NCBI GenBank assembly: GCA_001275005.1
Contig: JWZX01003325.1
Coordinates: 1-64,000 of the forward strand
Source of the DNA: Chrysochromulina tobinii
Lineage: Eukaryota; Haptophyta; Prymnesiales; Chrysochromulinaceae
Reading direction: 5' to 3'
Length of the DNA: 64,000 nucleotides
Position numbers and translations under genes: made by a program. The notes beneath the pieces are model-generated. The model searched no databases and was not told the origin of the DNA. It was given only the letters and a program-made list of their open reading frames with translations. Shown in pieces: positions 1 through 64,000 of the stretch; within the stretch, counting starts at the first letter, position 1; every line of letters begins with the position of its first letter.

Positions 1-175
1 CTCTCGACTTCGAACACCGTGTGAACTGTGTTCCGTGGTGCCGAAAGAGAGAGCAGCGTGGGGTAGTCCGTCTTCGGTTAGAGAAGGATCTGGGCCGCCT
101 CGACTAAGCTGCTCTCCAAGCTCTTTCTCTTCAAGCTCGATCAACCCCGAGAGTGTGCACAAAGTGTGCATGGAT

Positions 176-1027
176 TCATTGATGATCCGGAGCTGGACGA
201 TCCTCTCCCGCGTCCCGGTGTGCATTGGTGATTGGACTCACCTCGTACGTATCGACGCGACACACACCACATTTGACACAATTTTTGCGTAACCGAACGC
301 GCACGCGCGCGCGTATAGCTCGGCTGGCCGTCATGCTGGCCGAGCGTGCGCCGTGCCGTGCGACGCAGATAGGGCGTACGGCGGTCGGCGTGACCCAGCG
401 GTATACCCTCCGTCGCGTGTGGGCACGTGTGTACCGTACCCGGTACCGGTGTACTAACACAAAAATACCATTTCCTATTCGATTTACCTCGACAACACAA
501 CCATCGATGAGGTCAGTTGAATGTTCAACGGTGGCGATAGCGGTGGCGAGGGCGGTGGCCGATAGCGGTGGCGGTGGCGGTGGCGAGGGCGGTGGCGATA
601 GCGGTGGCGGAGGCGAGGGTGGCGGTGAAGGCAGGGGAGGCGAGGGTGGCGGCGGCGATGGCGGTGGCGGCGAAGGGGAAGGAGATGGGAATGGCGGCGA
701 GGGTGGTGGCGATGGCGGAGGCGGTGAAGGCGGTGGAGATGGTGGTGGCGACGGTGGCGGCGAGGGTGGAGGCGAGGGTGGTGGAGACGGGGGAGGTGAG
801 GGTGGAGGCGAGGGCGGAGGAGGCGAGGGTGGTGGCGAGGGTGGAGGCGACGGTGGTGGTGACGGCGGAGGTGAGGGTGGTGGTGGCGAGGGTGGCGGCG
901 GCGAGGGTGGTTGCAAGGGTGGCGGTTGCCCCTGTCCCGCCGCGAGCAGAAGGAAAGGCAGCAAGATCCGCGACACCATCATGTTGAGACGTAGGTCATC
1001 CATCCAAAAATCAAGTTTCTCTTTCAA
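176..1027 (-). CDS. Proline-rich secreted protein (PPSPPP repeats), hypothetical
   Basis: A 283-codon ORF. A short hydrophobic stretch follows an internal methionine (MVSRILLPFLLLAAG, about residues 17-31) and looks like a signal peptide. A run of about 120 residues of PPSPPP/SPPP repeats follows, of the kind seen in extensin- and pherophorin-like wall or surface proteins. The last ~130 residues are arginine-rich and match nothing I recognise, so the ORF may simply read through a splice site there. The true start may be the internal methionine. The glycine-rich ORF on the opposite strand is a shadow. Role inferred only from composition: extracellular or cell-covering protein. A second proline-rich protein, with a folded domain, lies at 58903-60999. 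Confidence 0.5.
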   Translation of the reverse strand: MKEKLDFWMDDLRLNMMVSRILLPFLLLAAGQGQPPPLQPPSPPPPSPPPPSPPPSPPPSPPPSPPPSPPPPSPPPSPPPSPPPSPPPSPPPSPPPSPPPSPPPPSPPPSPPFPSPSPSPPPPSPPPPSPPLPSPPPSPPPPLSPPPSPPPPPPLSATALATAIATVEHSTDLIDGCVVEVNRIGNGIFVLVHRYRVRYTRAHTRRRVYRWVTPTAVRPICVARHGARSASMTASRAIRARVRVRLRKNCVKCGVCRVDTYEVSPITNAHRDAGEDRPAPDHQ

Positions 1028-1706
1028 TCCAGGCGCAATTCCATCTCATCCAGGCGCGGCAGGCCCCCCGCTCTGTGGGGAAATGCAAAGGCCTGCTCTC
1101 AATCCGACAGTTGCGGTCCCCCTGTGCGCACCAAACTTCTCGTCTTCCCACAGCCCGCGGAAGCAGAAGTGCTTGCGAAACCATGTTAAGTGTCTTGCGG
1201 ACGCACTTCCTCTTCCGGGTGGTGATTTCGACTCGTGTGGAGCACTACATGTAGGTTTTTGTCCTTGGTTTTTGTACGTAATTAAATAAGTTATGTCGGT
1301 AATTATGTATTTGTACGGTCCATTTGTACCTTGATTTGTACATGTACATGTGTAGTTGTGTACGATGTTGACTCTCATGTATTCTAGCTCTCAGTCGAGA
1401 GCAGAGTGGTCCCGCCCACCCACCGCGATTGTAAGCCTGGTCTAGCTTTAGCAGGGACCGGGTTGAGTCGCGCACATGCAGTGCTACACAAGCAGCCACG
1501 CCTCAAGTGCCTCCGCCGCCAGTGTAGCACACTAGCACTGTATGTAGCTCTGATCATGTCTGATGAACAGCCTGATGAACAGCAATTCAAATCAAACACG
1601 CGACCAAGTTTACTACCGCGTGTCTTGTGCGTGGGCCCCCGCGGAGACTTTTCACAGGGTAGCGTGTTTTCTGTCTTCTGAGAATTTGGACGCGTGAACG
1701 TGCACA
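1028..1706. other. Divergent intergenic region between proline-rich gene and PIG-A
   Basis: About 680 bases between two divergently oriented starts, so it probably holds both promoters. I see no convincing gene. Bases 1412-1635 resemble 22757-22920 (dispersed repeat, listed separately). GTGAACGTGCACA abuts the PIG-A start codon at 1707. Confidence 0.5.
1412..1635 (+). repeat. Dispersed repeat copy A (partner at 22757-22920)
   Basis: The segment with CACCGCGATTGTAAGCCTGG and then TAGCAGGGACCGG, ending near ACGCGACCAAGTTT, has a diverged counterpart in the same order at 22757-22920 (CACCGCGATTTGAGCCTGG, CAGCAGGGTCC, ACGCGACCAAGTTT). The blocks are separated by different lengths, so this looks like an old interspersed repeat or a relic of a mobile element. 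Both copies lie upstream of a gene start. Confidence 0.45.
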
Positions 1707-3224
1707 ATGGCGGCGGAGCCCGCGATCGGTGAGGCGGCCACCGGTGCTTCCTCGCGGCATTCGATCGCGCTTTGCTGCGACTTCTTCTACCCGTCTATAG
1801 GCGGTGTCGAGAGCCACGTGCACCAGCTCGCGCAGGGCCTGTTGCGCCTCGGCCACAAGGTGATTGTCGTCACGCATCGGTACAGCTCGCGTACCGGCGT
1901 GCGCTGGCTCGCGAGCGGCCTCAAGGTGTACCACGTGCCATTCCCAGCCGTATACGATGGCAGCATGCTTCCAACGGCCGTGCTGCTCATGCCGCTGCTT
2001 CGCGACATCTTCGAGCGCGAGAGCGTCACCGTTGTGCACGCGCACGCCTTGTGCACCATCTCGCTCGAGGCGGTCGTGCTTGCGGCGCTGATGGGCTACC
2101 GCGTCGTGTACACGGAGCACTCCAACTTTGGGCTCTCGGGCGTGCTTGATGGCAGCCTGAACCTCCTCTCGCGCGCCGTGCTCGCGCACGCCGACGCCCT
2201 CATCAGCGTCTCTCGCTCGTGCGCCGCCAACCTGGCACAGCGCTGCTGGCTCCCACCCTCACGCGTGCATGTGATCCCGAACGCGGTGGACGCGGCGCAC
2301 TTCCAGCCGGCAGTGTGTAACGTGCGCCCGGCCGGGCGCGTCGTCATCGTCGTGCTCACGCGCCTCGTGCGTCGCAAGGGCGCTCTGCTCCTCACCCAAC
2401 TGATACCGGAGGTGTGCCGGCGCCACGCGGACGTTCACTTTGTCGTCGGCGGCGAGGGACCGAAGCGTTCGGCACTCGAGGCGATGCGAGAGCGGCACGG
2501 GCTGTGCGGGCGCATCGAGCTGCTCGGCGCTGTCGCCCACCGCGACGCGCCCGCCGTGCTTACGCGCGGCCACATCTTCTTGAACACGTCGCTGACCGAG
2601 GCCTTTTGCATCGCGATCCTCGAGGCCGTGTGTTGTGGGCTGACGGTGGTCTCTACGAACGTGGGGGGCGTGCCTGAGCTGCTGCCAGCGCACATGCTCC
2701 ACCTGACCGAGCCCACTGCCGCCGCCCTCCTCAGCGTGCTTGATGATGTGATACCGACCGTACGTCGCACGCCGCACGCCGCAGTGGCCTTCCACGACGA
2801 GGTCGCCTCCAGGTACTCGTGGCACCGCTGATGACCTCTGATGAGCTCTGATGAGCTCTAATGACCTCCGATGACCTCCCTCATCAGGTACTCGTGGCAC
2901 CGCGTCGCCGCCCAGACAGCACGCGTGTACGACGGACTGCTGACGCCCGGGACGGCGCGCCCAAAACTGTGCAGTCGACTGCACCATCTGCTCTTTGGCG
3001 CTCACCTCGGGCCGCTCGCCGCCCTCGTCGCGATCGCGGTGCTCTTGGTGCAGTGGGTGCTGCTGTGCTGGCTGCGCTGGTGGCGACCCGCTGAGCACAT
3101 AGAGCGCGCGCCCGACTTCCCCACAGCCGCGTGTGAGGCGGCGCCCTCCAAGTACGATCCGCTGCCTGTGAAGGACGAATACTTGAGGGTGCTTGTGGCG
3201 AGGAGGACGTTTGTCCGGACTTAG
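1707..3224 (+). CDS. PIGA: GPI N-acetylglucosaminyltransferase catalytic subunit (PIG-A/GPI3)
   Basis: Catalyses the first step of GPI-anchor synthesis, transferring GlcNAc from UDP-GlcNAc to phosphatidylinositol on the cytosolic face of the ER, as part of the GPI-GnT complex. Exons 1707-2812 and 2888-3224 join in frame to 480 residues, close to the human length of about 484. The GT-B fold starts with ALCCDFFYPSIGGVESHVHQ; the donor-side motif is TEAFCIAILEAVCCGL (about residues 295-310). The splice restores SRYSWHRVAAQTARVYDGLL, the conserved PIG-A C-terminal region, and a hydrophobic anchor (LAALVAIAVLLVQWVLLCWL) follows. The intron (2813-2887) is flanked by identical 19-bp copies of CAGGTACTCGTGGCACCGC at 2810-2828 and 2885-2903. 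Its body is a run of TGATGACCTC-like decamers ending TCATCAG. Identity is firm. Confidence 0.93.
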
Positions 3225-3769
3225 GTGACGGGTCCAAGAGAGAAAAATTTGGCTCGGGTCGGCTTGTACAACATGAGCCCCGAACCGAACCCACGATACA
3301 CCGCCAAAAAATAGTATACGACGAAGTCGCCCCGGCCACGCGCACGCCGGCGCAGCCATCGCCGATCGCGCCGAAAGATCGGCATCGGGTGGCAGCTACT
3401 CCCCCCGTGTGCCAGCGTCGCGTTTGAGGGCTCGCTAGTAGTACTACGTAGTACAATAAGTTGAGCTACTTGAACTCTTGAGCCTAGTTTTGCCCCTCAT
3501 GCTGTTGTAATCACACAGCCGCTCGGCTCAATGTCAATCAAGAATCATCAATCCTGTCGTGCTCGACGCGACCGCGAGGCAGCGCGACGAGCGCGACGTG
3601 CCAACGCGAGTCGCGACGATCAAGGCTAGGTAACCGTGTCAGTGCGAGCGCCAGGAGCTGATGTGTGCAAAGAAACACATATTAGCGTCACATATCGCGA
3701 CTACACGCTACGCCGTTCTAAACAATTCGTCTTCACTCAAAGATACTATACTAGTTACTACTACGCTTC
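3225..3769. other. Convergent 3' flanks (PIG-A and DENN-CNH genes)
   Basis: About 545 bases between two convergent stop codons. More AT-rich than the flanking exons. I see no gene; it presumably holds both 3' UTRs and polyadenylation signals. Confidence 0.5.
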
Positions 3770-6700
3770 TCACTTGTTGCATGATCGATGATGGGTAGCT
3801 TCTCCACTGCTAAATACTTGATGCGGCGGAGGGGGAGGCGAGGGAGCCACGATGGGAGATTGATCTAGGGACGAGATTTTGATCCCTCTCCTGCTCAAGG
3901 TGGGGGAGTGCTCACTCTGCAGCTCCCTCTCCCAGAGATTGCCGTTGCGGCCACTGCCCCCCTCGCTCAACGTTCCCCTCGGCGATGCCGATGCGGGGGT
4001 GGCAACGGCAACAGACACGGGCGGCAGCATCGCATACACAGCCTCGCGGCTCGCGACCAGCACGAGGTTGCCGCCGTCCGCTGCCCCGATCGCATGCTCC
4101 AGAGGGAGCCATTGTTGCTGAGGCTCCGCCTCGGGGTGGTGTACTTCCACCGCGTTCGGCAGCACGCTGATCGTCGCACGGCCGCGCGCGGCGCAGTCGA
4201 GCGGCGTCTGGCGCCAGTGGATGGTCGAGCGCTTGGCCACGTGTCCATTCGGATCGACGAAGAGGCCAAGCTGCCGCTCGCCCGCGCGCGGCGGTGGCTG
4301 CAAGACGAGGAGCGTGTTCTCAGAGAGGCGGCGTAAAAAGGGGGCTCCGTAGTCGGCTGCGAAGCGGAAGAGCTCTCGCACGCATCCGGAGCCGATGGAG
4401 ATGAGCACGTACTCGTCCGGGTGGGCGACACAGAGCGAGTGCGTGCCGCAAAAGGCGAGCCCTAAGATGGGTACCGGTATCACGAGGGAGCGACAGTCTG
4501 ACACGATCGAACGGTCCACCGGTAGCGCTCCTCCAAGCGCCGTCCCGAGCGCCGTCCCGACAGCCGCCCGGTCGGTTGCGCGTGCGCGATCAGCCAAGTT
4601 GGCGAGAACCATCACCCCAATGCCGCGCGCAACGGCCCTCTCGGTTGCATGCGTGCTCGCGAGTGCGATCAAGCTGCCGCCACGCCGGCGGGTGGCGATG
4701 GCGAGATGAGTGCCCACGTGGCCGTCGGGTAGCGGCAGCGGGAGAGCGTGCGTTAGACGCTGCTTCCATGCGTGCGCCGCGCCCTTGTCGCTCAGCGACA
4801 CGAGGCGCGCACGCGTGCTGTCCGCTGTACCGACAAAGGCAAGGGTGACCGCGGGCTCAGCACAGCGCGTGCGAGCAAGCTCAGTGGTGGTGAGCCGAAC
4901 CACATGCTGGCGAGATGCGCCACCGCTGCCCGGGGCTGGGCCATAAGGAGGCGGTGTCTCACTTGCGTCTCGGCGGGAACCGCTGCCCGGGGCGGGAGAC
5001 GGTGACTCACTTGAGTCTCGGCGGGACCTTGCCAGCGCGGAGTCCGTCGCTAACGATGCCTCCACCGCCACGGCCGCTTCAACCACTTCCGCATCTGCCT
5101 CCTCCGCCGCCCCCGCCTTTGCCAACTTGCCCTCGACGTGTCCCTCGCCTTCGTCCTCATCCTCTCCCCCATCCTCATCGATGCCTTCGAAGGTGCTGGC
5201 GGCCACGCCCACGACGGCGCCCTCGCCAACGAGTCCCAGGAGGCCATTGACGAATCTTGAGCGGGGCGGCGTGGGCGGCGAGGGCTGCGAGGGCTGCGAG
5301 GGCGGCGGGAGCTCGGCTGCGGTCTCGGCTTTGGTCTCAGCTGCGGCCGGTGGCGGGAGCAGAGGCGGGGGGGCAAGAGGAGCGGGGACGAGAGGTGACA
5401 GCTGATGACGACGGCCAACGGCCGTTGCCGCTGAGAGCGATGTGGCCGATGGCGGTGTGATCACAGCGATGGCCGATGGCGGTGTGATCACAGCGACGGG
5501 GAGCTGCGTCGAGGGGGTGGGCGGCGGTGCTGACGGCGGACGCGGCGGCGTTGCGTCGGCGGTGGCGGCACGGGCCGCGGGAGGGTCGGCGCCCACAGAT
5601 GAAGCGGCATGGACCTGCGGCGCAGAGACGGCAAGCATGGCACAGCTCATGAGACAGGCTCAACCAGCGGGCTCGGCCAGCGGGCAGCGAGAGGGGGCGA
5701 GGAAGGGGGCGAGGGGAGGAGAGAGAGCATGGGCATGGGGTTGGGGATGCACGGAAGCCAGGATCAGCAAGGGGCCCCCGCCTGACGATCGGCCCTCTGC
5801 ATAGGTGCTCCTGGCGGCCCGTGAGAGTGCTATGCGAGAGTACTGTCCCTCCATTCTCCATGGGAAGATGGGAGAATTAAGGGCGAAACCCTCACGAATC
5901 ACGAAGGGAGGAGGGGAGGTGGGGTGAGGTCGGCGGCCAGTCGGGCAAGGCACACCTTGTACAAGATGAGGGTGCCGTCGCTCGTGCAGATGGCAAGCCC
6001 GCTGCCCGCGGCAGCGATGCTCACGATACGTAGGCCTGGCTCACTCGCACACGCGCCGCTGAGAGGGACGAGCTGCCACCTGTCAGCCATCTCCCGCGAG
6101 TCCCGCGACGCGCGCACGCGCGGCGGGAGGGCGGGCAGTAGATCGAGCAGAGGAGCCCCGTCGGCCGGATCCGAAAGCGACGCCGCACACGCGACGCAGT
6201 GCCCCGCGCGCGCAATGGGTGTGTCCGTGCCGAGCGCCCACGCGTGCAGGTACGCCCGTCGCATGAGCTCAAGGGAGGCGAGCCACCTGTGGAACAGAAC
6301 GGCGCTGTGGTGAGCACTTGCATGCAAGGTGTCCTCAGGCTCAAGGGAGGCCGAGCCACCTATCGCGCTGCGCACGCGCCGCCGCGCCACGTCCGAATCG
6401 CAACACCACCGGCTCGGCGCCCGGGCCATCGATGTTGATGCGTAGAAGAGCTTCGCCCAGCGTGGATGCGGCGGGCTGGACGGCACGGAGGGCGTGCAGC
6501 GAGGCTGCTGTGCGAAAGCCAAAGCCGGCGCCAAAGACGAGGGATCCAAAGATGAGGCGCTCCGAGGTGAGCACCAGCAGCCCCGGCATGCCGAGGGATT
6601 GGTCTCTGACGGACGAGCGAGAGGCTCGCATAATGAGGAGCTCGCGCGCCTCGAGCCCAAGACGGCGCCTCCACGCGACGGACGGGTGGACCGTGCCTCG

Positions 6701-7732
6701 CAGTGCCGAGTGCCATGCTTCGAAGATGCTCAGCCGGAGCTCGTCAGCCACGTCAGCTTGTGGCGGTGGCGGGCGAGGCGCCGGGGGCGAGGGGCCACGC
6801 CCAACCCAGAGGCCATCGGCGGACCATCCCGACGGATCCTCCGACGCCTTCCCTGTAACTACCTTCTCGGCCGCCGCCTTGTCGGCCGCCGCCTGGTCAA
6901 CAGCTGCCTGGTCGACCGCTGCGCTCACGGCTGCTGCGCTCTCTGCCGCAGCCTTCTCTGCTGCAGCCTTCTCTCCCGCAGCCTTCTCTGCTGCAGCCTT
7001 CTCTCCCGCAGCCTTCTCTTCTGCAGGCTCAGCGTTTGCACCGGCAGCGGCGGTCGACAGGGTGGCGAGCGCCGCGCCAGTCGCAGTGGTAGCGCCGCCG
7101 TCACCCTCAGCTTCCTGCTCATCCGAGCTGCCCACCTTGCTCGCCTCAGCCGCCGTTTTAGGCGCGACGTACGAGGCGCGGCGCACCAGGCCCCCATCGG
7201 CGCGGCGTACCAAGCCGCTGTCAGCGCGACGCATGAGGCCGCTATCGGCGCGATGCACGAGGCTGCCCTTCGTCCCTAATGCACGAGGCTGCCCATCATC
7301 CAGAGGTGCGTCGCCGCCGCCGCCGAACGAGGGCACCATCTCCGCCCACGCTGAGCTGGGCTCTCTCGACCTGTCTCTTGAAGCAGCGAGGCCGAGGGAG
7401 GAGACAACCGCCGAGGAGACGACGTCGAAGCTCAGGTCGAGCAAGCCACCCCCCGACGGCGCAGGCTTAGCAGCGGCGAGTGCTTGCATGCGTCGACCCT
7501 CGGCCTCGGACGCGGCCACTCGGCGCTGCATCTGGCTCAGAGCTTCCCACAGCAGATCGAGATCTGGCGCGCCCATCACCTGGAGGAGCTCGCCGCCATC
7601 AGAGGCAATTAGGGGCGATCTGAGGCAATCAGAGGCAATTAGAGGCAATTAGAGGCAATCACCTGGAGGAGCTCGCCGCCAAATCGATCAAAGTCCGAAC
7701 GATGGATGGTCTCAACAGCAGCGGAAGCGGTC

Positions 7733-7769
<37 letters not shown>

Positions 7770-10700
7770 TGCCGCCGCCGCCGCCGCTGCCACCCTCCGC
7801 GCCGTTGTCCTCCCGTAACCGTCGGAAGAAGTGCACTGGATCTACTTGGCTGCTGCGCCGGCCGCCGCCGCCCACGCCCCACGCCCATGGAATCCCGAGC
7901 CCCCACCCCGGCGGTGGGCCCGTCGCCGCGCCGCTCGCGTCCGTGCCGGTAGGCTCAGCGAGGGAGCGTAACCCAAGACTGAAGGCGCCGCGCTGTTGGG
8001 CGCCAATCGATTGCCACCTCTCAAGGAACGCGCCCGGCGCGCTCTCGCCGCCGCCGCCGCCGCCGTTACGGTCGGCATCGTCGTCATCGTCGCCGGTGCC
8101 ACAGTCCTCGCATGCCTCTGCATGCAGCTGAGCCTCGCGCTGTGCCTGCCCTTCCAAATAGGCGCGTGCCCACACGGCGAGCAACGGCTGACGCTGTGGG
8201 GAGCTCGCGGCCGGCGACGGGTGCGACGCGGGCGCTCCCGCATGGATGCCCAGCGGCAACATGGCGCCGCTGCGTTGGTGGATGCCGCCTCCCGCGGCGG
8301 CGGCGGCGGCCGCCACATCACTCAGCGTGCTCCGCAGCTTAGCTCGCCACTCGGCGGGTTGAGACGCGGGAGCAGCTTGATGCGTCGAGGGCGTCGAGGG
8401 CGTCGGCGTGTGTGGCGAGGCGGAGGGTGACGTGAAGCGAAGCGTCGCGAGCTCCGCCATCTGCCGCGCGTCGAGTCGGGCGAGACACTGACTGACAAGC
8501 ACCAGGAGCGTTGCGTCCTGGGGTGCGCGCTCCATTCCATCGACCTTGCCGGCGCCGCCGCTGCCGAGCGGCTTGAGCAGGTCGGTGGTGCTGCTCGCGC
8601 GCACATCGAGGATGCTCGGGCCGTTGCATTTGCCACGCCGCTTGTGCGCGCGCCCGCGCTGGCGCTGGCGCGACGAGTGCTGCCGTTCAAGCTGCTCTTG
8701 CGCCGCCTGCAGCACGCTGAGCGCCTCGACCGGCGCACTCGCCCGCAAGAGCTCACGCGCATGCATCAGGTGGAGGGGTATGAGCGTCGGCGCCGCCGAG
8801 ACCGCTGCCTTGCATGCACGGAGTAGCACGGCGCTCGAGTCGCGCTCGTCACGGCGCTCGTCCACGTCCCATTCGAGCGTCTCCCAAATTTGGGTCAGCG
8901 CCGTGCCGAGCACCCGTGCAGTACTCGCGTTCGGGGGGGGCTCGAGCGTGGCGGGGGGGGGCGTGACGGGGATCCCCCAATGGTCCAGTACGTGATGGGC
9001 TGGCGCCGTACCGAGCACCTCGTGCAGAGCTTCGGGCTGCTCGCACAGGTTGTCAGGCAGCTCGAGGATAGCCAAAGAAAGCAACTCGAGGATGGCAAGT
9101 CGCTCCATGAGCCGGGCGCCGTCTCGGGCGCCGTCGCCCGGCGAGAGCGAGCGAAAGCGAGAGTTGGGCGCCATCTCGGGCGTGGGCTGGGCAGCGGGTG
9201 AGGGCGCTCCGGTCACGGCGCCGACAGGTGAGTCGGCCATTGCGCCGGCGGTGGCGAGCAGTGCCCCGATGCCGGTACCGGTCGGGTCGGACGGTGAGGT
9301 GGGCGTGCGAGTGGATGCCGCTGCCGCTGCTGCTGCTGCTGCTGCTACGCTAGACGGAGGTTGGCCTAGCTCATCAGGCTCCTCCCCGCGCTCCACCTTT
9401 TCCAGCCAGCGATGAAAGGGGGCCGAGGAGGCGAGCTTGCGCAGGAACGGGCGCCGATCACTCTGCGCTGCTTGCACCCATGCTCCCACGTCGACGTCGG
9501 TGCCGCCGTCGATCAGATACGCTGAGGAGCCACCCAAGAGCCCAAGCCAATGGGTACGCCACACGCGCTGCAACGCGCCGTTGTGAGCATCGACTGCCAC
9601 CGAGCGAGCTGAGGCGGCGACAGCGGCCGCCGCCCCCGGCACGCTCTCGTTGAGGTCCGTCGCCGCCCCCGGCACGCTCTCCTCCTCCTTGAGGTCGGTC
9701 GACTCCTCCAGCCGAGGCGGCGACGCGAGCCACTCGGCCATCTGACGAACGAGCCAGGCGCGCTCCAAGGGGGGGAAGCGCTCGAGGGGCTCGAGGGGGG
9801 GCACCTGCATGCAATGAGGGAGGCAATCAGAGGTCATCAAGGGAAGCGCTCGAGGGGCTCGAGGGGGGGCACCTGCAACGTGCCCAAATCGAGGTTGAGT
9901 ACGCACACGTCCTCCGGGATGGCGCTCGCATTCTCGCCCTCGTCCTCCGCATCCGCCGCGAGGGCGCCCGCGACGGCGCGCGCCTCGCGAGCACCAGCCG
10001 CCTCGCCCTTCGCCTCTTCCTCCTCCTCGCCCTCCTCCTCCCCCTCCTCGCCCTCCTCCTCCCCCTCCTCGCCCTCCTTCTCCTCCTCGCGCTCTCCAGC
10101 CCCCGAGGTACGCGCGCGGGCCGAGGGCCGGGCAACGGCCCCCTCCCGCAGCAGGCCGATGAGAAATGGGCACGGCGCCTCGAGGTACTGGTGCCATGCG
10201 GAGGGGAGGAGCGGGATGTACGTGTGCGGCCACTCGAGCGGGCGGAGCAACGCGAGCACCGCCTCCGCCGCCTCGCCTAGCCATCGATCACTCGCGCTCA
10301 CCACTGCCAGCCGCAGCTCCGAAAGCAACACCTCGACCGCCGTGATGGCCACCTCCACACCCACACGGTGCACAAAGGCATAGAGCGAAATGCCTAAAAT
10401 GGGCGGCGCGCCCGTGGGCGTCGCGCGTAGCACGTGCGTCGTCCAGCGAGTCGGCGCCCCAAGCCGAATCCGAAGCTCCACCCCAGGCAGCGGCATCGGC
10501 AGCCGAAGCAGCGCGCGCGCCACCAAGCGCGCCTCGGCGGCGCCGCGCAGCGTGGCTGCGCGTAGCGTGCGCAGCGCCGAGAGGAGCTGTTCCAGCAGCG
10601 GCACGTGCGAGAGCAGGCACAGCGAGCACGGCGTCCATGCGCCGCCTTCCTCCTGCTCGAAGAAGGTGAGGCTCGCCGCGTGGATGCGCGTGCCGTCCTC

Positions 10701-10916
10701 GAGCGTGAGCGCTGCGGTTAGCTCGAGCTCCTCGGGCGGCGCCTCGCCGCGCGGCGCAGCAACCCATGCACCCGCGGCCAAGGCAAACGCCGCGATGCCT
10801 GGCGGATGCGGCAAGTAGCTGCGGTCGACCTGCGGCCAGCGGCACAGCACGCGCGGCCGCCGCTGGGCGTCCACGCCGATGAGGCTGATGTAGGCAACGA
10901 GCGGGTGCGTCGCCAT
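3770..10916 (-). CDS. DENN-GRAM-CNH multidomain protein (putative Rab exchange factor/tether)
   Basis: Five exons (10916-9873, 9804-7663, 7579-6360, 6286-5956, 5614-3770) join in frame to about 2,193 residues. Residues ~1-480 form a DENN domain: the core WPHTYIPLLPSAWHQYLEAP and the later RRPFLRKLASSAPFHRWLE are typical. DENN proteins activate Rab GTPases. A low-complexity linker with poly-Glu and poly-Gly runs follows. Residues ~1360-1480 look like a PH-GRAM domain (LIMRASRSSVRDQSLGMPGL, then LVLTSERLIFGSLVFG). From ~1520 a CNH (citron-homology) domain as in VPS39/TGFBRAP1 begins: SIAAAGSGLAICTSDGTLIL, then LCVAHPDEYVLISIGSGCV and GLFVDPNGHVAKRSTIHW. All four introns are GT-AG; three have flanking direct repeats (37, 23 and ~22 bp). 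DENN with GRAM is known from MTMR5/13; CNH in the same chain is unusual. Function in membrane traffic is inferred. Confidence 0.75.
6267..6360 (-). repeat. Class-B intron with ~22-bp flanking direct repeat
   Basis: The intron (6359-6287, 73 nt) has GTGGCTCG(G)CCTCCCTTGAG at both ends and an interior TTGCATGCAAGTGCTCACCA element followed by a pyrimidine-rich stretch ending TTCCACAG. GCTCACC offers a plausible branch point. Confidence 0.7.
7575..7680 (-). repeat. Intron with 23-bp flanking direct repeat
   Basis: ATCACCTGGAGGAGCTCGCC is part of an exact 23-bp repeat at 7575-7597 and 7658-7680. The intron (7662-7580, 83 nt) is one copy plus a row of TGATTGCCTC/TAATTGCCTC decamers in sense orientation. 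The splice is ...CTCCAG|GT at both ends of the duplication. Confidence 0.8.
9773..9877 (-). repeat. Intron with 37-bp flanking direct repeat
   Basis: Bases 9773-9809 and 9841-9877 are identical over 37 bp (GGGAAGCGCTCGAGGGGCTC, continuing to CACCTGCA). The intron of the DENN-CNH gene runs 9872-9805 (68 nt), so it consists of one repeat copy plus a 31-bp core holding TGATGACCTC, TGATTGCCTC and CTCATTGCATGCAG. Both splice sites lie inside the repeat. Confidence 0.8.
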
Positions 10917-12457
10917 CCAAGACTAAGTTTGGCCACAGCCGCGTGCACGCGCAGCTTCGCCGGAGCCGCCTGCCTGCCAGCCCTGGGCACGAGTCTGGTG
11001 ACGAACCCTAGTCGCGTGAACACGTTCACGTTCACGTTCACGTTAAATTGAATGTCGCGTGAACGGTGAAACGGCACTGTTGCCGCTTGACCCCAACAGT
11101 TAAGCGACCGTGAACTCAACGTGTGATGAGACTGTTGGCAGAGCTACCATAGGGGCCCAACCAGGGGGAAGGGGTATTGGCATATATCAGGTACCGTGCG
11201 GACGCATACCGGGAGATATGCTGCTCACGTTTCAGATTCAAGGGAATCTCGAAACTGTTTGATGCGCATCCCGATTTAATTCCAACGGGAGGCATGGACT
11301 GGGTGCATACACCTCGTTGCGGGGAGATCAGCGAACGATGGTGACTCTCAAGGGGGGGGGGAAGTAAGTGCACGCGCCGTCTCCGTCTCAAAGGACGGCT
11401 CCGTCCCCTCGGTCAACACAAGTACTGAGTTCTCTCTCGCTCGGACTGCTCAATTTCGCTCAAAGTGAGGTCGGCATCTGGGTTGGTCTCTCCGGTTCAG
11501 CACACAGGGTGATCCCTGGTGCTCGCTGCCCTATACAACCGGGCGGGATTGTTGAGATAGGCAATCAGGTGGGGGATGGGGGGAGGGGGGAGTGGGCTTA
11601 GGACTTTGTCAACCGTCATCATAACTCTGCCGTTGTTGTTTTGCCGCAGCCTCTAGTACCCCCGCCGGCTCACCACACTCCACCGTCTCAAACGTGCAGC
11701 GTGAGCGTTAACGCGACAAACGCGGCAACCGGTGCTACCTCCCGCTCAGAATACACACACCTTACATGACCCCATAGACTGTACGTATGGCGCGGAGCAT
11801 GCGCGAGCTCGAGGCGTTGAGGATTATTTGGGCGTCCACATCGGCTTGGATGGCGGTGGAATATGGGGGGACGATATGAATACATGTATGGAATATAAAT
11901 ACGCCGGGACGATTGGAATATGGGGACGCCGGCGGCCCTCGCCGTACCGCGGTGTCGTCCGGTGGCGCCGGGGAGGCGCGACCGCGCGAGACGCGCGAGG
12001 AGGCGACGGATGGTCATGAACGTGGCCACGAGCGCGCCGGTGGTGAGAGCGAGTGTTTTAAATAGGTCTCGGCGGTCAGGTTTGTTATGTGGGACTGACT
12101 CACTGTGTCGGTGCCGACATTGACTGCCGACAGTAAATGCCGACAGCCGATCGGCGGATTCGTCATGTCGCTGCGGAATTCCGCGCGGCTCTACATCAAA
12201 GTCCTCACATGTTGACCCAGGGATTAACAGGGGTGCGGAGCAGTCCTTTGCGGGGACCGCGACGAAACCGACATTCTATCTGAAAGTTCGCACGAAATTA
12301 ACCCGAAATGGAAACCAAAGTCCCGCGTCACGGAAAATAACTGCAATGCGACCAGGTTGAAATTTCATTCCAAGTGAAGTCCATCCAGAGCTCCATTCCA
12401 AGAGGAGTCCATCCAGTAATCGCCGCTTTCGCAACTTACGGCCGACCGGAGAAAGCG
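10917..12457. other. Intergenic region between two divergent genes
   Basis: About 1.5 kb. It holds the TTCACG array at 11021-11045. A 28-base unit, CCAAGTGAAGTCCATCCAG and its variant CCAAGAGGAGTCCATCCAG, is repeated in tandem at about 12368-12418. A small cluster of TGCCGACA words lies near 12112-12150. I see no convincing gene, though an upstream exon of the 12458 gene cannot be excluded. Confidence 0.45.
11021..11045 (-). promoter_or_regulatory. TTCACG tandem element 105 bp upstream of the DENN-CNH start
   Basis: CACGTTCACGTTCACGTT extends to four near-perfect hexamers. Read on the minus strand it is TAACGTGAACGTGAACGTG. It begins exactly 105 bases upstream of the ATG at 10916. The same word occurs at exactly the same distance from the other minus-strand start at 22545. 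A shared promoter element is inferred. Confidence 0.5.
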
Positions 12458-13650
12458 ATGCTCGCGGCATCGGTCAAGGCGCACGCCGAGACGCACGCGG
12501 AATGTGACGAGAAGAAGGCGAAGCTCGCGGCTTCCTTCAAGGCGCACGCCGAGACGCAATGGACATGTGATGAGGAGAGGAGGAAGCACATGGCATCGGT
12601 TCAGGCGCATGCCGAGACGCACGCAGAATATCACGAGGAGAAGGCGAAGCTCGCGGCATCGGTCAAGGCGCACGCTGAGATGCAAGTGGCATACGATGAG
12701 GAGAAGGCGAAGCTCGTGGCATCGGTCAAGGCGCACGCCGAGACACATGCGGCGTGCGTCTCGGCGTGCGCCGCGTGTGGCGAGGAGAAGGCGAAGCTCG
12801 CGGCTTCTTTCACGGCGCACGCCGAGACGCAGGTGACATATGACGAGGAGAAGGCGAAGCTTGCGGCATCGGTCAAGGCACACGCCGAGACGCAAGTGGC
12901 ATACGATGAGGAGAAGGCCGAGCTCGTCGCATCGGTCAAGGCGCACGCGCTAGCGCAGGCCGAGGCCGAGAGCAAGGGCAGCCGCGCGGTCAACCAAACC
13001 TTCCAGAGAGTGATGAGCAACAACTCCCTCATGTGCGAGCTTGCTCTGAAGCAGCTCACGTCGTTCACGCTGAGCGAGGCCGACGACGCGACACGCAGCG
13101 TTCTGCTCGATGGGCTGCGGTGCATCCTCGCCGAATCAATGGCTGGTGTCCAGATGCAGGCCGAGACGCAAGCGGAATGTGACGATGAAAGGGCTAACCT
13201 CGCGGCATCGGTCAAGGCGCACGCCGAGACCCACGCGGAATGTGACGAGGAGAAGGCCAAGCTCGCGGCATCGGTCAAGGCGCACGCCGAGACGCAGGAG
13301 GCATACGACGAGGAGAAGGCGAAGCTCGTCGCATCGGTCAAGGCGCACGCCGAGACGCACGCGGAATGTGACGAGGAGACGAGGAAGCTCGTCGCATCGG
13401 TCAAGGCGCACGCCGAGACCCACGCGGAATGCGACGAGGAGACGAGGAAGCTCGTCGCATCGGTCAAGGCGCATGCCGAGACGCACGCGGAATGCGACGT
13501 GGAGACGAGGAAGCTCGTCGCATCGGTCAAGGCGCACGCCGAGACGCAGGTGGCATACGATGAGGAGAAGGCGAAGCTCGCGGCATCGGTCAAGGCGCAC
13601 GCGTTAACACAGGCTGAGGCCGAGAGCAAGGGCAACCGCGTGATCAACCA
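12458..13650 (+). repeat. 63-bp tandem coding repeat (21-residue coiled coil)
   Basis: About 13 units with near-identical DNA (GCATCGGTCAAGGCGCACGC at the start of each) in two blocks. One unit near 12750 carries a small internal duplication (ACVSACAAC). The near-identity of neighbours suggests recent unequal exchange or gene conversion. Confidence 0.8.
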
Positions 13651-14935
13651 TACCTCGAAGAGAGTGATGAGCAACACCTCCCTCATGTGCGAGCTAGCTC
13701 TGAAGCAGCTCTCGTCGTTCACGCTGAGCGAGGCCGACGACGCGACACGCAGCGTGCTGCTCGAGCGGCTGCGGCGCACCCTCGCCGAGTCCATCGCAGG
13801 TTTCCACATGTGCAAGACCGTGCTGCTGCAGACGTCGATCATCAGCGGCGAATACCATCCAGTGCGCGAGGAGTTCACCCTGGAGCAGATCTTCGAGCAC
13901 CTCGGGCTGAGCGCTGCGTTGCGTGTTGTGATCGACGCAGCCGACACGCGTAGCATGCGGGCCGACAAGGCGCTCCTCACAAGCATCCTGTTCAACGCGT
14001 CACAGAACGCGCTCGTGCACGGCGAGCAGGGTGGCACTGTGCATGTGGGCGCCGCGCTGAGCGATGGCAGCCCTTCCTGCCTCACGGTCACCATCCGCAA
14101 TGCCCCGGGCGTCAACCACGCAAAGCTCATCGCCTTCACGCAGGCCAAGGGCAATGTGGACTTGCTTGCCATCCGTGCTGGCGAGGGCAGCGCCCCATCC
14201 AAGAATCAAGATGAGAGTAAAAGAAGCAGAGTGAATAGCTCGGAGCTGTGCAAGCCCTCGCGCGAGCTCAGTAAGATGGCTGTGGGCACTGTGGACTCGA
14301 CATACCTCGGTCTAGGCGCCATCCTGCGCGACGCGCGAGCCTTCAACCCGCCCGCGCTCACAAGCCTAGCTATCGGCGCGCACGAGGTGGCCTTCTCGAT
14401 CACGCTCGACGTGGTGCTCGTCGAGCACGATGCGTCCGCTGCCCAGACGCGCGTGCTGCCCACGGGCTTGGTCTTCGTATGGCTGGACGACGATGACATG
14501 CCTCGGATCTACGCGGACGCCGTCCTCAGGGCGGCAAAGGCCAACATGGATGCGTCGCTCATCCTGGGCGAGACGTACGAGGAGGCGCGCACGTGCCTTG
14601 CGCGCGTGATGGAGCTGTCTGCGGCGCACGGCGAGGAGCGCATGATCGTCCTCCTGGACCAGAACATCGACCAGTACCATGAGTGCGCCACCGAGGGTGT
14701 GCTACAAGGCACCGAGATATGTCGCGAGATGCGCAGGCGCGGCTTCCGAGGTACGATCGCCATCTGCTCGGCGAACGACGAGCCCAAAGATGAATACATG
14801 TACCTCCAGGCGGGTGCAAACGTGTCCATAGGCAAGGGCCTGGCGGGCGGACTCTCGGCCATCCTCTCCAAGCTCGCCGACGCCCATTTCGAGACGCGAG
14901 AGGCGCTCTCGACACGGGAGGTGCCACCTGCCTAA
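12458..14935 (+). CDS. Histidine-kinase-like protein with 21-residue repeats and receiver domain
   Basis: About 825 residues from the first in-frame ATG (12458); the frame is open further upstream, so the start is uncertain. Residues ~1-420 contain about 13 copies of a 21-residue, three-heptad coiled-coil unit (consensus ASVKAHAETHAECDEEKAKLA without its last residue), in two blocks. Each block ends in a similar ~75-residue segment (SLMCELALKQLTSFTLSEAD). Then comes an HATPase-like region (LLTSILFNASQNALVHGEQG as N box; YLGLGAILRDARAF as possible glycine box). The C-terminal receiver domain keeps an acidic pair (FVWLDDDD), the phospho-acceptor Asp (IVLLDQNID), the Ser (CSAND) and the Lys (SIGKGL). 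I see no clear H-box histidine. No membrane segment. Probable phosphorelay signalling; input unknown. Confidence 0.7.
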   Translation: MLAASVKAHAETHAECDEKKAKLAASFKAHAETQWTCDEERRKHMASVQAHAETHAEYHEEKAKLAASVKAHAEMQVAYDEEKAKLVASVKAHAETHAACVSACAACGEEKAKLAASFTAHAETQVTYDEEKAKLAASVKAHAETQVAYDEEKAELVASVKAHALAQAEAESKGSRAVNQTFQRVMSNNSLMCELALKQLTSFTLSEADDATRSVLLDGLRCILAESMAGVQMQAETQAECDDERANLAASVKAHAETHAECDEEKAKLAASVKAHAETQEAYDEEKAKLVASVKAHAETHAECDEETRKLVASVKAHAETHAECDEETRKLVASVKAHAETHAECDVETRKLVASVKAHAETQVAYDEEKAKLAASVKAHALTQAEAESKGNRVINHTSKRVMSNTSLMCELALKQLSSFTLSEADDATRSVLLERLRRTLAESIAGFHMCKTVLLQTSIISGEYHPVREEFTLEQIFEHLGLSAALRVVIDAADTRSMRADKALLTSILFNASQNALVHGEQGGTVHVGAALSDGSPSCLTVTIRNAPGVNHAKLIAFTQAKGNVDLLAIRAGEGSAPSKNQDESKRSRVNSSELCKPSRELSKMAVGTVDSTYLGLGAILRDARAFNPPALTSLAIGAHEVAFSITLDVVLVEHDASAAQTRVLPTGLVFVWLDDDDMPRIYADAVLRAAKANMDASLILGETYEEARTCLARVMELSAAHGEERMIVLLDQNIDQYHECATEGVLQGTEICREMRRRGFRGTIAICSANDEPKDEYMYLQAGANVSIGKGLAGGLSAILSKLADAHFETREALSTREVPPA

Positions 14936-16509
14936 TTAGGGACGTGCCACTTGCATGGCCTTGACTGCCGCGAACTTGAGCTCCTCGCGTCCTCGGGCAA
15001 GTCCATGCCCTGCTCCTGCGGGGTTTGCCGATGCCCTGAGACGCCGTAATTCCCGGACGTGCACAGCTTGTCGAGAAGCCCTGGCGGCGGGGTTTGCCAA
15101 TGCCCTGAGCGATCTGAGGGCTCAGGCGCTCATACTGCTGGGCCAGCCGTTCCTATTCAAGGCCGACGCGCGTGAGTGGTGAGGGGGAGGGCAGCTTGAT
15201 AACAGGTAAGCGTCAGTGGGGGCTGTGGCGTTTCCTACAGCGGGACCTGTGAGCAGTCCCGTGAGCCCGGGCGTGCATGTATGAGTATGAGCCAACGGTA
15301 CCTATTGGCTGAGCCAACACTCATTGGCTGGCGAGCGTATGCCCGGAATCCGTGTACATGCGTGTTGTGTCGCTGTGGCGTCCGGTATATCCCGTGAATG
15401 TGTACGTCGTCAAGCGGCGGGAATGGCTGATCCCCGCCGTGAGATAAAAGTCGAGGCATCAATTAATAAACACAGGAACCGTGGTTTCCCCGTTCGAACG
15501 GTTCGTCCTCGAGAATGATCGACCGTCGAGGAACCGTTGGACGTGACTCGAAGTTCGCAAAATGTATGTTAGCGGGAGCAAAAGGTCTACGAGCTTACAA
15601 ACACGCATCCGCGCAACTTCCCTCGTTAAAGCATCACATGGCAGCTCTTATTCGATTCATCACGTATCATATCCCGCACCGCATGCTGTCGGGGTTAATA
15701 AAAAGCTGTGGTGGCCACATGTTCAGACAACGCCAACAGTTAGGCCGCGCAGCCGCCTCACCTTTGGCAGCGGCAGACACTTTACACAAGTCACGAAGGA
15801 CGACGCGACACCGCTGACCAGACATAGATACTGTACCCCCCACAACACCCACGAGTCATTACCATACCCATTAACGAAATGAGGCTGTAAGTTCCGAGAC
15901 AGCCGCATCACGCATCGCGCCCCAAAGCCAATGCCACCGGCTAGGCCCAAGGCGCGTGCGTGTAGTAGTCGTTGACCAAGTCGTCATCATCGATACCGTG
16001 ATGACCTATCGCTCCATCGATGCCGTCGCGCATGGAGATCATCGGCTCCAGGTCCAAGCATGGCCTCCGTGTGCTGCCGCATGTGAATCCATTCCAATCG
16101 GGGGTACCTGCCGTTTGCGCGCATTTGCGATCTTGGCGTGTCCTTCGTTTCCGAACCGAACCGACCATCACCAACATGCGCAGCAGTTTGCAGCTGCCCC
16201 CCACCCGTTAACCTCATGCATAGGCATGCGTGTGATAATTGCACTCACCCTCCCGCGTGCCGACCGGACCGGACGCCTCAACCCCAGCAAGCAGTCCATT
16301 TGGCATCTTCTCTGTTCTCCATCTCGAGGACCGCGACGACGAGCCGGCACAGCACGACCAACAGGAACAGTTGGATTCATGACATCCTGCAGATCTGCAC
16401 AGCTGAGCTCGCCGCCACGTGCAACGCAGCCGTAGACGTGTGTGGAGCTGCCTTGCCGAGTGCTCTGTGCGTTCTTCATACACATATTCGCGAGTATCTG
16501 CAGCTGCAC
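14936..16509. other. Convergent intergenic region, no gene seen
   Basis: About 1.57 kb between convergent stop codons, less GC-rich than the exons. A GGGGTTTGCCRATGCCCTGAG word is duplicated at about 15026 and 15092. No convincing ORF, tRNA or rRNA. Confidence 0.45.
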
Positions 16510-18478
16510 TCACACAGCGCATGCCAGCAGCGCCACGGGCTCGCCGGGCCGTTTGTCGCAAAAGCTGTGGAGATGGCCATCCTCCACCGCGCAGAGCTGT
16601 GGGCCTCGCGCCATCGGCGCCGGTGCGCGTGTGTCGAGCGATCGGGACGTTGAGGGCTCGCTTTCAGCCTGGTCCCCCGGTGTACACCCTTCAGGCGCCG
16701 TCGGCAGGCTCGTTGACTTGAGAGCCGCCGCCGCTGTAACGGTAGCACCGCTCGCGGAACCTCTCGGAAGCGGCCGGCTGAGCTTCAGGCGGCGATAGAG
16801 CGCCGCGACGCGCATTCGCTGCCGGGGGTCGGCGCGGTTGCCAAAGGTGGCTTGCCAGGAGGAAGACTTAGCATGCTCGTGCGCAGCCACAAAGTGGCGC
16901 GGCAGCACCACAAACTGCGCGCCGCACGCCGCGACCGTGTACAGGTGGCTCACTTTATTCATGCCATAGCCAGTGAAGCGCTCATCGTACAGCGGCAGCC
17001 AAGCTTTTGAGGCGATCACATACGGCTCGTACGAGTCCGCATACGCGACCGGGTATGGCGCACTCGCGACCTGCCACGTGGCATAGTCGGTGGGCGCATG
17101 ACCCGCCGGGAAGTGGTCGATGTGGAAGGGCGTCGCCGCGGGCGGCTCGCAGCTCGCGAGACTGAGCAGAGCCGCCTGCTCCTTGGGCAGCTTATGTGCT
17201 GGCGAGACCTCGAAGGCAGGTACCACGAGGACAGTGCGGGTGCTGCCGTCTTCCAGCCTCGCCAGGAGCCCCGCGTCACGCGACAGCTCCTGAAGCAGCC
17301 CCGCCGACGGCACAAAGTCGACATCGATAAGGAAGACGAGGTCCGTTGGCGCGTGGCGTAACGCGAGGTTGCGCAGCGCATTGATCGGATAGAGCGGTTT
17401 TGGTGCCCCCGCATGCTCCGTGCCACGGTCGCCTCCGGCGGCCGAGCCGAGGACATCGTGGTGCTGGTCGTCGTCGTCGGTCGCCACGTGGTCGACCAGT
17501 TTGGCGTCGTCCTCAATGTTGGCAGCGTTGGCGGCGGTAGCGACGCCAGTGGCGAGGATGGAGTTGGTGGGCGCGTTGGTCGCGATGGCTGCCGCGGTCG
17601 GAGGGTAGGCAAGCGAGAGCACGAGATGCATCCAAATCTCGCTTGGGAGCTCGAGCTCGAGCTCGCGCCGCGCGTGGCGCTCGGCAGCCAGCGCCTCCTC
17701 TGACCCCTCAGTCTGGTCAATGTAGAGCGCGACCGACGCAGGGCCGCGCCACGCTTTCAGGAGTGCCAGCAGCCTGCCGAGCCTGTCGAGCGAGCACTGC
17801 GTCACGAGGCTGATGGGGCCGGCCGCGGCGGCCGCGGGCGGGCAGAGCACCGCAGGTCGGCTTGGGTAGTGGAGCGGCTGCAGGCTGCCGAGCACCGCCT
17901 CCTCGGCCTGGGCGATGAGGACATGCCAGCGGGTTTCCAGCACATCACTGTGATCCACGAGAGCGGCGGCCTTGAGCGCGCGCCGCGCTGCCGCTTGCTC
18001 AGCTTGGCGCGCGCAGCGGGCCGCAGCACCCCAGGCCGCGGTTGGCACGCCGCGCATTCCTGACCGGATTTGGTCGTTGGGTCCGCCACGCCCGCGCCGC
18101 CCGCCATCGGGTAGGTCAGTCGGCCCCGCGCCTCCATACATTTCGACATCACCGTCGGCCGCCCCCGCTGCATCGTCAGCACCGGCGTCGGCCTCAAGCT
18201 CAGCCTCAAAAGCAGCCATATCCACCGGCAGTGGAGTGTCCGCGCCGTAGGCGTCGCCGATAGCGTCACCCCCATCGACAACAACTCCGTCCGAGGGCAG
18301 TGCACCCCCACTAACGTTTCCACCAGTGGATGTTTGATCCGCGTAGCCATGGTGTGCATAGTTGTGGGAATCATAGGGGCGGTTGTACATGAGGTCGTGA
18401 TTCATATGGTACGAGCTCATCATATAGTAGGCGCCCAGCCCGCCGAAGCCGTAGAGCAGGAAGGGGTCGTTGTACGAG

Positions 18479-18543
<65 letters not shown>

Positions 18544-21500
18544 ATGCCCGCATTGATAATGCGAGCTGTAGTAGTACGCCTTGGGTCGGGGCAGCTCGAA
18601 GACCTTCTCGGGCGGTTGCGGCTGCGTGATCGGCACGAGGGCCTGAAACTGCATGCCCGGCCTGTGGCCGGCTGGCACGGCCACCTGTGCGCTCTTCACG
18701 CCCGAGGCCAGCTGCAACTGGATCGTGATCATGCTGCCGGGGATCGCACCGGGCGGCACAGTCACTGTCACCTCCTGCATGTGCGGCGGCGGTGGCGGCG
18801 GCGGCGGCGGTGGCGCGTAGACCGTCTGAGCAACTGGGATCGCTGGATAGGCGACCGCGGGTACGGCTGAAGCAAAAGCCACGTTTGAATCGGCAACCAT
18901 TGGCGGGAGTAATGGCTCAGCCATTGGGAATGGCGGGGGTAATGGCTCAGCCATGGGCAAGCCCATCTCGGCACGTCCTGTCGGCGCGGCCACTGTCGCA
19001 ACTGGGGTCCCCATCACAATGGCCACCTGCTCGGGCGCAGGTGTCGCGTGGACGATCCGATGCGGCGCGCACGATCCCACGCCCGCGTTCGCGTGCAGCT
19101 CCCCAACGGGCGTCCATCGGAAGTCGGGTGGCAGCGGGCTGGCGATCGCAGTGCTCAGGCTGCCCGTAATGTATTGGTAACGCGCATTCCAGTTGGTGCG
19201 CATTCCAGTGCCAAACTCACCAGGCCGGTGCGAGCCTGGGGGTTCAAGCCGCATCACGCCCGAGGGCATCGGTTTGAGAGGAACGGCCGCCGGGTCCTTG
19301 GCCGCCTGGCTCGCATAGTAGGCCGCCTCCTTCTGATGAAACTTGGCCTCGGCATCCTGCGTGCGCGCTTCATGAAGGAGCCCCTCCACCTTCGCATCCA
19401 TTGCCTCTTCCTCCGCGAAGGCCTCACGCGTCGAGTCCCGTAGTGTCTCATAGTACTCCTTTTGTTCGGGCGGTACGGCGCGCCAGAGCACGCCCAGCGC
19501 TGACGGCGTCAAGTAGGGCTTTGCCCATCCCCGCAGCCACGCGGTGAACCACACGTCACTGAACTCCATCTTCTTCTTGCCCTCCTTAACGGCCGTGCGC
19601 CACTTAGCGAGGAGGACGTGCCGGCGCTCCCACAGCTTCACCTTTTGCGCCTCACGCGTGGCGGCCGCCTTCTCGCTGGCCTTGGCAGCGGCCTTCGCGG
19701 CCTGCGCGGCAAGCTTGAGCTCGGCGTTGCTGCTCTTGCCCGCGCCCTTGATGGAAGCGACTTCCTGATTTCGGAGAATGCTCGCCTGCAGCGACGCAAC
19801 GAGCGTGCGCAGCTTGTCTTTGTCGAGGCGCGCCTTGGACTGCGCCTTCTTGCCCTGTTTGAGCAAGGCAAGTCCCTGGTTCTTGACCGAATGGTTGCAG
19901 TACCCGCCGCGGCCGTAGGCTGACTTGATCATCTGTCTCCCTCGGAGTTCCGTAGAGAGCGACGACCGATAAGCATTCGCGTCCGCCTCGAGGGCCGCCC
20001 CGATGTCGGCGTCGGGGAAGGGCAGGTCGACGATCTTCTTGTTCGAGTTGAGCGCAAGCACGATCGCCTTGAGGCCCTCGAGGCACACGTTGCCGCGTGG
20101 GTCGAGCCCGAGTCCGTTGTGGTCGATGCGCAGCGCGGTGAGCGTGCGGTTGGTCTTGAGCGCCATGCCTAGCTGAACCATGCCCGCGTCGCCCAGCCGG
20201 TTGGCCGAAACGTCGAGGTACTCGAGGCTCAGATTTTTCGGCAGCATCACCTGGAAGAGCGTCGCGAGTGCCGGCCCACCGAAGCGCTGCGCCTTTCCAG
20301 CGACGGAAAGCTGCTTGAGGCTGAGACCTTCGACGAGCTTACTCAGCGATTCCACAGCTGCGTGGCGAGTCTGCAAATCCGCCAAGTTGGAGATCGTACC
20401 TGGCGTCCAGTTGGCATCGAGGTTTAGAGACTTGAGAGGACCCGCGCCCAGGCGCAGCAGCCCTTCGCTGAGCTGCAGAAGCCCTTGGTCACCAAGGCCC
20501 GAGTCGCGCAGCACTAGCGCCGAGGGCAACGATAGTCTCGGCGAGGACGGTCCGATGCCCCGCCAAAACGAACTGCTCGGCGAGGGTGGCCTGCTCGGCT
20601 GGAGAACCGCGAGCACGTCGGGTAGAAGTGTCTTCGCCGCATTGGGCGTCGAGAGTTCGAGCTGCATCGAGGGTGCCGCTGCCGCCCGCTGGAACAATGC
20701 ACTGAGGAACGCTTGCTTGGAGAAGCTTCCGAGCTCCAGAGCCCCAAACTGCACCTGCTGCGCGGGCGGCATGCGTGCCTCGAGGCCGCTTAGGTTCACA
20801 ACACTCAGATGCGGGCCGCATGCATTGAGCAGCGCCACGAGCTCGGCACCCCACGCAACGCCCTGAAGGTCGAGGGAGCGCAGGGAGCGCAGCGAGCCGG
20901 CAAGTAAATTGCCAAAGGAATGTAGCTCCACGTCCGAGTGGGCGAGCGCGAGCTTCTCAAGCTTGCGCAGACTGTTGAGCAGCACGGCCAGAGTGGCGCC
21001 CGCGCCTTTCAGTTGGTTGCCCGACAAATGAAGCTGCAGCAGGTTGAACTGTCCCGGCTGGTTGCCTCCGCTGCCACCCCCAGGCTGCAGGGCCTGCAGC
21101 ACCGCCGCAATTCCCAGGCCGCCAATCTTGCAGTTGACCAGATGAAGCTCGGCGAGCAGCCCTGGACGCAGCCGCTGCAACGCTTGCGCGAGCGCGTTTG
21201 CGCCAGCGTCGCCCACGAGGCAGCCGTTCAGATTGATGACCGAGAGGCCCGAGCTTGGGTTGGCCGCAAGCCCGCGACACACGGCCGCCGTCGCCTGCGC
21301 CGTGCCATGCACCTGGTCCAGCGTGAGGGCCACCAGCCGCGTGTTGCATGCAAGCAAGGGGCCGAGCACCCCGATCGTGTCCGAGAGATGCGTCGCGCCC
21401 GTGGCCTTGAACGACAGGAACTTGTATCCGAGAGAGCGAGAGCGCTGTGGTGAGCACTGGCATGCAAGGCAAGTCATCAAAGGCAGGTCATCAGTGGCAA

Positions 21501-22545
21501 TCAACGTACCTTGGTATTGTACTTGAGCGCATCGCAAAGCGGCGCAAGCGCCTTAGCGCCCCATTCGCGCACGTCTACTTCCATGCGGCTGAGCCAGCGG
21601 CGCACGCACAGCAACGCGGGGCTCGTCTCGACGGCTGGTCGGCCGCGCGTCATCACACCTTCAAGCACGTCTTCCGGCTCGGGGAGGCCGTGCTTGTTGG
21701 CGTGCATTGTGTAGCACGTGTGCAGGTTGCCATCGATTGCGAGTGGCGGGAGCCACTCGAGGGGCAGCTGGGCGAGGTTGACGCGCCTGCGTGCACCGGG
21801 CGCAGAAGGACGTGATGACGCGGACGGGTGAGCTAGGGCAGCGAGGCGGGGAGCAGGGGGGGCGGGGGAGCCGTGGGGGGCGGCGGGTAAATAAGGGACG
21901 GCGCCTTCTGAATCGAGGCCGAAGGCGGCCAGTTCCTGCGCGGATGGGGGGCGGATCTCGAGCGGCTCACATGAGACACGCGCAGTGCGCCGTCGAGCTG
22001 CAAACCCACAGGAGGGTCGCCAGCTGGCCCGCGATCTCAATGTTCGCCGAGATACTCCACGGTTCGCGACCGGGCTGCACGAAGTGCAGCGTGGCCTTGT
22101 TGCCCTCGACGACGGTCGCGCCAACTTCGAGGGCGTGGCAAGTGGTCTGCACGGCTGATCCCTTGATGATGAACAGGCGCCCAAAGCCCGTCAGGACCAC
22201 GATGCGCGCGCCAGCGTCGAGGCGCCCGCCGTCTGCTTGCAGCACATTCGCCCATGCGACAAAGAGGAGCTGTTCGCCGCCGTGGAACAAGGCGTGATTC
22301 CTCAGCGGATCGAGGACCGTGGATACGTTCACGAACGGTTTGATGCCCTGTGGCGAGCGCTTGGGGGCGATGAAGATGCAGTGCGGACCAGCAACCAGTG
22401 TGTCATCGAGGACAAATGTCGGGTCTTGGGGCCCTTGGAAGGGACTGAGCGTCTTCTTGACGCGGCGCATAACGGCGCCATCTGATCTCGAGAGCAAGAT
22501 GACCTCATCCTCGCCTGCGTACGATGTGGAGCAGCAGGCACCCAT
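16510..22545 (-). CDS. CARMIL-like PH/LRR protein fused to HMG-like and GT49 (LARGE-type) domains
   Basis: Exons 22545-21971, 21786-21510 and 21420-16510 join in frame to about 1,920 residues. It starts MGACCST, a possible N-myristoylation/palmitoylation signal. Residues ~100-190 resemble the PH domain of CARMIL proteins (ARIVVLTGFGRLFIIKG). Leucine-rich repeats of the ribonuclease-inhibitor type span ~285-780. After a lysine/alanine-rich helix comes a segment like an HMG box (FSDVWFTAWLRGWAKPY, then PPEQKEYYETLRD). Next are a repeated VPPGAIPG/VPAGHRPG motif, 19-20 consecutive glutamines, and a GT49 domain like that of LARGE/B4GAT1. This has PISLVTQCSLDRL, a DxD-type motif in LIDVDFVPS, and GHAPTDYATWQV, MNKVSHLY. 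The final 4.9-kb exon is open throughout, so the fusion is real at DNA level. No transmembrane anchor is seen, which is odd for a Golgi transferase. Confidence 0.65.
18481..18542 (-). repeat. (CAG)n polyglutamine tract
   Basis: About 20 CTG triplets on the plus strand encode a polyglutamine run on the minus strand, between the VPAG motif and the GT49 domain. It is a likely length-polymorphic microsatellite. Confidence 0.9.
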
Positions 22546-22649
22546 GGTTGCAGGCCCCCTTGGTTGCTAGCTACCGCGTCGTAGTAAATAAATCTCTGTG
22601 GGAAAACTTGTGTGGGAAAAGGGAATGAAGGCGGCGCGGTTCACACGGC

Positions 22650-22668
22650 CACGTTCACGTTCACGTTA
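22650..22668 (-). promoter_or_regulatory. TTCACG tandem element 105 bp upstream of the GT49-fusion start
   Basis: CACGTTCACGTTCACGTTA matches the element at 11021-11045. It begins exactly 105 bases upstream of the ATG at 22545, the same spacing as at the DENN-CNH gene. Confidence 0.5.
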
Positions 22669-22756
22669 TTTGCCGTCTCGGCAGGACCTTACGGCGGCTC
22701 CGTCCGACGATTCGATTTGCGCTGGCCAGAAGTACATGAGAGAGATTCCGTCGTGT

Positions 22757-22920
22757 TCCCACCCTCCACTCACCGCGATTTGAGCCTGGTCTCGTAGCTT
22801 CAGCAGGGTCCAGGGACGAGGAACCGGTGGATGTCGCGCTCACCAGGCTGCCTTTGTGTGGTTTGATGAACCGCAATCACCAACCTACGCGACCAAGTTT
22901 GCCTAGGCGTCTCGCAATTT
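22757..22920 (+). repeat. Dispersed repeat copy B (partner at 1412-1635)
   Basis: It shares the ordered blocks CACCGCGAT.TGAGCCTGGTCT, CAGCAGGG.C and CGCGACCAAGTTT with 1412-1635, diverged by substitutions and length changes. Confidence 0.45.
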
Positions 22921-23079
22921 GCGAACACATCGATGCATGTCGTGTCTCTCCCGACTCCCCCGCCCCGCTAATTCTCTCACACATTCAATTCCCAAACAGG
23001 TGTGGGGTTAGGGCCTTATAAACATGAAAAATAGTAGACCACTCCCCCTTGGGTCAAGACAGCTCCGCTACGGGCGCGG

Positions 23080-23082
<3 letters not shown>

Positions 23083-23124
<42 letters not shown>

Positions 23125-23232
23125 GTCTCTGTCTGTCTCTCTCTCTGTCCCTCTCTGTCCCTCTCTCTCCCTCTCTCTCCCTCTCTCTCCCTCTCTCTCC
23201 CTCTCTCTCGTCTCTCTCTCTCGCTCTCTCTC
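23083..23232. repeat. (CT)n-rich polypyrimidine microsatellite
   Basis: About 150 bases of TCTC units with regular GTCTCTGTC and CCCTCTC variants. Confidence 0.9.
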
Positions 23233-23394
23233 GCACCAACACTGACATGCAACAATGCTACGAGTATGTGGGAACTCTGGGTCGTGCTACGTGCAGCAGC
23301 ACTCAAAACCTTGCGATGCGAGAGACACATCTCGCCTTCTCATCATGATGCTCTTGAAGGCTCCTGCGAGGCCGGCGGCGTGGCTTGAGTCTCC

Positions 23395-26300
23395 TCACGC
23401 CCCCGGCAGGTCAACCTGGAGTGGGTGGCCCGTCGACACCCGCTCCGCGATCGCCTCATGAAGGTGAGCCAGCCCCGCGGACTCGAGCGGATTGTGTAGC
23501 AAGCGCAACACAGCCAAGGCCGAGTTGGCACGTAGCGCGATGGCGAGTGCAGCGGCACCTTCACTGGTGACGCCGGCTGCGCTCAGATTGACCTCGCGCA
23601 CCATAGCATTGTGCTTGAGCACACCGGCGAGCATGCAAATCGCGCCCGTGCCCATGGCCGTCTCCTCCAGGCTGAGCTTCCTGATGCCCTCGAGCACATC
23701 GAAGGCGTTGGTGCGTGCGAATCGCAGGCTAAGAGGGCTACCGGGGTCGAGAAGGCTCCTGCCCAGCGTCCCGAGCACTGAGTCGGCCACCGGCGGCCAC
23801 GCTCGCACGTCGAGGAACGTGAGCGACGCATTGGCATGCAAGCCAGCGCACAACACTTTCCAATCCACCATCTGCAGCCCAGTATAGCTCAGGTCGAGCG
23901 ACCTCAGCACGCAGCTCGGGCTGCGCAGCCACGCCGATGCGGCCGCACTCGCATCATGCTCAAGAGGATTCGAGCCCAGATGCAGCGCCGAGACCATCTT
24001 GCCCATGCGTGACGAGTGGATCTCGGAGATGAGCTTGGCGGCCTCGAGCCTCTTCTCGAAGTGGCCATACTCACGGCTGCCAAGCTCGAGGCTTCTCCTT
24101 CCCTGAGGATCACCGTCCTCGGCCGTTGTGGACGAAACCTCGCTGTAGTCGGCCGTTGCGGACGAAAGCGCGCCGGAGGCGTCGGGTCGGAAGTGGACCC
24201 ACTCGCGAAAGTTGAGCCCGAAGCTTTCCATCGAGAGTGTCGCCGCCTCAGGCAGCGGCAGCGCCACGTCAGAGGAGCCTATGAGCACGAATCGGTGGCC
24301 GGAGAGCATCAGCTCCTTGTGAACGAAGGCCTCGATGATCGGTCCCATGAAGGCCACGTCATCTTGCAGCGCGTACTCGACGACCACCACGAGCGCGCAC
24401 ATGGAGAGCGCCTGCAGCAAGAGCTCCCGCACTCTGGCGCCCATCTCGGCGCTCTCTCCAAATTTGGAAGCCGCCAGCCCGATGAGCTCGCGCAGCATCG
24501 CGCCCTCGTCGATGAGCTGATGCACGCGGTTCATGTTGGCTGTGATGAAGGATGCAATCACCGCGTGCCGGAGCAGCAGCGGCACCAGCGGCACGGTGCC
24601 CGCCTCGTCGGCATCGCGCAGCGTTGCTGTGAGCTTGTACAGCACGTTCGTCAGCAACCACTCGCGCTGTGCCTGATGCACCGAACCAGCGCGCATTTGC
24701 ATCGGCTCGACGCTGTGGAAGCCCAACGGCCGTTTCGGCGACGGCTCGGCCAGGATGGCGACCACGTCGCGCACGCGGCGCACACCTTCGAGCTTGGGGT
24801 TTGCGGACGCCGTATGCGGCGTTACGAAGACCAACTGCTTCGCCACCTCGACGCGCTTGCCGCTAAAGGCCTCGACGACCGTTTCGTGCGCCTGCAGCAG
24901 CGCCTCACAGTACGCTGCCCGTGCCGCGCGGTAGTCGGACACCGAGCGCATGCAACTCGCAGTGGGGGAGGTGGCGTCCGGCCCGTCCAAGCCCATGCTC
25001 GTGTGGTTATACTGGTTTAGGTCGGCCTCGAGCAGCTGCCCCGTCTCGACCAACTGGAGTTGATGGCGCGCTCCAAACTGGAGCCACTCGACCACCACGG
25101 CGTCCACGAGCCCCGCCTCTTGATGCAAGAAGAGCAGCCGGCACCCAGGCTCGTAGTGCGCCGCCGTGATCGGCCGCACATTGATCGGGCTCGCGTCGAT
25201 GAGCAGCTCGCCGAATCCCGCGAAGACGGGCTGGGCCGGGTCGCGCGCCTTCTTCTTGAAACTCGCCGTCGATTGACGAACCATGTTGCGCGGCTTGGGG
25301 CGCTCGCTGCCCGCCGAGCCGGTGGCTCCGTCGGCCAGTTGAATGTTATCGATGCGCACACGCAGCCGGTCGTCATCGAGAAGCTCGATGACCGTGCCGC
25401 ACCCGAGCAGCGGACCCGATGCGCCGTTGGGCCCGCGGCTCACCACGCCCCCCTCATTGGAGCGCACCTGAAGCCGCGTGCCCTCCGCGCATGCAAACGC
25501 GAGGTGCGGCACGAGCTCGAGGTAGATCGATCTCCCAGAGATCTCCCGGTCGAGCTTGACGATGAGGGTGTAGTCGTCACCGCGCAGCACCTGATGAGAC
25601 AGAGGGAGTGGCAATCAGATGACAATCACATGGCCATCAAATGGCCATCAGATTGGATCCCCGAGATCTTCTGAAGAGGCGGAGGTCATTGTGTGGTAAT
25701 GAGTGCCCGACGAGAGACGATGAGTGGCAATCCAGGGCACTCCAGGGCACTCCAGGCCAATCAAGGCCAATCAGCGTACTGAGGCGAGCTGGCGCTCGTC
25801 ATCAATCATGTGCCACTCGTTCTTCAACTGCAGGCGCCTCTCGAGATCGTCATTGACGTTGAGCAGCTCTCGAGATTCGAATCGGTGCTTCTCGGGCGAC
25901 TGCTTGGCGGAGGCGCGCGGGAGGAGCTTGCCCACGACGTCGTCATTGACGGTGACCAGATCGATCTCGCGGTCGCCCGGTATGGCAACGAGCTCGTCGC
26001 TCAGCACGTGCGCGGCGCCGCAGCAGTTGTAGAGCAGCACCACATGGCCCACGTCGGACACGTGGTAGTGCCGGCTGAGCCCCTCCTTGAGCGGGCGCAG
26101 TGTCGGGCGCTTGGGCCGCGCGTTCAGCTCGCGCTTCGGCCACTTGCCGTTGCGACGCGGGCCGCCATCGTCGCCCTTCTGCTGTCGGACGAAGCTGCCC
26201 TCATCCTCTGGATGCTCGGCAAAGTACTTTTTGAGGGCTGGGACGCCCCCGGTGAGGGAGGTGCCCAGTAAGGGCACCAGATGCCGATCTCGCTGCGCGA

Positions 26301-29300
26301 GGAGCTCGAGATCGTGGTGGAGATTGATCATGTCGCGCGGCAAGGTGCGCAGCTTCGCGTTATCCGAGATGTCGAGCTTGCGCAGCGCGCTCAGGTTGCC
26401 GATCGCGGGTGTGAGTTGCGTCAGGTGATTCGCTCGCAGGTTGAGCGAGCGCAGTTTCGTCAAAGTGCCGATGCTTCCCTGGAGACGCGTGAGCTGGTTC
26501 GATTGCAGATTGAGCTCCTTGAGCGCGAAGAGCGTCCCAATCTTGGACGGGAGCTCCTGCAGCTGATTCCTCTGCAGCGAGAGGTGCTCGAGAGAGCGCA
26601 GCCGGCAGATCACCTCCAGATCGTAGCTCGAGCTGAGCTCGTTCTCATCGAGGTTGAGGGTCTCAAGGTGTGTCATCTTGCTCACCGCCACAAAGAGAGA
26701 CTGCACCGAGCCCATCGGCGGCGCCACGCTGTCGGCCGTGCTTTCGGCCGCGGCCGATGCTGCGCTCAGCACGCTGCCCGCCGCAACAAGCACCATCGTC
26801 GGCGCACGTCCGACGGCCTTGCCAGGCTCGCGCAGCCCGAGGCCGTTCTGACTCAGATCGAGTAGTTTGAGTGGCGCGTGCTCGAGCGCCTCGACGATCG
26901 GCTGCGCGCCGGTGGCTTGCAACCGATTCTTGGCGAGGCGCAGCGATTTGAGCGTCGTGTTGGCACGCAGGATCGCGCTGAGCGTCAAGCCCGAGATCTC
27001 GCCGAGATCGTGGCTGCTCAGGTCGATGGAGACGGCCGCCTGCGGTCCACGTGTCAAGTGAATCGGGATGGTCTTGCCATCGAGCGTGACCGCCGTGAAG
27101 GCCCCGTGCGCCCGGATGCCCTCCGCGAGCGTCCGCATGTCCTCCGGCGCAAAGGTCTCGAGAGGCGCGCTGGCAAGCTCGAGCTCTGTGAGCGAGCTGT
27201 TGTATCGAAGCGCCGTACCGAGCGCACGCACGTCCGCGGCGCGCTCGGCGGCGCGCATGGCGAGGCGCAGCTTCCTCATCGCACCTGTGGGGAAGAGGAG
27301 ACAAGGCGCCGTGGTGAGCGATTGCATGCAAGGCGAGCGCGCACGGCGAGGCGCAGCTCCCTCATCGCACCGTTGTGGCGCAGCAGCCCAAAGAGGAGGA
27401 GCAAGGCGCCTGGCTCGAGGGAGCTCTGCCGGCTCGTGGGGTCGTGCCGAGTGCTGATCAGATCGAGCACGCCGACCTCTTCGGTGATCTCGAGCGTCTT
27501 GGCCTCCTGCTGTGCGCCCGCGGGCAGCGTGACGCTGACATACTTGAGCTTGGCCTGGCACTTGTCCGTGAGCAAGAAGGCGCCGATCCGCTCCATTTGG
27601 TCATCGGTGATCGGGTTATTGCGCAGGTCGACCGACGTGAGCGATCGGTTCTGCGCGAGGCTGCGGAAGAGGAGTACGCCCGAGATCTCATTGCTCGAGA
27701 GATCGAGAGCGCTCAGGGTGCAATGCGGGCTATTCAGCGCCGCCACCATGTTGTCCAGCTTTGAGTCGACGAGGTTATTGGACGCGAGGCAGAGCTTCGT
27801 CAAGTTGGGGCACATGCCGCTAAGCACGTGGTCGAAGAGCTGTGGGGAACCTCGCGCGCCCAGATTGACGCCATTCAAATCGAGCGTGCGCAGCGACGAG
27901 GTCTTGCACGCCTGCATGAGCTCGAGCACTTTGCCGCCCTCGGCGCCCTGGCCAGGGTTGAGGCGCAGGCTCTCGATCTCCTCATTCTCCGAGATGAGCT
28001 CGGCGACGAAGGTGCACATCGCCTTGTCGAGCAGCTCACGGAGAAACTCGGTGGCTGAAGAGGTGCCATCGCTCTTGAGAGATGGGCACAGGTCCACGCG
28101 CGACACCTTTGTCGAGCCGTTGAGGCTCTGCAGGTCGAGCTTGATCTTACGCGCGCGGCTCGGATCTTGCGTGTCCATCTTCTCGAGATAGAGGTTCTTG
28201 AGCGTCTTGTTGGCGCGCAGCGCGATGGCGAGCACATCCACATGCTCGGGCCCGAGTGACTGCAGCGTGAGCGACACAAGGGTGCGGTTCGCCTTGAGCA
28301 GCCCCGCGAGCAGGCACCACGAGCGCGTGGATCGCACTTGCTCGCGATTCTTGAGGTCGAAGGTGATCTCTTTGAGGTACGCCTTGAGGCCATAGTTGCT
28401 GCACAGCCCGAGACGCCCGTGAGGGCTGCTCAGCAGCGCCTTGCCGAGGGTCTGCCGGTCGTCATCTTGGAGTCCTTCGCCCTCGAAATTGAGCTCGGTG
28501 AGCGTCGAGTTGGCACGGAGCAAGCCAGCCAACATGGTCGCGTCAGAGCGGTCGGCATTGGCCGGCCACTGCAGCGACGTTGCGCTCGAGGTGAGGTCGA
28601 ACAAGTCGACCTTGAGCGCGATGAGAAGCGGAGTGGGACGGTGGAGAAGCACGCGCCCAATAGCCTCCTTGGCGCGATTGTCGAGCTTGCCGAATCCGTC
28701 CTTCTCCTCGATCCCGATGTCGGTGAGCGTGGGGTGCTGGCGCAGGAGCCCCGGCAGCTCCTTGCAACGACCTGGCTGGTTGAAGCTCAAGTCGAGCTTG
28801 ATGAGCGACTTGCAGGTGGCCAGCGCGGTGCACACCGCCTTCATCCCCTTGTCGCCCAGCCCATTATTGCTCAGGTCGAGCTCGGTGAGCGTCTCGTTGT
28901 TCGAGAGCGCGCGCGTGAGCTGCTGCTTCTTCCAATCCATCTTGCCGATCAAATTGGAACGCAGCTTCAGCGTACGCAAGGACGTGCCGATCGTGAGGAG
29001 GGTCGAGAGCCCCGCATCCGACTCGTCATTCTCCTCGCCCACCTTGTTGCTTGACAGGTCGAGCGAGCGCAGGTGCGAGGAGGTGAGCAGCCAGAGCGCG
29101 CGCTTACCACCCGGGGTGAGCCTCGCCTCCGGTTCCGTCGCAAAGTCCCAATCGTGCCGCTGGAGCGCGAGCAGGTCGCCCAGCTTGCGCGCGGAGATGC
29201 GGCACGTGTTGTTCATGAACGGGTCGTTGACAAAGCTCGCCGCGCGCACGTCGGTGCTCCAACCGTCCCACTGGCCGTCACGTGCCTTGAGGAAGAGGAA

Positions 29301-32300
29301 CTGCGCGAACAGCCCTTCCTGGAAGGAGAGATGCTTGAACTGGTACTGCGCTTCCGCCTCGTCGGTCTGAGCCTCGAGCGTCTTCATGAGCGGAATGCCG
29401 CCCTCCTCGTTGTTCAGGTGCAACCAGAGCGTGAGTGCCTCGGAGAAGGGCATTTCCTTGAGAAGGGCGCGCGCCACGTCCCGCGCGCCGAACTGGCGAC
29501 GGCCTTGCTGCTGGTTGACTACGGCCACATGGCGCAGCATCACGAGCCCCGTGTTGTGGATCGAACCGCCATCGCGAATGAGCTTCAGGTTCGACTCGGC
29601 GAGCGCCATGATGATGCTGCGCAGTTGCTTTGGCATCGCGAGCTCGCACGCGTTGAGCACCGTCCGCGCTGCACCGTGGCGCGCCATATTCAAATACTTG
29701 GCCGCCTCCCGAAAAATGTCATACAGTTCGTTGTCGCCTCGATGCTGGCCCTGCTCGACGCTCTTGTGCACGGCCATGTCCCCGGTCGTGATGCCCTCGC
29801 CCTGGTCGAGGGATTTCTTGCGTGACTGCTTGCGCTCGCGCTTCTCACTGTCCAGCGACGACTGCACCGCGAGCGCTTTGGTCCGGTCCAGAGCAAACAG
29901 CTGCTGCCAGATCTGCACGAGCGTGCGCGTCGCGAGGGCGTCATCGTACACGATGCCCTCGGCCGAGTTGCCGCCGCCACGCACGCCGGTCACGGCCGTG
30001 TACGCTGTAAAAAAGCGTCGGTCAATGGCATGCATGATCCCCATCTCATACAGCTCGAACTGGTTCGTGGGCAGTTCGGCGAGGTCTTCGCCCCCCGAGG
30101 TGAAGATGAGCACGAGCAGTGAGAGCAGCACGGGGATGCCGGAGGCATCGACGAGGAAGAGCAGCGCAGGCTCGAGCAGCGCGTCGATCCGATCTGGCTC
30201 GAGCTTGCCTTCCATTTGCTGCCGGAAGAAGTGGTAGTGCTCGCTTGCATTCGTGTGGCCCGAGGAGCCGACGGCGAAGATCTCCTTGTAGTGCAGCTCG
30301 CACCGGCACTCGACCTCCGTCAAGCCGTACGTGAGCAGCATCGTGGCCTTGAAGGAGCGGAAGTGCGTAGGGTCGAGAGAGATGAACCCGTTCTGGAGCT
30401 CCGTCATGGTTAGCACGGCGTGAGGCTCTGACTCGATCCTGACCTCGCGTGGGTCGATCGGCCCATGGGCGGCGGGCCCTTGGACGCTCGAGTCCGCGAG
30501 CGCCGCCTCGGGCGCGCCTTCCTCGGCCAAGTTGCCCACGAGGCGCGCCACGAACCAAACGAGCGTCTTGCCCTTCTCAAAGATCACGCGGCAGTGCAGC
30601 ACCTCCGGATCGTCCTTCTGACCTCGGACGATCTCCACGCTGCCCGCGGCGCCCGCGTCTTTCTCGGCGCTGCCCGCGACTGCCTCGGCAAGCGCGTGGC
30701 GCAGAAGCATGTCGAAGACGGCCCAGCGGCGCTCGCGCGGCATCGTCACCTTCTCCTTGGAGTGGCGCACCGACACCGGCGTCTTCGCCGAGGAGGGGAT
30801 TGGCTCGTAGTTCGTCTCCGAGGTCTCGGGGTTCTCCGCACGCACGGGCAGGTAGAGAGCTTCGAGCTCAGATCTGACACCCTCACTCAGCTTCTGGTAC
30901 GCCCTGTCGAGGCCGCGCCGCATCTCGCCGAGGGCGAGCAGGTGGTCGAAGAACTCGGAGCCGCGCATCTGGGTGCCGATCACGGAGCGTTGCTGCTCAT
31001 TCGAGAGCTCCTTCAGGTCCAGCACCGAAAAGTGGCGATCGAGATACGGGTCCATATTCCCAATGCCCTCGACGCGGGAGGTGATGAGCACTCGATTTCC
31101 CGAGGGCACCAGAACGTCTAGGACGAAGGACTCGACCATCCTACGCAGCCCGGCCGCCTCATCGACGCCGTCGAGGATCACGATGAGCGCGCGCAGCTGG
31201 AAGGCTTGCTTGAGCATCTCGGCGACACGCCGATGCACAGCGTCCACGTACGAGCCGAACAGCGCGTGCACACCCTCGCTCGAGCCCGCCGTCGCGTCGC
31301 GGAGCAGGTAGACGATCTGTTGCACGTACAGCACAATCGGGCACAGCTTCATGCCCTTGTGCTCGGACCCTTTGGCGAGGGTCTCTCCCAAAATATACAC
31401 GGCCTGCTTGCACATCCACGTCTTGCCGGTGCCCGGCCCAGCGCGCACGAGGCACGCCTGCGACGGATGCTCGCCACTCCCGCGCTTCGGCGAGGGCATC
31501 GTGAGGATGGAGACGAGCGCCTGCACATTCTTGACCGGCTTGCCCAGGAGTGTGTTCGTCGCGCCGCCTACGGTGGAGGCCTTGACATCCACGTTCACTA
31601 GCTGGTCCTTGATCGCGAGCGTGTTGCCCGTGATCGCGTCCTCGACCTTCTCGTTGCGCGCGACCATGTCGAGGCAGTGCTGCACGCGCTGCTCCTCGTA
31701 GTCGGCCACGGTCTCGAAGCGCGGCTGGCAGTGGTTGTACTCGTTCAGATCTGCCGCCACGATGCTCACCTTGTCCTTCACAGTCATCTCGACCCAATGC
31801 CGATTACCCGCCTTCGGATCGGGTCGGTTGCCCCCTTTGTCATCCTTGCGCCTCTCGCTCGTCTCCTCCCATTCCTTTTTAGGCATCTCGACCACGCACG
31901 CGTCCACGCACTCGTCGTTGTGCAGGTACAAGATGGGGGTCGCCTTGGGGTAGCGCACCGTCGTCGTGGGCACGCATCGATCGGGCCGCGGGTCGACAAT
32001 CTTTTCCTCGGTGGTCGCATCCACACGCACCACGACGGTGTCGTCGCGTAGCACCCGTTGCACTGTCGACACACGGCCGCAATAGTCGCCCGGCGCGATC
32101 AGAGTGAGCCGCGCGCCCACGCAGCACGCGTACGCGAGCCACGGGCTGACCAGCAGGACGGCCCGCTGCACATGTCCCGGACGAAACTGGGGCGCCGTGA
32201 CGGGCGCGCCGCGAAGCGCCACTGCCCCCCCCTTGACGGGTGGAGCCGCTTCGTCCACCTCAATCTCCCATTCGAGCTCGAGCTCCAGCGTGCCTGGCCC

Positions 32301-35300
32301 CTGCCGAAAGTGGTGCACCAATCCGTAGTCGACCCCGGGCAGCCAGCGGTGTTCAAACGAGACACGCTCCTCGAAGGGGAGGCCCTTTTTGGCGGGAATC
32401 TTGACCTTGCCGAGCGTCGCACCATTGCGCGCGAATAGGCTGTACTCGTACTTCTCAGGCAGCGTCGACGTGTCGCCGATGACCAACTTGAAGCGCGCCT
32501 TGTTGCAATTAAAGAGGAGCAGCATGCCCGCCCCAACACCATCGAGCGACGGCGCCTGCACGTGGCGCGACTCTTGCTTGTCCATCAGAGCCGGTGGCCG
32601 CTCTTCGTCGCGAAGCTTGAACTCGCGCACCATCTGCTTCGCGTCCGCATGGTCGATCCTGGGCGGTCTGAGCTTCCTCTCCGGCTCGCGCTCCTCAACG
32701 GGCTTCGTCACTATCAGAGTCGCGGGGCGTTTCACGTCCTTGCCAGCGCGACGAACGGGCGCGCCCGTTACGGCGCCTTCGCGCTTCTCCTCCTTGCTGG
32801 ACCCACGCGCGCTCTTCAACGCCATCGACACGCTCGCTGGGCCTCCGAGGCTACCGCGCAGGGCGGCCGCGCCCGCGTCGCGACGAGTGGCCGTGGTCTC
32901 GGCTGTGGGAATCGTTTTGCGAGCCGTCAAGTTGCCTTCTTTGGCAGCTGATGGCGCCTTTTGTGGCGTCCCCTTGCGCGCGCTGTTGCCGCCCTGGGGC
33001 TTATCGGCATCGACGCTCTCGCCCTCAGCATGGTCCGCCGAGCTGCTGCCCTTTACGGTCGATGCCGTCCGAGGCATCGTATCGGGCGTCGCATTGTTCG
33101 GGTCGCGCGCCGATCGGTCGCCAAGAGAGGGGCGTGGCCCTTTGAACGGGTTCTCGCGCTTCGCGCGCTTCTTAGGTTCGAGGGGAACTCCTGTGGAAAG
33201 GGGGGGGGCGCCGTGGTGAGTACGCGCCTGCATGAAGTGCATCTTTAAGGTTCGAGTGGAGCTCGAGCTGCGGCGGCCGCAGCCGGCTCACCCTCGTTGC
33301 TAAGCGCCAGGGTCGGCATGGGAGGGCTCGACCCCGCACTAGGTGCCGGGGGTTCGGTGCCACCGGCGGAGAGCTCGTCTGCATCACTGACCGGCGTGAG
33401 ATCCGACGGCAGTGGCGGCGGTGTATCGGCTCGCGCGATCGCCCCTGAGGGTGGCGTGGCGGGTCGATCTTCCCCTCGATCTCCATCGATCTCCCCCGAG
33501 CTCGGTCCGTCGTCGCGTACGGCGGGCTGGGATGACCCGTCGCGCGGCGTGTCCTCAATGGGGGGGGTGGCATCGCCGGCATGCTGCTGCGCGGCATGCT
33601 CGTGCACCGCGCGCTTCACAATCTCGAGTAGCTCGGCCGATGCGCGATTGCCATTCAAGTCGATGCTCAGCGGTGAGGGCGTCTTGCGCTGAGAGGCACC
33701 GAGCGCTTTGATGAGCAACTCAAGCGCCGCACTTTGGTACGTTTCAAACGAGACCCACTCACAGTCGAGGTACTCGGTGTACACCCCACATAGCCGCCCG
33801 TTAGCCAGCGAGACGTGGGTGAGGCTTGCGTGTTGGCAGAGCGCCTTGACAAGTGCGTCGAAGCCCTCCGTGTGCCACGTACCAGACGGCAGCCGCCCCG
33901 CAAAGCGAGCGCCGAGCGCCGTGGTGAGCAGGGCGGCGTCCTTCTCCGATGCGCACGCTGCGCGCACCGCCTCGGGCGAGAGAGCAATGCAGAGGAGATT
34001 GGAGGACAGGTCGAGCACGGTGAGGCTGCTCGCTCTGCGCAGCACCTCGGCGAGCAGAGGGGCGCACTCGGCGTCGAGCAGGTTGTCACGCAGGCAGAGC
34101 GTGCTGAGGCGCGTGCACACGGCCGCAACGTCCACGAGCAGCCTGCATGCACCGACGCCGAGTTTGTTGCGCGCGAGATCGAGGGAGGTGAGCGCGTGCG
34201 GCTCGGCCGACGACAGTGTCATGTGGCCACTCCGGCCGAGTGCGCTCAGCACAAGGGCCGCACCCTCGTCCTTGAGCCAATTGTCGTTCAGGCAGAGCGT
34301 GCTCAGCCGAGGGCAGCTCTCGAGGCGCATCGCGAGCAAGCCAAGCCCGTCAGGGCTCCACGAGCCTCGCCCAAGAGGGTCTATGCCGCACAGGCCGTTG
34401 CGGGAGAGGTCGAGGAGCTCAACATGGCGCGAGAGGGCGCCTTCGAGCGCTCGAGCTACCTGCCGAGCGCCTTCAGAGGCCAGACAGTTGCCCGCGAGGT
34501 TGAGCGCGCGCGCAGGCGGCTCCGGGTCCTCGGCTAGCACCTGCAATATGAGGGGCGCCATCAGAGGTCATCAGCGGGCACATCGGCGGGCATCAGCGGC
34601 ACTCCTGGGCGGGCATCAGTCAGTAGCGGGCATCAGTCGGCTGGGGTCGTCGGCCAGACCTTGGCAAGAGCATACATCTCGTCGCCGCGGAGATTGTTGT
34701 CACTCAGGTCGAGGGAGTGCGCCGCGTGCAAGAGCAACGAGATGGCACGCAGCGCCGTCGGACGATGGCCTCCCAGCTTGGCACGCAGCTCAAGGGCAGC
34801 ATCCGTCTTTGAGAGCCCGCACGCCTGCAGCAGGCCGTGCCCGAACGCGCGCCCCATTTCGGAGCCGTGGCGCAACGTGTTGCCCCACCACGCCGACCAA
34901 CGCCATGGCTCGGCTGCCCGGGGTATAAGCCGCTGCCCGTTGCAGAGCGCGCGTGCCGTGAAGAACTCCTGGAAGGAGAGGTGCGACGACTGCATCTCCA
35001 GCGGAGAGGCGCTCAGCAAGCTGAGCAGCGGCAGCCGGTCTTGGCGCACTCGCTCGCGGATCCCTTGCATCGCGTCCTGCCACTCTTGGGGGAGCTCGCC
35101 GATCGCCTTGAACACCTCCGTCTGCATGCGACGGTGCTCCACCATGCTCATCGGGCGGGAAAGTTGGTTACGCAGCCCCGCTTCATTGGGCGGTCCGACG
35201 CCCACCGAGGCGCGAGCCCTCCCCCAGAGGACCGCCCCCTTTTCCGAGGAGCGCGCTTTGTTGAGAGAGGCCATATTCCGTGTGCCATCAACGGTCGACG

Positions 35301-38300
35301 CTCGAGCTCGAGTCGACGCCCTGGATGGAGTGCCGTCTGGCGAGCTCAGATGGCTGCACGAGCCCAAATTAGGAAGGTGGCTCGACGAGTCCGTGCGTGA
35401 GCGTAGCAGATCCCCCCCCCATGGAGTAGCAGATCCCCCAGCGAAGCGATCGCTCGCAGATGCCCCTGACCGGCGGTTGAGCGACATGATACGATCGAGT
35501 TCGGCGGGCTGGACGAGGCCGATGGCGGCAAGGGCCACACGCACCTCGGTGATGATACGCTTCTCGGCTGCGTGGGCTTGGAAGAAAGTTGCCTCGAGGA
35601 GCTCACGCATCCGCTTGCCTCCCGCGGCGTGCCTTGTCTTCTCACCGCGATCCTTTCGTTCTAGTTGGTCCAGCATAGCCGAAGCCGCCACGTCGTACAG
35701 CTCAGTGATCGTCCTAGGCATCGAGATGCCCATCTCGCCGCCGTCGCTGCCACCGGTCTGCGCGGCATCGGCGACGCCGAGAGCGTACATGCTGCCCTGC
35801 TTGCCCGGCTTGCCAGCCTGCTCATCCTTCGAAGCTTGGCGCGACATGAGGATCGAGATGACCATCGAGAGCATCAGCGGGTTACCGGTCACACGATGGC
35901 CCGTATCCTGGTCAATCGGTACCGTCGTCTTCACGTACTCGATCAGCCGTTGCGCCGCTGTCAACCCAAGCACCTGTTCGCCATCAGCATGCAACCCGAG
36001 ACCACGAGAGCGAGGCCATCAGCCGCAATCCGAGCGCAAATTCAGTGGCATCTGAGGGGGGCATCTGAGGGGGCCATCTGAGGGGCATCCGATTGGGGCA
36101 TCGCAATCGCGCACCGGCTCGACGCGCGATCGGATGACCACATGCTGCTGCTCATCACTCAACGGCTTGAGCTGGAGCCGCCGGAAGTGCGCCTTAATGA
36201 AGAGCTCCTGTGGAAAGGGGGTAGGCGCCGTGGTGAGCACTTGCATGCAGCGCAGAGCACTCGAGAAGTCTCCGACAAACTACCCACCTCGGGCAGACCG
36301 TTCGGGCGCGAGGTGACCACAATGACGAACCCCTGCGGCGCGAGCACCTCAACGATGTGCTGCTCGACGCGCTGGCGGGCGTGCCCGCCCTCGTCGATGC
36401 CGTCGATGAGGAGCAGCACGCGCCGCGCCACCATCGCCTGGCGCAGGAACAGGTATAGCTCCGAGCCGAGGCCGTGCACGAGGCATAGGTAAGCGTCGAC
36501 CCAGTTCCACGCACGCTCGAAGGCGGACACCACCTGTGAGGTTCGACGAGATCGCAATCAGATGAGATCGCAATCAGACGAGATCGCAATCGCAATCAGA
36601 CGGACACAACCTGAAGTTCAATCGCAATCAGTGGGGCATGAAATCGGCCATTCCACTCTATCGTGTATCTTGCCCCAATGATTGCGATTTCATGCCCCAC
36701 TGATTACCTTTTAGGGCCATCTCACGCCATAAAAGGTAATCAGACCCTACATGGTAATCAGTGCCCATTCAGAGTCCACTCCGTGCGCCCAATCAGTTGC
36801 AGACATGCAATCAGTTGCAATCAGTTGCAGACATGCAATCAGACATGCAAGTTGCAGACATGCAACACCCACCGATGGCTCCTTCGAGAGCAGCAGCTTC
36901 TGCAGATCCTGCACCTTGATGAGCACCGGCAGCACCTCCGCTCCGTCAAGGTCGAGGGAGTGCACCACAAGCTGTGAGAGCAAGCACGTCTTACCGGCCG
37001 CTGGCCCTGCCGTGAGCAGCACGCACGAGGCCAACGGTGGGGGCTGCGAGCGCCGCACGCGCCGCGCATGCATCGTGTGCAGCCACCGGCACAGCGACTC
37101 GACACTAGTGATCTTCAAGTAGTCGTCCTCGTCCGGCGCAGGGTCGCGCTCAAACGCAGACGCAACGTCCGACACGGTGCCCGCCACGGCGCCCGCCTTG
37201 GTCGGGGCTTTGGTCGGGGATTTGGTCGGTGATAGGCCGGTCCCCGGCTGCTCGCTCTCCGCCAGCAGGTTCGCGCCCGCAATCTCGATTGGGACGCAGT
37301 GCTCCTTGACGTCGAGCCGCTTGCCGGAGAGGGCGTCCACGATGGACGCATGCTGGGCGCGCATCGTACGCGCGTGGCGCACCTGATGAGGGAGGCAATC
37401 AGGGAGGCAATTAGGGAGGCAATTAGGGCGCGCATCGTACGCGCGTGGCGCACCTGATGAGGGAGGCAAATAGGGCTCATCAGAAGTCCTCAAGCTGGGC
37501 GCGCATCGCTCACATCACACACGCAGGGCGCACCCAGAGCTCCCAATTAGGGAGGCAATTAGGGAGGCAATTAAGGAGGCAATTAGGGAGGCAATTAGGC
37601 GCACCCAGAGCTCCCGAAACGATCGGAGGGGGATCTCGCGCGGCCCATGGTTGAACGGGTCCAGGTCAAGCTCGACCAGCTGGCCTTCGCTGTTCTCGTC
37701 CTCGAAGAGCAGCAGCTTGTGCCAACCGCCCCCCACCGGTTCGACCACGTTTGCATCGCACCAGTCGGCGGCTCCGTGGATGCCCTCGACGCGAACGAAC
37801 AACGGCTGGCCGGCCGCGTACTGGCGGAGGCCGCGGCAGCCCGAGGAGATGAACATCTTGCAAAAGTGCGCCTCCATCTCCTCGCGCTCCTTGGGCGCGA
37901 GCTCGTCCCGAGATTGCATCTCGCGCAGAGCTCCCTCGAGCTCGGCTTGCCGTCTCTCGAGGGTCGCTCGCACCGCCACGAGGACCTGCAAGTCCAAATA
38001 GGCTTGCTTCCGTATCTGCAGCAGCTCGATCGCCTCCTGCAACAGCATGTGCTCGCGCTGCAGCCCGCGTAGCCGCAGCGCCGTGCGCGCCTGCTTGGCC
38101 ACGTCGAAGCCCATGCGCCAGCTGGTCGCGACGCCCATGTCGGAGGAGACGGAGGGGGCGGCGGCGCTGGCATCGGCGGCAGCGGAGACGGTCGCGGAGG
38201 AGGCAGCGGGGGCTTCCCGGAGCATCCCTGAGCTCGATTTCGTCGAACTCGTCGAATTCGTCAACACTCGAGAGATCCGTCCCGAGAATGAGCGGGAGCG

Positions 38301-41300
38301 ACCAAGCGCCGTGCTGTGGGGCTTCCTCTGTAGGACGAGCAGATCTAAGTCGTCTCGGGGCCATCGGAGCTGGAGGCCAGGGCCGCGCACGCCACCCAGG
38401 GGTGCACCTGGCTGAGCTTCGTGACTCTCGCCCGGCGCGCCACGGCCATCGCCCTCCACGCCTCCCTTGCCCGCGCCCGATACGGCGCTCGAGCTCGCCC
38501 TTCGAGCTCGTGGATCGAGCTCGAGGGCGTGCTCGATCTCGTCGCGTGAGATCATGCGCCCCTTGCGCCCCGAAGCTTCGATGCGGTGCTCGGGCGGTGC
38601 GGACCCAAGTTTATGGAGCGCCGCTACCACGGCAATCCGCGCGTGCTCCTGGAGCCCAATCTCGTAGTGCAACTGGGCAAGCGAGATCTCGATCTCCTCG
38701 ATCTCCTCGGGCTCCTCGATCTCCTCGGGCTCCGAGATCTCGGCCTCCGAGATCTCGGGCTCTGAGATGTCGGGCTCTGAGAAGAGAGTCGAGTGCGCGC
38801 TGTCCCGGTGACCGTTACGTGCGTCGCCCCGTGTTTGGAGCCCTTCGGTGCGCCACTGTTCTGCGGCGAGAGATTCGCCCCTAGATTCACGCAGACCGTT
38901 ACGTGAGAGACCGTTGCGTGACTGGGCGAGAGATTCGCCCTCACGATCGAGCTCGATCAGAGCTGCGGCGATCTCGTCTGCCTGCTGCCGCTGGGCCCGG
39001 ACTCGTCGCGCCGTCTCGAGCGCCTCCGCCGTGCCCGATACGGCGCTCGAGGCCTCCTCGGCATCCAGGTGTGCGCCTTCGGCTTCGAGGTTCATGATGA
39101 ATACTTCAAGGCCCTCGGCATTCAGGTGACCGACACTGCTCTGGGCCGCCTCGCGCTGTAGTGTGAGTAACGTCTCCTGCAGCCGGCGCGTCTCTGCGTG
39201 CAGTCCCTCGGAGATCCTTTGGAGATTTTGGAGATCCGCCTGCCGTCGGCGCACCTGGGTGCGACGGTACTCGTACCGGAGCTGCTGGAGGCGCTGTGCA
39301 CGCCCATCGTGTGACCGTCTGATTGCGTGCTGATGACGCCCCTCGTGTAGCCGTCTGATTGCATGCTGATGATACTCAATCAGGTTGCTCGTGGTGCGCA
39401 GCTCACTGCTGAGATCGCGCACGCGCCGCACCCGCCGCTCGAGCACGGGTGACGAAACCTGCGCCTGCAATCGCTGGGCCGCCGTTGCGAGCGCCGCAGC
39501 CGACATGGACGGCGCGCCGCGCAGCAAGTCACGGAGCTCCTCAGCCACTTTGACGTCACGCCGTCCCTGTTCGACGATGGTCTCGAGGTACTTACCGGTC
39601 GGATCGGGGCGCCACGGCAGCACCTGATGAGGGACGCAATTCAGAGTCCTCAGCGGTCCTCAGCGGTCCTCAGGGCAATCAGAGGCCATCAGAGGCCATC
39701 AGAGGCCATCAGAGGCCATCAGAGGCCATCAGAGGCCATCAGAGGCCATCAGAGGCCATCAGAGGTCATCAGAGGCCATCAGAGGCCATCAGAGGCCATC
39801 AGAGGCCATCCTCCGCGGTGCTATGCGGCCATCCGAGATGGCAACGATTGGCAATCGCGGTCCTCCGTGGCAACGAGTGGCAATCGCGGTCCTCCGTGGC
39901 AACGAGTGGCAATCAACCTACCAGCTGGCTGAAGATGTCAAACGAGAGCGGCTGTACCACAAGCTCGGGGGCGAGGACGCCAACGACGCCGATGGTTTTC
40001 GGCCCGAGCTGCGAGCCCACCACGAGCCGCTCAGCACAGCGCGTTTGGGCGGCGGCACCGTCCTCGTGGCCATCAGTGCTCGCACTGGGTCGCAGCAGCA
40101 TGGGAGCGCCCTCTGCGAGCATCAGCGTGCTCTTGAAGGACGCTGCTACCATCGGCGGGGGACGCGGCCGGCGCGCGAGCACTGTTCGCAGAGCGTCGGC
40201 GCATCGGCGCACTGTGTGCCATGCGACGCGCTTCTTGTCGGTGGATAGGTCGACGTAGCGAAGGGTTGAGAGCGAGCGGTGCAACATCACAAAGAGGAAA
40301 TTGCATGCATGTAAGTCCGCAGGCTCCACCGCCGCATGCGCCTCTGTCGGGTCGTCTGAGCGCGAGCGGTGGCTGCACTTGGCCACCAGCTGGAAGGCGA
40401 GCTTGAGCACGCGTGCCGCGAGATCGAATGTCATTCGCTGGTGCTCGGCCCATGTGGACGGCGCGACCTGGTCAAACATTTCCCACAGCTCGAGCGGCTC
40501 GGGCGGTGGCTCGGGCAGCTGCGAATCGAGGGGCATCTTGTCACTTCCCCACAGTAGCCGATCGACGATCTCGCACGCCTCAGTCATGCGGCGCTCGCAC
40601 ACGGCTGCGTCGTGGACCAAACCGTCCTCGAGCAGCTGAAGCAGCCTCGCGTCGCCATCCTCAATGCAAGCCGCGTGCAGCTCGGACCGAGATCGCAACT
40701 TCGATTTGCGCTTCACGAAGGAGGAGGAGGAATCGTCCTGTCCGCCGCGCGCCGAGAGAGAGCCCAACATATTCCTCAGGCCGTGCTCCTCCGCGTGCTC
40801 CTTCGACGTCCTTGACGCCCTACTCTTGAACGACGAGTGCTCGTCAGCCGGGGCGACGACCTTGAACTTGAGTCGGTTGGCAACATCCTCCTTGATGCCC
40901 AGCCTGTCCTCGAGCTGGCGCGAGCTCGCTGCGTGCACTTCGTCAATCGACATAGGGATCGGATAGTACTCAAACAGGAGGACGCTCACCATCTTGGCCG
41001 CGTCGTGGAAGGGCATGTTCACACCGGCCTTGGCAAAGTCGATGAGCCACAGGCGGTCCTTGACGTCGACGAGCACATTGGCCGCATTCAAGTCACCATG
41101 CTGGTACAAGCGGAGTGGCTGCCACTCGGCAAGCCACGCGACGTCGTCGCCGCCCGTGCCGGACGAGATTGCCTCGAGCTGATGCAGTAATGAGACGAGC
41201 GGCTGGCAATTCACATCCGACCAGACGAGGCTCGGCACGTCGAGCACAAATGAGGCGGCAAACTTGTCGCGCTTGGCCACGCGAGACACATCAATGATGC

Positions 41301-43232
41301 GTTTCTGCTGCAGCTGCGCCAAAGCTGCCTGGACGTTGCTCGGTGGCTCATACTCCCGAGCACGCTCGTCCCGCACCCAGATGGCCGAGCCGGCGGGCGG
41401 CTTGTCAAAGACGATCACCATCGCCTTGGCGGTCGCGCGCAATTGCGTCGCAATCAGCCCGTCGAGCGCGACTGCATTGTAGAGGTCCCGCTGCACGGTC
41501 TTCAAGGCGAGATTGGCGAGCGCGCCGCCATGCCCCCACAGGTCATTCAGCACATCCATCGCCTCGCGTTCCCACTTGATCGTCGGTGGGCCCAAGGAAG
41601 CCTTGAGGGAAACGTGCGATTGCGCAGCCTCCTCCTCGGGTACTTTTTGGTGCATCTCGCGGATGAGTCGCTTCTTGAATGTGGCGAGCAGCTCGACCTC
41701 GAGCTTACCGAAGAATTCGGGCAGCACCCAGCATGCACCTGCCATCTCGAGCACCACTGCGCCGTAACCGATCGACTCGTCGACCACGCTGCGCGAGGGC
41801 GTGCCACTTGCGGAGGCCAGAGCGCGCGCTGAAGCCGCGCTGCGCGCCGTGCGCGCCGTGGCTGTCTCGCGCGCCGTGCCCAGCGCCATGTCGCGCCCCT
41901 GGCTGTCGACAAACTCAGGACCGCGGATGAGCTTGATGGCCTCGGCGCCCACGAGGTGCGAAATCTCCTCGGTGCGGCGCACCTCTTCGATCATCGAGTC
42001 TGCATAGTCGAGCTTGGTCACGGTAGGCTCATTAGGACGGCCCTGCATGTCGCGGCTGTCCGTCTGCAGCACGAGCGAGCCGGAGAAGCCGCCGTGCAGC
42101 TTGGTCGCGGTCACGTGCGCACGGCCGGGGAAGAGGCGCTCGAGCAGCCTCACGAGGGGTTGTTTCGCATAGTTCGGCTGCGCGAGCACGCCGCGCAGCT
42201 CAATGACGGACGAGAAGAAGCGCGGCGGCAGGTATCCATTCTCATCACCCTCGCACAGGATGACGCCATTCGTCGACTCGAAGAAACGGATCCCGTGCTC
42301 AAGCGCACTCGAGATGTCCACCCAAATGTACACAGCGCAGTCGTGGCGCATCCCCGAGATGACCGCCTCCTCCCCTAGCAAACCTTTGGCCAGGTGGATG
42401 TGGTGCCGTTCCATCTTATGCAGCCCCTGCGCGAGGATCTGCCGGAGCGCCGTGATGGTTGTGCCGTGCACCGCAAATGGGACGCTCGCCTCTTTTGTTT
42501 CGCTGTCAAACGTGATCAGTGTGCCAATCTGCTCGCCGACCTGCTTCATCGAATGGCCCTGCGCCGCCCGGATCTGGTACACTCCACCAGCCGTCGGCTG
42601 CTCACGCAACTCAAAGCGCTGCTTGTCATTGAGCCCCACCATCGCGTGCACGTGCTCCTCGGTCCACGTGCACGGCTCGCGCGGCGGTTCCGATTCGAGT
42701 GCCAGCTCGGCCTCGCGACGGTTGACATGCGCGATCGCATCAGTGAGTAGGACCCATCCGTCCGTGTCAATCGGCACGTCATATTCTTTGGCCTTGTGGC
42801 GGAGCAGCTTGCTCATCAGCTTGGAGAGCTGCACGTCATGCACCTCGCCGTACTTGCCTTTTATAATCAGCTCCGTCCCAGGCGCCGCCACGTCGTCGGC
42901 CGGCGGCGGTCGCAGCTGTGCGTCCGAGGCTGTGTCGGCGGCGAGGTGGGCTGCGGCTATGTCGATAGCTGGGAGCTGCTGCCTGGCGCTGACGTGACCC
43001 TTGGCGGCGTGGGAGGTGGCGGCGGCGGCGGCGGCGGCGGCGCCACCCTTCGGGCCGCGAGGCGAGGGAGCTCGCTTCCCGCGAGGCGAGGCTGCACGCT
43101 TGTCCCAAGATTCAACCCGAGATTCATCCCGAGATTCATCCCGAGGCGTGGCAGCTCGCTTCCCGCGAGGCGAGGCAACACGCTCGTGCGGCGCTGCGCT
43201 GCTGCTACCGTTGCTGCTACTGCTGCTGCCAA

Positions 43233-43277
<45 letters not shown>

Positions 43278-43851
43278 CTGCAATCGGAGCCGCCACGCAT
43301 TTGATCAACGGCCATGCGGCCTTGAGCTCGGGAGAGCGCGTGTCGAAAGCGCCCTCGCCGTACGATACAAAGGGCCAGTGCTCTGACCAGCCCTCCGAAT
43401 ACGAGACAAAGCCAATCGATTCCTCGCAGTCCGGGAGCGGGACTGGCTTGAGCGCCGCTCCTGGCAGACTGGGTGCCAATGCGGCTGCGTCCGCTGGTCG
43501 CAACCCAGCCTTAGCTAACAAGTGACGTGCCACCACAACGATCGCTCGCTCAGAGGTGTTTCGCTTGGCCATGGTCAGCGCACGCTTGATGGCTAGCTCG
43601 AGCTCGGCCAACTCCGTTGCGGAGGCTGCAGGCTGGCTCGAGGAGATTACTGCTGCAGTGCCAGCGGGGCGCTTACCACCGTGCCAATCGAGCAAGAACT
43701 GGCCGAGGAAATGCAAGCGTTCGGCAGAGCTGCGAGGACTGCGAACCGCCAGGGCTGCGTTCAGCGCCAGCTGCACCTCGCGCCGCTGCTCCAGCCAGCT
43801 CATCGAAGTGACGGGGACGCAGGGCACTTGGTGCAATTTGGAGCCCTGCAT
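23395..43851 (-). CDS. Giant Tpt1/KptA - APH-like kinase - triple NACHT-LRR protein
   Basis: Ten exons (43851-39922, 39623-37605, 37382-36873, 36533-36288, 36207-36115, 35973-34660, 34540-33292, 33190-27371, 27284-25780, 25590-23395) keep frame to 18,882 nt, about 6,293 residues. Residues ~335-550 are an RNA 2'-phosphotransferase domain; ~570-1010 an APH-like kinase fold; ~1050 one ankyrin-like stretch; ~1320-1900 coiled coil. Three modules of pre-NACHT domain, NACHT and LRR follow. Module 1 has GPAAGKT (~2110), LLLIDGIDE (~2195), TSRP and GNPLMLSM. Module 2 has GPGTGKT (~3704), VILDGVDE (~3791) and ITSR. Module 3 lacks the P-loop. LRRs follow each, with SDS22-like repeats in exon 9. Each splice restores NACHT or LRR sequence, the main argument for one gene; cDNA could still show two or three. 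No membrane segments. An NLR-like intracellular sensor is inferred. Confidence 0.7.
24060..25590 (-). other. Degenerate NACHT module 3 (within the giant gene)
   Basis: The pre-NACHT signature is kept (EADLNQYNHTSM, VVEAFSGKRVEV), but no GxxxxGK[ST] follows where modules 1 and 2 have it. The Walker B position reads LVVVVEYALQDD, and RFVLIGSSD stands where the others have TSR. It is probably a non-hydrolysing pseudo-NACHT. A short LRR tail ends the protein at 23395. Confidence 0.65.
27251..27371 (-). repeat. Class-B intron with 35-bp flanking direct repeat
   Basis: The intron 27370-27285 (86 nt) is bounded by 35-bp repeats (27251-27285 and 27337-27371) that match at 33 positions. The interior holds CTTGCATGCAATCGCTCACC and ends TTCCCCACAG. 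Splicing anywhere within the duplicated block would give the same frame. Confidence 0.8.
30050..32560 (-). other. NACHT module 2 with pre-NACHT domain (within the giant gene)
   Basis: Within one exon. A beta-rich region (LLLFNCNKARF onward) leads to DLNEYNHCQP and VEDAITGNTLAI. Then come Walker A RAGPGTGKTWMC, Walker B LIVILDGVDEAAG, sensor VLITSRVEG and SGIPVLLSLLVLI. An extended linker and a long LRR array follow. Confidence 0.85.
36534..36872 (-). repeat. Intron carrying two inverted repeats (MITE-like)
   Basis: The third intron of the giant gene. AATCAGTGGGGCATGAAATC (36626 on) is answered by its reverse complement GATTTCATGCCCCACTGATT near 36687-36706; the arms are about 21 bp, loop about 38. 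A second, smaller pair, ATTACCTTTTA and TAAAAGGTAAT, lies at about 36703-36741. The rest is built from ATGCAATCAGTTGC-like units. Confidence 0.75.
37383..37604 (-). repeat. Intron with duplicated exon edges and TAATTGCCTC decamers
   Basis: The second intron of the giant gene. A ~40-bp stretch covering the true 3' splice site and start of the next exon (GTGCGCCACGCGCGTACGAT) is copied inside the intron at about 37427-37469. GAGCTCTGGGTGCGCC from the donor side is also copied at about 37538. Decamers fill the rest. Confidence 0.75.
39624..39921 (-). repeat. Intron with 13 tandem GAGGCCATCA decamers
   Basis: The first intron of the giant gene. The sense strand starts GTAGGTTGATTGCC. It contains two copies of a CGTTGCCACGGAGGACCGCG-like unit, then about 13 tandem TGATGGCCTC decamers, and ends TGCGTCCCTCATCAG. 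The decamer is the same family seen in introns of five other genes here. Confidence 0.85.
40800..42150 (-). other. APH-like kinase domain, possibly TCAD9-type (within the giant gene)
   Basis: The motif RLYQHGDLNAANVLVD, followed by LWLIDFAKAG, is the catalytic loop and metal-binding motif of the aminoglycoside-phosphotransferase-like kinase fold. The N-lobe candidate is TKLHGGFSGSLVLQTD. Similar domains in conflict-system proteins have been named ternary-complex-associated domain 9; I cannot test that here. The substrate is unknown. Confidence 0.6.
42150..42860 (-). other. Tpt1/KptA RNA 2'-phosphotransferase domain (within the giant gene)
   Basis: Tpt1/KptA moves the 2'-phosphate of a spliced RNA junction to NAD+, giving ADP-ribose 1'',2''-cyclic phosphate. 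The domain looks complete and catalytically intact. The SKLLRHKA motif carries the Arg-His pair; GLNDKQRFEL and IRAAQGHSMKQV follow; FAVHGTTITALRQILAQGL and HHIHLAKG give the NAD-binding HGT and HxH elements; then HGIRFFESTNGVILCEGDE and GYLPPRFF. An N-terminal ~330-residue extension with poly-Ser and SPRGKRA repeats precedes it. Confidence 0.85.
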
Positions 43852-43961
43852 GGGTGGGGAGCCAAGAAAAAACTTGACGAGTTTGGGGAGTTTGAGCTCA
43901 CAGCGAGATTTATCTTCCTCATGCCTCTTACCTCATGCTTCTTGAGCTCCCAAATGCGCGT

Positions 43962-44066
43962 GCAGATTAGTTAAACTTTAAGTTCAAGTCAGATAAGACC
44001 TCTCGGCAGACGCCGGCCCGTGGAGATGCTCGCGGAAGGCGCAGATTAGTTCAACTTTAAGTTCAA
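43962..44066. repeat. 26-bp direct repeat upstream of the giant gene
   Basis: GCAGATTAGTTAAACTTTAA at 43962 continues to GTTCAA. It recurs with one mismatch at 44041-44066, 79 bp away, 110-215 bases upstream of the ATG at 43851. It may be paired promoter sites or an insertion footprint. Confidence 0.55.
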
Positions 44067-44131
44067 ATTCATGACACGACATCATGACACGACACTGGAG
44101 AGGGGGTCGGGAGCGGGGGGATGTCGAGATG

Positions 44132-44580
44132 TCATGAGATGTCGTTCTCACGAATCAGATTCCGTTGGCCCGTGACCATGGCGATGGCCCCTGCCCGCAC
44201 GAATGTATGGATGTGGGCCCGCTCCAAAGAAGCAAAGATGACTGGTATGCCATGCCTCGTTCCTGGAAAATCCCCACCTCGCAAGTCCCTCTCCTCGAGA
44301 CGCGCGTGGTGCTCAATGGTGCACGTCGCTTGCTTGACGAGTACGGCGATGCCGTTGGTAAAAGAGTCACCGCTTTGTCGCTGCTCGCGCTGGCTTCCAC
44401 CCTCGCCAACCATCCATCAAACCACGTAGCCAATCTTTTTTGCCATGGCGCGCAGTCCATAGGTCTCAGCTGTGAACGCCTCCTGCGATCCCATCACCTC
44501 GAGCAGAAAACAGACGTCAACGTCTTCCTCTTGCAAACGCCGACTGACCCATAGCGCCTTCGCCCGAGACGCCTCACGAG
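44132..44580 (-). pseudogene. Possible endonuclease/exonuclease (EEP-like) remnant
   Basis: One minus-strand frame reads VSRRLQEEDVDVCFLLEVMG, YGLRAMAKKIGYVV, then an in-frame TGA, then GDSFTNGIAVLVK. It continues HGIPVIFASLERAHIHTFV and MVTG. The pattern (a 'DV.FLLEV' strand, a GIAVLVK strand) recalls the EEP nuclease of non-LTR retrotransposons, but no catalytic set is complete. If right, it is a broken retroelement relic. Recognition is weak. Confidence 0.25.
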
Positions 44581-44595
44581 CCGGGCATGCATCGG

Positions 44596-44820
44596 CATGG
44601 AACTCCCGCGCATTCAAGAGCGAGCTCAAGAAGCAGATCAAGGTGAACGCCGATGCGCTCTTGGAGCACGATACCAAGATCACGGTGTACACGGCTCGTA
44701 TGCAGGAGCTCATGGACAAGCAGGCCACGGTGATCACGGACATGCAGAAGCAGATGGGCGACAGTGAGGCGGCGCACGTCAAGGCGCTGTCAATGTCGAT
44801 CAACTATCGGTCTAAGGTCT
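44596..44820 (+). pseudogene. Coiled-coil fragment, hypothetical
   Basis: The plus-strand frame from SRAFKSELKKQIKVNADALL to AAHVKALSMS has regular heptads and looks coded. It has no believable start or end and runs into the duplicated segment at 44820. Probably a gene fragment or an isolated exon. Confidence 0.25.
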
Positions 44821-45480
44821 GCACGTGCTGTTGCACCAGTTATGCACCAGTGTGGCTTCGTCCCGCTGCCTGCCGGCAGTAGCGACTGCAGACGATGGCT
44901 TCACACCGACTCGGACCCAACCACCCAAGTACTTCCAGCCACACATCACCCCATCAACCCAACACAGGCGGCACGGGGGCGGCACCTGGTGATGAGCCAT
45001 CAGGTTCGGAGTCTTCTATGATGCACGACGCGCGTGCCCTCTCTCTCGCCACCTCGCCGCGGCCACCTACGACGCTCGTGCCCCAGGGCCTTGACGATGC
45101 CATAGCGACACTGCTGGCCGCGAGCGGAGCTGATGGCCCAGCTCATGAACCCATCGTCGTGGCGCTGCACGTGCTGTTGCACCAGTTATGCACAAGTGTG
45201 GCTTCGTCCCGCTGCCTGCCGGCCGTAGCAACACTGCAGCACGCGGCAAGCCCAGCAGTGCGGCGCCACTGCCCACATGGCGCGTCATGCGCCCGCTCTC
45301 TATACTGCTTGATCGGTTATGTTATTGATTGGTATGCTCATGCACGCGTGGCCGGCGCTTCGACGGAGCTCAGAGGCTAGACGGAGGTGGACGATGGCTT
45401 CATACCAACTCGACCCAAGTTCAAGCCACACATCACCCCATCAACCCAACACAGGCGGCTGGTGGTGAGCCGATGGCAGT
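44820..45480 (+). repeat. Segmental duplication, second copy interrupted
   Basis: 44822-44885 (GCACGTGCTGTTGCACCAGT onward to CTGCCTGCCGGC) recurs at 45168-45232. The next part (GACGATGGCTTCACACCGAC, then CACATCACCCCATCAACCCA) recurs at 45392-45460. The second copy is therefore split by about 150 bases near 45235-45390. Confidence 0.65.
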
Positions 45481-45967
45481 TGAAGACCATGTTCCCGATT
45501 GTCGGGTCTCACCTTGTGCCGTTACTTCTTGGGGCTTCTTTCAAGGGGCTTCTTTGGGGCAGGTGGCGGCCCCCGCCCTCGGACGCCCTCGCCATCTCCG
45601 TGGCGTTGCTCCATTAGCTCCATGGGATCGGGTTCGGAGCCGCGATAAGGCTGTCATGTTCGAGGCCGCTGAGCTGAACGGCTGCCTCCACACACTCGCG
45701 GAAGAAATGCAGCCCAGCATCATCTCCCGCACCTTTCCCCGAAAAATTGTTCCCCCCCCCCTTTCCCCCAAACTAAAGATTTCGTTACGGATTTTGCATG
45801 TTGTCGTCGCGCGTGCTGATTCTGAATACAGAAATGACAAAGTTCGAAATGGAGGGAGTGTGGGCATGCACGCCGCCTGCATGCCAACCCGCGGGGGCCC
45901 GTCACCGGCGCCGGCGCCGGTGACGTCCTTGGCCTCCCCGCCCTATCGCATGCAGCGCGAGCTCGTC

Positions 45968-46757
45968 GCATGCAGCTGCAGGAGGCGCTCCTGGCTCGCG
46001 AGGCGGCCGAGGCGGTTCAGGACACGGTGTGCACAGGACACGCCTAGGCCGCCGCCGGAAGCCAAGCTCGAGGCGCTTTACCGCGAGCGGCAGCAGCAAC
46101 ACGCGCGGGAGCGGCCACCGTTGCCGGCGCCTCCGATGGGCGTGCCAGCCAGGGAACCCACGCGTCCCAGCAGCCTTATTGATGCCGAGGACCAGCGCTT
46201 ATCTTTGCAGGGTGGGGCGACTCGCCATGGTCGGGCTTCGGCTCGCTATGGGAATACCACGGCGATTACCTCGGCGATATGGACGAGGAGGAGCGACGGC
46301 TAGACGAGGAGGAGCAACGCAGGCGAGGTGGTATAAGCGAGGAGCCGAGGACGAGGATGCGCGCACCGAGAGCGACGGCAGCGAGCTGGGAAGGGAGCCA
46401 TTCACCAAAGATGAGATGCTCTCCGAGCTCAACGAGATGCGAGACGCCTTCGGGGCGGACGTAGCCGGGTACGATGGGGCCGCGGCGCTGTCGCCGCCGC
46501 GCCCGCCACCGCCCAGGCAGCACAAGCTGAGCGACTTGTCGGTTCGCGAGCTCAATGAGTGCTGATCGCGGCGCTCGGCGCGTCGGCGGTGCGGTGGATG
46601 TGGCGAGAGTGGCCGAGAGTGGCGGTGGAGAAGGCCGAATTGCTCGAGCTTGCCAGCGCGGCGCTCGACAAAGACGACTCAACGAACCCCAAATCTATCC
46701 CACTGGAGGCCCACGACCCTCCTCAGCACCGTATCTCCTGGGTGCCCTACCATTGAT
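45968..46757 (+). pseudogene. Decayed gene with several frameshifts (SAP-like C-terminus)
   Basis: Coding-like stretches follow one another on the plus strand but in changing frames. RMQLQEALLAREAAEAVQDT (45967) is followed by KLEALYRERQQQHARERPPL (46063), then DMDEEERRLDEEEQRR (46276), then DGSELGREPFTKDEMLSEL to LSDLSVRELNE (46370-46556). Last comes VLIAALGASAVRWMWREWP to VEKAELLELASAALD (46559-46680). The last two together form a motif (LSVREL... VEKAELLELA) like a SAP/ARMET-type helix pair, broken by one base at about 46556. Four frame changes in 800 bases favour a pseudogene; undetected short introns are possible. Confidence 0.45.
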
Positions 46758-47523
46758 AGCGCGTATTCCGAGTCGTTAAAGTATACAGTTTTCAAAGCCA
46801 TCTCACAGCCAATGGTTTATTTTGACACCCAAGACACAGGACCGGCGTGCACACGGATCATAAAATTCCTCTCTCGCTATATGTTACTTCGTTTTATTGA
46901 TCCCCCGGGATAACGCTTTTAACGGTAAGTCCTAAGTCGGTAAGTAGACATAAAACGCGATTATATTAACGGTTAGCCCGGGTTATCGAATGGATTGGAT
47001 CGATAATATAACGAGCGATATCTTTATTTTACATTTTAACTCCGATGGACCGTTTCCCGCACTTTCAGTGTCAGACTCACCAGTGTGACACGATGACTCT
47101 CAATCTTCGGCTCCTCGGGGCGGGGCTCGCCGGGGTCGGGTCGCGCCCCAGGGTTCTCGGCGGGTGGGGTACTTGACAAGGGTACTTGACCCATCTTGAC
47201 ATCTTCGGTCAGCATGTCGGTCATCGCAGGCAGTCCAAGGCCGATCTCCATTTCGAGCGTTGGCCAGCCAACGAAACTTGCCAACTTTAGAAAGAAGACC
47301 CGCAATGGGGTCCATGTGGACAGGTCCAGTCTCGTGCTTGAATAAACCGTGAGCGAGTGAGGACCGCCAATTTCAGCGGCATTTTGAAAAAATCCTCGCA
47401 GATGAGCGGAGATAGTGTAAAGTGCCGGGAGGTGATCCAAGTTCTCCTGACGGATCACCGACCTCGCGACACGAAAAGGCCACACACCGAGATTTCATTC
47501 ACACCTCTTGGACGCGCAACACA
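46758..47523. other. AT-rich intergenic stretch upstream of p115/USO1
   Basis: Bases 46760-47040 are markedly AT-richer than anything else in the window (for example TAACGCTTTTAACGGTAAGT and ATAATATAACGAGCGATATC). This is followed by GC-normal sequence up to the start at 47524. The minus-strand frame 47036-47485 has no ATG start and is not called. Confidence 0.4.
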
Positions 47524-50500
47524 ATGTCCCTCTTTGGCGACATCGCACATGCGGCGCTCTCTGCGACCATAGGACCGCAGAAGTCGACGGGCGCGCGCTT
47601 GCTTGAGCGCCTGGACAACTCGACGCAGCTGGAGGATAAGCGTGAGGCGATCGCTGAGTTCCGTGACCTCTCCGCGAGCGAGCCGCTCCGGCTGGTGGAC
47701 CGTGGCGGCTATTCAGTGCTCGTGAAGCTGCTGCGCGAGGAGGACACAGAGGTGATGCGCGACACGCTCGAGACATTCGCTAACTTGTTCGACAGCGAGC
47801 TGCCAAAGGGGCGCGAGGACGACGCCGCCGAGGTCAAGGCGATGCACAACGTGTCCGTGTTCCTCACGCGCGATGGCAGTGTCTCCGACCTGATGCTCGG
47901 CGCCGAAAACGAGGACGTGTACGCACGCTACCACGCCGTGCAGGCCCTCATGCGACTGCTTGGCCTTGCGCGCCGCCAGACGCAGGAGGCGATCCTAAAC
48001 GAGCCAACGTGCGTCGGCCGGCTGATGGGTCTCGTCGAGGACAGGTGCGCCTCCGAGTGCCTCTGAGGGCCTCTGAATGCCTCTGAGTGCCTCTGAGTGC
48101 GACTGAGTGCCTCGGATGGCTCTGATCTGGATCTGTTCGTGGACAGTCGCGAGATCGTGCGCAACGAGGTGTTGCTGCTGCTTGCGCGGCTGGGCGAGGG
48201 ACACGCCGGCGTGCAGAATCTGCTCGGCTTCCAAGGCGCCTTTGACAAGCTGCTCGACATCATCGAAGCCGAGAGCGCTCAAGAGGACGCGGCGGCCGGC
48301 GCAGCGGCGGGCAGCGGCGGCGGCGGCGGCGGCGGCGCCCAGAGCAGCGGCAGCGGGCGCGGTGGCGTCGTAGTGCACGACTGCCTGCGCATCCTGAGCT
48401 CGTTGTTGCAGCGCAACGCCTCCTGCTGCCGATTCTTCCGGGACGCCGGCGCCATCGCGCGCCTGCCTGGCTTGCTCGCGCTGCCGCCACAGCGCCATTC
48501 CAAGGGAGATGCGATCTCCGTCCAGCTCGCGTGCGAGCTCACCTCCCATTTGCTCTCTGTCGGGCTGAGCGATGCGGCCGATGCTGCCCGCGCGGCGGCG
48601 GCGGGCGCCACCTCTGCCGTGTTGGGCGCCTCCTCCGCCGCCACCAGCGGTCGCGGCGCCGACGCGGGCGCTGCCGGTGCGCCCAATACGGCGCTCGAGC
48701 CGGCGCCCAAGCCGGCGCCTGACATTGCGATCACGCAAGATGCGCTGCTCAAGCTACGGCTCGTGCCACTGCTGGTCAGCCTGATCTGCGACGCCGCCTC
48801 GCTCACGTACCCCGCGCTCGTGGTGCAAGCGATGCGCACACTCGCCGACCTCGTCCACGCGTGCCCTGCCGGTGTGAATGAGCCTATGAATGCGCCTTTT
48901 CGCGACGCGGTCCCCTGCCCAGCATGCACGTGCTCACCACGGCGCGCATGAGCCTATTCGCGACACGGTCCCCTGCCCAGCATGCACGTGCTCACCACGG
49001 CGCCCTCGCGCGTCGCCTCAGGTGCGGACGAGCTGCTTGCCGCGCGTGTGAGCCGCCGAGAAGGAGACCGAACGTTCACAGAGCCCGCGCTCACACGCAT
49101 CCTTCACACCGGGCTGCGCACCTCGTCGACCGCCCTGCGCAACTGCACACGCCATCTCTTCTTCGCGACGCTTCACGGCCACCCTGCCGCACAGCTCGCG
49201 GCCGCGGCCTCGCTCTCGCACACGGCCACTTCCGCCGCCGCCGCCGCCGCTCCTTCCGCCGCCGCCGCCGCGCCCAGCGCCGCTGCGCCTCGGCCGGCGG
49301 TTAACGGCGCCCACCACGACGCCCCCGGGGCGTCCCCCGGTGCGGAGCGCTCGTTTGCGAGCATGGCCCTGGCGGCCCTTGGAGCTGCGGCGGAGGGCCG
49401 CACCGGGGGCGCCGTGCTGGGCGCCGACGACGATGCACGTGCTGCTGCGGGCTGGCTGGCGAGCGGCGTGCTGTGCGCACTGATGCACAGGAACCCCGAC
49501 TTGCGCCGCATGCTGCTCCGGCTGCCCGCGAGCGCGCTCGACGCGCCGCTGACGAGCGCCGCCGCTGCCGCCGCCGCCGCCGCCCCGTCGGCCGCTGCCG
49601 TTTCCGAGCCTGCCTCCGAGCGGGGCGCCGTCGTGGGCACCACCGAGCGGGGCGCCGTCGTGGGCACCACCGAGCGGAGCTCTGGCGGATTGTTTCGATG
49701 GCTCGTCGCGATGACGCTGCGTCCCGCCGACCACGCGGCGGCGACGACGGCGACGACGACAAAGCCCCCCTCGCCTCTCATCCGCCTCTCGCTACTTCAG
49801 ACGCTCATAGCGTGGCTGCGAGGCTCCGCGGAGGCGGTCGCCCAGCTGCTCGCGCCCACGACGGCACTGCCCGCGCTGCTCGAGGCGCTCGAGACGGCGC
49901 TCGCCGAGCCCGCGGAAGACGTGCACGTGCGAGGCCATCTGGGCGCGCTGCTCGGGCTGCTGCTCGCGACAGCGCCCACCGCCTCGTTCGAACGGCCTGT
50001 GCTCGTACGGATGGTGCGGCGCCGTCTTGGGCTCGACCGGTACGAGGCGGCCTGGGAAGGCATGCGAGCACACGGCGCCTATGAAGCCGCTCTGGACGGG
50101 CGTGCGGAATGGTGGGCCTCGGATGAGGAGACGGACGTGCTCATGCGTCGCGCCGCCTCGACCCACCAGGCCCTCCTCTATGCCGACGGCCTCGCCGCCA
50201 TCCTCGAGCGCACCTACGACGCCGCGCGTGTCGTCATCTTCGAAGCGTACGCAGAGCCGACCGAGGGCGGGGATGGCGCCACCGCGACGGCGCCCGCGAC
50301 AACGCGCGCGTCGCTCGCACCCTCGCTCGCACTTCGCCTGGCGGCCGCTCGCGACGGCAGCTCCACGCCGGGCGACGCCGACGCTCCGCCCGACGCTCCG
50401 CCCGACGCTGCCGCCGCCGCTGCCGCCGCTGCCGCCGCTGCCGCCGCTGCCGCCGCTGCCGCCAAGGACGACGATCCGGACACGCTCGCACTCGAGTCGT

Positions 50501-52046
50501 TTAAGGCGCTGGTGGTGGCGCAGGATGAGACGAACCGAACCATCAGCCGCGAGGCCGCCGAGCTGCGTGTGCGCGTGGAGGCGATGGAGACCGAACTGCG
50601 CATCGCGCGCGGGGCGGCCGGCGAGCTCGACCAACTCAAGCGACAGCTGAAGGCGGCGCTCGAGGCCCAGCGGCAAGCGGAGCAGAGCGCGAGTGACACG
50701 CAGCTGAGCGCCGCCGCCGAGCTGGCCGCCCTGCGCGAGGAGCTCAGCGGCCGCGCAGCGGACCTCGAGGCTGCAGTGCGCGAATCCGAAGCGATGGGCA
50801 TCGGGTACGCTCAATTGGAGTTGCAATTGGAGGTGGCGCTGCGGGAGCGCGACGCGGCACAGGCGAGCGCCGTCGCGGGCGCCAGCACGGGGGGCGAACG
50901 AGGTGTCCTCGGCGAGGGAGACCGTGCCCAGCTTCCCCACAGCGACAACGGCGGTGGCAACGACGGCGGAGGAGAGGGTGGCTGGGTAGCCAAGCTCGCC
51001 GTGCTGCAGTCGACGATCGACGGCCTGAGGCGTGCAAAGGCGGCGCTGGAGGCCACGGCGGCGGAGAGCGTCCTCGAGATGGCAGATCTGCGCCGGGAGA
51101 TTGCAGATCTGCGCCGGGAGATTGCAGATCTGCGCCTGGAGATCGAGCGCGAGCGCGCGAGCGCCGAGGAGGCTCTCGCCGCACGCGCCGTGGCCGAGGA
51201 CGCACTTGATGCCAGTACGGTAGAGGGGCAGGTGCTGCAGGCGCGCTGCCGGCAGCTCGAGGCATCCCTCAGCGACGCGACAGCGGCGCTCGGCGCGGCC
51301 GCGGCCGCCGAGAGCGCCGTGCGGGCAGCGTCTGAGCGCACTGTGGCTGAGCTCGAGGCGCAGCTGGGCGAGCTGCAGGCGCAGCTTCGAGCGGCGCAGT
51401 CGGACGGAGCGAACGCTCGTGAACAGCTGCAAGTGCTGCAGGAGGCTGCGGCGGCTGCGGCGACGAGGGCGATTGGCGCTCAGGAGGGCGCGCCGTCGAT
51501 GGCGCAGGTCGCCGGTGTGAACGAGTCCAATCAGCCTGCAATCAGGGAGGCCATCAGCATGCAAGTGGACGCGTCCAAGCTCGCGTCACTGACAGCCGAG
51601 GCGGCGCGTGCGGCGCAGCTCGAGGCGGAGATCGCCGAGCTGCGGCGCGAGCAGGATGAGCTGCTGATCTGCATCGCCGAGCAGGACCAGGTGCGGAGCA
51701 CTCGCCCTGATTGCAGGCTGATTGCATGCTGATGGCCTCCCTGATTGCGCGCCTCATCGAGCAGGAGTACGAGGCTCTGGCGGATGAGATGCTCAGTGCG
51801 GGGACGCCCTCGAGCGTTCTCGCCGGCAGCGCCTACGCCGGCGGCGCCAACAGCGGCAGCGGTGGCGCCAACGGAGGCACGCCCTTCCCCAATGGTTGCA
51901 ATCAGGGAGGCAATCAGGGAGGCACGCCCTTCCCCAATGGAGGCAACTGCCATGGCACCCCCTTTGCGACGCCCCTGACGTCGGGCGTCGTGTCGGGCAC
52001 GAGTGTGGCGACGATGCCAAGCGCGTCGCTGCTCTTTGCGTCCTGA
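47524..52046 (+). CDS. USO1: General vesicular transport factor p115/USO1 homologue
   Basis: Golgi vesicle tether that captures ER-derived vesicles through Rab1/GM130 and promotes SNARE assembly. Exons 47524-48044, 48147-48871, 49022-51690 and 51765-52046 join in frame to about 1,398 residues, longer than human p115 (about 960) because of alanine-rich inserts. The armadillo head is clear. The first splice restores LMGLVEDSREIVRNEVLLLL and GFQGAFDKLLDII, the most conserved part of the family. A poly-Ala run (~878-895) precedes a long coiled coil (~898-1330) with a 7-residue DLRREIA repeat. The tail ELLICIAEQDQ matches the p115 C-terminal motif. The last exon is Gly/Asn-rich and mostly lineage-specific. 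The introns include decamer-type (48045-48146, 51691-51764) and TGCATGCA-type (48872-49021) examples. Identity firm. Confidence 0.88.
48872..49021 (+). repeat. Class-B intron with internal 65-bp duplication
   Basis: The second p115 intron. A unit running from GCATGAGCCTATTCGCGAC to CAGCATGCACGTGCTCACCA is present twice in tandem, so there are two candidate branch-point elements. The splice used is inferred to be ...GTCGCCTCAG|GTGCGG. The donor end, GGTGTGAATGAGC, resembles the start of the next exon, GGTGCGGACGAGC. Confidence 0.75.
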
Positions 52047-52579
52047 CGAGTCCCAATGAGTCCTAATGAGTGCTGATGAGTGAGAGTGTGAGTCACTCAC
52101 TCACTGCGTCCTAGGCATACGGATGGACGAACCTCCCAGATTGCAACCTCCGAGATCGCAACCTCCCAGATCGCCACTGGCGCCTCGGGGCGCACCCACG
52201 CAACCCCCAGGACTTAAGCCGTTTGATTGAGAGATGACATTGGAGAGAGTCAGAGGCACTACATTACGTTACTAGATTACGTTTGTCAGCCTCATGTAGC
52301 TGTGGTCGTAATCTGTGGGTCGCATGTCGTTCAAAGGGGCGGTTGGTGGTCCAAAAAGAGCAGGCGTGATTGACGGCGGGAAGGAGTGAGGTTGAATTTC
52401 CTGATGAGGAAAGTCATCTTCAGGTCGCTCACATTCATTGAGAGGGGCCGCGGGCCGCCGGGGCGTGCGACCGAGTCAGCGGCAGTGCGCGGCTCCCACG
52501 CCAGAAGCACTTGGTCCTCATTTCGCTTCCCGACGACGTCGAGTGGCCTCTGCGCCCTCACTTGCGAGGGCGGCAAGCT
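52047..52579. other. Intergenic region between p115 and MFS transporter
   Basis: About 530 bases. GAGTCCCAATGAGTCCTAATGAGT repeats lie just after the p115 stop, and three CCCAGATTGCAACCTCC-like units at 52135-52185. No gene seen. Confidence 0.45.
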
Positions 52580-54370
52580 ATGGGGGCATCGGCGGAAGCT
52601 GACGGCAAAGGGGAGGCCCAGACGCCTGGAAGGTCCATCCCAGGAGGTTCCTCGTCATTGCATCCATCCAGCGAGGATGAAGCGAAATCGGGCGCGCCCA
52701 GCAGGAGAGACGAGCAGGAGCGCAAAATGCGCTCGCCGTCGCAGCGGTGCAACAACAAGATGGTGGTGCTCGTGTGCACGAACATAGCCAACTTGTCGTG
52801 CCACGCAGTCTACTCCGTGCTCTCATCCTTCTACCCGCCGCAGGCCAAGGCGAAGGGCATGTCCGATGACATGGTCGGCTTCACGTTTGCCATCTTTGCC
52901 GGCATCATCTTCTTGTTTTCACCGGTCGCGGGCAAGTTGATGGAGCGGCGCGGCAAGGTTTGGGTGTACCTTTGCGGCCTGTGCATCGCCTCCGTGTCGA
53001 CTATACTCTTTGCATTTGCCGCTCTCGTGCCGGACGGCTGGCCGTTTGCGGTGTGGTGCCTCACGATGCGGATCGCCCAGGGCGTGGGCTCGGCCTTGGA
53101 GGAGACGGCCATGTACGCGATCATCGCGGAGCTCGACACGGAGAACGTCACCTTCTATCTCGGCATCTGCGAGGTCTCGACTGGCCTCGGGTATATGATC
53201 GGGCCGCCGCTTGGCGGCTTACTCTTCCACATGGGAGGGTTCGCGTTGCCGTTTGTGTTCCTGGGGGCGCTCATCGCGCCCGCCGCGATCGGCTTCCACC
53301 GCTTCATGCCGCATGAGGTCAACCGCGGCGGCAAGGACGAGGAACGCTCCGAGAGCGTCTCGCTGCGTGGCCTGACGCGCAACCCGCAGGTGATGGTCAT
53401 GGCCGTCGCGGGGATGATTGCGAACATGGACTATGCGTTCCTCGAGCCGACGCTCGGCGAGCACGCCGCGAGTGTCGGGATTGCCGAGTCCCCCGAGGCG
53501 ATCGGTGCCCTCTTCTCGGTCGCGATGACCGCGTACACGTTGTCTTGCCCGGCCATCGGACTGATCGCGCGCAAGGACAGGCTGGGGCCGCGCACCGTCA
53601 TCCTGGTCGGGCTCTTCCTGCAGCTGCTCGGCTTCATGCTGATCGGCCCCTCGCCGCTGCTGCAGCAATCGCGCGTGGGCACCCCACAGGTCGTCTTCGC
53701 TCTCCTCCTCTTTGGAGTGGGCGAGTCGATGTCGTACGCGCCCCTCATGGACGACATGATGCTCTCTTGTGGGGAGTATGCGGAGGAGGCTTCGGTCGCC
53801 CTGGCCCCTCTGATGGCCTCCTCCTTTTCGCTCGGCCAAATGCTCGGGCCGCTTGTCGGCTCCGCATCCTCAGGTCCGTCTGATTGCGTCTGATTGCGTC
53901 TGATTACGTCTGATTGCGTCTGATTGCGTCTGATTGCTTGTCGGCTCCGCATCCTCAGGTCCGTCTGATTGCGTCTGATTGCGTCTGATTACGTCTGATT
54001 GCGTCTGATTGCCACTGATTGCTTGTCGGCTCCGCATCCTCAGGTCCGTCTGATTGCGTCTGATTGCGTCTGATTGCCACTGAGTGCCACTGATTGCTCC
54101 GCATTCTCAACTGCAGCGGCGGCTCGAGGAGGATGAGGCCGTCTCTGATTGCGTCTAATTTGCACTGAGTGCCACTGATTGCGTCCCTCATCAGGCCGCC
54201 TCGGCTTCCCATGGGCGTGTACGCTCATGGCCTTCCTGCTGCTGCTGCAATTGGCCACGATAGCCTTCGTGGACGCCATCTGGCCTCGGAAGGCGAAGCA
54301 GTCGTACGGCGTCTCGTATACCGAGCTCACCTCCTTGTCGGTGCCGCTCTCGGAGAGCGCCGTGGATTGA
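52580..54370 (+). CDS. MFS transporter, SLC18B1/vesicular amine transporter-like
   Basis: Twelve-helix major facilitator of the DHA1/SLC18 group. Exons 52580-53873 and 54195-54370 join in frame to 489 residues. The start is the first ATG (MGASAEADGK); the ~55 cytosolic residues before TM1 (VVLVCTNIANLSCHAVYSVL) are polar. The loop 2-3 motif is GKLMERRGK. TM5 holds the diagnostic GLGYMIGPPLGGLLF (motif C of antiporters). TM12 comes only after splicing (LGFPWACTLMAFLLLLQLAT). Human SLC18B1 moves polyamines; substrate here is not known. The intron (321 nt) contains three tandem copies of the exon-1 end plus decamer arrays. Proton-coupled export into vesicles is inferred from the family. Confidence 0.82.
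53852..54194 (+). repeat. Intron with triplicated exon end and TGATTGCGTC arrays
   Basis: GCTTGTCGGCTCCGCATCCT plus CAGGTCCGTC, the real end of exon 1 with its donor, occurs at about 53851, 53935 and 54022. Each copy is followed by several TGATTGCGTC decamers. Each carries a usable GT donor, so alternative donors would add coding copies of VGSASSG-like sequence. Confidence 0.8.
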
Positions 54371-55271
54371 GCTCCGCCATGGAGATTTGAGCTCCGGAAT
54401 GGAGATTGAGCTCCGGCATGGAGATTTGAGCTCCGGCATGCACTACGCTCCCATCACTTGGGTCCATATTTGTATGACCGGCCAATACGCGATCGGCTGG
54501 CACGGACGCCATATTTGGGTCCATATTTGGGTCGGCCAATACGCGATGGGCTGGCACGGACGCGAAGTACGCGGCAGTGCGGCACGGACTCCCGCTACAG
54601 CGCTACCCTTCTGCCCGTGATCTGTGAGTGTCTGTGTGACTATCGCGTTCGCGAGTTTCAGTCACTGGTGCAGCATGGCCAGTTGGCCAGTGCCGCAGTC
54701 GGCTGTGCGCGTGAGATGTACTTGAGTGGTAACATGTGGTTGTTTACAGGAAACGAACTCGACTAGAGCTCGACCACCTGCTCGAGTTGCTCGAACTCCC
54801 GTCGTCGTGAGATAGCATGTAAAGTGAGATGTAATTGAACTTCTTAGATACATGTACGTAAAAACTGAGAACTGCAGATTAAGGGGGGGCGGGTCAGACA
54901 GTTCCGAGTTCGGTCACGAGCATTCGGTTGCGTCCCGTGTGTCCCGAGTGTGTCCCGGCTCCTCCCGGAGGACCCCGGTGTATTAGTTTTTGAACCGGGG
55001 CAACTCACAACGAATCATGAAACAGTTTTTGAGGCAACGCGGGGGGGGCGCTTCGGCGAAAGGTCCTCTGTCGAGCGGAAGGCAATGGCGGCCTTCGGGG
55101 ACCCGATTGAGCGCATCATGGTGAGCTGCCCCACCGCCACTGCGACCACAAGGCGAGCATGCCGCCTCCACACTCACCGCCCATGGCCACTCTCTCGCTT
55201 GCACGCAGTCGTCCTTCGATATCACCGGCCAGGGCACCATCCTTTCATCAGGATCGGCGCCGACGACGCCT
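54371..55271. other. Intergenic region with two tandem repeats
   Basis: About 900 bases. 54368-54440 holds about four copies of a ~20-bp GAGCTCCGGCATGGAGATT unit. 54460-54560 holds two copies of a ~55-bp unit (GGGTCCATATTTG, then GGCCAATACGCGATSGGCTG, then GCACGGACGC). The rest shows no gene. It is the likely promoter region of the gene at 55272. Confidence 0.5.
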
Positions 55272-56219
55272 ATGGCGTCGAGGCAAGTGCCCACGCAAAA
55301 AAAGGAGCCGCCACGCGCCCAGACGGTGACCCGCCCCCCCAATAAAAAGCAGCAGATTAAGCAGGCACTCGCGTTGCAGTCGGCACACATCATCACGTCC
55401 GACTTCCAGATGCTCAGCCAGCCGCTCGATAACGGGATTCTGCTCATGGACCGCACCGAGCGCAAGCTCAAGCTCGTCAAATCGCTCGGCGAGCTGCTGC
55501 CGCAGCATCAGTACACGACTGAGTACGGCAACGTGCTCGAGCGCACGAGCAAGCACAAGGTGTTGCTCGCCGGATCGATCGAACTCGACGTGACGACCGA
55601 CGAGGCGCGCTTCGACGAGGTTCTGCAGCAGCTCGCGCTGGACGCGCGCGCCAAAACGACGACCAACGCAAAGATGGCCGCGTACGACGCCTATTCAAAT
55701 CTGGGCGGCACTCCCGAGTCATCGCCAGTTCCCCAGCGACGGGCAGCAGACCTCGGTCCCCCGCTCGAAGGGTCGTTTCACGGGTCGGTTCAGGAGACTG
55801 AGGCGTCGGAAGAGCATTCTGTGCAGCTCGAGGAGGCGGAGGTGATGGGGCGGCTCCAGGCGCTCATGGAGCGCGTGGGGGAGATGGAGAGGTGGTTCAC
55901 AGGCGTGAAGGCAGAAGCCGAGCGAGAGCGCAAGATGCGAGAGCAAGCGGTTCAACGGCTCGGCTTCATGCAGCAGCGCGTCGATCACGCGACCAAAGAG
56001 ATTGCCGACCTACGCAAGGAGAACCTGGACCTGCGCGTGCGCCTCGAGGAACTCCAAGTCTCTCAGGAGGAGATCAAGGACATGGCCGCGAGGGGGTACG
56101 CGCGCCCCTCGCTGGTTGGCACGACCAGCCTCGAGCAAATCCGAGCGTCCCAGGGGAACCGAGCTGACAACAACCCGCTGAGCGTTGTTGCGAGCACCTT
56201 CGGGCTGAACAACTTTTGA
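55272..56219 (+). CDS. Hypothetical coiled-coil protein
   Basis: An intronless ORF of 315 residues from ATG (MASRQVPTQKKEPP). A compact N-terminal part (~25-130: KQALALQSAHIITSDFQMLS, LDVTTDEARFDEVLQQLALD) is followed by a polar linker. A strong coiled coil follows at about 180-270 (EAEVMGRLQALMERVGEMER; RKENLDLRVRLEELQVSQEE). There is no signal peptide or membrane segment. I do not recognise the family. Composition suggests a cytosolic scaffold or cytoskeletal/tethering protein; function unknown. Confidence 0.65.
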   Translation: MASRQVPTQKKEPPRAQTVTRPPNKKQQIKQALALQSAHIITSDFQMLSQPLDNGILLMDRTERKLKLVKSLGELLPQHQYTTEYGNVLERTSKHKVLLAGSIELDVTTDEARFDEVLQQLALDARAKTTTNAKMAAYDAYSNLGGTPESSPVPQRRAADLGPPLEGSFHGSVQETEASEEHSVQLEEAEVMGRLQALMERVGEMERWFTGVKAEAERERKMREQAVQRLGFMQQRVDHATKEIADLRKENLDLRVRLEELQVSQEEIKDMAARGYARPSLVGTTSLEQIRASQGNRADNNPLSVVASTFGLNNF

Positions 56220-56776
56220 ACGCCAGCCGAAGGCGCTCGCCAAAACGCTCACCGGAGACTCTAAACAGAGGAGATGGGTTGTTTGTCGAGGCTGTCTGAT
56301 CCGGATGCACACGGTCCGTCCCTCGCGCGTGTAGCCTTACTTAGCCTCCTGTGCGGGCGATTCGCGTCACTGAGGGGAAGCGGATCGCCCACACGGGACA
56401 CGCACGCCGCGGCGTGCGGAGTCGAGGATACTTGTGTGTGGGGGCATCCCGCACATCGGATCTCGGCGAGATCACGGCAGCCATTCGCGGCGGCAGCCTA
56501 GCGCCCGGCCCACGACCGGTGCGTCGCGGCTGTGCAACACAAGTATTTTATAGCGTGTACGCGCCACGCCAGCGAAACGCGTTGTGTAACCCGGGTCGGC
56601 ATCGACGGCGGACAGTAGTTGAGTAGACGGGCCAGGGCTTGGGTAAATTAAGAGAGATCAAAGCATACGCCCATTTACCCCGAACACCGGAGCGTATGGT
56701 CTACGCGATTATTCATTATAGTCGATCTGCGCCGCCGATGTCCCAACGCTCCTTGACCGCAATAGGAAGAAAGGGG
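56220..56776. other. Convergent 3' flanks
   Basis: About 560 bases between convergent stop codons of the coiled-coil gene and ALG2. No gene seen. Confidence 0.5.
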
Positions 56777-58345
56777 CTACACGAGCGCCTTCAGATGCGC
56801 TTCGAGCAGCTGCCCGAAGCGCTGCAGCCCGAAATTGGCTTCCACGTGTGCACGCGCCTCCGCGCCGCGCGCCTCAAGCATGCACGAAGCATGCAGCCGA
56901 CGAACCTCATCGAAAGCGTCGGCGAAGGCGGCGGCGGTGGGCTCACAAAGCCAGCCCGTGTGGCCGTGCACGACGGACTCGCACGGGCCGCCCAGCCCGA
57001 CGGCGATCACGGGCCGTGCCGCCGCCATCGCTTCGAGAGGAACGATGCCAAAGTGCTCGAACGAGGGCGTGTACACCACCGCTGCACAGCTCTCGAGAAG
57101 CTCACGCCGCTCATCGTCACTGACGTTGCGGCGGAACTCGACAGCATCGGTGAGGCCGGCGTCACGTACGAGCGCCTCGAGCTCGGCGAGGTAGTCGACC
57201 TGCTCTTGTAGCCGCCCGTCCCAGCCGCCTGCGAGCACGAGGCGCACGTCGCTGCCGTTGCCGCCCCCGCCGCTGCCGCCCCCGCTGCTGCCGCCCCCAC
57301 CGCCCCGCCCCGGGGAAACGGGCCGCCGCCCCACGCCGGGGGCTGTGCGTCGAAGCAGCTCAAGCAATGCATGCACGGCGAGCTCCAAAGCCTTCTTACG
57401 CTCGAATCGATTGATGGAGACGAGCTTCGTCAACTTCGTCAACCTCGCGCCGGCCTCGCCGGCCGCGCTCGCCACTGCCGTTGGACCCTTGGCCATCCGC
57501 AGGGTGGCTTTGTGACGGTCAAGATCGTTGCTGCTACCGGCGTTCGGGGCCGCTGGCCACGCGAGGGCGCGGTTGCGCACGAGGTCGATGGCCGGGTGCA
57601 GCACTGATGGTAACGGACCTCCGAGGAGCGCACGGGCGGCCCGGAGCAGACGAAAGCTCTGTGCATACACGGAGGCTGTGTAGGCCGAGTTGACGAGGAC
57701 GAGCGAGGCGCAGCCCGTGCTGATTTCCTCGAGGAGGTCAAAGGGCAGCCGATACAGCGCACGCACGAGCGCTCGGGCGCTCACGGGCGGTGCAGCGTGC
57801 GCAGCGCCGCCCGCCGCGCCCGCCGCCTGCCCGGACGCGAGGAGCTTGTCGGGAAAGTGGCAGTAGAAGAGGGTCGGCACGCCGCATGCGCGCAGGAGGG
57901 GCACTGGTGCGGGCACTGCGTCGACAAAGACGACGTCACACTCTGGCTCGGCGAGCAGGATTCGCACGGCGCCTACAAGTGAACGGCCGATCGCGCACAC
58001 AATATGCATCTTGCCGCGCAGGTGCCGTGGGACGCTCGAGCCAGCGACATGCACGGCCAGCGTGCCATCGCGTGTCTCCTCGAAACATCGCGTCTTATCG
58101 TGGTGCGCCGTCGTAATCGAAACCGTGTGGCCTGCACGCTTCAGGGCCACGGCTGCGTCCACGACGAGGCGCTCGGCACCACCGATGCCAAGATCTGGGT
58201 GGAGGAAAGCCACGCGCAGGGGCGCGCCGGCCGCGCGACGAGCAACGAGTGCACGACGCACGCGAACGAGCACGATGAACGCCACGATGATAAGCACCGA
58301 CACGCCGACGGTAAATGCGCCGACGATGGCGATCGCGTCTGACAT
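56777..58345 (-). CDS. ALG2: Alpha-1,3/1,6-mannosyltransferase ALG2
   Basis: Adds the second and third mannoses to the dolichol-linked oligosaccharide on the cytosolic face of the ER (N-glycan precursor). Intronless, 522 residues from the ATG at 58345; the frame extends upstream without another start that makes sense. Residues 5-28 form an N-terminal membrane anchor (IAIVGAFTVGVSVLIIVAFI). The GT-B N-domain starts VAFLHPDLGIGGAERLVVDA, the ALG2 hallmark, and later has TLFYCHFPDKLL. The C-domain has KLVSINRFERKKALELAV and the donor-binding YTPSFEHFGIVPLEAMAA with its E-x7-E pair (about 450). A Gly/Ser insert (~400-420) is lineage-specific. The C-terminal membrane region of animal ALG2 is not evident. 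Identity firm. Confidence 0.9.
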   Translation of the reverse strand: MSDAIAIVGAFTVGVSVLIIVAFIVLVRVRRALVARRAAGAPLRVAFLHPDLGIGGAERLVVDAAVALKRAGHTVSITTAHHDKTRCFEETRDGTLAVHVAGSSVPRHLRGKMHIVCAIGRSLVGAVRILLAEPECDVVFVDAVPAPVPLLRACGVPTLFYCHFPDKLLASGQAAGAAGGAAHAAPPVSARALVRALYRLPFDLLEEISTGCASLVLVNSAYTASVYAQSFRLLRAARALLGGPLPSVLHPAIDLVRNRALAWPAAPNAGSSNDLDRHKATLRMAKGPTAVASAAGEAGARLTKLTKLVSINRFERKKALELAVHALLELLRRTAPGVGRRPVSPGRGGGGGSSGGGSGGGGNGSDVRLVLAGGWDGRLQEQVDYLAELEALVRDAGLTDAVEFRRNVSDDERRELLESCAAVVYTPSFEHFGIVPLEAMAAARPVIAVGLGGPCESVVHGHTGWLCEPTAAAFADAFDEVRRLHASCMLEARGAEARAHVEANFGLQRFGQLLEAHLKALV

Positions 58346-58902
58346 GAAGTTCGTGCACGCAGTCGTACCGGTACTGGTACTGTACCGGTAAAAAGACACC
58401 GGGGCGTCGGGAGCCCGGACGCTCACGGTTCGACACACACGGGACACGCGGGCGCGCACAAGTACCCGGTACCGGAACACTGGTGTTGTGCACGCGCAAA
58501 ATATGCCAAATCGCGCATTTGTGTTATTGTGTACAAGTCTACCGGGCACACAAGATTGTGCTGTAAAGAGACAAATCAAGCAAGTCAAGGGCTCAAGGCA
58601 CTAACTACATAAACAACAGACAACCGAAAGGAAGCCTATCGAATGCGCTCTCGAGGCTAGCAGTGGAGTTAACGACATGTAACGAGACTTGACTTGACTT
58701 GACGTGACTTGACTTGACTTGCTTGACTTGACTTGACTTGACTTGACTTGACTTGCTTGACTTGACTTGACTTGACTTGACTTGACTTGCTTGACTTGAC
58801 TTGACTTGACTTGTCGTGAGGTGACCGCTGTGTGCGACGCGGCGCGTTCGTCGATCGCGGCACTGGGCTCGATTCACAGGACGCCTTTAGCTTGCAGGCA
58901 AC
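58346..58902. other. Divergent promoter region, ALG2 and MAM-like gene
   Basis: About 560 bases between divergent starts. GTACCGGTACTGGTACTGTA (58366 on) is a small nested palindrome just upstream of ALG2. The CTTGA pentamer array is listed separately. Confidence 0.5.
58685..58815. repeat. CTTGA pentamer tandem array
   Basis: About 130 bases of CTTGA units with a periodic truncated TTGCTTGACT break, giving a higher-order repeat of 30-50 bp. It ends about 90 bases before the start at 58903. Confidence 0.85.
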
Positions 58903-60999
58903 ATGCTGGTACTGACCCTCTACGCGCAGCTCGCGCTGCTAAACTTGACTTCCTTGATCGGCATAGATGTTAATCTCGACCTGAGCAGCCGGCGGTTACT
59001 CGATCTATCGCTAACCATCCCGCTGGTCGACGCCGCCGCCGCCGCCGACGCCGAAACCGCCGACGCCGACGCAGCAGCCGCCGCAGCCGCCGCAGCCGCC
59101 GAAGTCGCCGAAGCCGAAGCTGCCGACCGTGCCGCTGCTGCCGTCCATGCCGCTGAAAGTTTTGAAGCTGAGCCGCTGGTGCCGTCTCCTCCACTGGCTC
59201 CAAGCCCGCCGCTGCCTCCACGGGCTCCGAGCCCGCCGCCACCCACGCCGCCGCCTCCGTTCCCGCCGCCCTCGCCCTCTCCTTCGCCTCCGTCGCCCTC
59301 TCCGCCGCCTCCTTCGATGCCGCCGCCCGCCATCCCGCCATATTGTGGGCGGGGCGTGTGGTCGTACGCGTGCAGCCCCCCGCCGCCCTCGCCGCCCCCG
59401 GCGCCAGCGCCGCCAGCACCGCCCCAATTGCCGGTGGTCACCTTCCACTTCGACGACCCGATTGCGCTGCACCTGAAGGAGCCCGTTGGCTGGCGCAACG
59501 TCGGCACGCACCTATGGCGTCGAGCGGTGACGTCGTTGCACGGTGACGGCAATCGCAAGACGGGCCCAGGCGGCCCCGCTCCCAGCGAGACGGCCACGGG
59601 CAGTTATTGGTACTATGCGGGTGGGCGAGGGGAGAGGGATTTCGATCTACTTGGCCATCAAACCCGCGCTGACGCCAAGTACATCCTAGAGTACATGGGG
59701 AATGAGTGCCACACAGAGGGGGGGTCGGGCATCATCGGCCACGTGTCATTCTACTACCACATGTGGGTGGCGACCGGCAAGTCGCTCACGGCGAGCTTCA
59801 TGCCGCGGGTGACGGGGCATTTCCGCGTGTTCGCCGTCGGAGGGCAGCGAGAGGGTAGCAATGGCGATGACCGGCACCTGCTCTTCTCACGCATGGGCAG
59901 TCAGGGCGACGAGTGGCACCACGTTCGGTTGGAGGTGCAGGCCCGTGCAGTGCAGTTTGAGTACGAGCGGAGTGTGGGACGGGCGGACGTGGCGCTCGCC
60001 GAAGTGACAGTCGAGTGCGCTCACGAGCCGCCCGCGCCGCCGCCGGAGCCGCCCGCGCCGCCGCCGGAGCCGCCCTCGCCGCCCAGGCCGCCTCATCCGC
60101 CGCCCTCGCCGCCCAGGCCGCCGCATCCGCCACGGCCCATGCACCCGCCCCATGCTCCTTTTTACGAGCCGCCGCCGCGGTCGGAATGGGTAAACACGAT
60201 CCTTATCATCTTGAGCTTGATCTTCACGATCTTAGCAGGTCGCGACTTCGCCGTGTGTATCGACTACAAGGTGATTACCTTCTTGAGTGCCTCGAATCGC
60301 CTCCGACTGCCGCTCATTGCCTCCGACTGCCGCTAACTCCCTCCGACTGCCGCTCATTGCCTCCGATTGCCGCTAATTACCTCCGATTGCCGCTCATTGC
60401 CTCCGATTGCCGCTAATTACCTCCGATTGCCGCTCATTGCCTCCGATTGCCGCTAATTACCACCGACTTCTCCGTATGTATCGAGTAGAAGGTAATCACT
60501 GGCGACGACGATTGTTCCATCACGATTGCCTTCACGATTGCCGCTGATGGCGTCCGATTGCCTCCCTCATCAGGCTGATCAGTGGTCCGAGGCAGCAGCA
60601 AAGCAGGTGCCCGTGGACGATGACGAGGACGCCATCGACGAAGAAAAGGCCGCCGCCGATCGAGTGAGAGCTTTGCAAGGCCTTGGCCCGCGTACACCGT
60701 CCAGAGGTCACACCACGCCGTCGGGGGGCGCCAAGCTTGTCGTGGGTGGCTCTGCGGCGACCACGGGCGCTGCGGCCGCCAAGGCGCGTGCCTCCGCAAT
60801 CTCAGTGCAGGCGGCGATGGACGCGGGGCACTCCGCAACGAACGCGTCGCGCCTAGAGGCGCTCGAGATGATGATTAGGAACCTCATCTCCGAAAAGGAC
60901 CCCAAACGACGAGACCCCGCGCTGCTTCGCAGGCTCGTGGCTGAAAAGGGGGCACTACTGGCCTCGTTCACTGAGAACAAGGACACGGAGATGCTGTGA
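58903..60999 (+). CDS. Proline-rich single-pass membrane protein with MAM-like domain
   Basis: Exons 58903-60270 and 60574-60999 join in frame to 597 residues. The N-terminus is hydrophobic (MLVLTLYAQLALLNLTSLIG) and may be a signal peptide. An Ala/Asp/Glu-rich spacer and PPSPSPPSPPPP stretches follow. Residues ~190-365 look like a MAM/concanavalin-type domain: SGIIGHVSFYYHMWVATGKS, then GSQGDEWHHVRLEV and a closing VALAEVTVEC. A second proline block precedes a transmembrane helix (VNTILIILSLIFTILAG, ~435). The second exon gives a ~140-residue acidic then helical cytosolic tail ending KDPKRRDPALLRRLVAEKGA. MAM domains usually mediate adhesion; a cell-surface role is inferred. The intron is filled with CGATTGCCGC/TAATTACCTC units. 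Confidence 0.68.
60241..60573 (+). repeat. Intron with decamer array and duplicated exon end
   Basis: CGACTTCGCCGTGTGTATCG and what follows, the end of exon 1 plus its donor, recurs in diverged form at 60462-60499. Between them are about eight pairs of ~20-bp CTCCGATTGCCGCTAATTAC units. The 3' end is CTCCCTCATCAG. Confidence 0.8.
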
Positions 61000-61544
61000 G
61001 CATGGTAGCGTTCAGATGCGCGTTCGGAGTGATGTAGTCGTTGCATGTTGCTCGTTGGCGCGGGGTCGGGCGGTCCGCGCGCGGTTGCCGATTATTTGCG
61101 ACAGTCGAGTGTTCGGTCTTTCGGTGTCCGGATCCAGTGGTCCGTGGCGGTGAGAGGCTCTGCCGGGTCCGGTCGGGTGCCGCCGCGGCGCGTGCGGCGG
61201 GCTCGGGCTGCTCCAAAAGTTACGGCTCTTCGCACTCGGCGCTCGGGCGTCCCCGGTCGGTTGTGATATCCGAGTTCCGTATACAGGTAAACTATAATCA
61301 AAATCGAATCGCAGCCCGCAGCGCGCAGGGCCGCGCGGCGGCCCCGCCCCCGCGCGGGCGCCGCCGCGACACGACTTGTGCACCGGAAATCCGGCGAGAC
61401 GAAACGTGTGCGTGCACCGTACGTCCGGTGGTGCGTTTTATCTCGAGGTCTGAGGAGCGGAGCCGGCCTGGGCTTCGAGGTTTATGCAGTTCAGGAATTG
61501 ACTATCGTACAAATTGTAACAGCTGCTCTGTCGTGTCGGCGGCT
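61000..61544. other. Convergent 3' flanks (MAM-like and HAD genes)
   Basis: About 545 bases; no gene seen. Confidence 0.5.
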
Positions 61545-62624
61545 TTACGACGAAATAGCTGCTGCTGGCCCTTTGCTCGCCGTTGGTGCCGCGACGCCGC
61601 TCCCGCCGCCACCTTCAACATCAACGGTGCCGCCCTCCTGCTCGCGCACCACGCGCTCGAGGAGCTGCTCGAGGCACTCCTCGATCGCGAAGACACCTTG
61701 GCCCGCCTTGCTTGCCACGTGCCACTCAGGGTGCTCCGCCGCCGCACGCGACACCGATTGGGACGTCAGCCCTGGCAGGTAGTGCACCGCGCACCGCTCC
61801 GCCATCGGCAGGTCGTTATCATCGTCGAAGAGGCAGCAGGACTCGTCGGCGCGGACGCCGTACACGGCCTGCAGGTACGCGACCGCGTTGCCCTTGCCCG
61901 AAGCGGACGGGAAGAAGTCATACTTGCCAAGGTTCATCGCCCAGGTGATGCCGTGCGGCAGGTGCGCCTCGATGCACGCGCGCAGCGCGGCCTCGACGGC
62001 CGTATTGCCCTGAGTGTCGACGCGGAAGCAGCCATAGTAAGAGCGCGCGTCACACTTCAGCCCGGGCACCTCCGCCTGAAACCTCCGGAAGAGCTGCCAC
62101 AGCGGCTCCGGACGCTCGCTCACATCGAGCTCGCGCTCAAGCGGGCCGCTCACCTCCTCGAAGCCCTTGGCCCACGCCTCATCGAGCGCATCCAGGCCGC
62201 CGCGGTAGATGCGCGATCCTGTCTCGCAAACGTACGCGTCCGAGGGTGGCAGCAGAGGCTCCCGCTCGAAGAGTGTGCTCTTTCGTGCGGCGGTGACGAT
62301 GACGAAGATGACACCCCGCGCGCGCAGCTCAGCGATCAGCTCGACGGTGCGCTCGCTCACGAGGCCATCGCCCATGGTGGACGATGGCAGCAGCCGGCAC
62401 ACACGCTGCTCGCCCGTGGGCGACTCCACGACTGCGCGCTTCGCCTGCTCATCACGACTCACAATCTTGATCCCGTGCTCCTCAAACCACGCCGGAAAAT
62501 GCACGATGGTGCCGTCAAGGTCGGAGAAGATGGCGCGCACGCGAGAGGCTGGCCGCTGCAAGTCTGCAGCAGACATGGTGGCGAGAAGCAGAAGCGGCGC
62601 GGATGGCGGTGGCGTGGCTGCCAC
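61545..62624 (-). CDS. HAD-superfamily phosphatase (Cof/sucrose-phosphatase-like)
   Basis: Intronless, 359 residues; the second methionine (MSAADLQRPA, 62576) is an equally good start. Motif I is IFSDLDGTIV (nucleophile Asp and acid/base Asp, with Thr after Gly). Motif II is the Thr in FVIVTAARKS, motif III Lys is in GKGNAVAYLQ, and motif IV is LFDDDNDLPM. The large C2-type cap and overall length fit the Cof/sucrose-6-phosphate phosphatase/mannosylglycerate phosphatase branch, which act on sugar phosphates. ASRVRAIFSDLDGT and the ending GGGGSGVAAPT show no targeting signal I can rely on. Exact substrate unknown. Confidence 0.78.
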   Translation of the reverse strand: MAATPPPSAPLLLLATMSAADLQRPASRVRAIFSDLDGTIVHFPAWFEEHGIKIVSRDEQAKRAVVESPTGEQRVCRLLPSSTMGDGLVSERTVELIAELRARGVIFVIVTAARKSTLFEREPLLPPSDAYVCETGSRIYRGGLDALDEAWAKGFEEVSGPLERELDVSERPEPLWQLFRRFQAEVPGLKCDARSYYGCFRVDTQGNTAVEAALRACIEAHLPHGITWAMNLGKYDFFPSASGKGNAVAYLQAVYGVRADESCCLFDDDNDLPMAERCAVHYLPGLTSQSVSRAAAEHPEWHVASKAGQGVFAIEECLEQLLERVVREQEGGTVDVEGGGGSGVAAPTASKGPAAAISS

Positions 62625-62926
62625 GAGTGTGGAGAGTCTCCGCTCACACCCTCGTCGTCACGCCCTGGACCCAGGCTCGCGAAACGATTGCCACGACGAC
62701 GCGTCTCGCCATTGCATGCTTGCGAAACATATACTCGCTCCCTCATCTTGAACCCATCCCTAACCCATCCCTGCGGTTATATTGGAAGAGACTACAGTCC
62801 CACCGCGCACCGCAGCACTACATCTCTACAGTGGTCAGTGACAGTGGTCCGCTTGCGACCCGCGGTGCCGCGGACACGGGTTGTGTACATGCACGCGCGG
62901 GCAAGTGGTCACGTGATGACGCCTGA
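62625..62926. other. Intergenic region between HAD and PDZ-like genes
   Basis: About 300 bases between two same-strand genes; presumably 3' UTR of the PDZ-like gene and promoter of the HAD gene. GAACCCATCCCTAACCCATC is a short tandem word. No gene seen. Confidence 0.45.
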
Positions 62927-64000
62927 TCAAATCACCTGCACAAACGCGGCAGTCTGAGGCACGGGAGCCTTCCTCGCGACCAGCGCAGCCAGCATGGCTG
63001 CCTCCGCCGCCACCGCATCCTCCTCGTCGTCGTCGTCGTCCTCCTCCTCCTCCACCTGAACAGCCGGCGGCCGCCGGAGCGGCTGAGGCGCAGAGGGCTG
63101 CACAGAGAGCGACGATTGCGGCCAGGACCAAAGGGAAGCGACTGAGGCCCAGAGGGCTGTGGCCTGGGCGGTGCCGAAAGGGTGGGCAGGAGCCTCCTTT
63201 GGATCACCCGAAAGGTGCTGGGCAGCCTGGGTCTCCACCATGGACGTCTCCTCCTCCTTCTCCTCAAGCTCGTCGTCAACATGATCCGCATCTTCGAGCA
63301 TGACGGAGATCAGCGAGTGCATGCGCCCGCGCGCGCTGGACTGGGCGCTTGGCACGGCGCTCGGTACCGCGCTCGACACGGCGCTATCCGGGCGGTTCGA
63401 GACGGGTGGTGACGCGACGATGGGCGTGGCGGATGCCTTCGATCGCGTCTTCGCCGCCTTGCCAAAGAGCTGCCCTTTGGACACCTTGTCAATGAAGGAC
63501 TTGAACAAGGTCGACTCCTTCTCCTTCTTGGGGACAGCCTTGGCATTGGAGAGTTCGGAGTGGTTGAGCTTGTGTGTGCGCACGAACTGCATAGCCTGCT
63601 GCGCCTCACGCTGCGCATCTCGGTGCCTCCGCGCACTCGCGAGGATCTTGCCCGGTGGGGGCGAGAGCTGCGGCGAGAGCGGCGGGGAGAGCGGCGGCGA
63701 GCCCATGCAGTTGAGCGCCGGCATCGTCGGTTTGTCCTGCGACACCGTCGTTGGCGGCGCAAGGCCGTGCAGGAGCACGCGCAGCGCCTCCTTTGTCGCC
63801 TTGGATAGGCCCGAGGAACCGGCCAATGACGCGTTGGGCAACTCATCAAAGGGCTTCGACAGGTCGAAGCCCTCAAAGGCAGGGAGCACTTGGATCACAA
63901 CGTCACCGCTGGCGCTTCCCAGCTGGCGTGCGGCATCGTGCGGGTCCTGGACCAGAAAGTTGTTGATGAGCACGATCCGTTCACCCGGGTAGAAGAGGCC
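62927..64000 (-). CDS. PDZ-like domain protein, 5' part beyond the window (partial)
   Basis: The frame enters from the right edge, so the N-terminus is missing; the GTG at 63973 is not a start. The first visible residues, GLFYPGERIVLINNFLVQDP then HDAARQLGSASGDVVIQVLP, match the second half of a PDZ domain (the 'GDRI..VN', helix and last strand). The remaining ~300 residues are low-complexity: Ser/Pro-rich (SPPLSPPLSPQLSPP), a basic helical part (FKSFIDKVSKGQLFGKAAK), and an acidic run (EEEEDDDDDEEDAVAAEAAM). Probably a cytosolic scaffold. PDZ call is from half a domain only. Confidence 0.6.
   Translation of the reverse strand, partial: GLFYPGERIVLINNFLVQDPHDAARQLGSASGDVVIQVLPAFEGFDLSKPFDELPNASLAGSSGLSKATKEALRVLLHGLAPPTTVSQDKPTMPALNCMGSPPLSPPLSPQLSPPPGKILASARRHRDAQREAQQAMQFVRTHKLNHSELSNAKAVPKKEKESTLFKSFIDKVSKGQLFGKAAKTRSKASATPIVASPPVSNRPDSAVSSAVPSAVPSAQSSARGRMHSLISVMLEDADHVDDELEEKEEETSMVETQAAQHLSGDPKEAPAHPFGTAQATALWASVASLWSWPQSSLSVQPSAPQPLRRPPAVQVEEEEDDDDDEEDAVAAEAAMLAALVARKAPVPQTAAFVQVI

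Follow-up and report, generated by a model that had tools for sequence, protein, structure and literature searches.

A predicted giant NLR-like gene joins KptA and kinase domains to serial NACHT-LRR modules in the haptophyte Chrysochromulina tobinii

The closest known NACHT-LRR systems are the animal NLRs such as NOD2, NLRP3, NLRC4 and NAIP. NLRs normally contain one NACHT, and their usual effector place is the N-terminus. Judged by its sequence, the predicted protein of ~6,300 aa described here is of this known NACHT-LRR kind yet differs from animal NLRs in that enzymatic KptA and kinase domains stand in the place of CARD or PYD, extra domains precede each NACHT, and several NACHT-LRR modules are chained in series, the last of them nucleotide-dead.

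Moss kinase-NLR genes place a kinase (PF00069) before the nucleotide-binding domain (PMC7145615), and N-terminal domains are exchanged among fungal NLRs, with NOD/LRR proposed as lost in fungi (PMC4986451); as in the family studied here, an enzyme or effector lies ahead of the nucleotide-binding domain and is swapped between relatives, although the passages on these genes do not name KptA. Bacterial conflict systems include among their parts a small number of active kinases of the APH superfamily and NACHT NTPases that occur sporadically, according to the relevant passage of PMC7159879, whereas our gene encodes a single polypeptide with KptA and LRRs; Pfam TCAD9 matches its kinase, a link by Pfam name alone as "TCAD9" is absent from the text of PMC7159879. 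The MoxR-vWA ternary conflict system is likewise tied to the gene by this name only. Bodo saltans mimivirus has a KptA-Nudix fusion that brings both domains into one system, whereas in our genes different paralogues carry one or the other at the same position; the fusion is a viral protein, described in a passage that mentions neither NACHT nor LRR (PMC9503650), whereas our gene family looks cellular. The residues essential to Tpt1/KptA RNA 2'-phosphotransferases (an Arg-His-Arg-Arg tetrad and HGT) and their roles are set out in passages of PMC6333775. For another haptophyte, Emiliania huxleyi, the relevant passage of a 2010 survey reports that no LRR-receptor genes were found (PMC2939053). 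No paper on a combination of KptA/Tpt1 with NACHT was recognised among the titles listed in a literature search outside of which most subscription papers fell.

Gene structure and enzyme domains

The window, the whole stretch of DNA analyzed, comprises the 64,000 nucleotides at positions 1-64,000 of JWZX01003325.1 from C. tobinii (Haptophyta; GCA_001275005.1), and the gene lies on its minus strand. Its 10 exons are separated by 9 GT-AG introns of 80-339 bp that were placed by hand (Table 1). The frame opens at 43932 and stops at 23395, giving 6,320 codons; translation from the first in-frame ATG, at 43851, would yield 6,293 aa. GC2 is lowest (0.29-0.54) and GC3 highest (0.76-0.91) in 10/10 exons, as expected of coding periodicity. 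A paralogue on contig C1990 has the same domain order spread over two frames without stops (33367-25535 and 25308-13912), to which window gene residues 367-2814 and 2845-6290, respectively, align collinearly by tblastn. Eight of the nine introns lie inside aligned blocks. The place of the ninth depends on low-complexity masking: with masking it sits between two blocks of a single C1990 frame, and without masking within a block. Exon 7 of the window gene and a frame on contig C2119 both span the gap in C1990. The original prediction of a ten-exon gene that keeps frame is thus borne out by the open codons, the periodicity of every exon and the C1990 alignment.

Table 1. Positions of exons and domains in the window; KptA residues are numbered from the frame start at 43932.
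Feature	Coordinates	Strand	Contents	Basis or remark
Exon 1, coding part	39922..43851	-	N-terminal region (partly low complexity), KptA, kinase	Frame open from 43932
KptA/Tpt1 domain	42247..42840	-	Tetrad R378, H379, R439, R529; HGT 489-491	Profile and motif alignment
APH-fold kinase (TCAD9/APH)	40875..42153	-	H945, D947, N952, D965	Profile and motifs
Exon 2	37605..39623	-	Charged linker, then pre-NACHT1 domain with DLDPFNH at its end	Linker by eye
Exon 3	36873..37382	-	Start of NACHT1, Walker A GPAAGKT from about 37007	
Exon 4	36288..36533	-	NACHT1 Walker B LLLIDGIDE and TSRP	
Exon 5	36115..36207	-	NACHT1, 31 residues	Least certain exon
Exon 6	34660..35973	-	NACHT1 GNPL motif and helical region, LRR1 start	
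Exon 7	33292..34540	-	LRR1	Spans sole gap of paralogue C1990
Intron 7	33191..33291	-	LRR1/NACHT2 boundary	101 bp
Exon 8	27371..33190	-	Pre-NACHT2 domain, NACHT2, LRR2	
NACHT2	30857..31460	-	Walker A GPGTGKT, Walker B ILDGVDE, TSR	
Exon 9	25780..27284	-	Remainder of LRR2, pre-NACHT3 domain start	
Exon 10	23395..25590	-	Module 3 (degenerate NACHT; LRR below cut-off)	Stop at 23395
Degenerate NACHT3	24180..24750	-	GSVHQAQREW at Walker A place, VVVVEYALQDD at Walker B place	

The KptA domain matches PTS_2-RNA (PF01885) over its full length (profile positions 2-177 of 177; E 1.2e-49, 169.2 bits against a curated cut-off of 26). Its LLRH, KQRF, HGT and SGMR segments align with tRNA 2'-phosphotransferase 1 (7yw3) and contain the essential tetrad and HGT. 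These motifs are also kept in C1990; the KptA domains of the two genes are 36% identical and share 7/7 key residues. Among solved structures the best matches are chains named tRNA 2'-phosphotransferase (E 1.3e-25 to 1.5e-22), those named "probable RNA 2'-phosphotransferase" being much weaker matches (9e-9 or weaker). The domain thus resembles known Tpt1/KptA enzymes in profile, tetrad and HGT but differs in sitting beside a kinase inside a giant STAND protein.

The kinase belongs to the APH superfamily by both profile (TCAD9 1.8e-15, APH 4e-6, both over cut-off) and fold; its catalytic HxD....N motif reads HGDLNAAN and its metal-binding Asp lies in LIDF. Searching the PDB by sequence profile with the kinase alignment returned three aminoglycoside/macrolide phosphotransferases (E 0.02-0.08). 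An apparently intact RNA 2'-phosphotransferase and an APH-like kinase had both been proposed, and these matches and motifs uphold them; the profiles expected on the exons, PTS_2-RNA, APH/TCAD9 and LRR, were all found over cut-off.

Catalysis appears not to be kept across the family, since KptA is decayed in three of the five loci in which it was seen (C1389 and C482 by profile match, C1471 by eye) and 6/11 genes read, including C1990 (HGDLRPAQ), have an altered kinase motif; this count draws on 12 kinase contigs, with C2044 left out. When ten isolated family pieces were run against Pfam, two passed their own cut-offs: the C1389 KptA piece and a Nudix piece of C1687. Below cut-off were the C1471 KptA remnant, the N-termini of the window gene and C1713, the insertions in the C1687 and C729 kinases, and the pre-NACHT1 domain. 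Presumed Nudix remnants in C1713 and C2246 also failed as isolated pieces, and these genes were therefore not counted as Nudix genes. A Dpy-30-like N-terminus was dropped as a candidate (C1713, E 0.32; window gene not listed). Pattern searches of viral contigs yielded 3 matches for KptA alone, 55 for the KptA pair and 13 for the kinase alignment, none of which tblastn confirmed; this argues only weakly against viral relatives because the patterns were few and strict.

NACHT and LRR modules

The C-terminal two thirds of the predicted protein is, by sequence, a NACHT-LRR chain. Its modules are homologous (BLASTP E 4e-23 for modules 1 and 2, 2e-24 for 2 and 3) and the NACHT fold is recognisable. 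Walker A and B are present in modules 1 and 2 of both the window gene and C1990 and absent from module 3 of either. Of the three NACHT-LRR modules first proposed, the serial layout therefore stands but three nucleotide-binding modules do not, because the third has lost its motifs; NACHT1 and NACHT2 look competent. As module 3 is degenerate in both genes, its degeneration is probably old and retained.

The expected Pfam match to NACHT (PF05729) is marginal at best: with exons joined, NACHT1 just exceeds the cut-off (26.8 against 26.7 bits), but NACHT2 scores 15.5 bits and module 3 has no match. Exon by exon, none was listed in the window gene at E <= 1, and its contig, C2166, is missing from the 34 genome matches to NACHT; paralogues C1713 and C729 pass the cut-off. 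A sequence-profile PDB search with the NACHT alignment found no NLR and eight AAA+ matches (FtsH, Cdc48, Pch2-like; E 3e-4 to 0.07). LRR_6, LRR_4 or LRR_8 exceeds its cut-off in exons 7, 8 and 9, and the exon 10 LRR falls below (19.2 against 23.4).

A proposed receptor with enzyme effectors and its alternatives

An NLR-like receptor is the best reading of the sequence, and we have moderate confidence that a single gene codes for a giant, NLR-like STAND receptor with N-terminal KptA and APH-fold kinase domains, two competent-looking NACHT-LRR modules and one nucleotide-dead module. The LRRs would keep such a protein off until a ligand, which might be a pathogen, RNA damage or modified self, freed the block, whereupon NACHT1 and NACHT2 would bind ATP and assemble, gathering and switching on KptA and kinase copies. 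KptA, which uses NAD+ and RNA ends, might remove 2'-phosphates, releasing ADP-ribose cyclic phosphate, or ADP-ribosylate RNA ends; the kinase, of small-molecule type, might phosphorylate a product or a second target, and module 3 may be a conserved scaffold or regulatory NACHT. We only infer the chemistry of the output and a role in sensing viruses or damage.

The decayed KptA lobes and altered kinases of some paralogues allow a non-catalytic role, in which both domains would serve recognition or as integrated decoys, with the output coming from the NACHT-LRR chain and KptA binding either 2'-phosphate or damaged RNA ends or else a pathogen factor that targets these. We consider this unlikely: these domains do persist in decayed or altered form, but the window gene and C1990 keep every KptA key residue despite their divergence, the window kinase is intact and the domains occupy the usual effector place of NLRs. 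Plant NLRs with integrated exogenous domains are on record (PMC5819176).

Alternatively, the gene may be the cell's Tpt1, a constitutive or stress-induced 2'-phosphotransferase of RNA repair or tRNA splicing now regulated by NACHT-LRR modules. A search of about 53 Mb of a genome that is probably 59 Mb long found only three PTS_2-RNA matches at E <= 0.001, each on a contig of this family, but that search missed the C482 remnant seen by hmmscan, and an intron-split stand-alone Tpt1 could likewise escape. The closest structures are named for tRNA, and T4-Rnl1-like RNA ligase domains occur in C2003 and C2135; PF09511 has two genome matches, and the Trl1 CPD (PF08302) has none, its positive controls being likewise silent. 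The genome also encodes RtcB, however, and RtcB-type joining is not known to leave a 2'-phosphate, which makes this explanation quite doubtful.

That the window gene is a decaying copy without function is improbable: the lost motifs of module 3 and the decayed enzymes of some paralogues would fit, but the full frame is open with coding periodicity throughout, the key residues of KptA, kinase, NACHT1 and NACHT2 are intact, and module 3 is degenerate in C1990 as well.

Hardly to be entertained is that neighbouring genes, at least two of them (KptA-kinase-NACHT1-LRR followed by NACHT2-LRR-module 3), were misread as one: module 2-type NACHTs do occur on many contigs that gave no kinase match, and if intron 7 is left unspliced the exon 7 frame runs into a stop at 33245, two bases before an ATG in the exon 8 frame, but the LRR1-NACHT2 boundary is crossed without a stop by a 3,799-aa frame of C1990 and a 4,493-aa frame of C2119, the linker is conserved between them (41% identity, 278 columns, E 6e-57), no intergenic space is left, and a 14-base element at the 3' end of intron 7 recurs in introns 4 and 8. 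The idea that two adjacent gene types fused recently was dropped because this boundary is already continuous in C2119, a gene in which no kinase was found. The single fused gene first proposed, joining Tpt1/KptA, APH-like kinase and serial NACHT-LRR modules, is supported by the continuity in C1990 and C2119 and by the profile matches; its unity, domain order, intact motifs and paralogue family are evident at the level of sequence.

Tentatively, the receptor reading would extend to a family outside animals, plants and fungi that couples NACHT-LRR sensing directly to NAD+/ADP-ribose chemistry at the ends of RNA. KptA and Nudix could then replace one another as outputs next to an APH kinase, two working NACHTs and a dead one would share one polypeptide, and the only Tpt1 recognisable in the cell would be part of it. 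If active, such an NLR-type receptor with an RNA-repair or ADP-ribosylating effector would unite innate sensing and RNA-end chemistry in one chain and could allow the cell to respond to infection or damage with chemical changes at RNA ends. Why nucleotide-dead NACHT modules persist, and by what route a unicellular, alga-like organism came to have a large NACHT-LRR repertoire, would become testable.

Exon structure and introns

The gene (minus strand) is real and unusual, and it probably encodes a receptor of the NACHT-LRR kind. Hand-placed splice sites give a model of ten exons and nine GT-AG introns of 80-339 bp each, whose translation stays open for 6,320 codons between the frame start at 43932 and the stop at 23395; counted from the earliest in-frame ATG, at 43851, the product has 6,293 aa. 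Each of the ten exons has a coding-like GC profile over the codon positions (GC2 0.29-0.54, GC3 0.76-0.91), which together with the joined frame bears out the original prediction of ten exons that keep frame; intron GC is 0.49-0.67 and window GC ~0.60-0.72 per 2-kb step. The weakest call is exon 5, of 31 residues: when its codons are compared with those of the paralogue on contig C1990, the low difference usual at second positions is missing. The predicted domain order also stands, except that the third NACHT module is degenerate.

Within the window the 14-base intron element has seven matches at ≤1 mismatch, four of them exact (0.11 expected). A longer pattern that includes the splice end has 13 exact matches genome-wide, among them introns 4 and 7, and none in the reversed control. 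Judged by this recurrence of CTCACCACGGCGCC across window and genome, introns 4, 7 and 8 appear introner-like. At the edges of intron 8 (27371, 27284) lies an imperfect direct repeat of ~35 bp, GTGCGATGAGG.AGCTGCGCCTCGCC.TGCGCGC, which resembles a target-site or exon-edge duplication. The downstream neighbour matches Glyco_transf_49 (E 4e-50) and, under the cut-off, LRR.

Features of the gene, its neighbour and the C1990 paralogue (residues counted from 43932)
Feature	Position	After residue	Content
Intron 1	39624-39921	1337	short tandem-repeat arrays
Intron 2	37383-37604	2010	short tandem-repeat arrays
Intron 3	36534-36872	2180	short tandem-repeat arrays
Intron 4	36208-36287	2262	CTCACCACGGCGCC near 3' end
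Intron 5		2293	
Intron 6		2731	
Intron 7	33191-33291	3147	CTCACCACGGCGCC near 3' end
Intron 8	27285-27370	5087	CTCACCACGGCGCC near 3' end
Intron 9	25591-25779	5589	short tandem-repeat arrays
Downstream neighbour	16510-21552 (-)		1,680-aa frame
C1990 frame 1	33367-25535		2,611 aa
C1990 frame 2	25308-13912		3,799 aa

The KptA domain and the kinase-NACHT family

The KptA domain matches the PTS_2-RNA profile over positions 2-177 of 177 (E 1.2e-49). Its closest solved structures, which are eukaryotic, are titled tRNA 2'-phosphotransferase (best E 1.3e-25); chains titled "probable RNA 2'-phosphotransferase" rank behind at 9e-9 and weaker. The tetrad (R378, H379, R439, R529), described as essential in excerpts of PMC6333775, and HGT (489-491) are retained in C1990 at all seven residues. 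The two KptA domains are 36% identical overall, and at that rate the chance of keeping all seven is ~0.0008; as such residues are family-conserved anyway, their retention shows constraint only.

In the 53.15 Mb searched (2,253 contigs), the kinase is present on 12 contigs, counting the window's, 11 of which also carry NACHT; in eight (C1990, C482, C1687, C729, C1297, C2246, C1471 and C1713) equal frame lengths indicate that both share one stop-free frame. The N-terminal survey, which covers the kinase genes other than that of C2044, found intact KptA before the kinase in the window and C1990, and decayed KptA on C1389 (E 1.1e-6; the contig begins within the gene, so the 5' part lies beyond it), C482 (E 2e-4, under the cut-off) and C1471 (recognised by eye). 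A Nudix-like domain takes this place on C1687 (24.3 bits, cut-off 21.1) and on C729, 84% identical to it (17.6 bits, under the cut-off); no profile match named the N-terminal region of C1297, C1434, C1713 or C2246.

The Nudix-like domain of C1687 has relatives in shorter frames with no kinase match (C2125, C1357, C1808). The C1687 and C729 kinases carry a ~200-aa insertion between the lobes (LSHAWQ...FWDFLSIHQK in C1687) that matched no family above the cut-off, and a weak RRM match lies near it in C1687 (E 0.012, under the cut-off). T4-Rnl1-like RNA ligase domains occur in two other genes (C2003, C2135), and RtcB on C1809. Genome-wide, PF05729 has 34 matches and module 2 has 90, the latter figure counting pieces rather than genes; NACHT genes lie in stop-free frames of very large size, the longest 4,493 aa.

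The decayed copies show that KptA can persist without catalysis, so a decoy or sensor role for the domain keeps a small share of probability. An RNA-repair role is slightly less probable still; it is retained because just three KptA matches were found genome-wide, all in this family, in a search that was not exhaustive.

Evidence for a single gene

The strongest evidence for one gene is the diverged paralogue C1990, in which the complete domain order is present in two stop-free frames (modules 1, 2 and 3 at 53%, 42% and 29% identity). Window residues 367-1376, 1914-2455 and 2583-2814 align in order with frame 1, and 2845-3022, 3368-3926 and 4071-6290 with frame 2; remaining matches are module-to-module cross-matches. 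Eight of the nine window introns fall within aligned blocks, and the ninth, after residue 3147, lies between two blocks of a single C1990 frame or, with masking off, within block 2845-3301 (26% identity). The gap between the C1990 frames corresponds to the interior of exon 7 of the window gene. At a third locus, C2119, one frame of 4,493 aa contains both a strong match to module 2 and, in the position of module 3, a second and weaker one (query 134-347, 29% identity). The portion compared (1,166 codons, stop-free) matches C1990 to either side of its gap and through the linker to NACHT2 (frame 1 2319-2572, E 1e-56; frame 2 81-272, 5e-26, and 492-756, 6e-57). The single gene originally proposed is supported by this collinearity. 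That two or more adjacent genes, split at LRR1-NACHT2, were read as one is very improbable: the unspliced frame there does run into a stop codon at 33245, and an ATG follows two bases later, but two genes would have zero intergenic space between them, and intron 7 at this boundary carries the element common to introns 4 and 8.

Proposed role

The layout of enzymes, switch NTPases and LRRs argues for a triggered receptor, whose trigger, assembly and substrates we infer. According to PMC6333775 and PMC11833690, KptA works on RNA 2'-phosphates using NAD+; 5'-phosphate ends are ADP-ribosylated as well, by human TRPT1 and by a bacterial relative. PMC9503650 places KptA and Nudix in NAD+/ADP-ribose networks of virus-host conflict and describes their fusion in Bodo saltans mimivirus. 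Here the two take the same position in different paralogues. Taken with PMC9503650, this shared position suggests that the theme is ADP-ribose/RNA-end chemistry.
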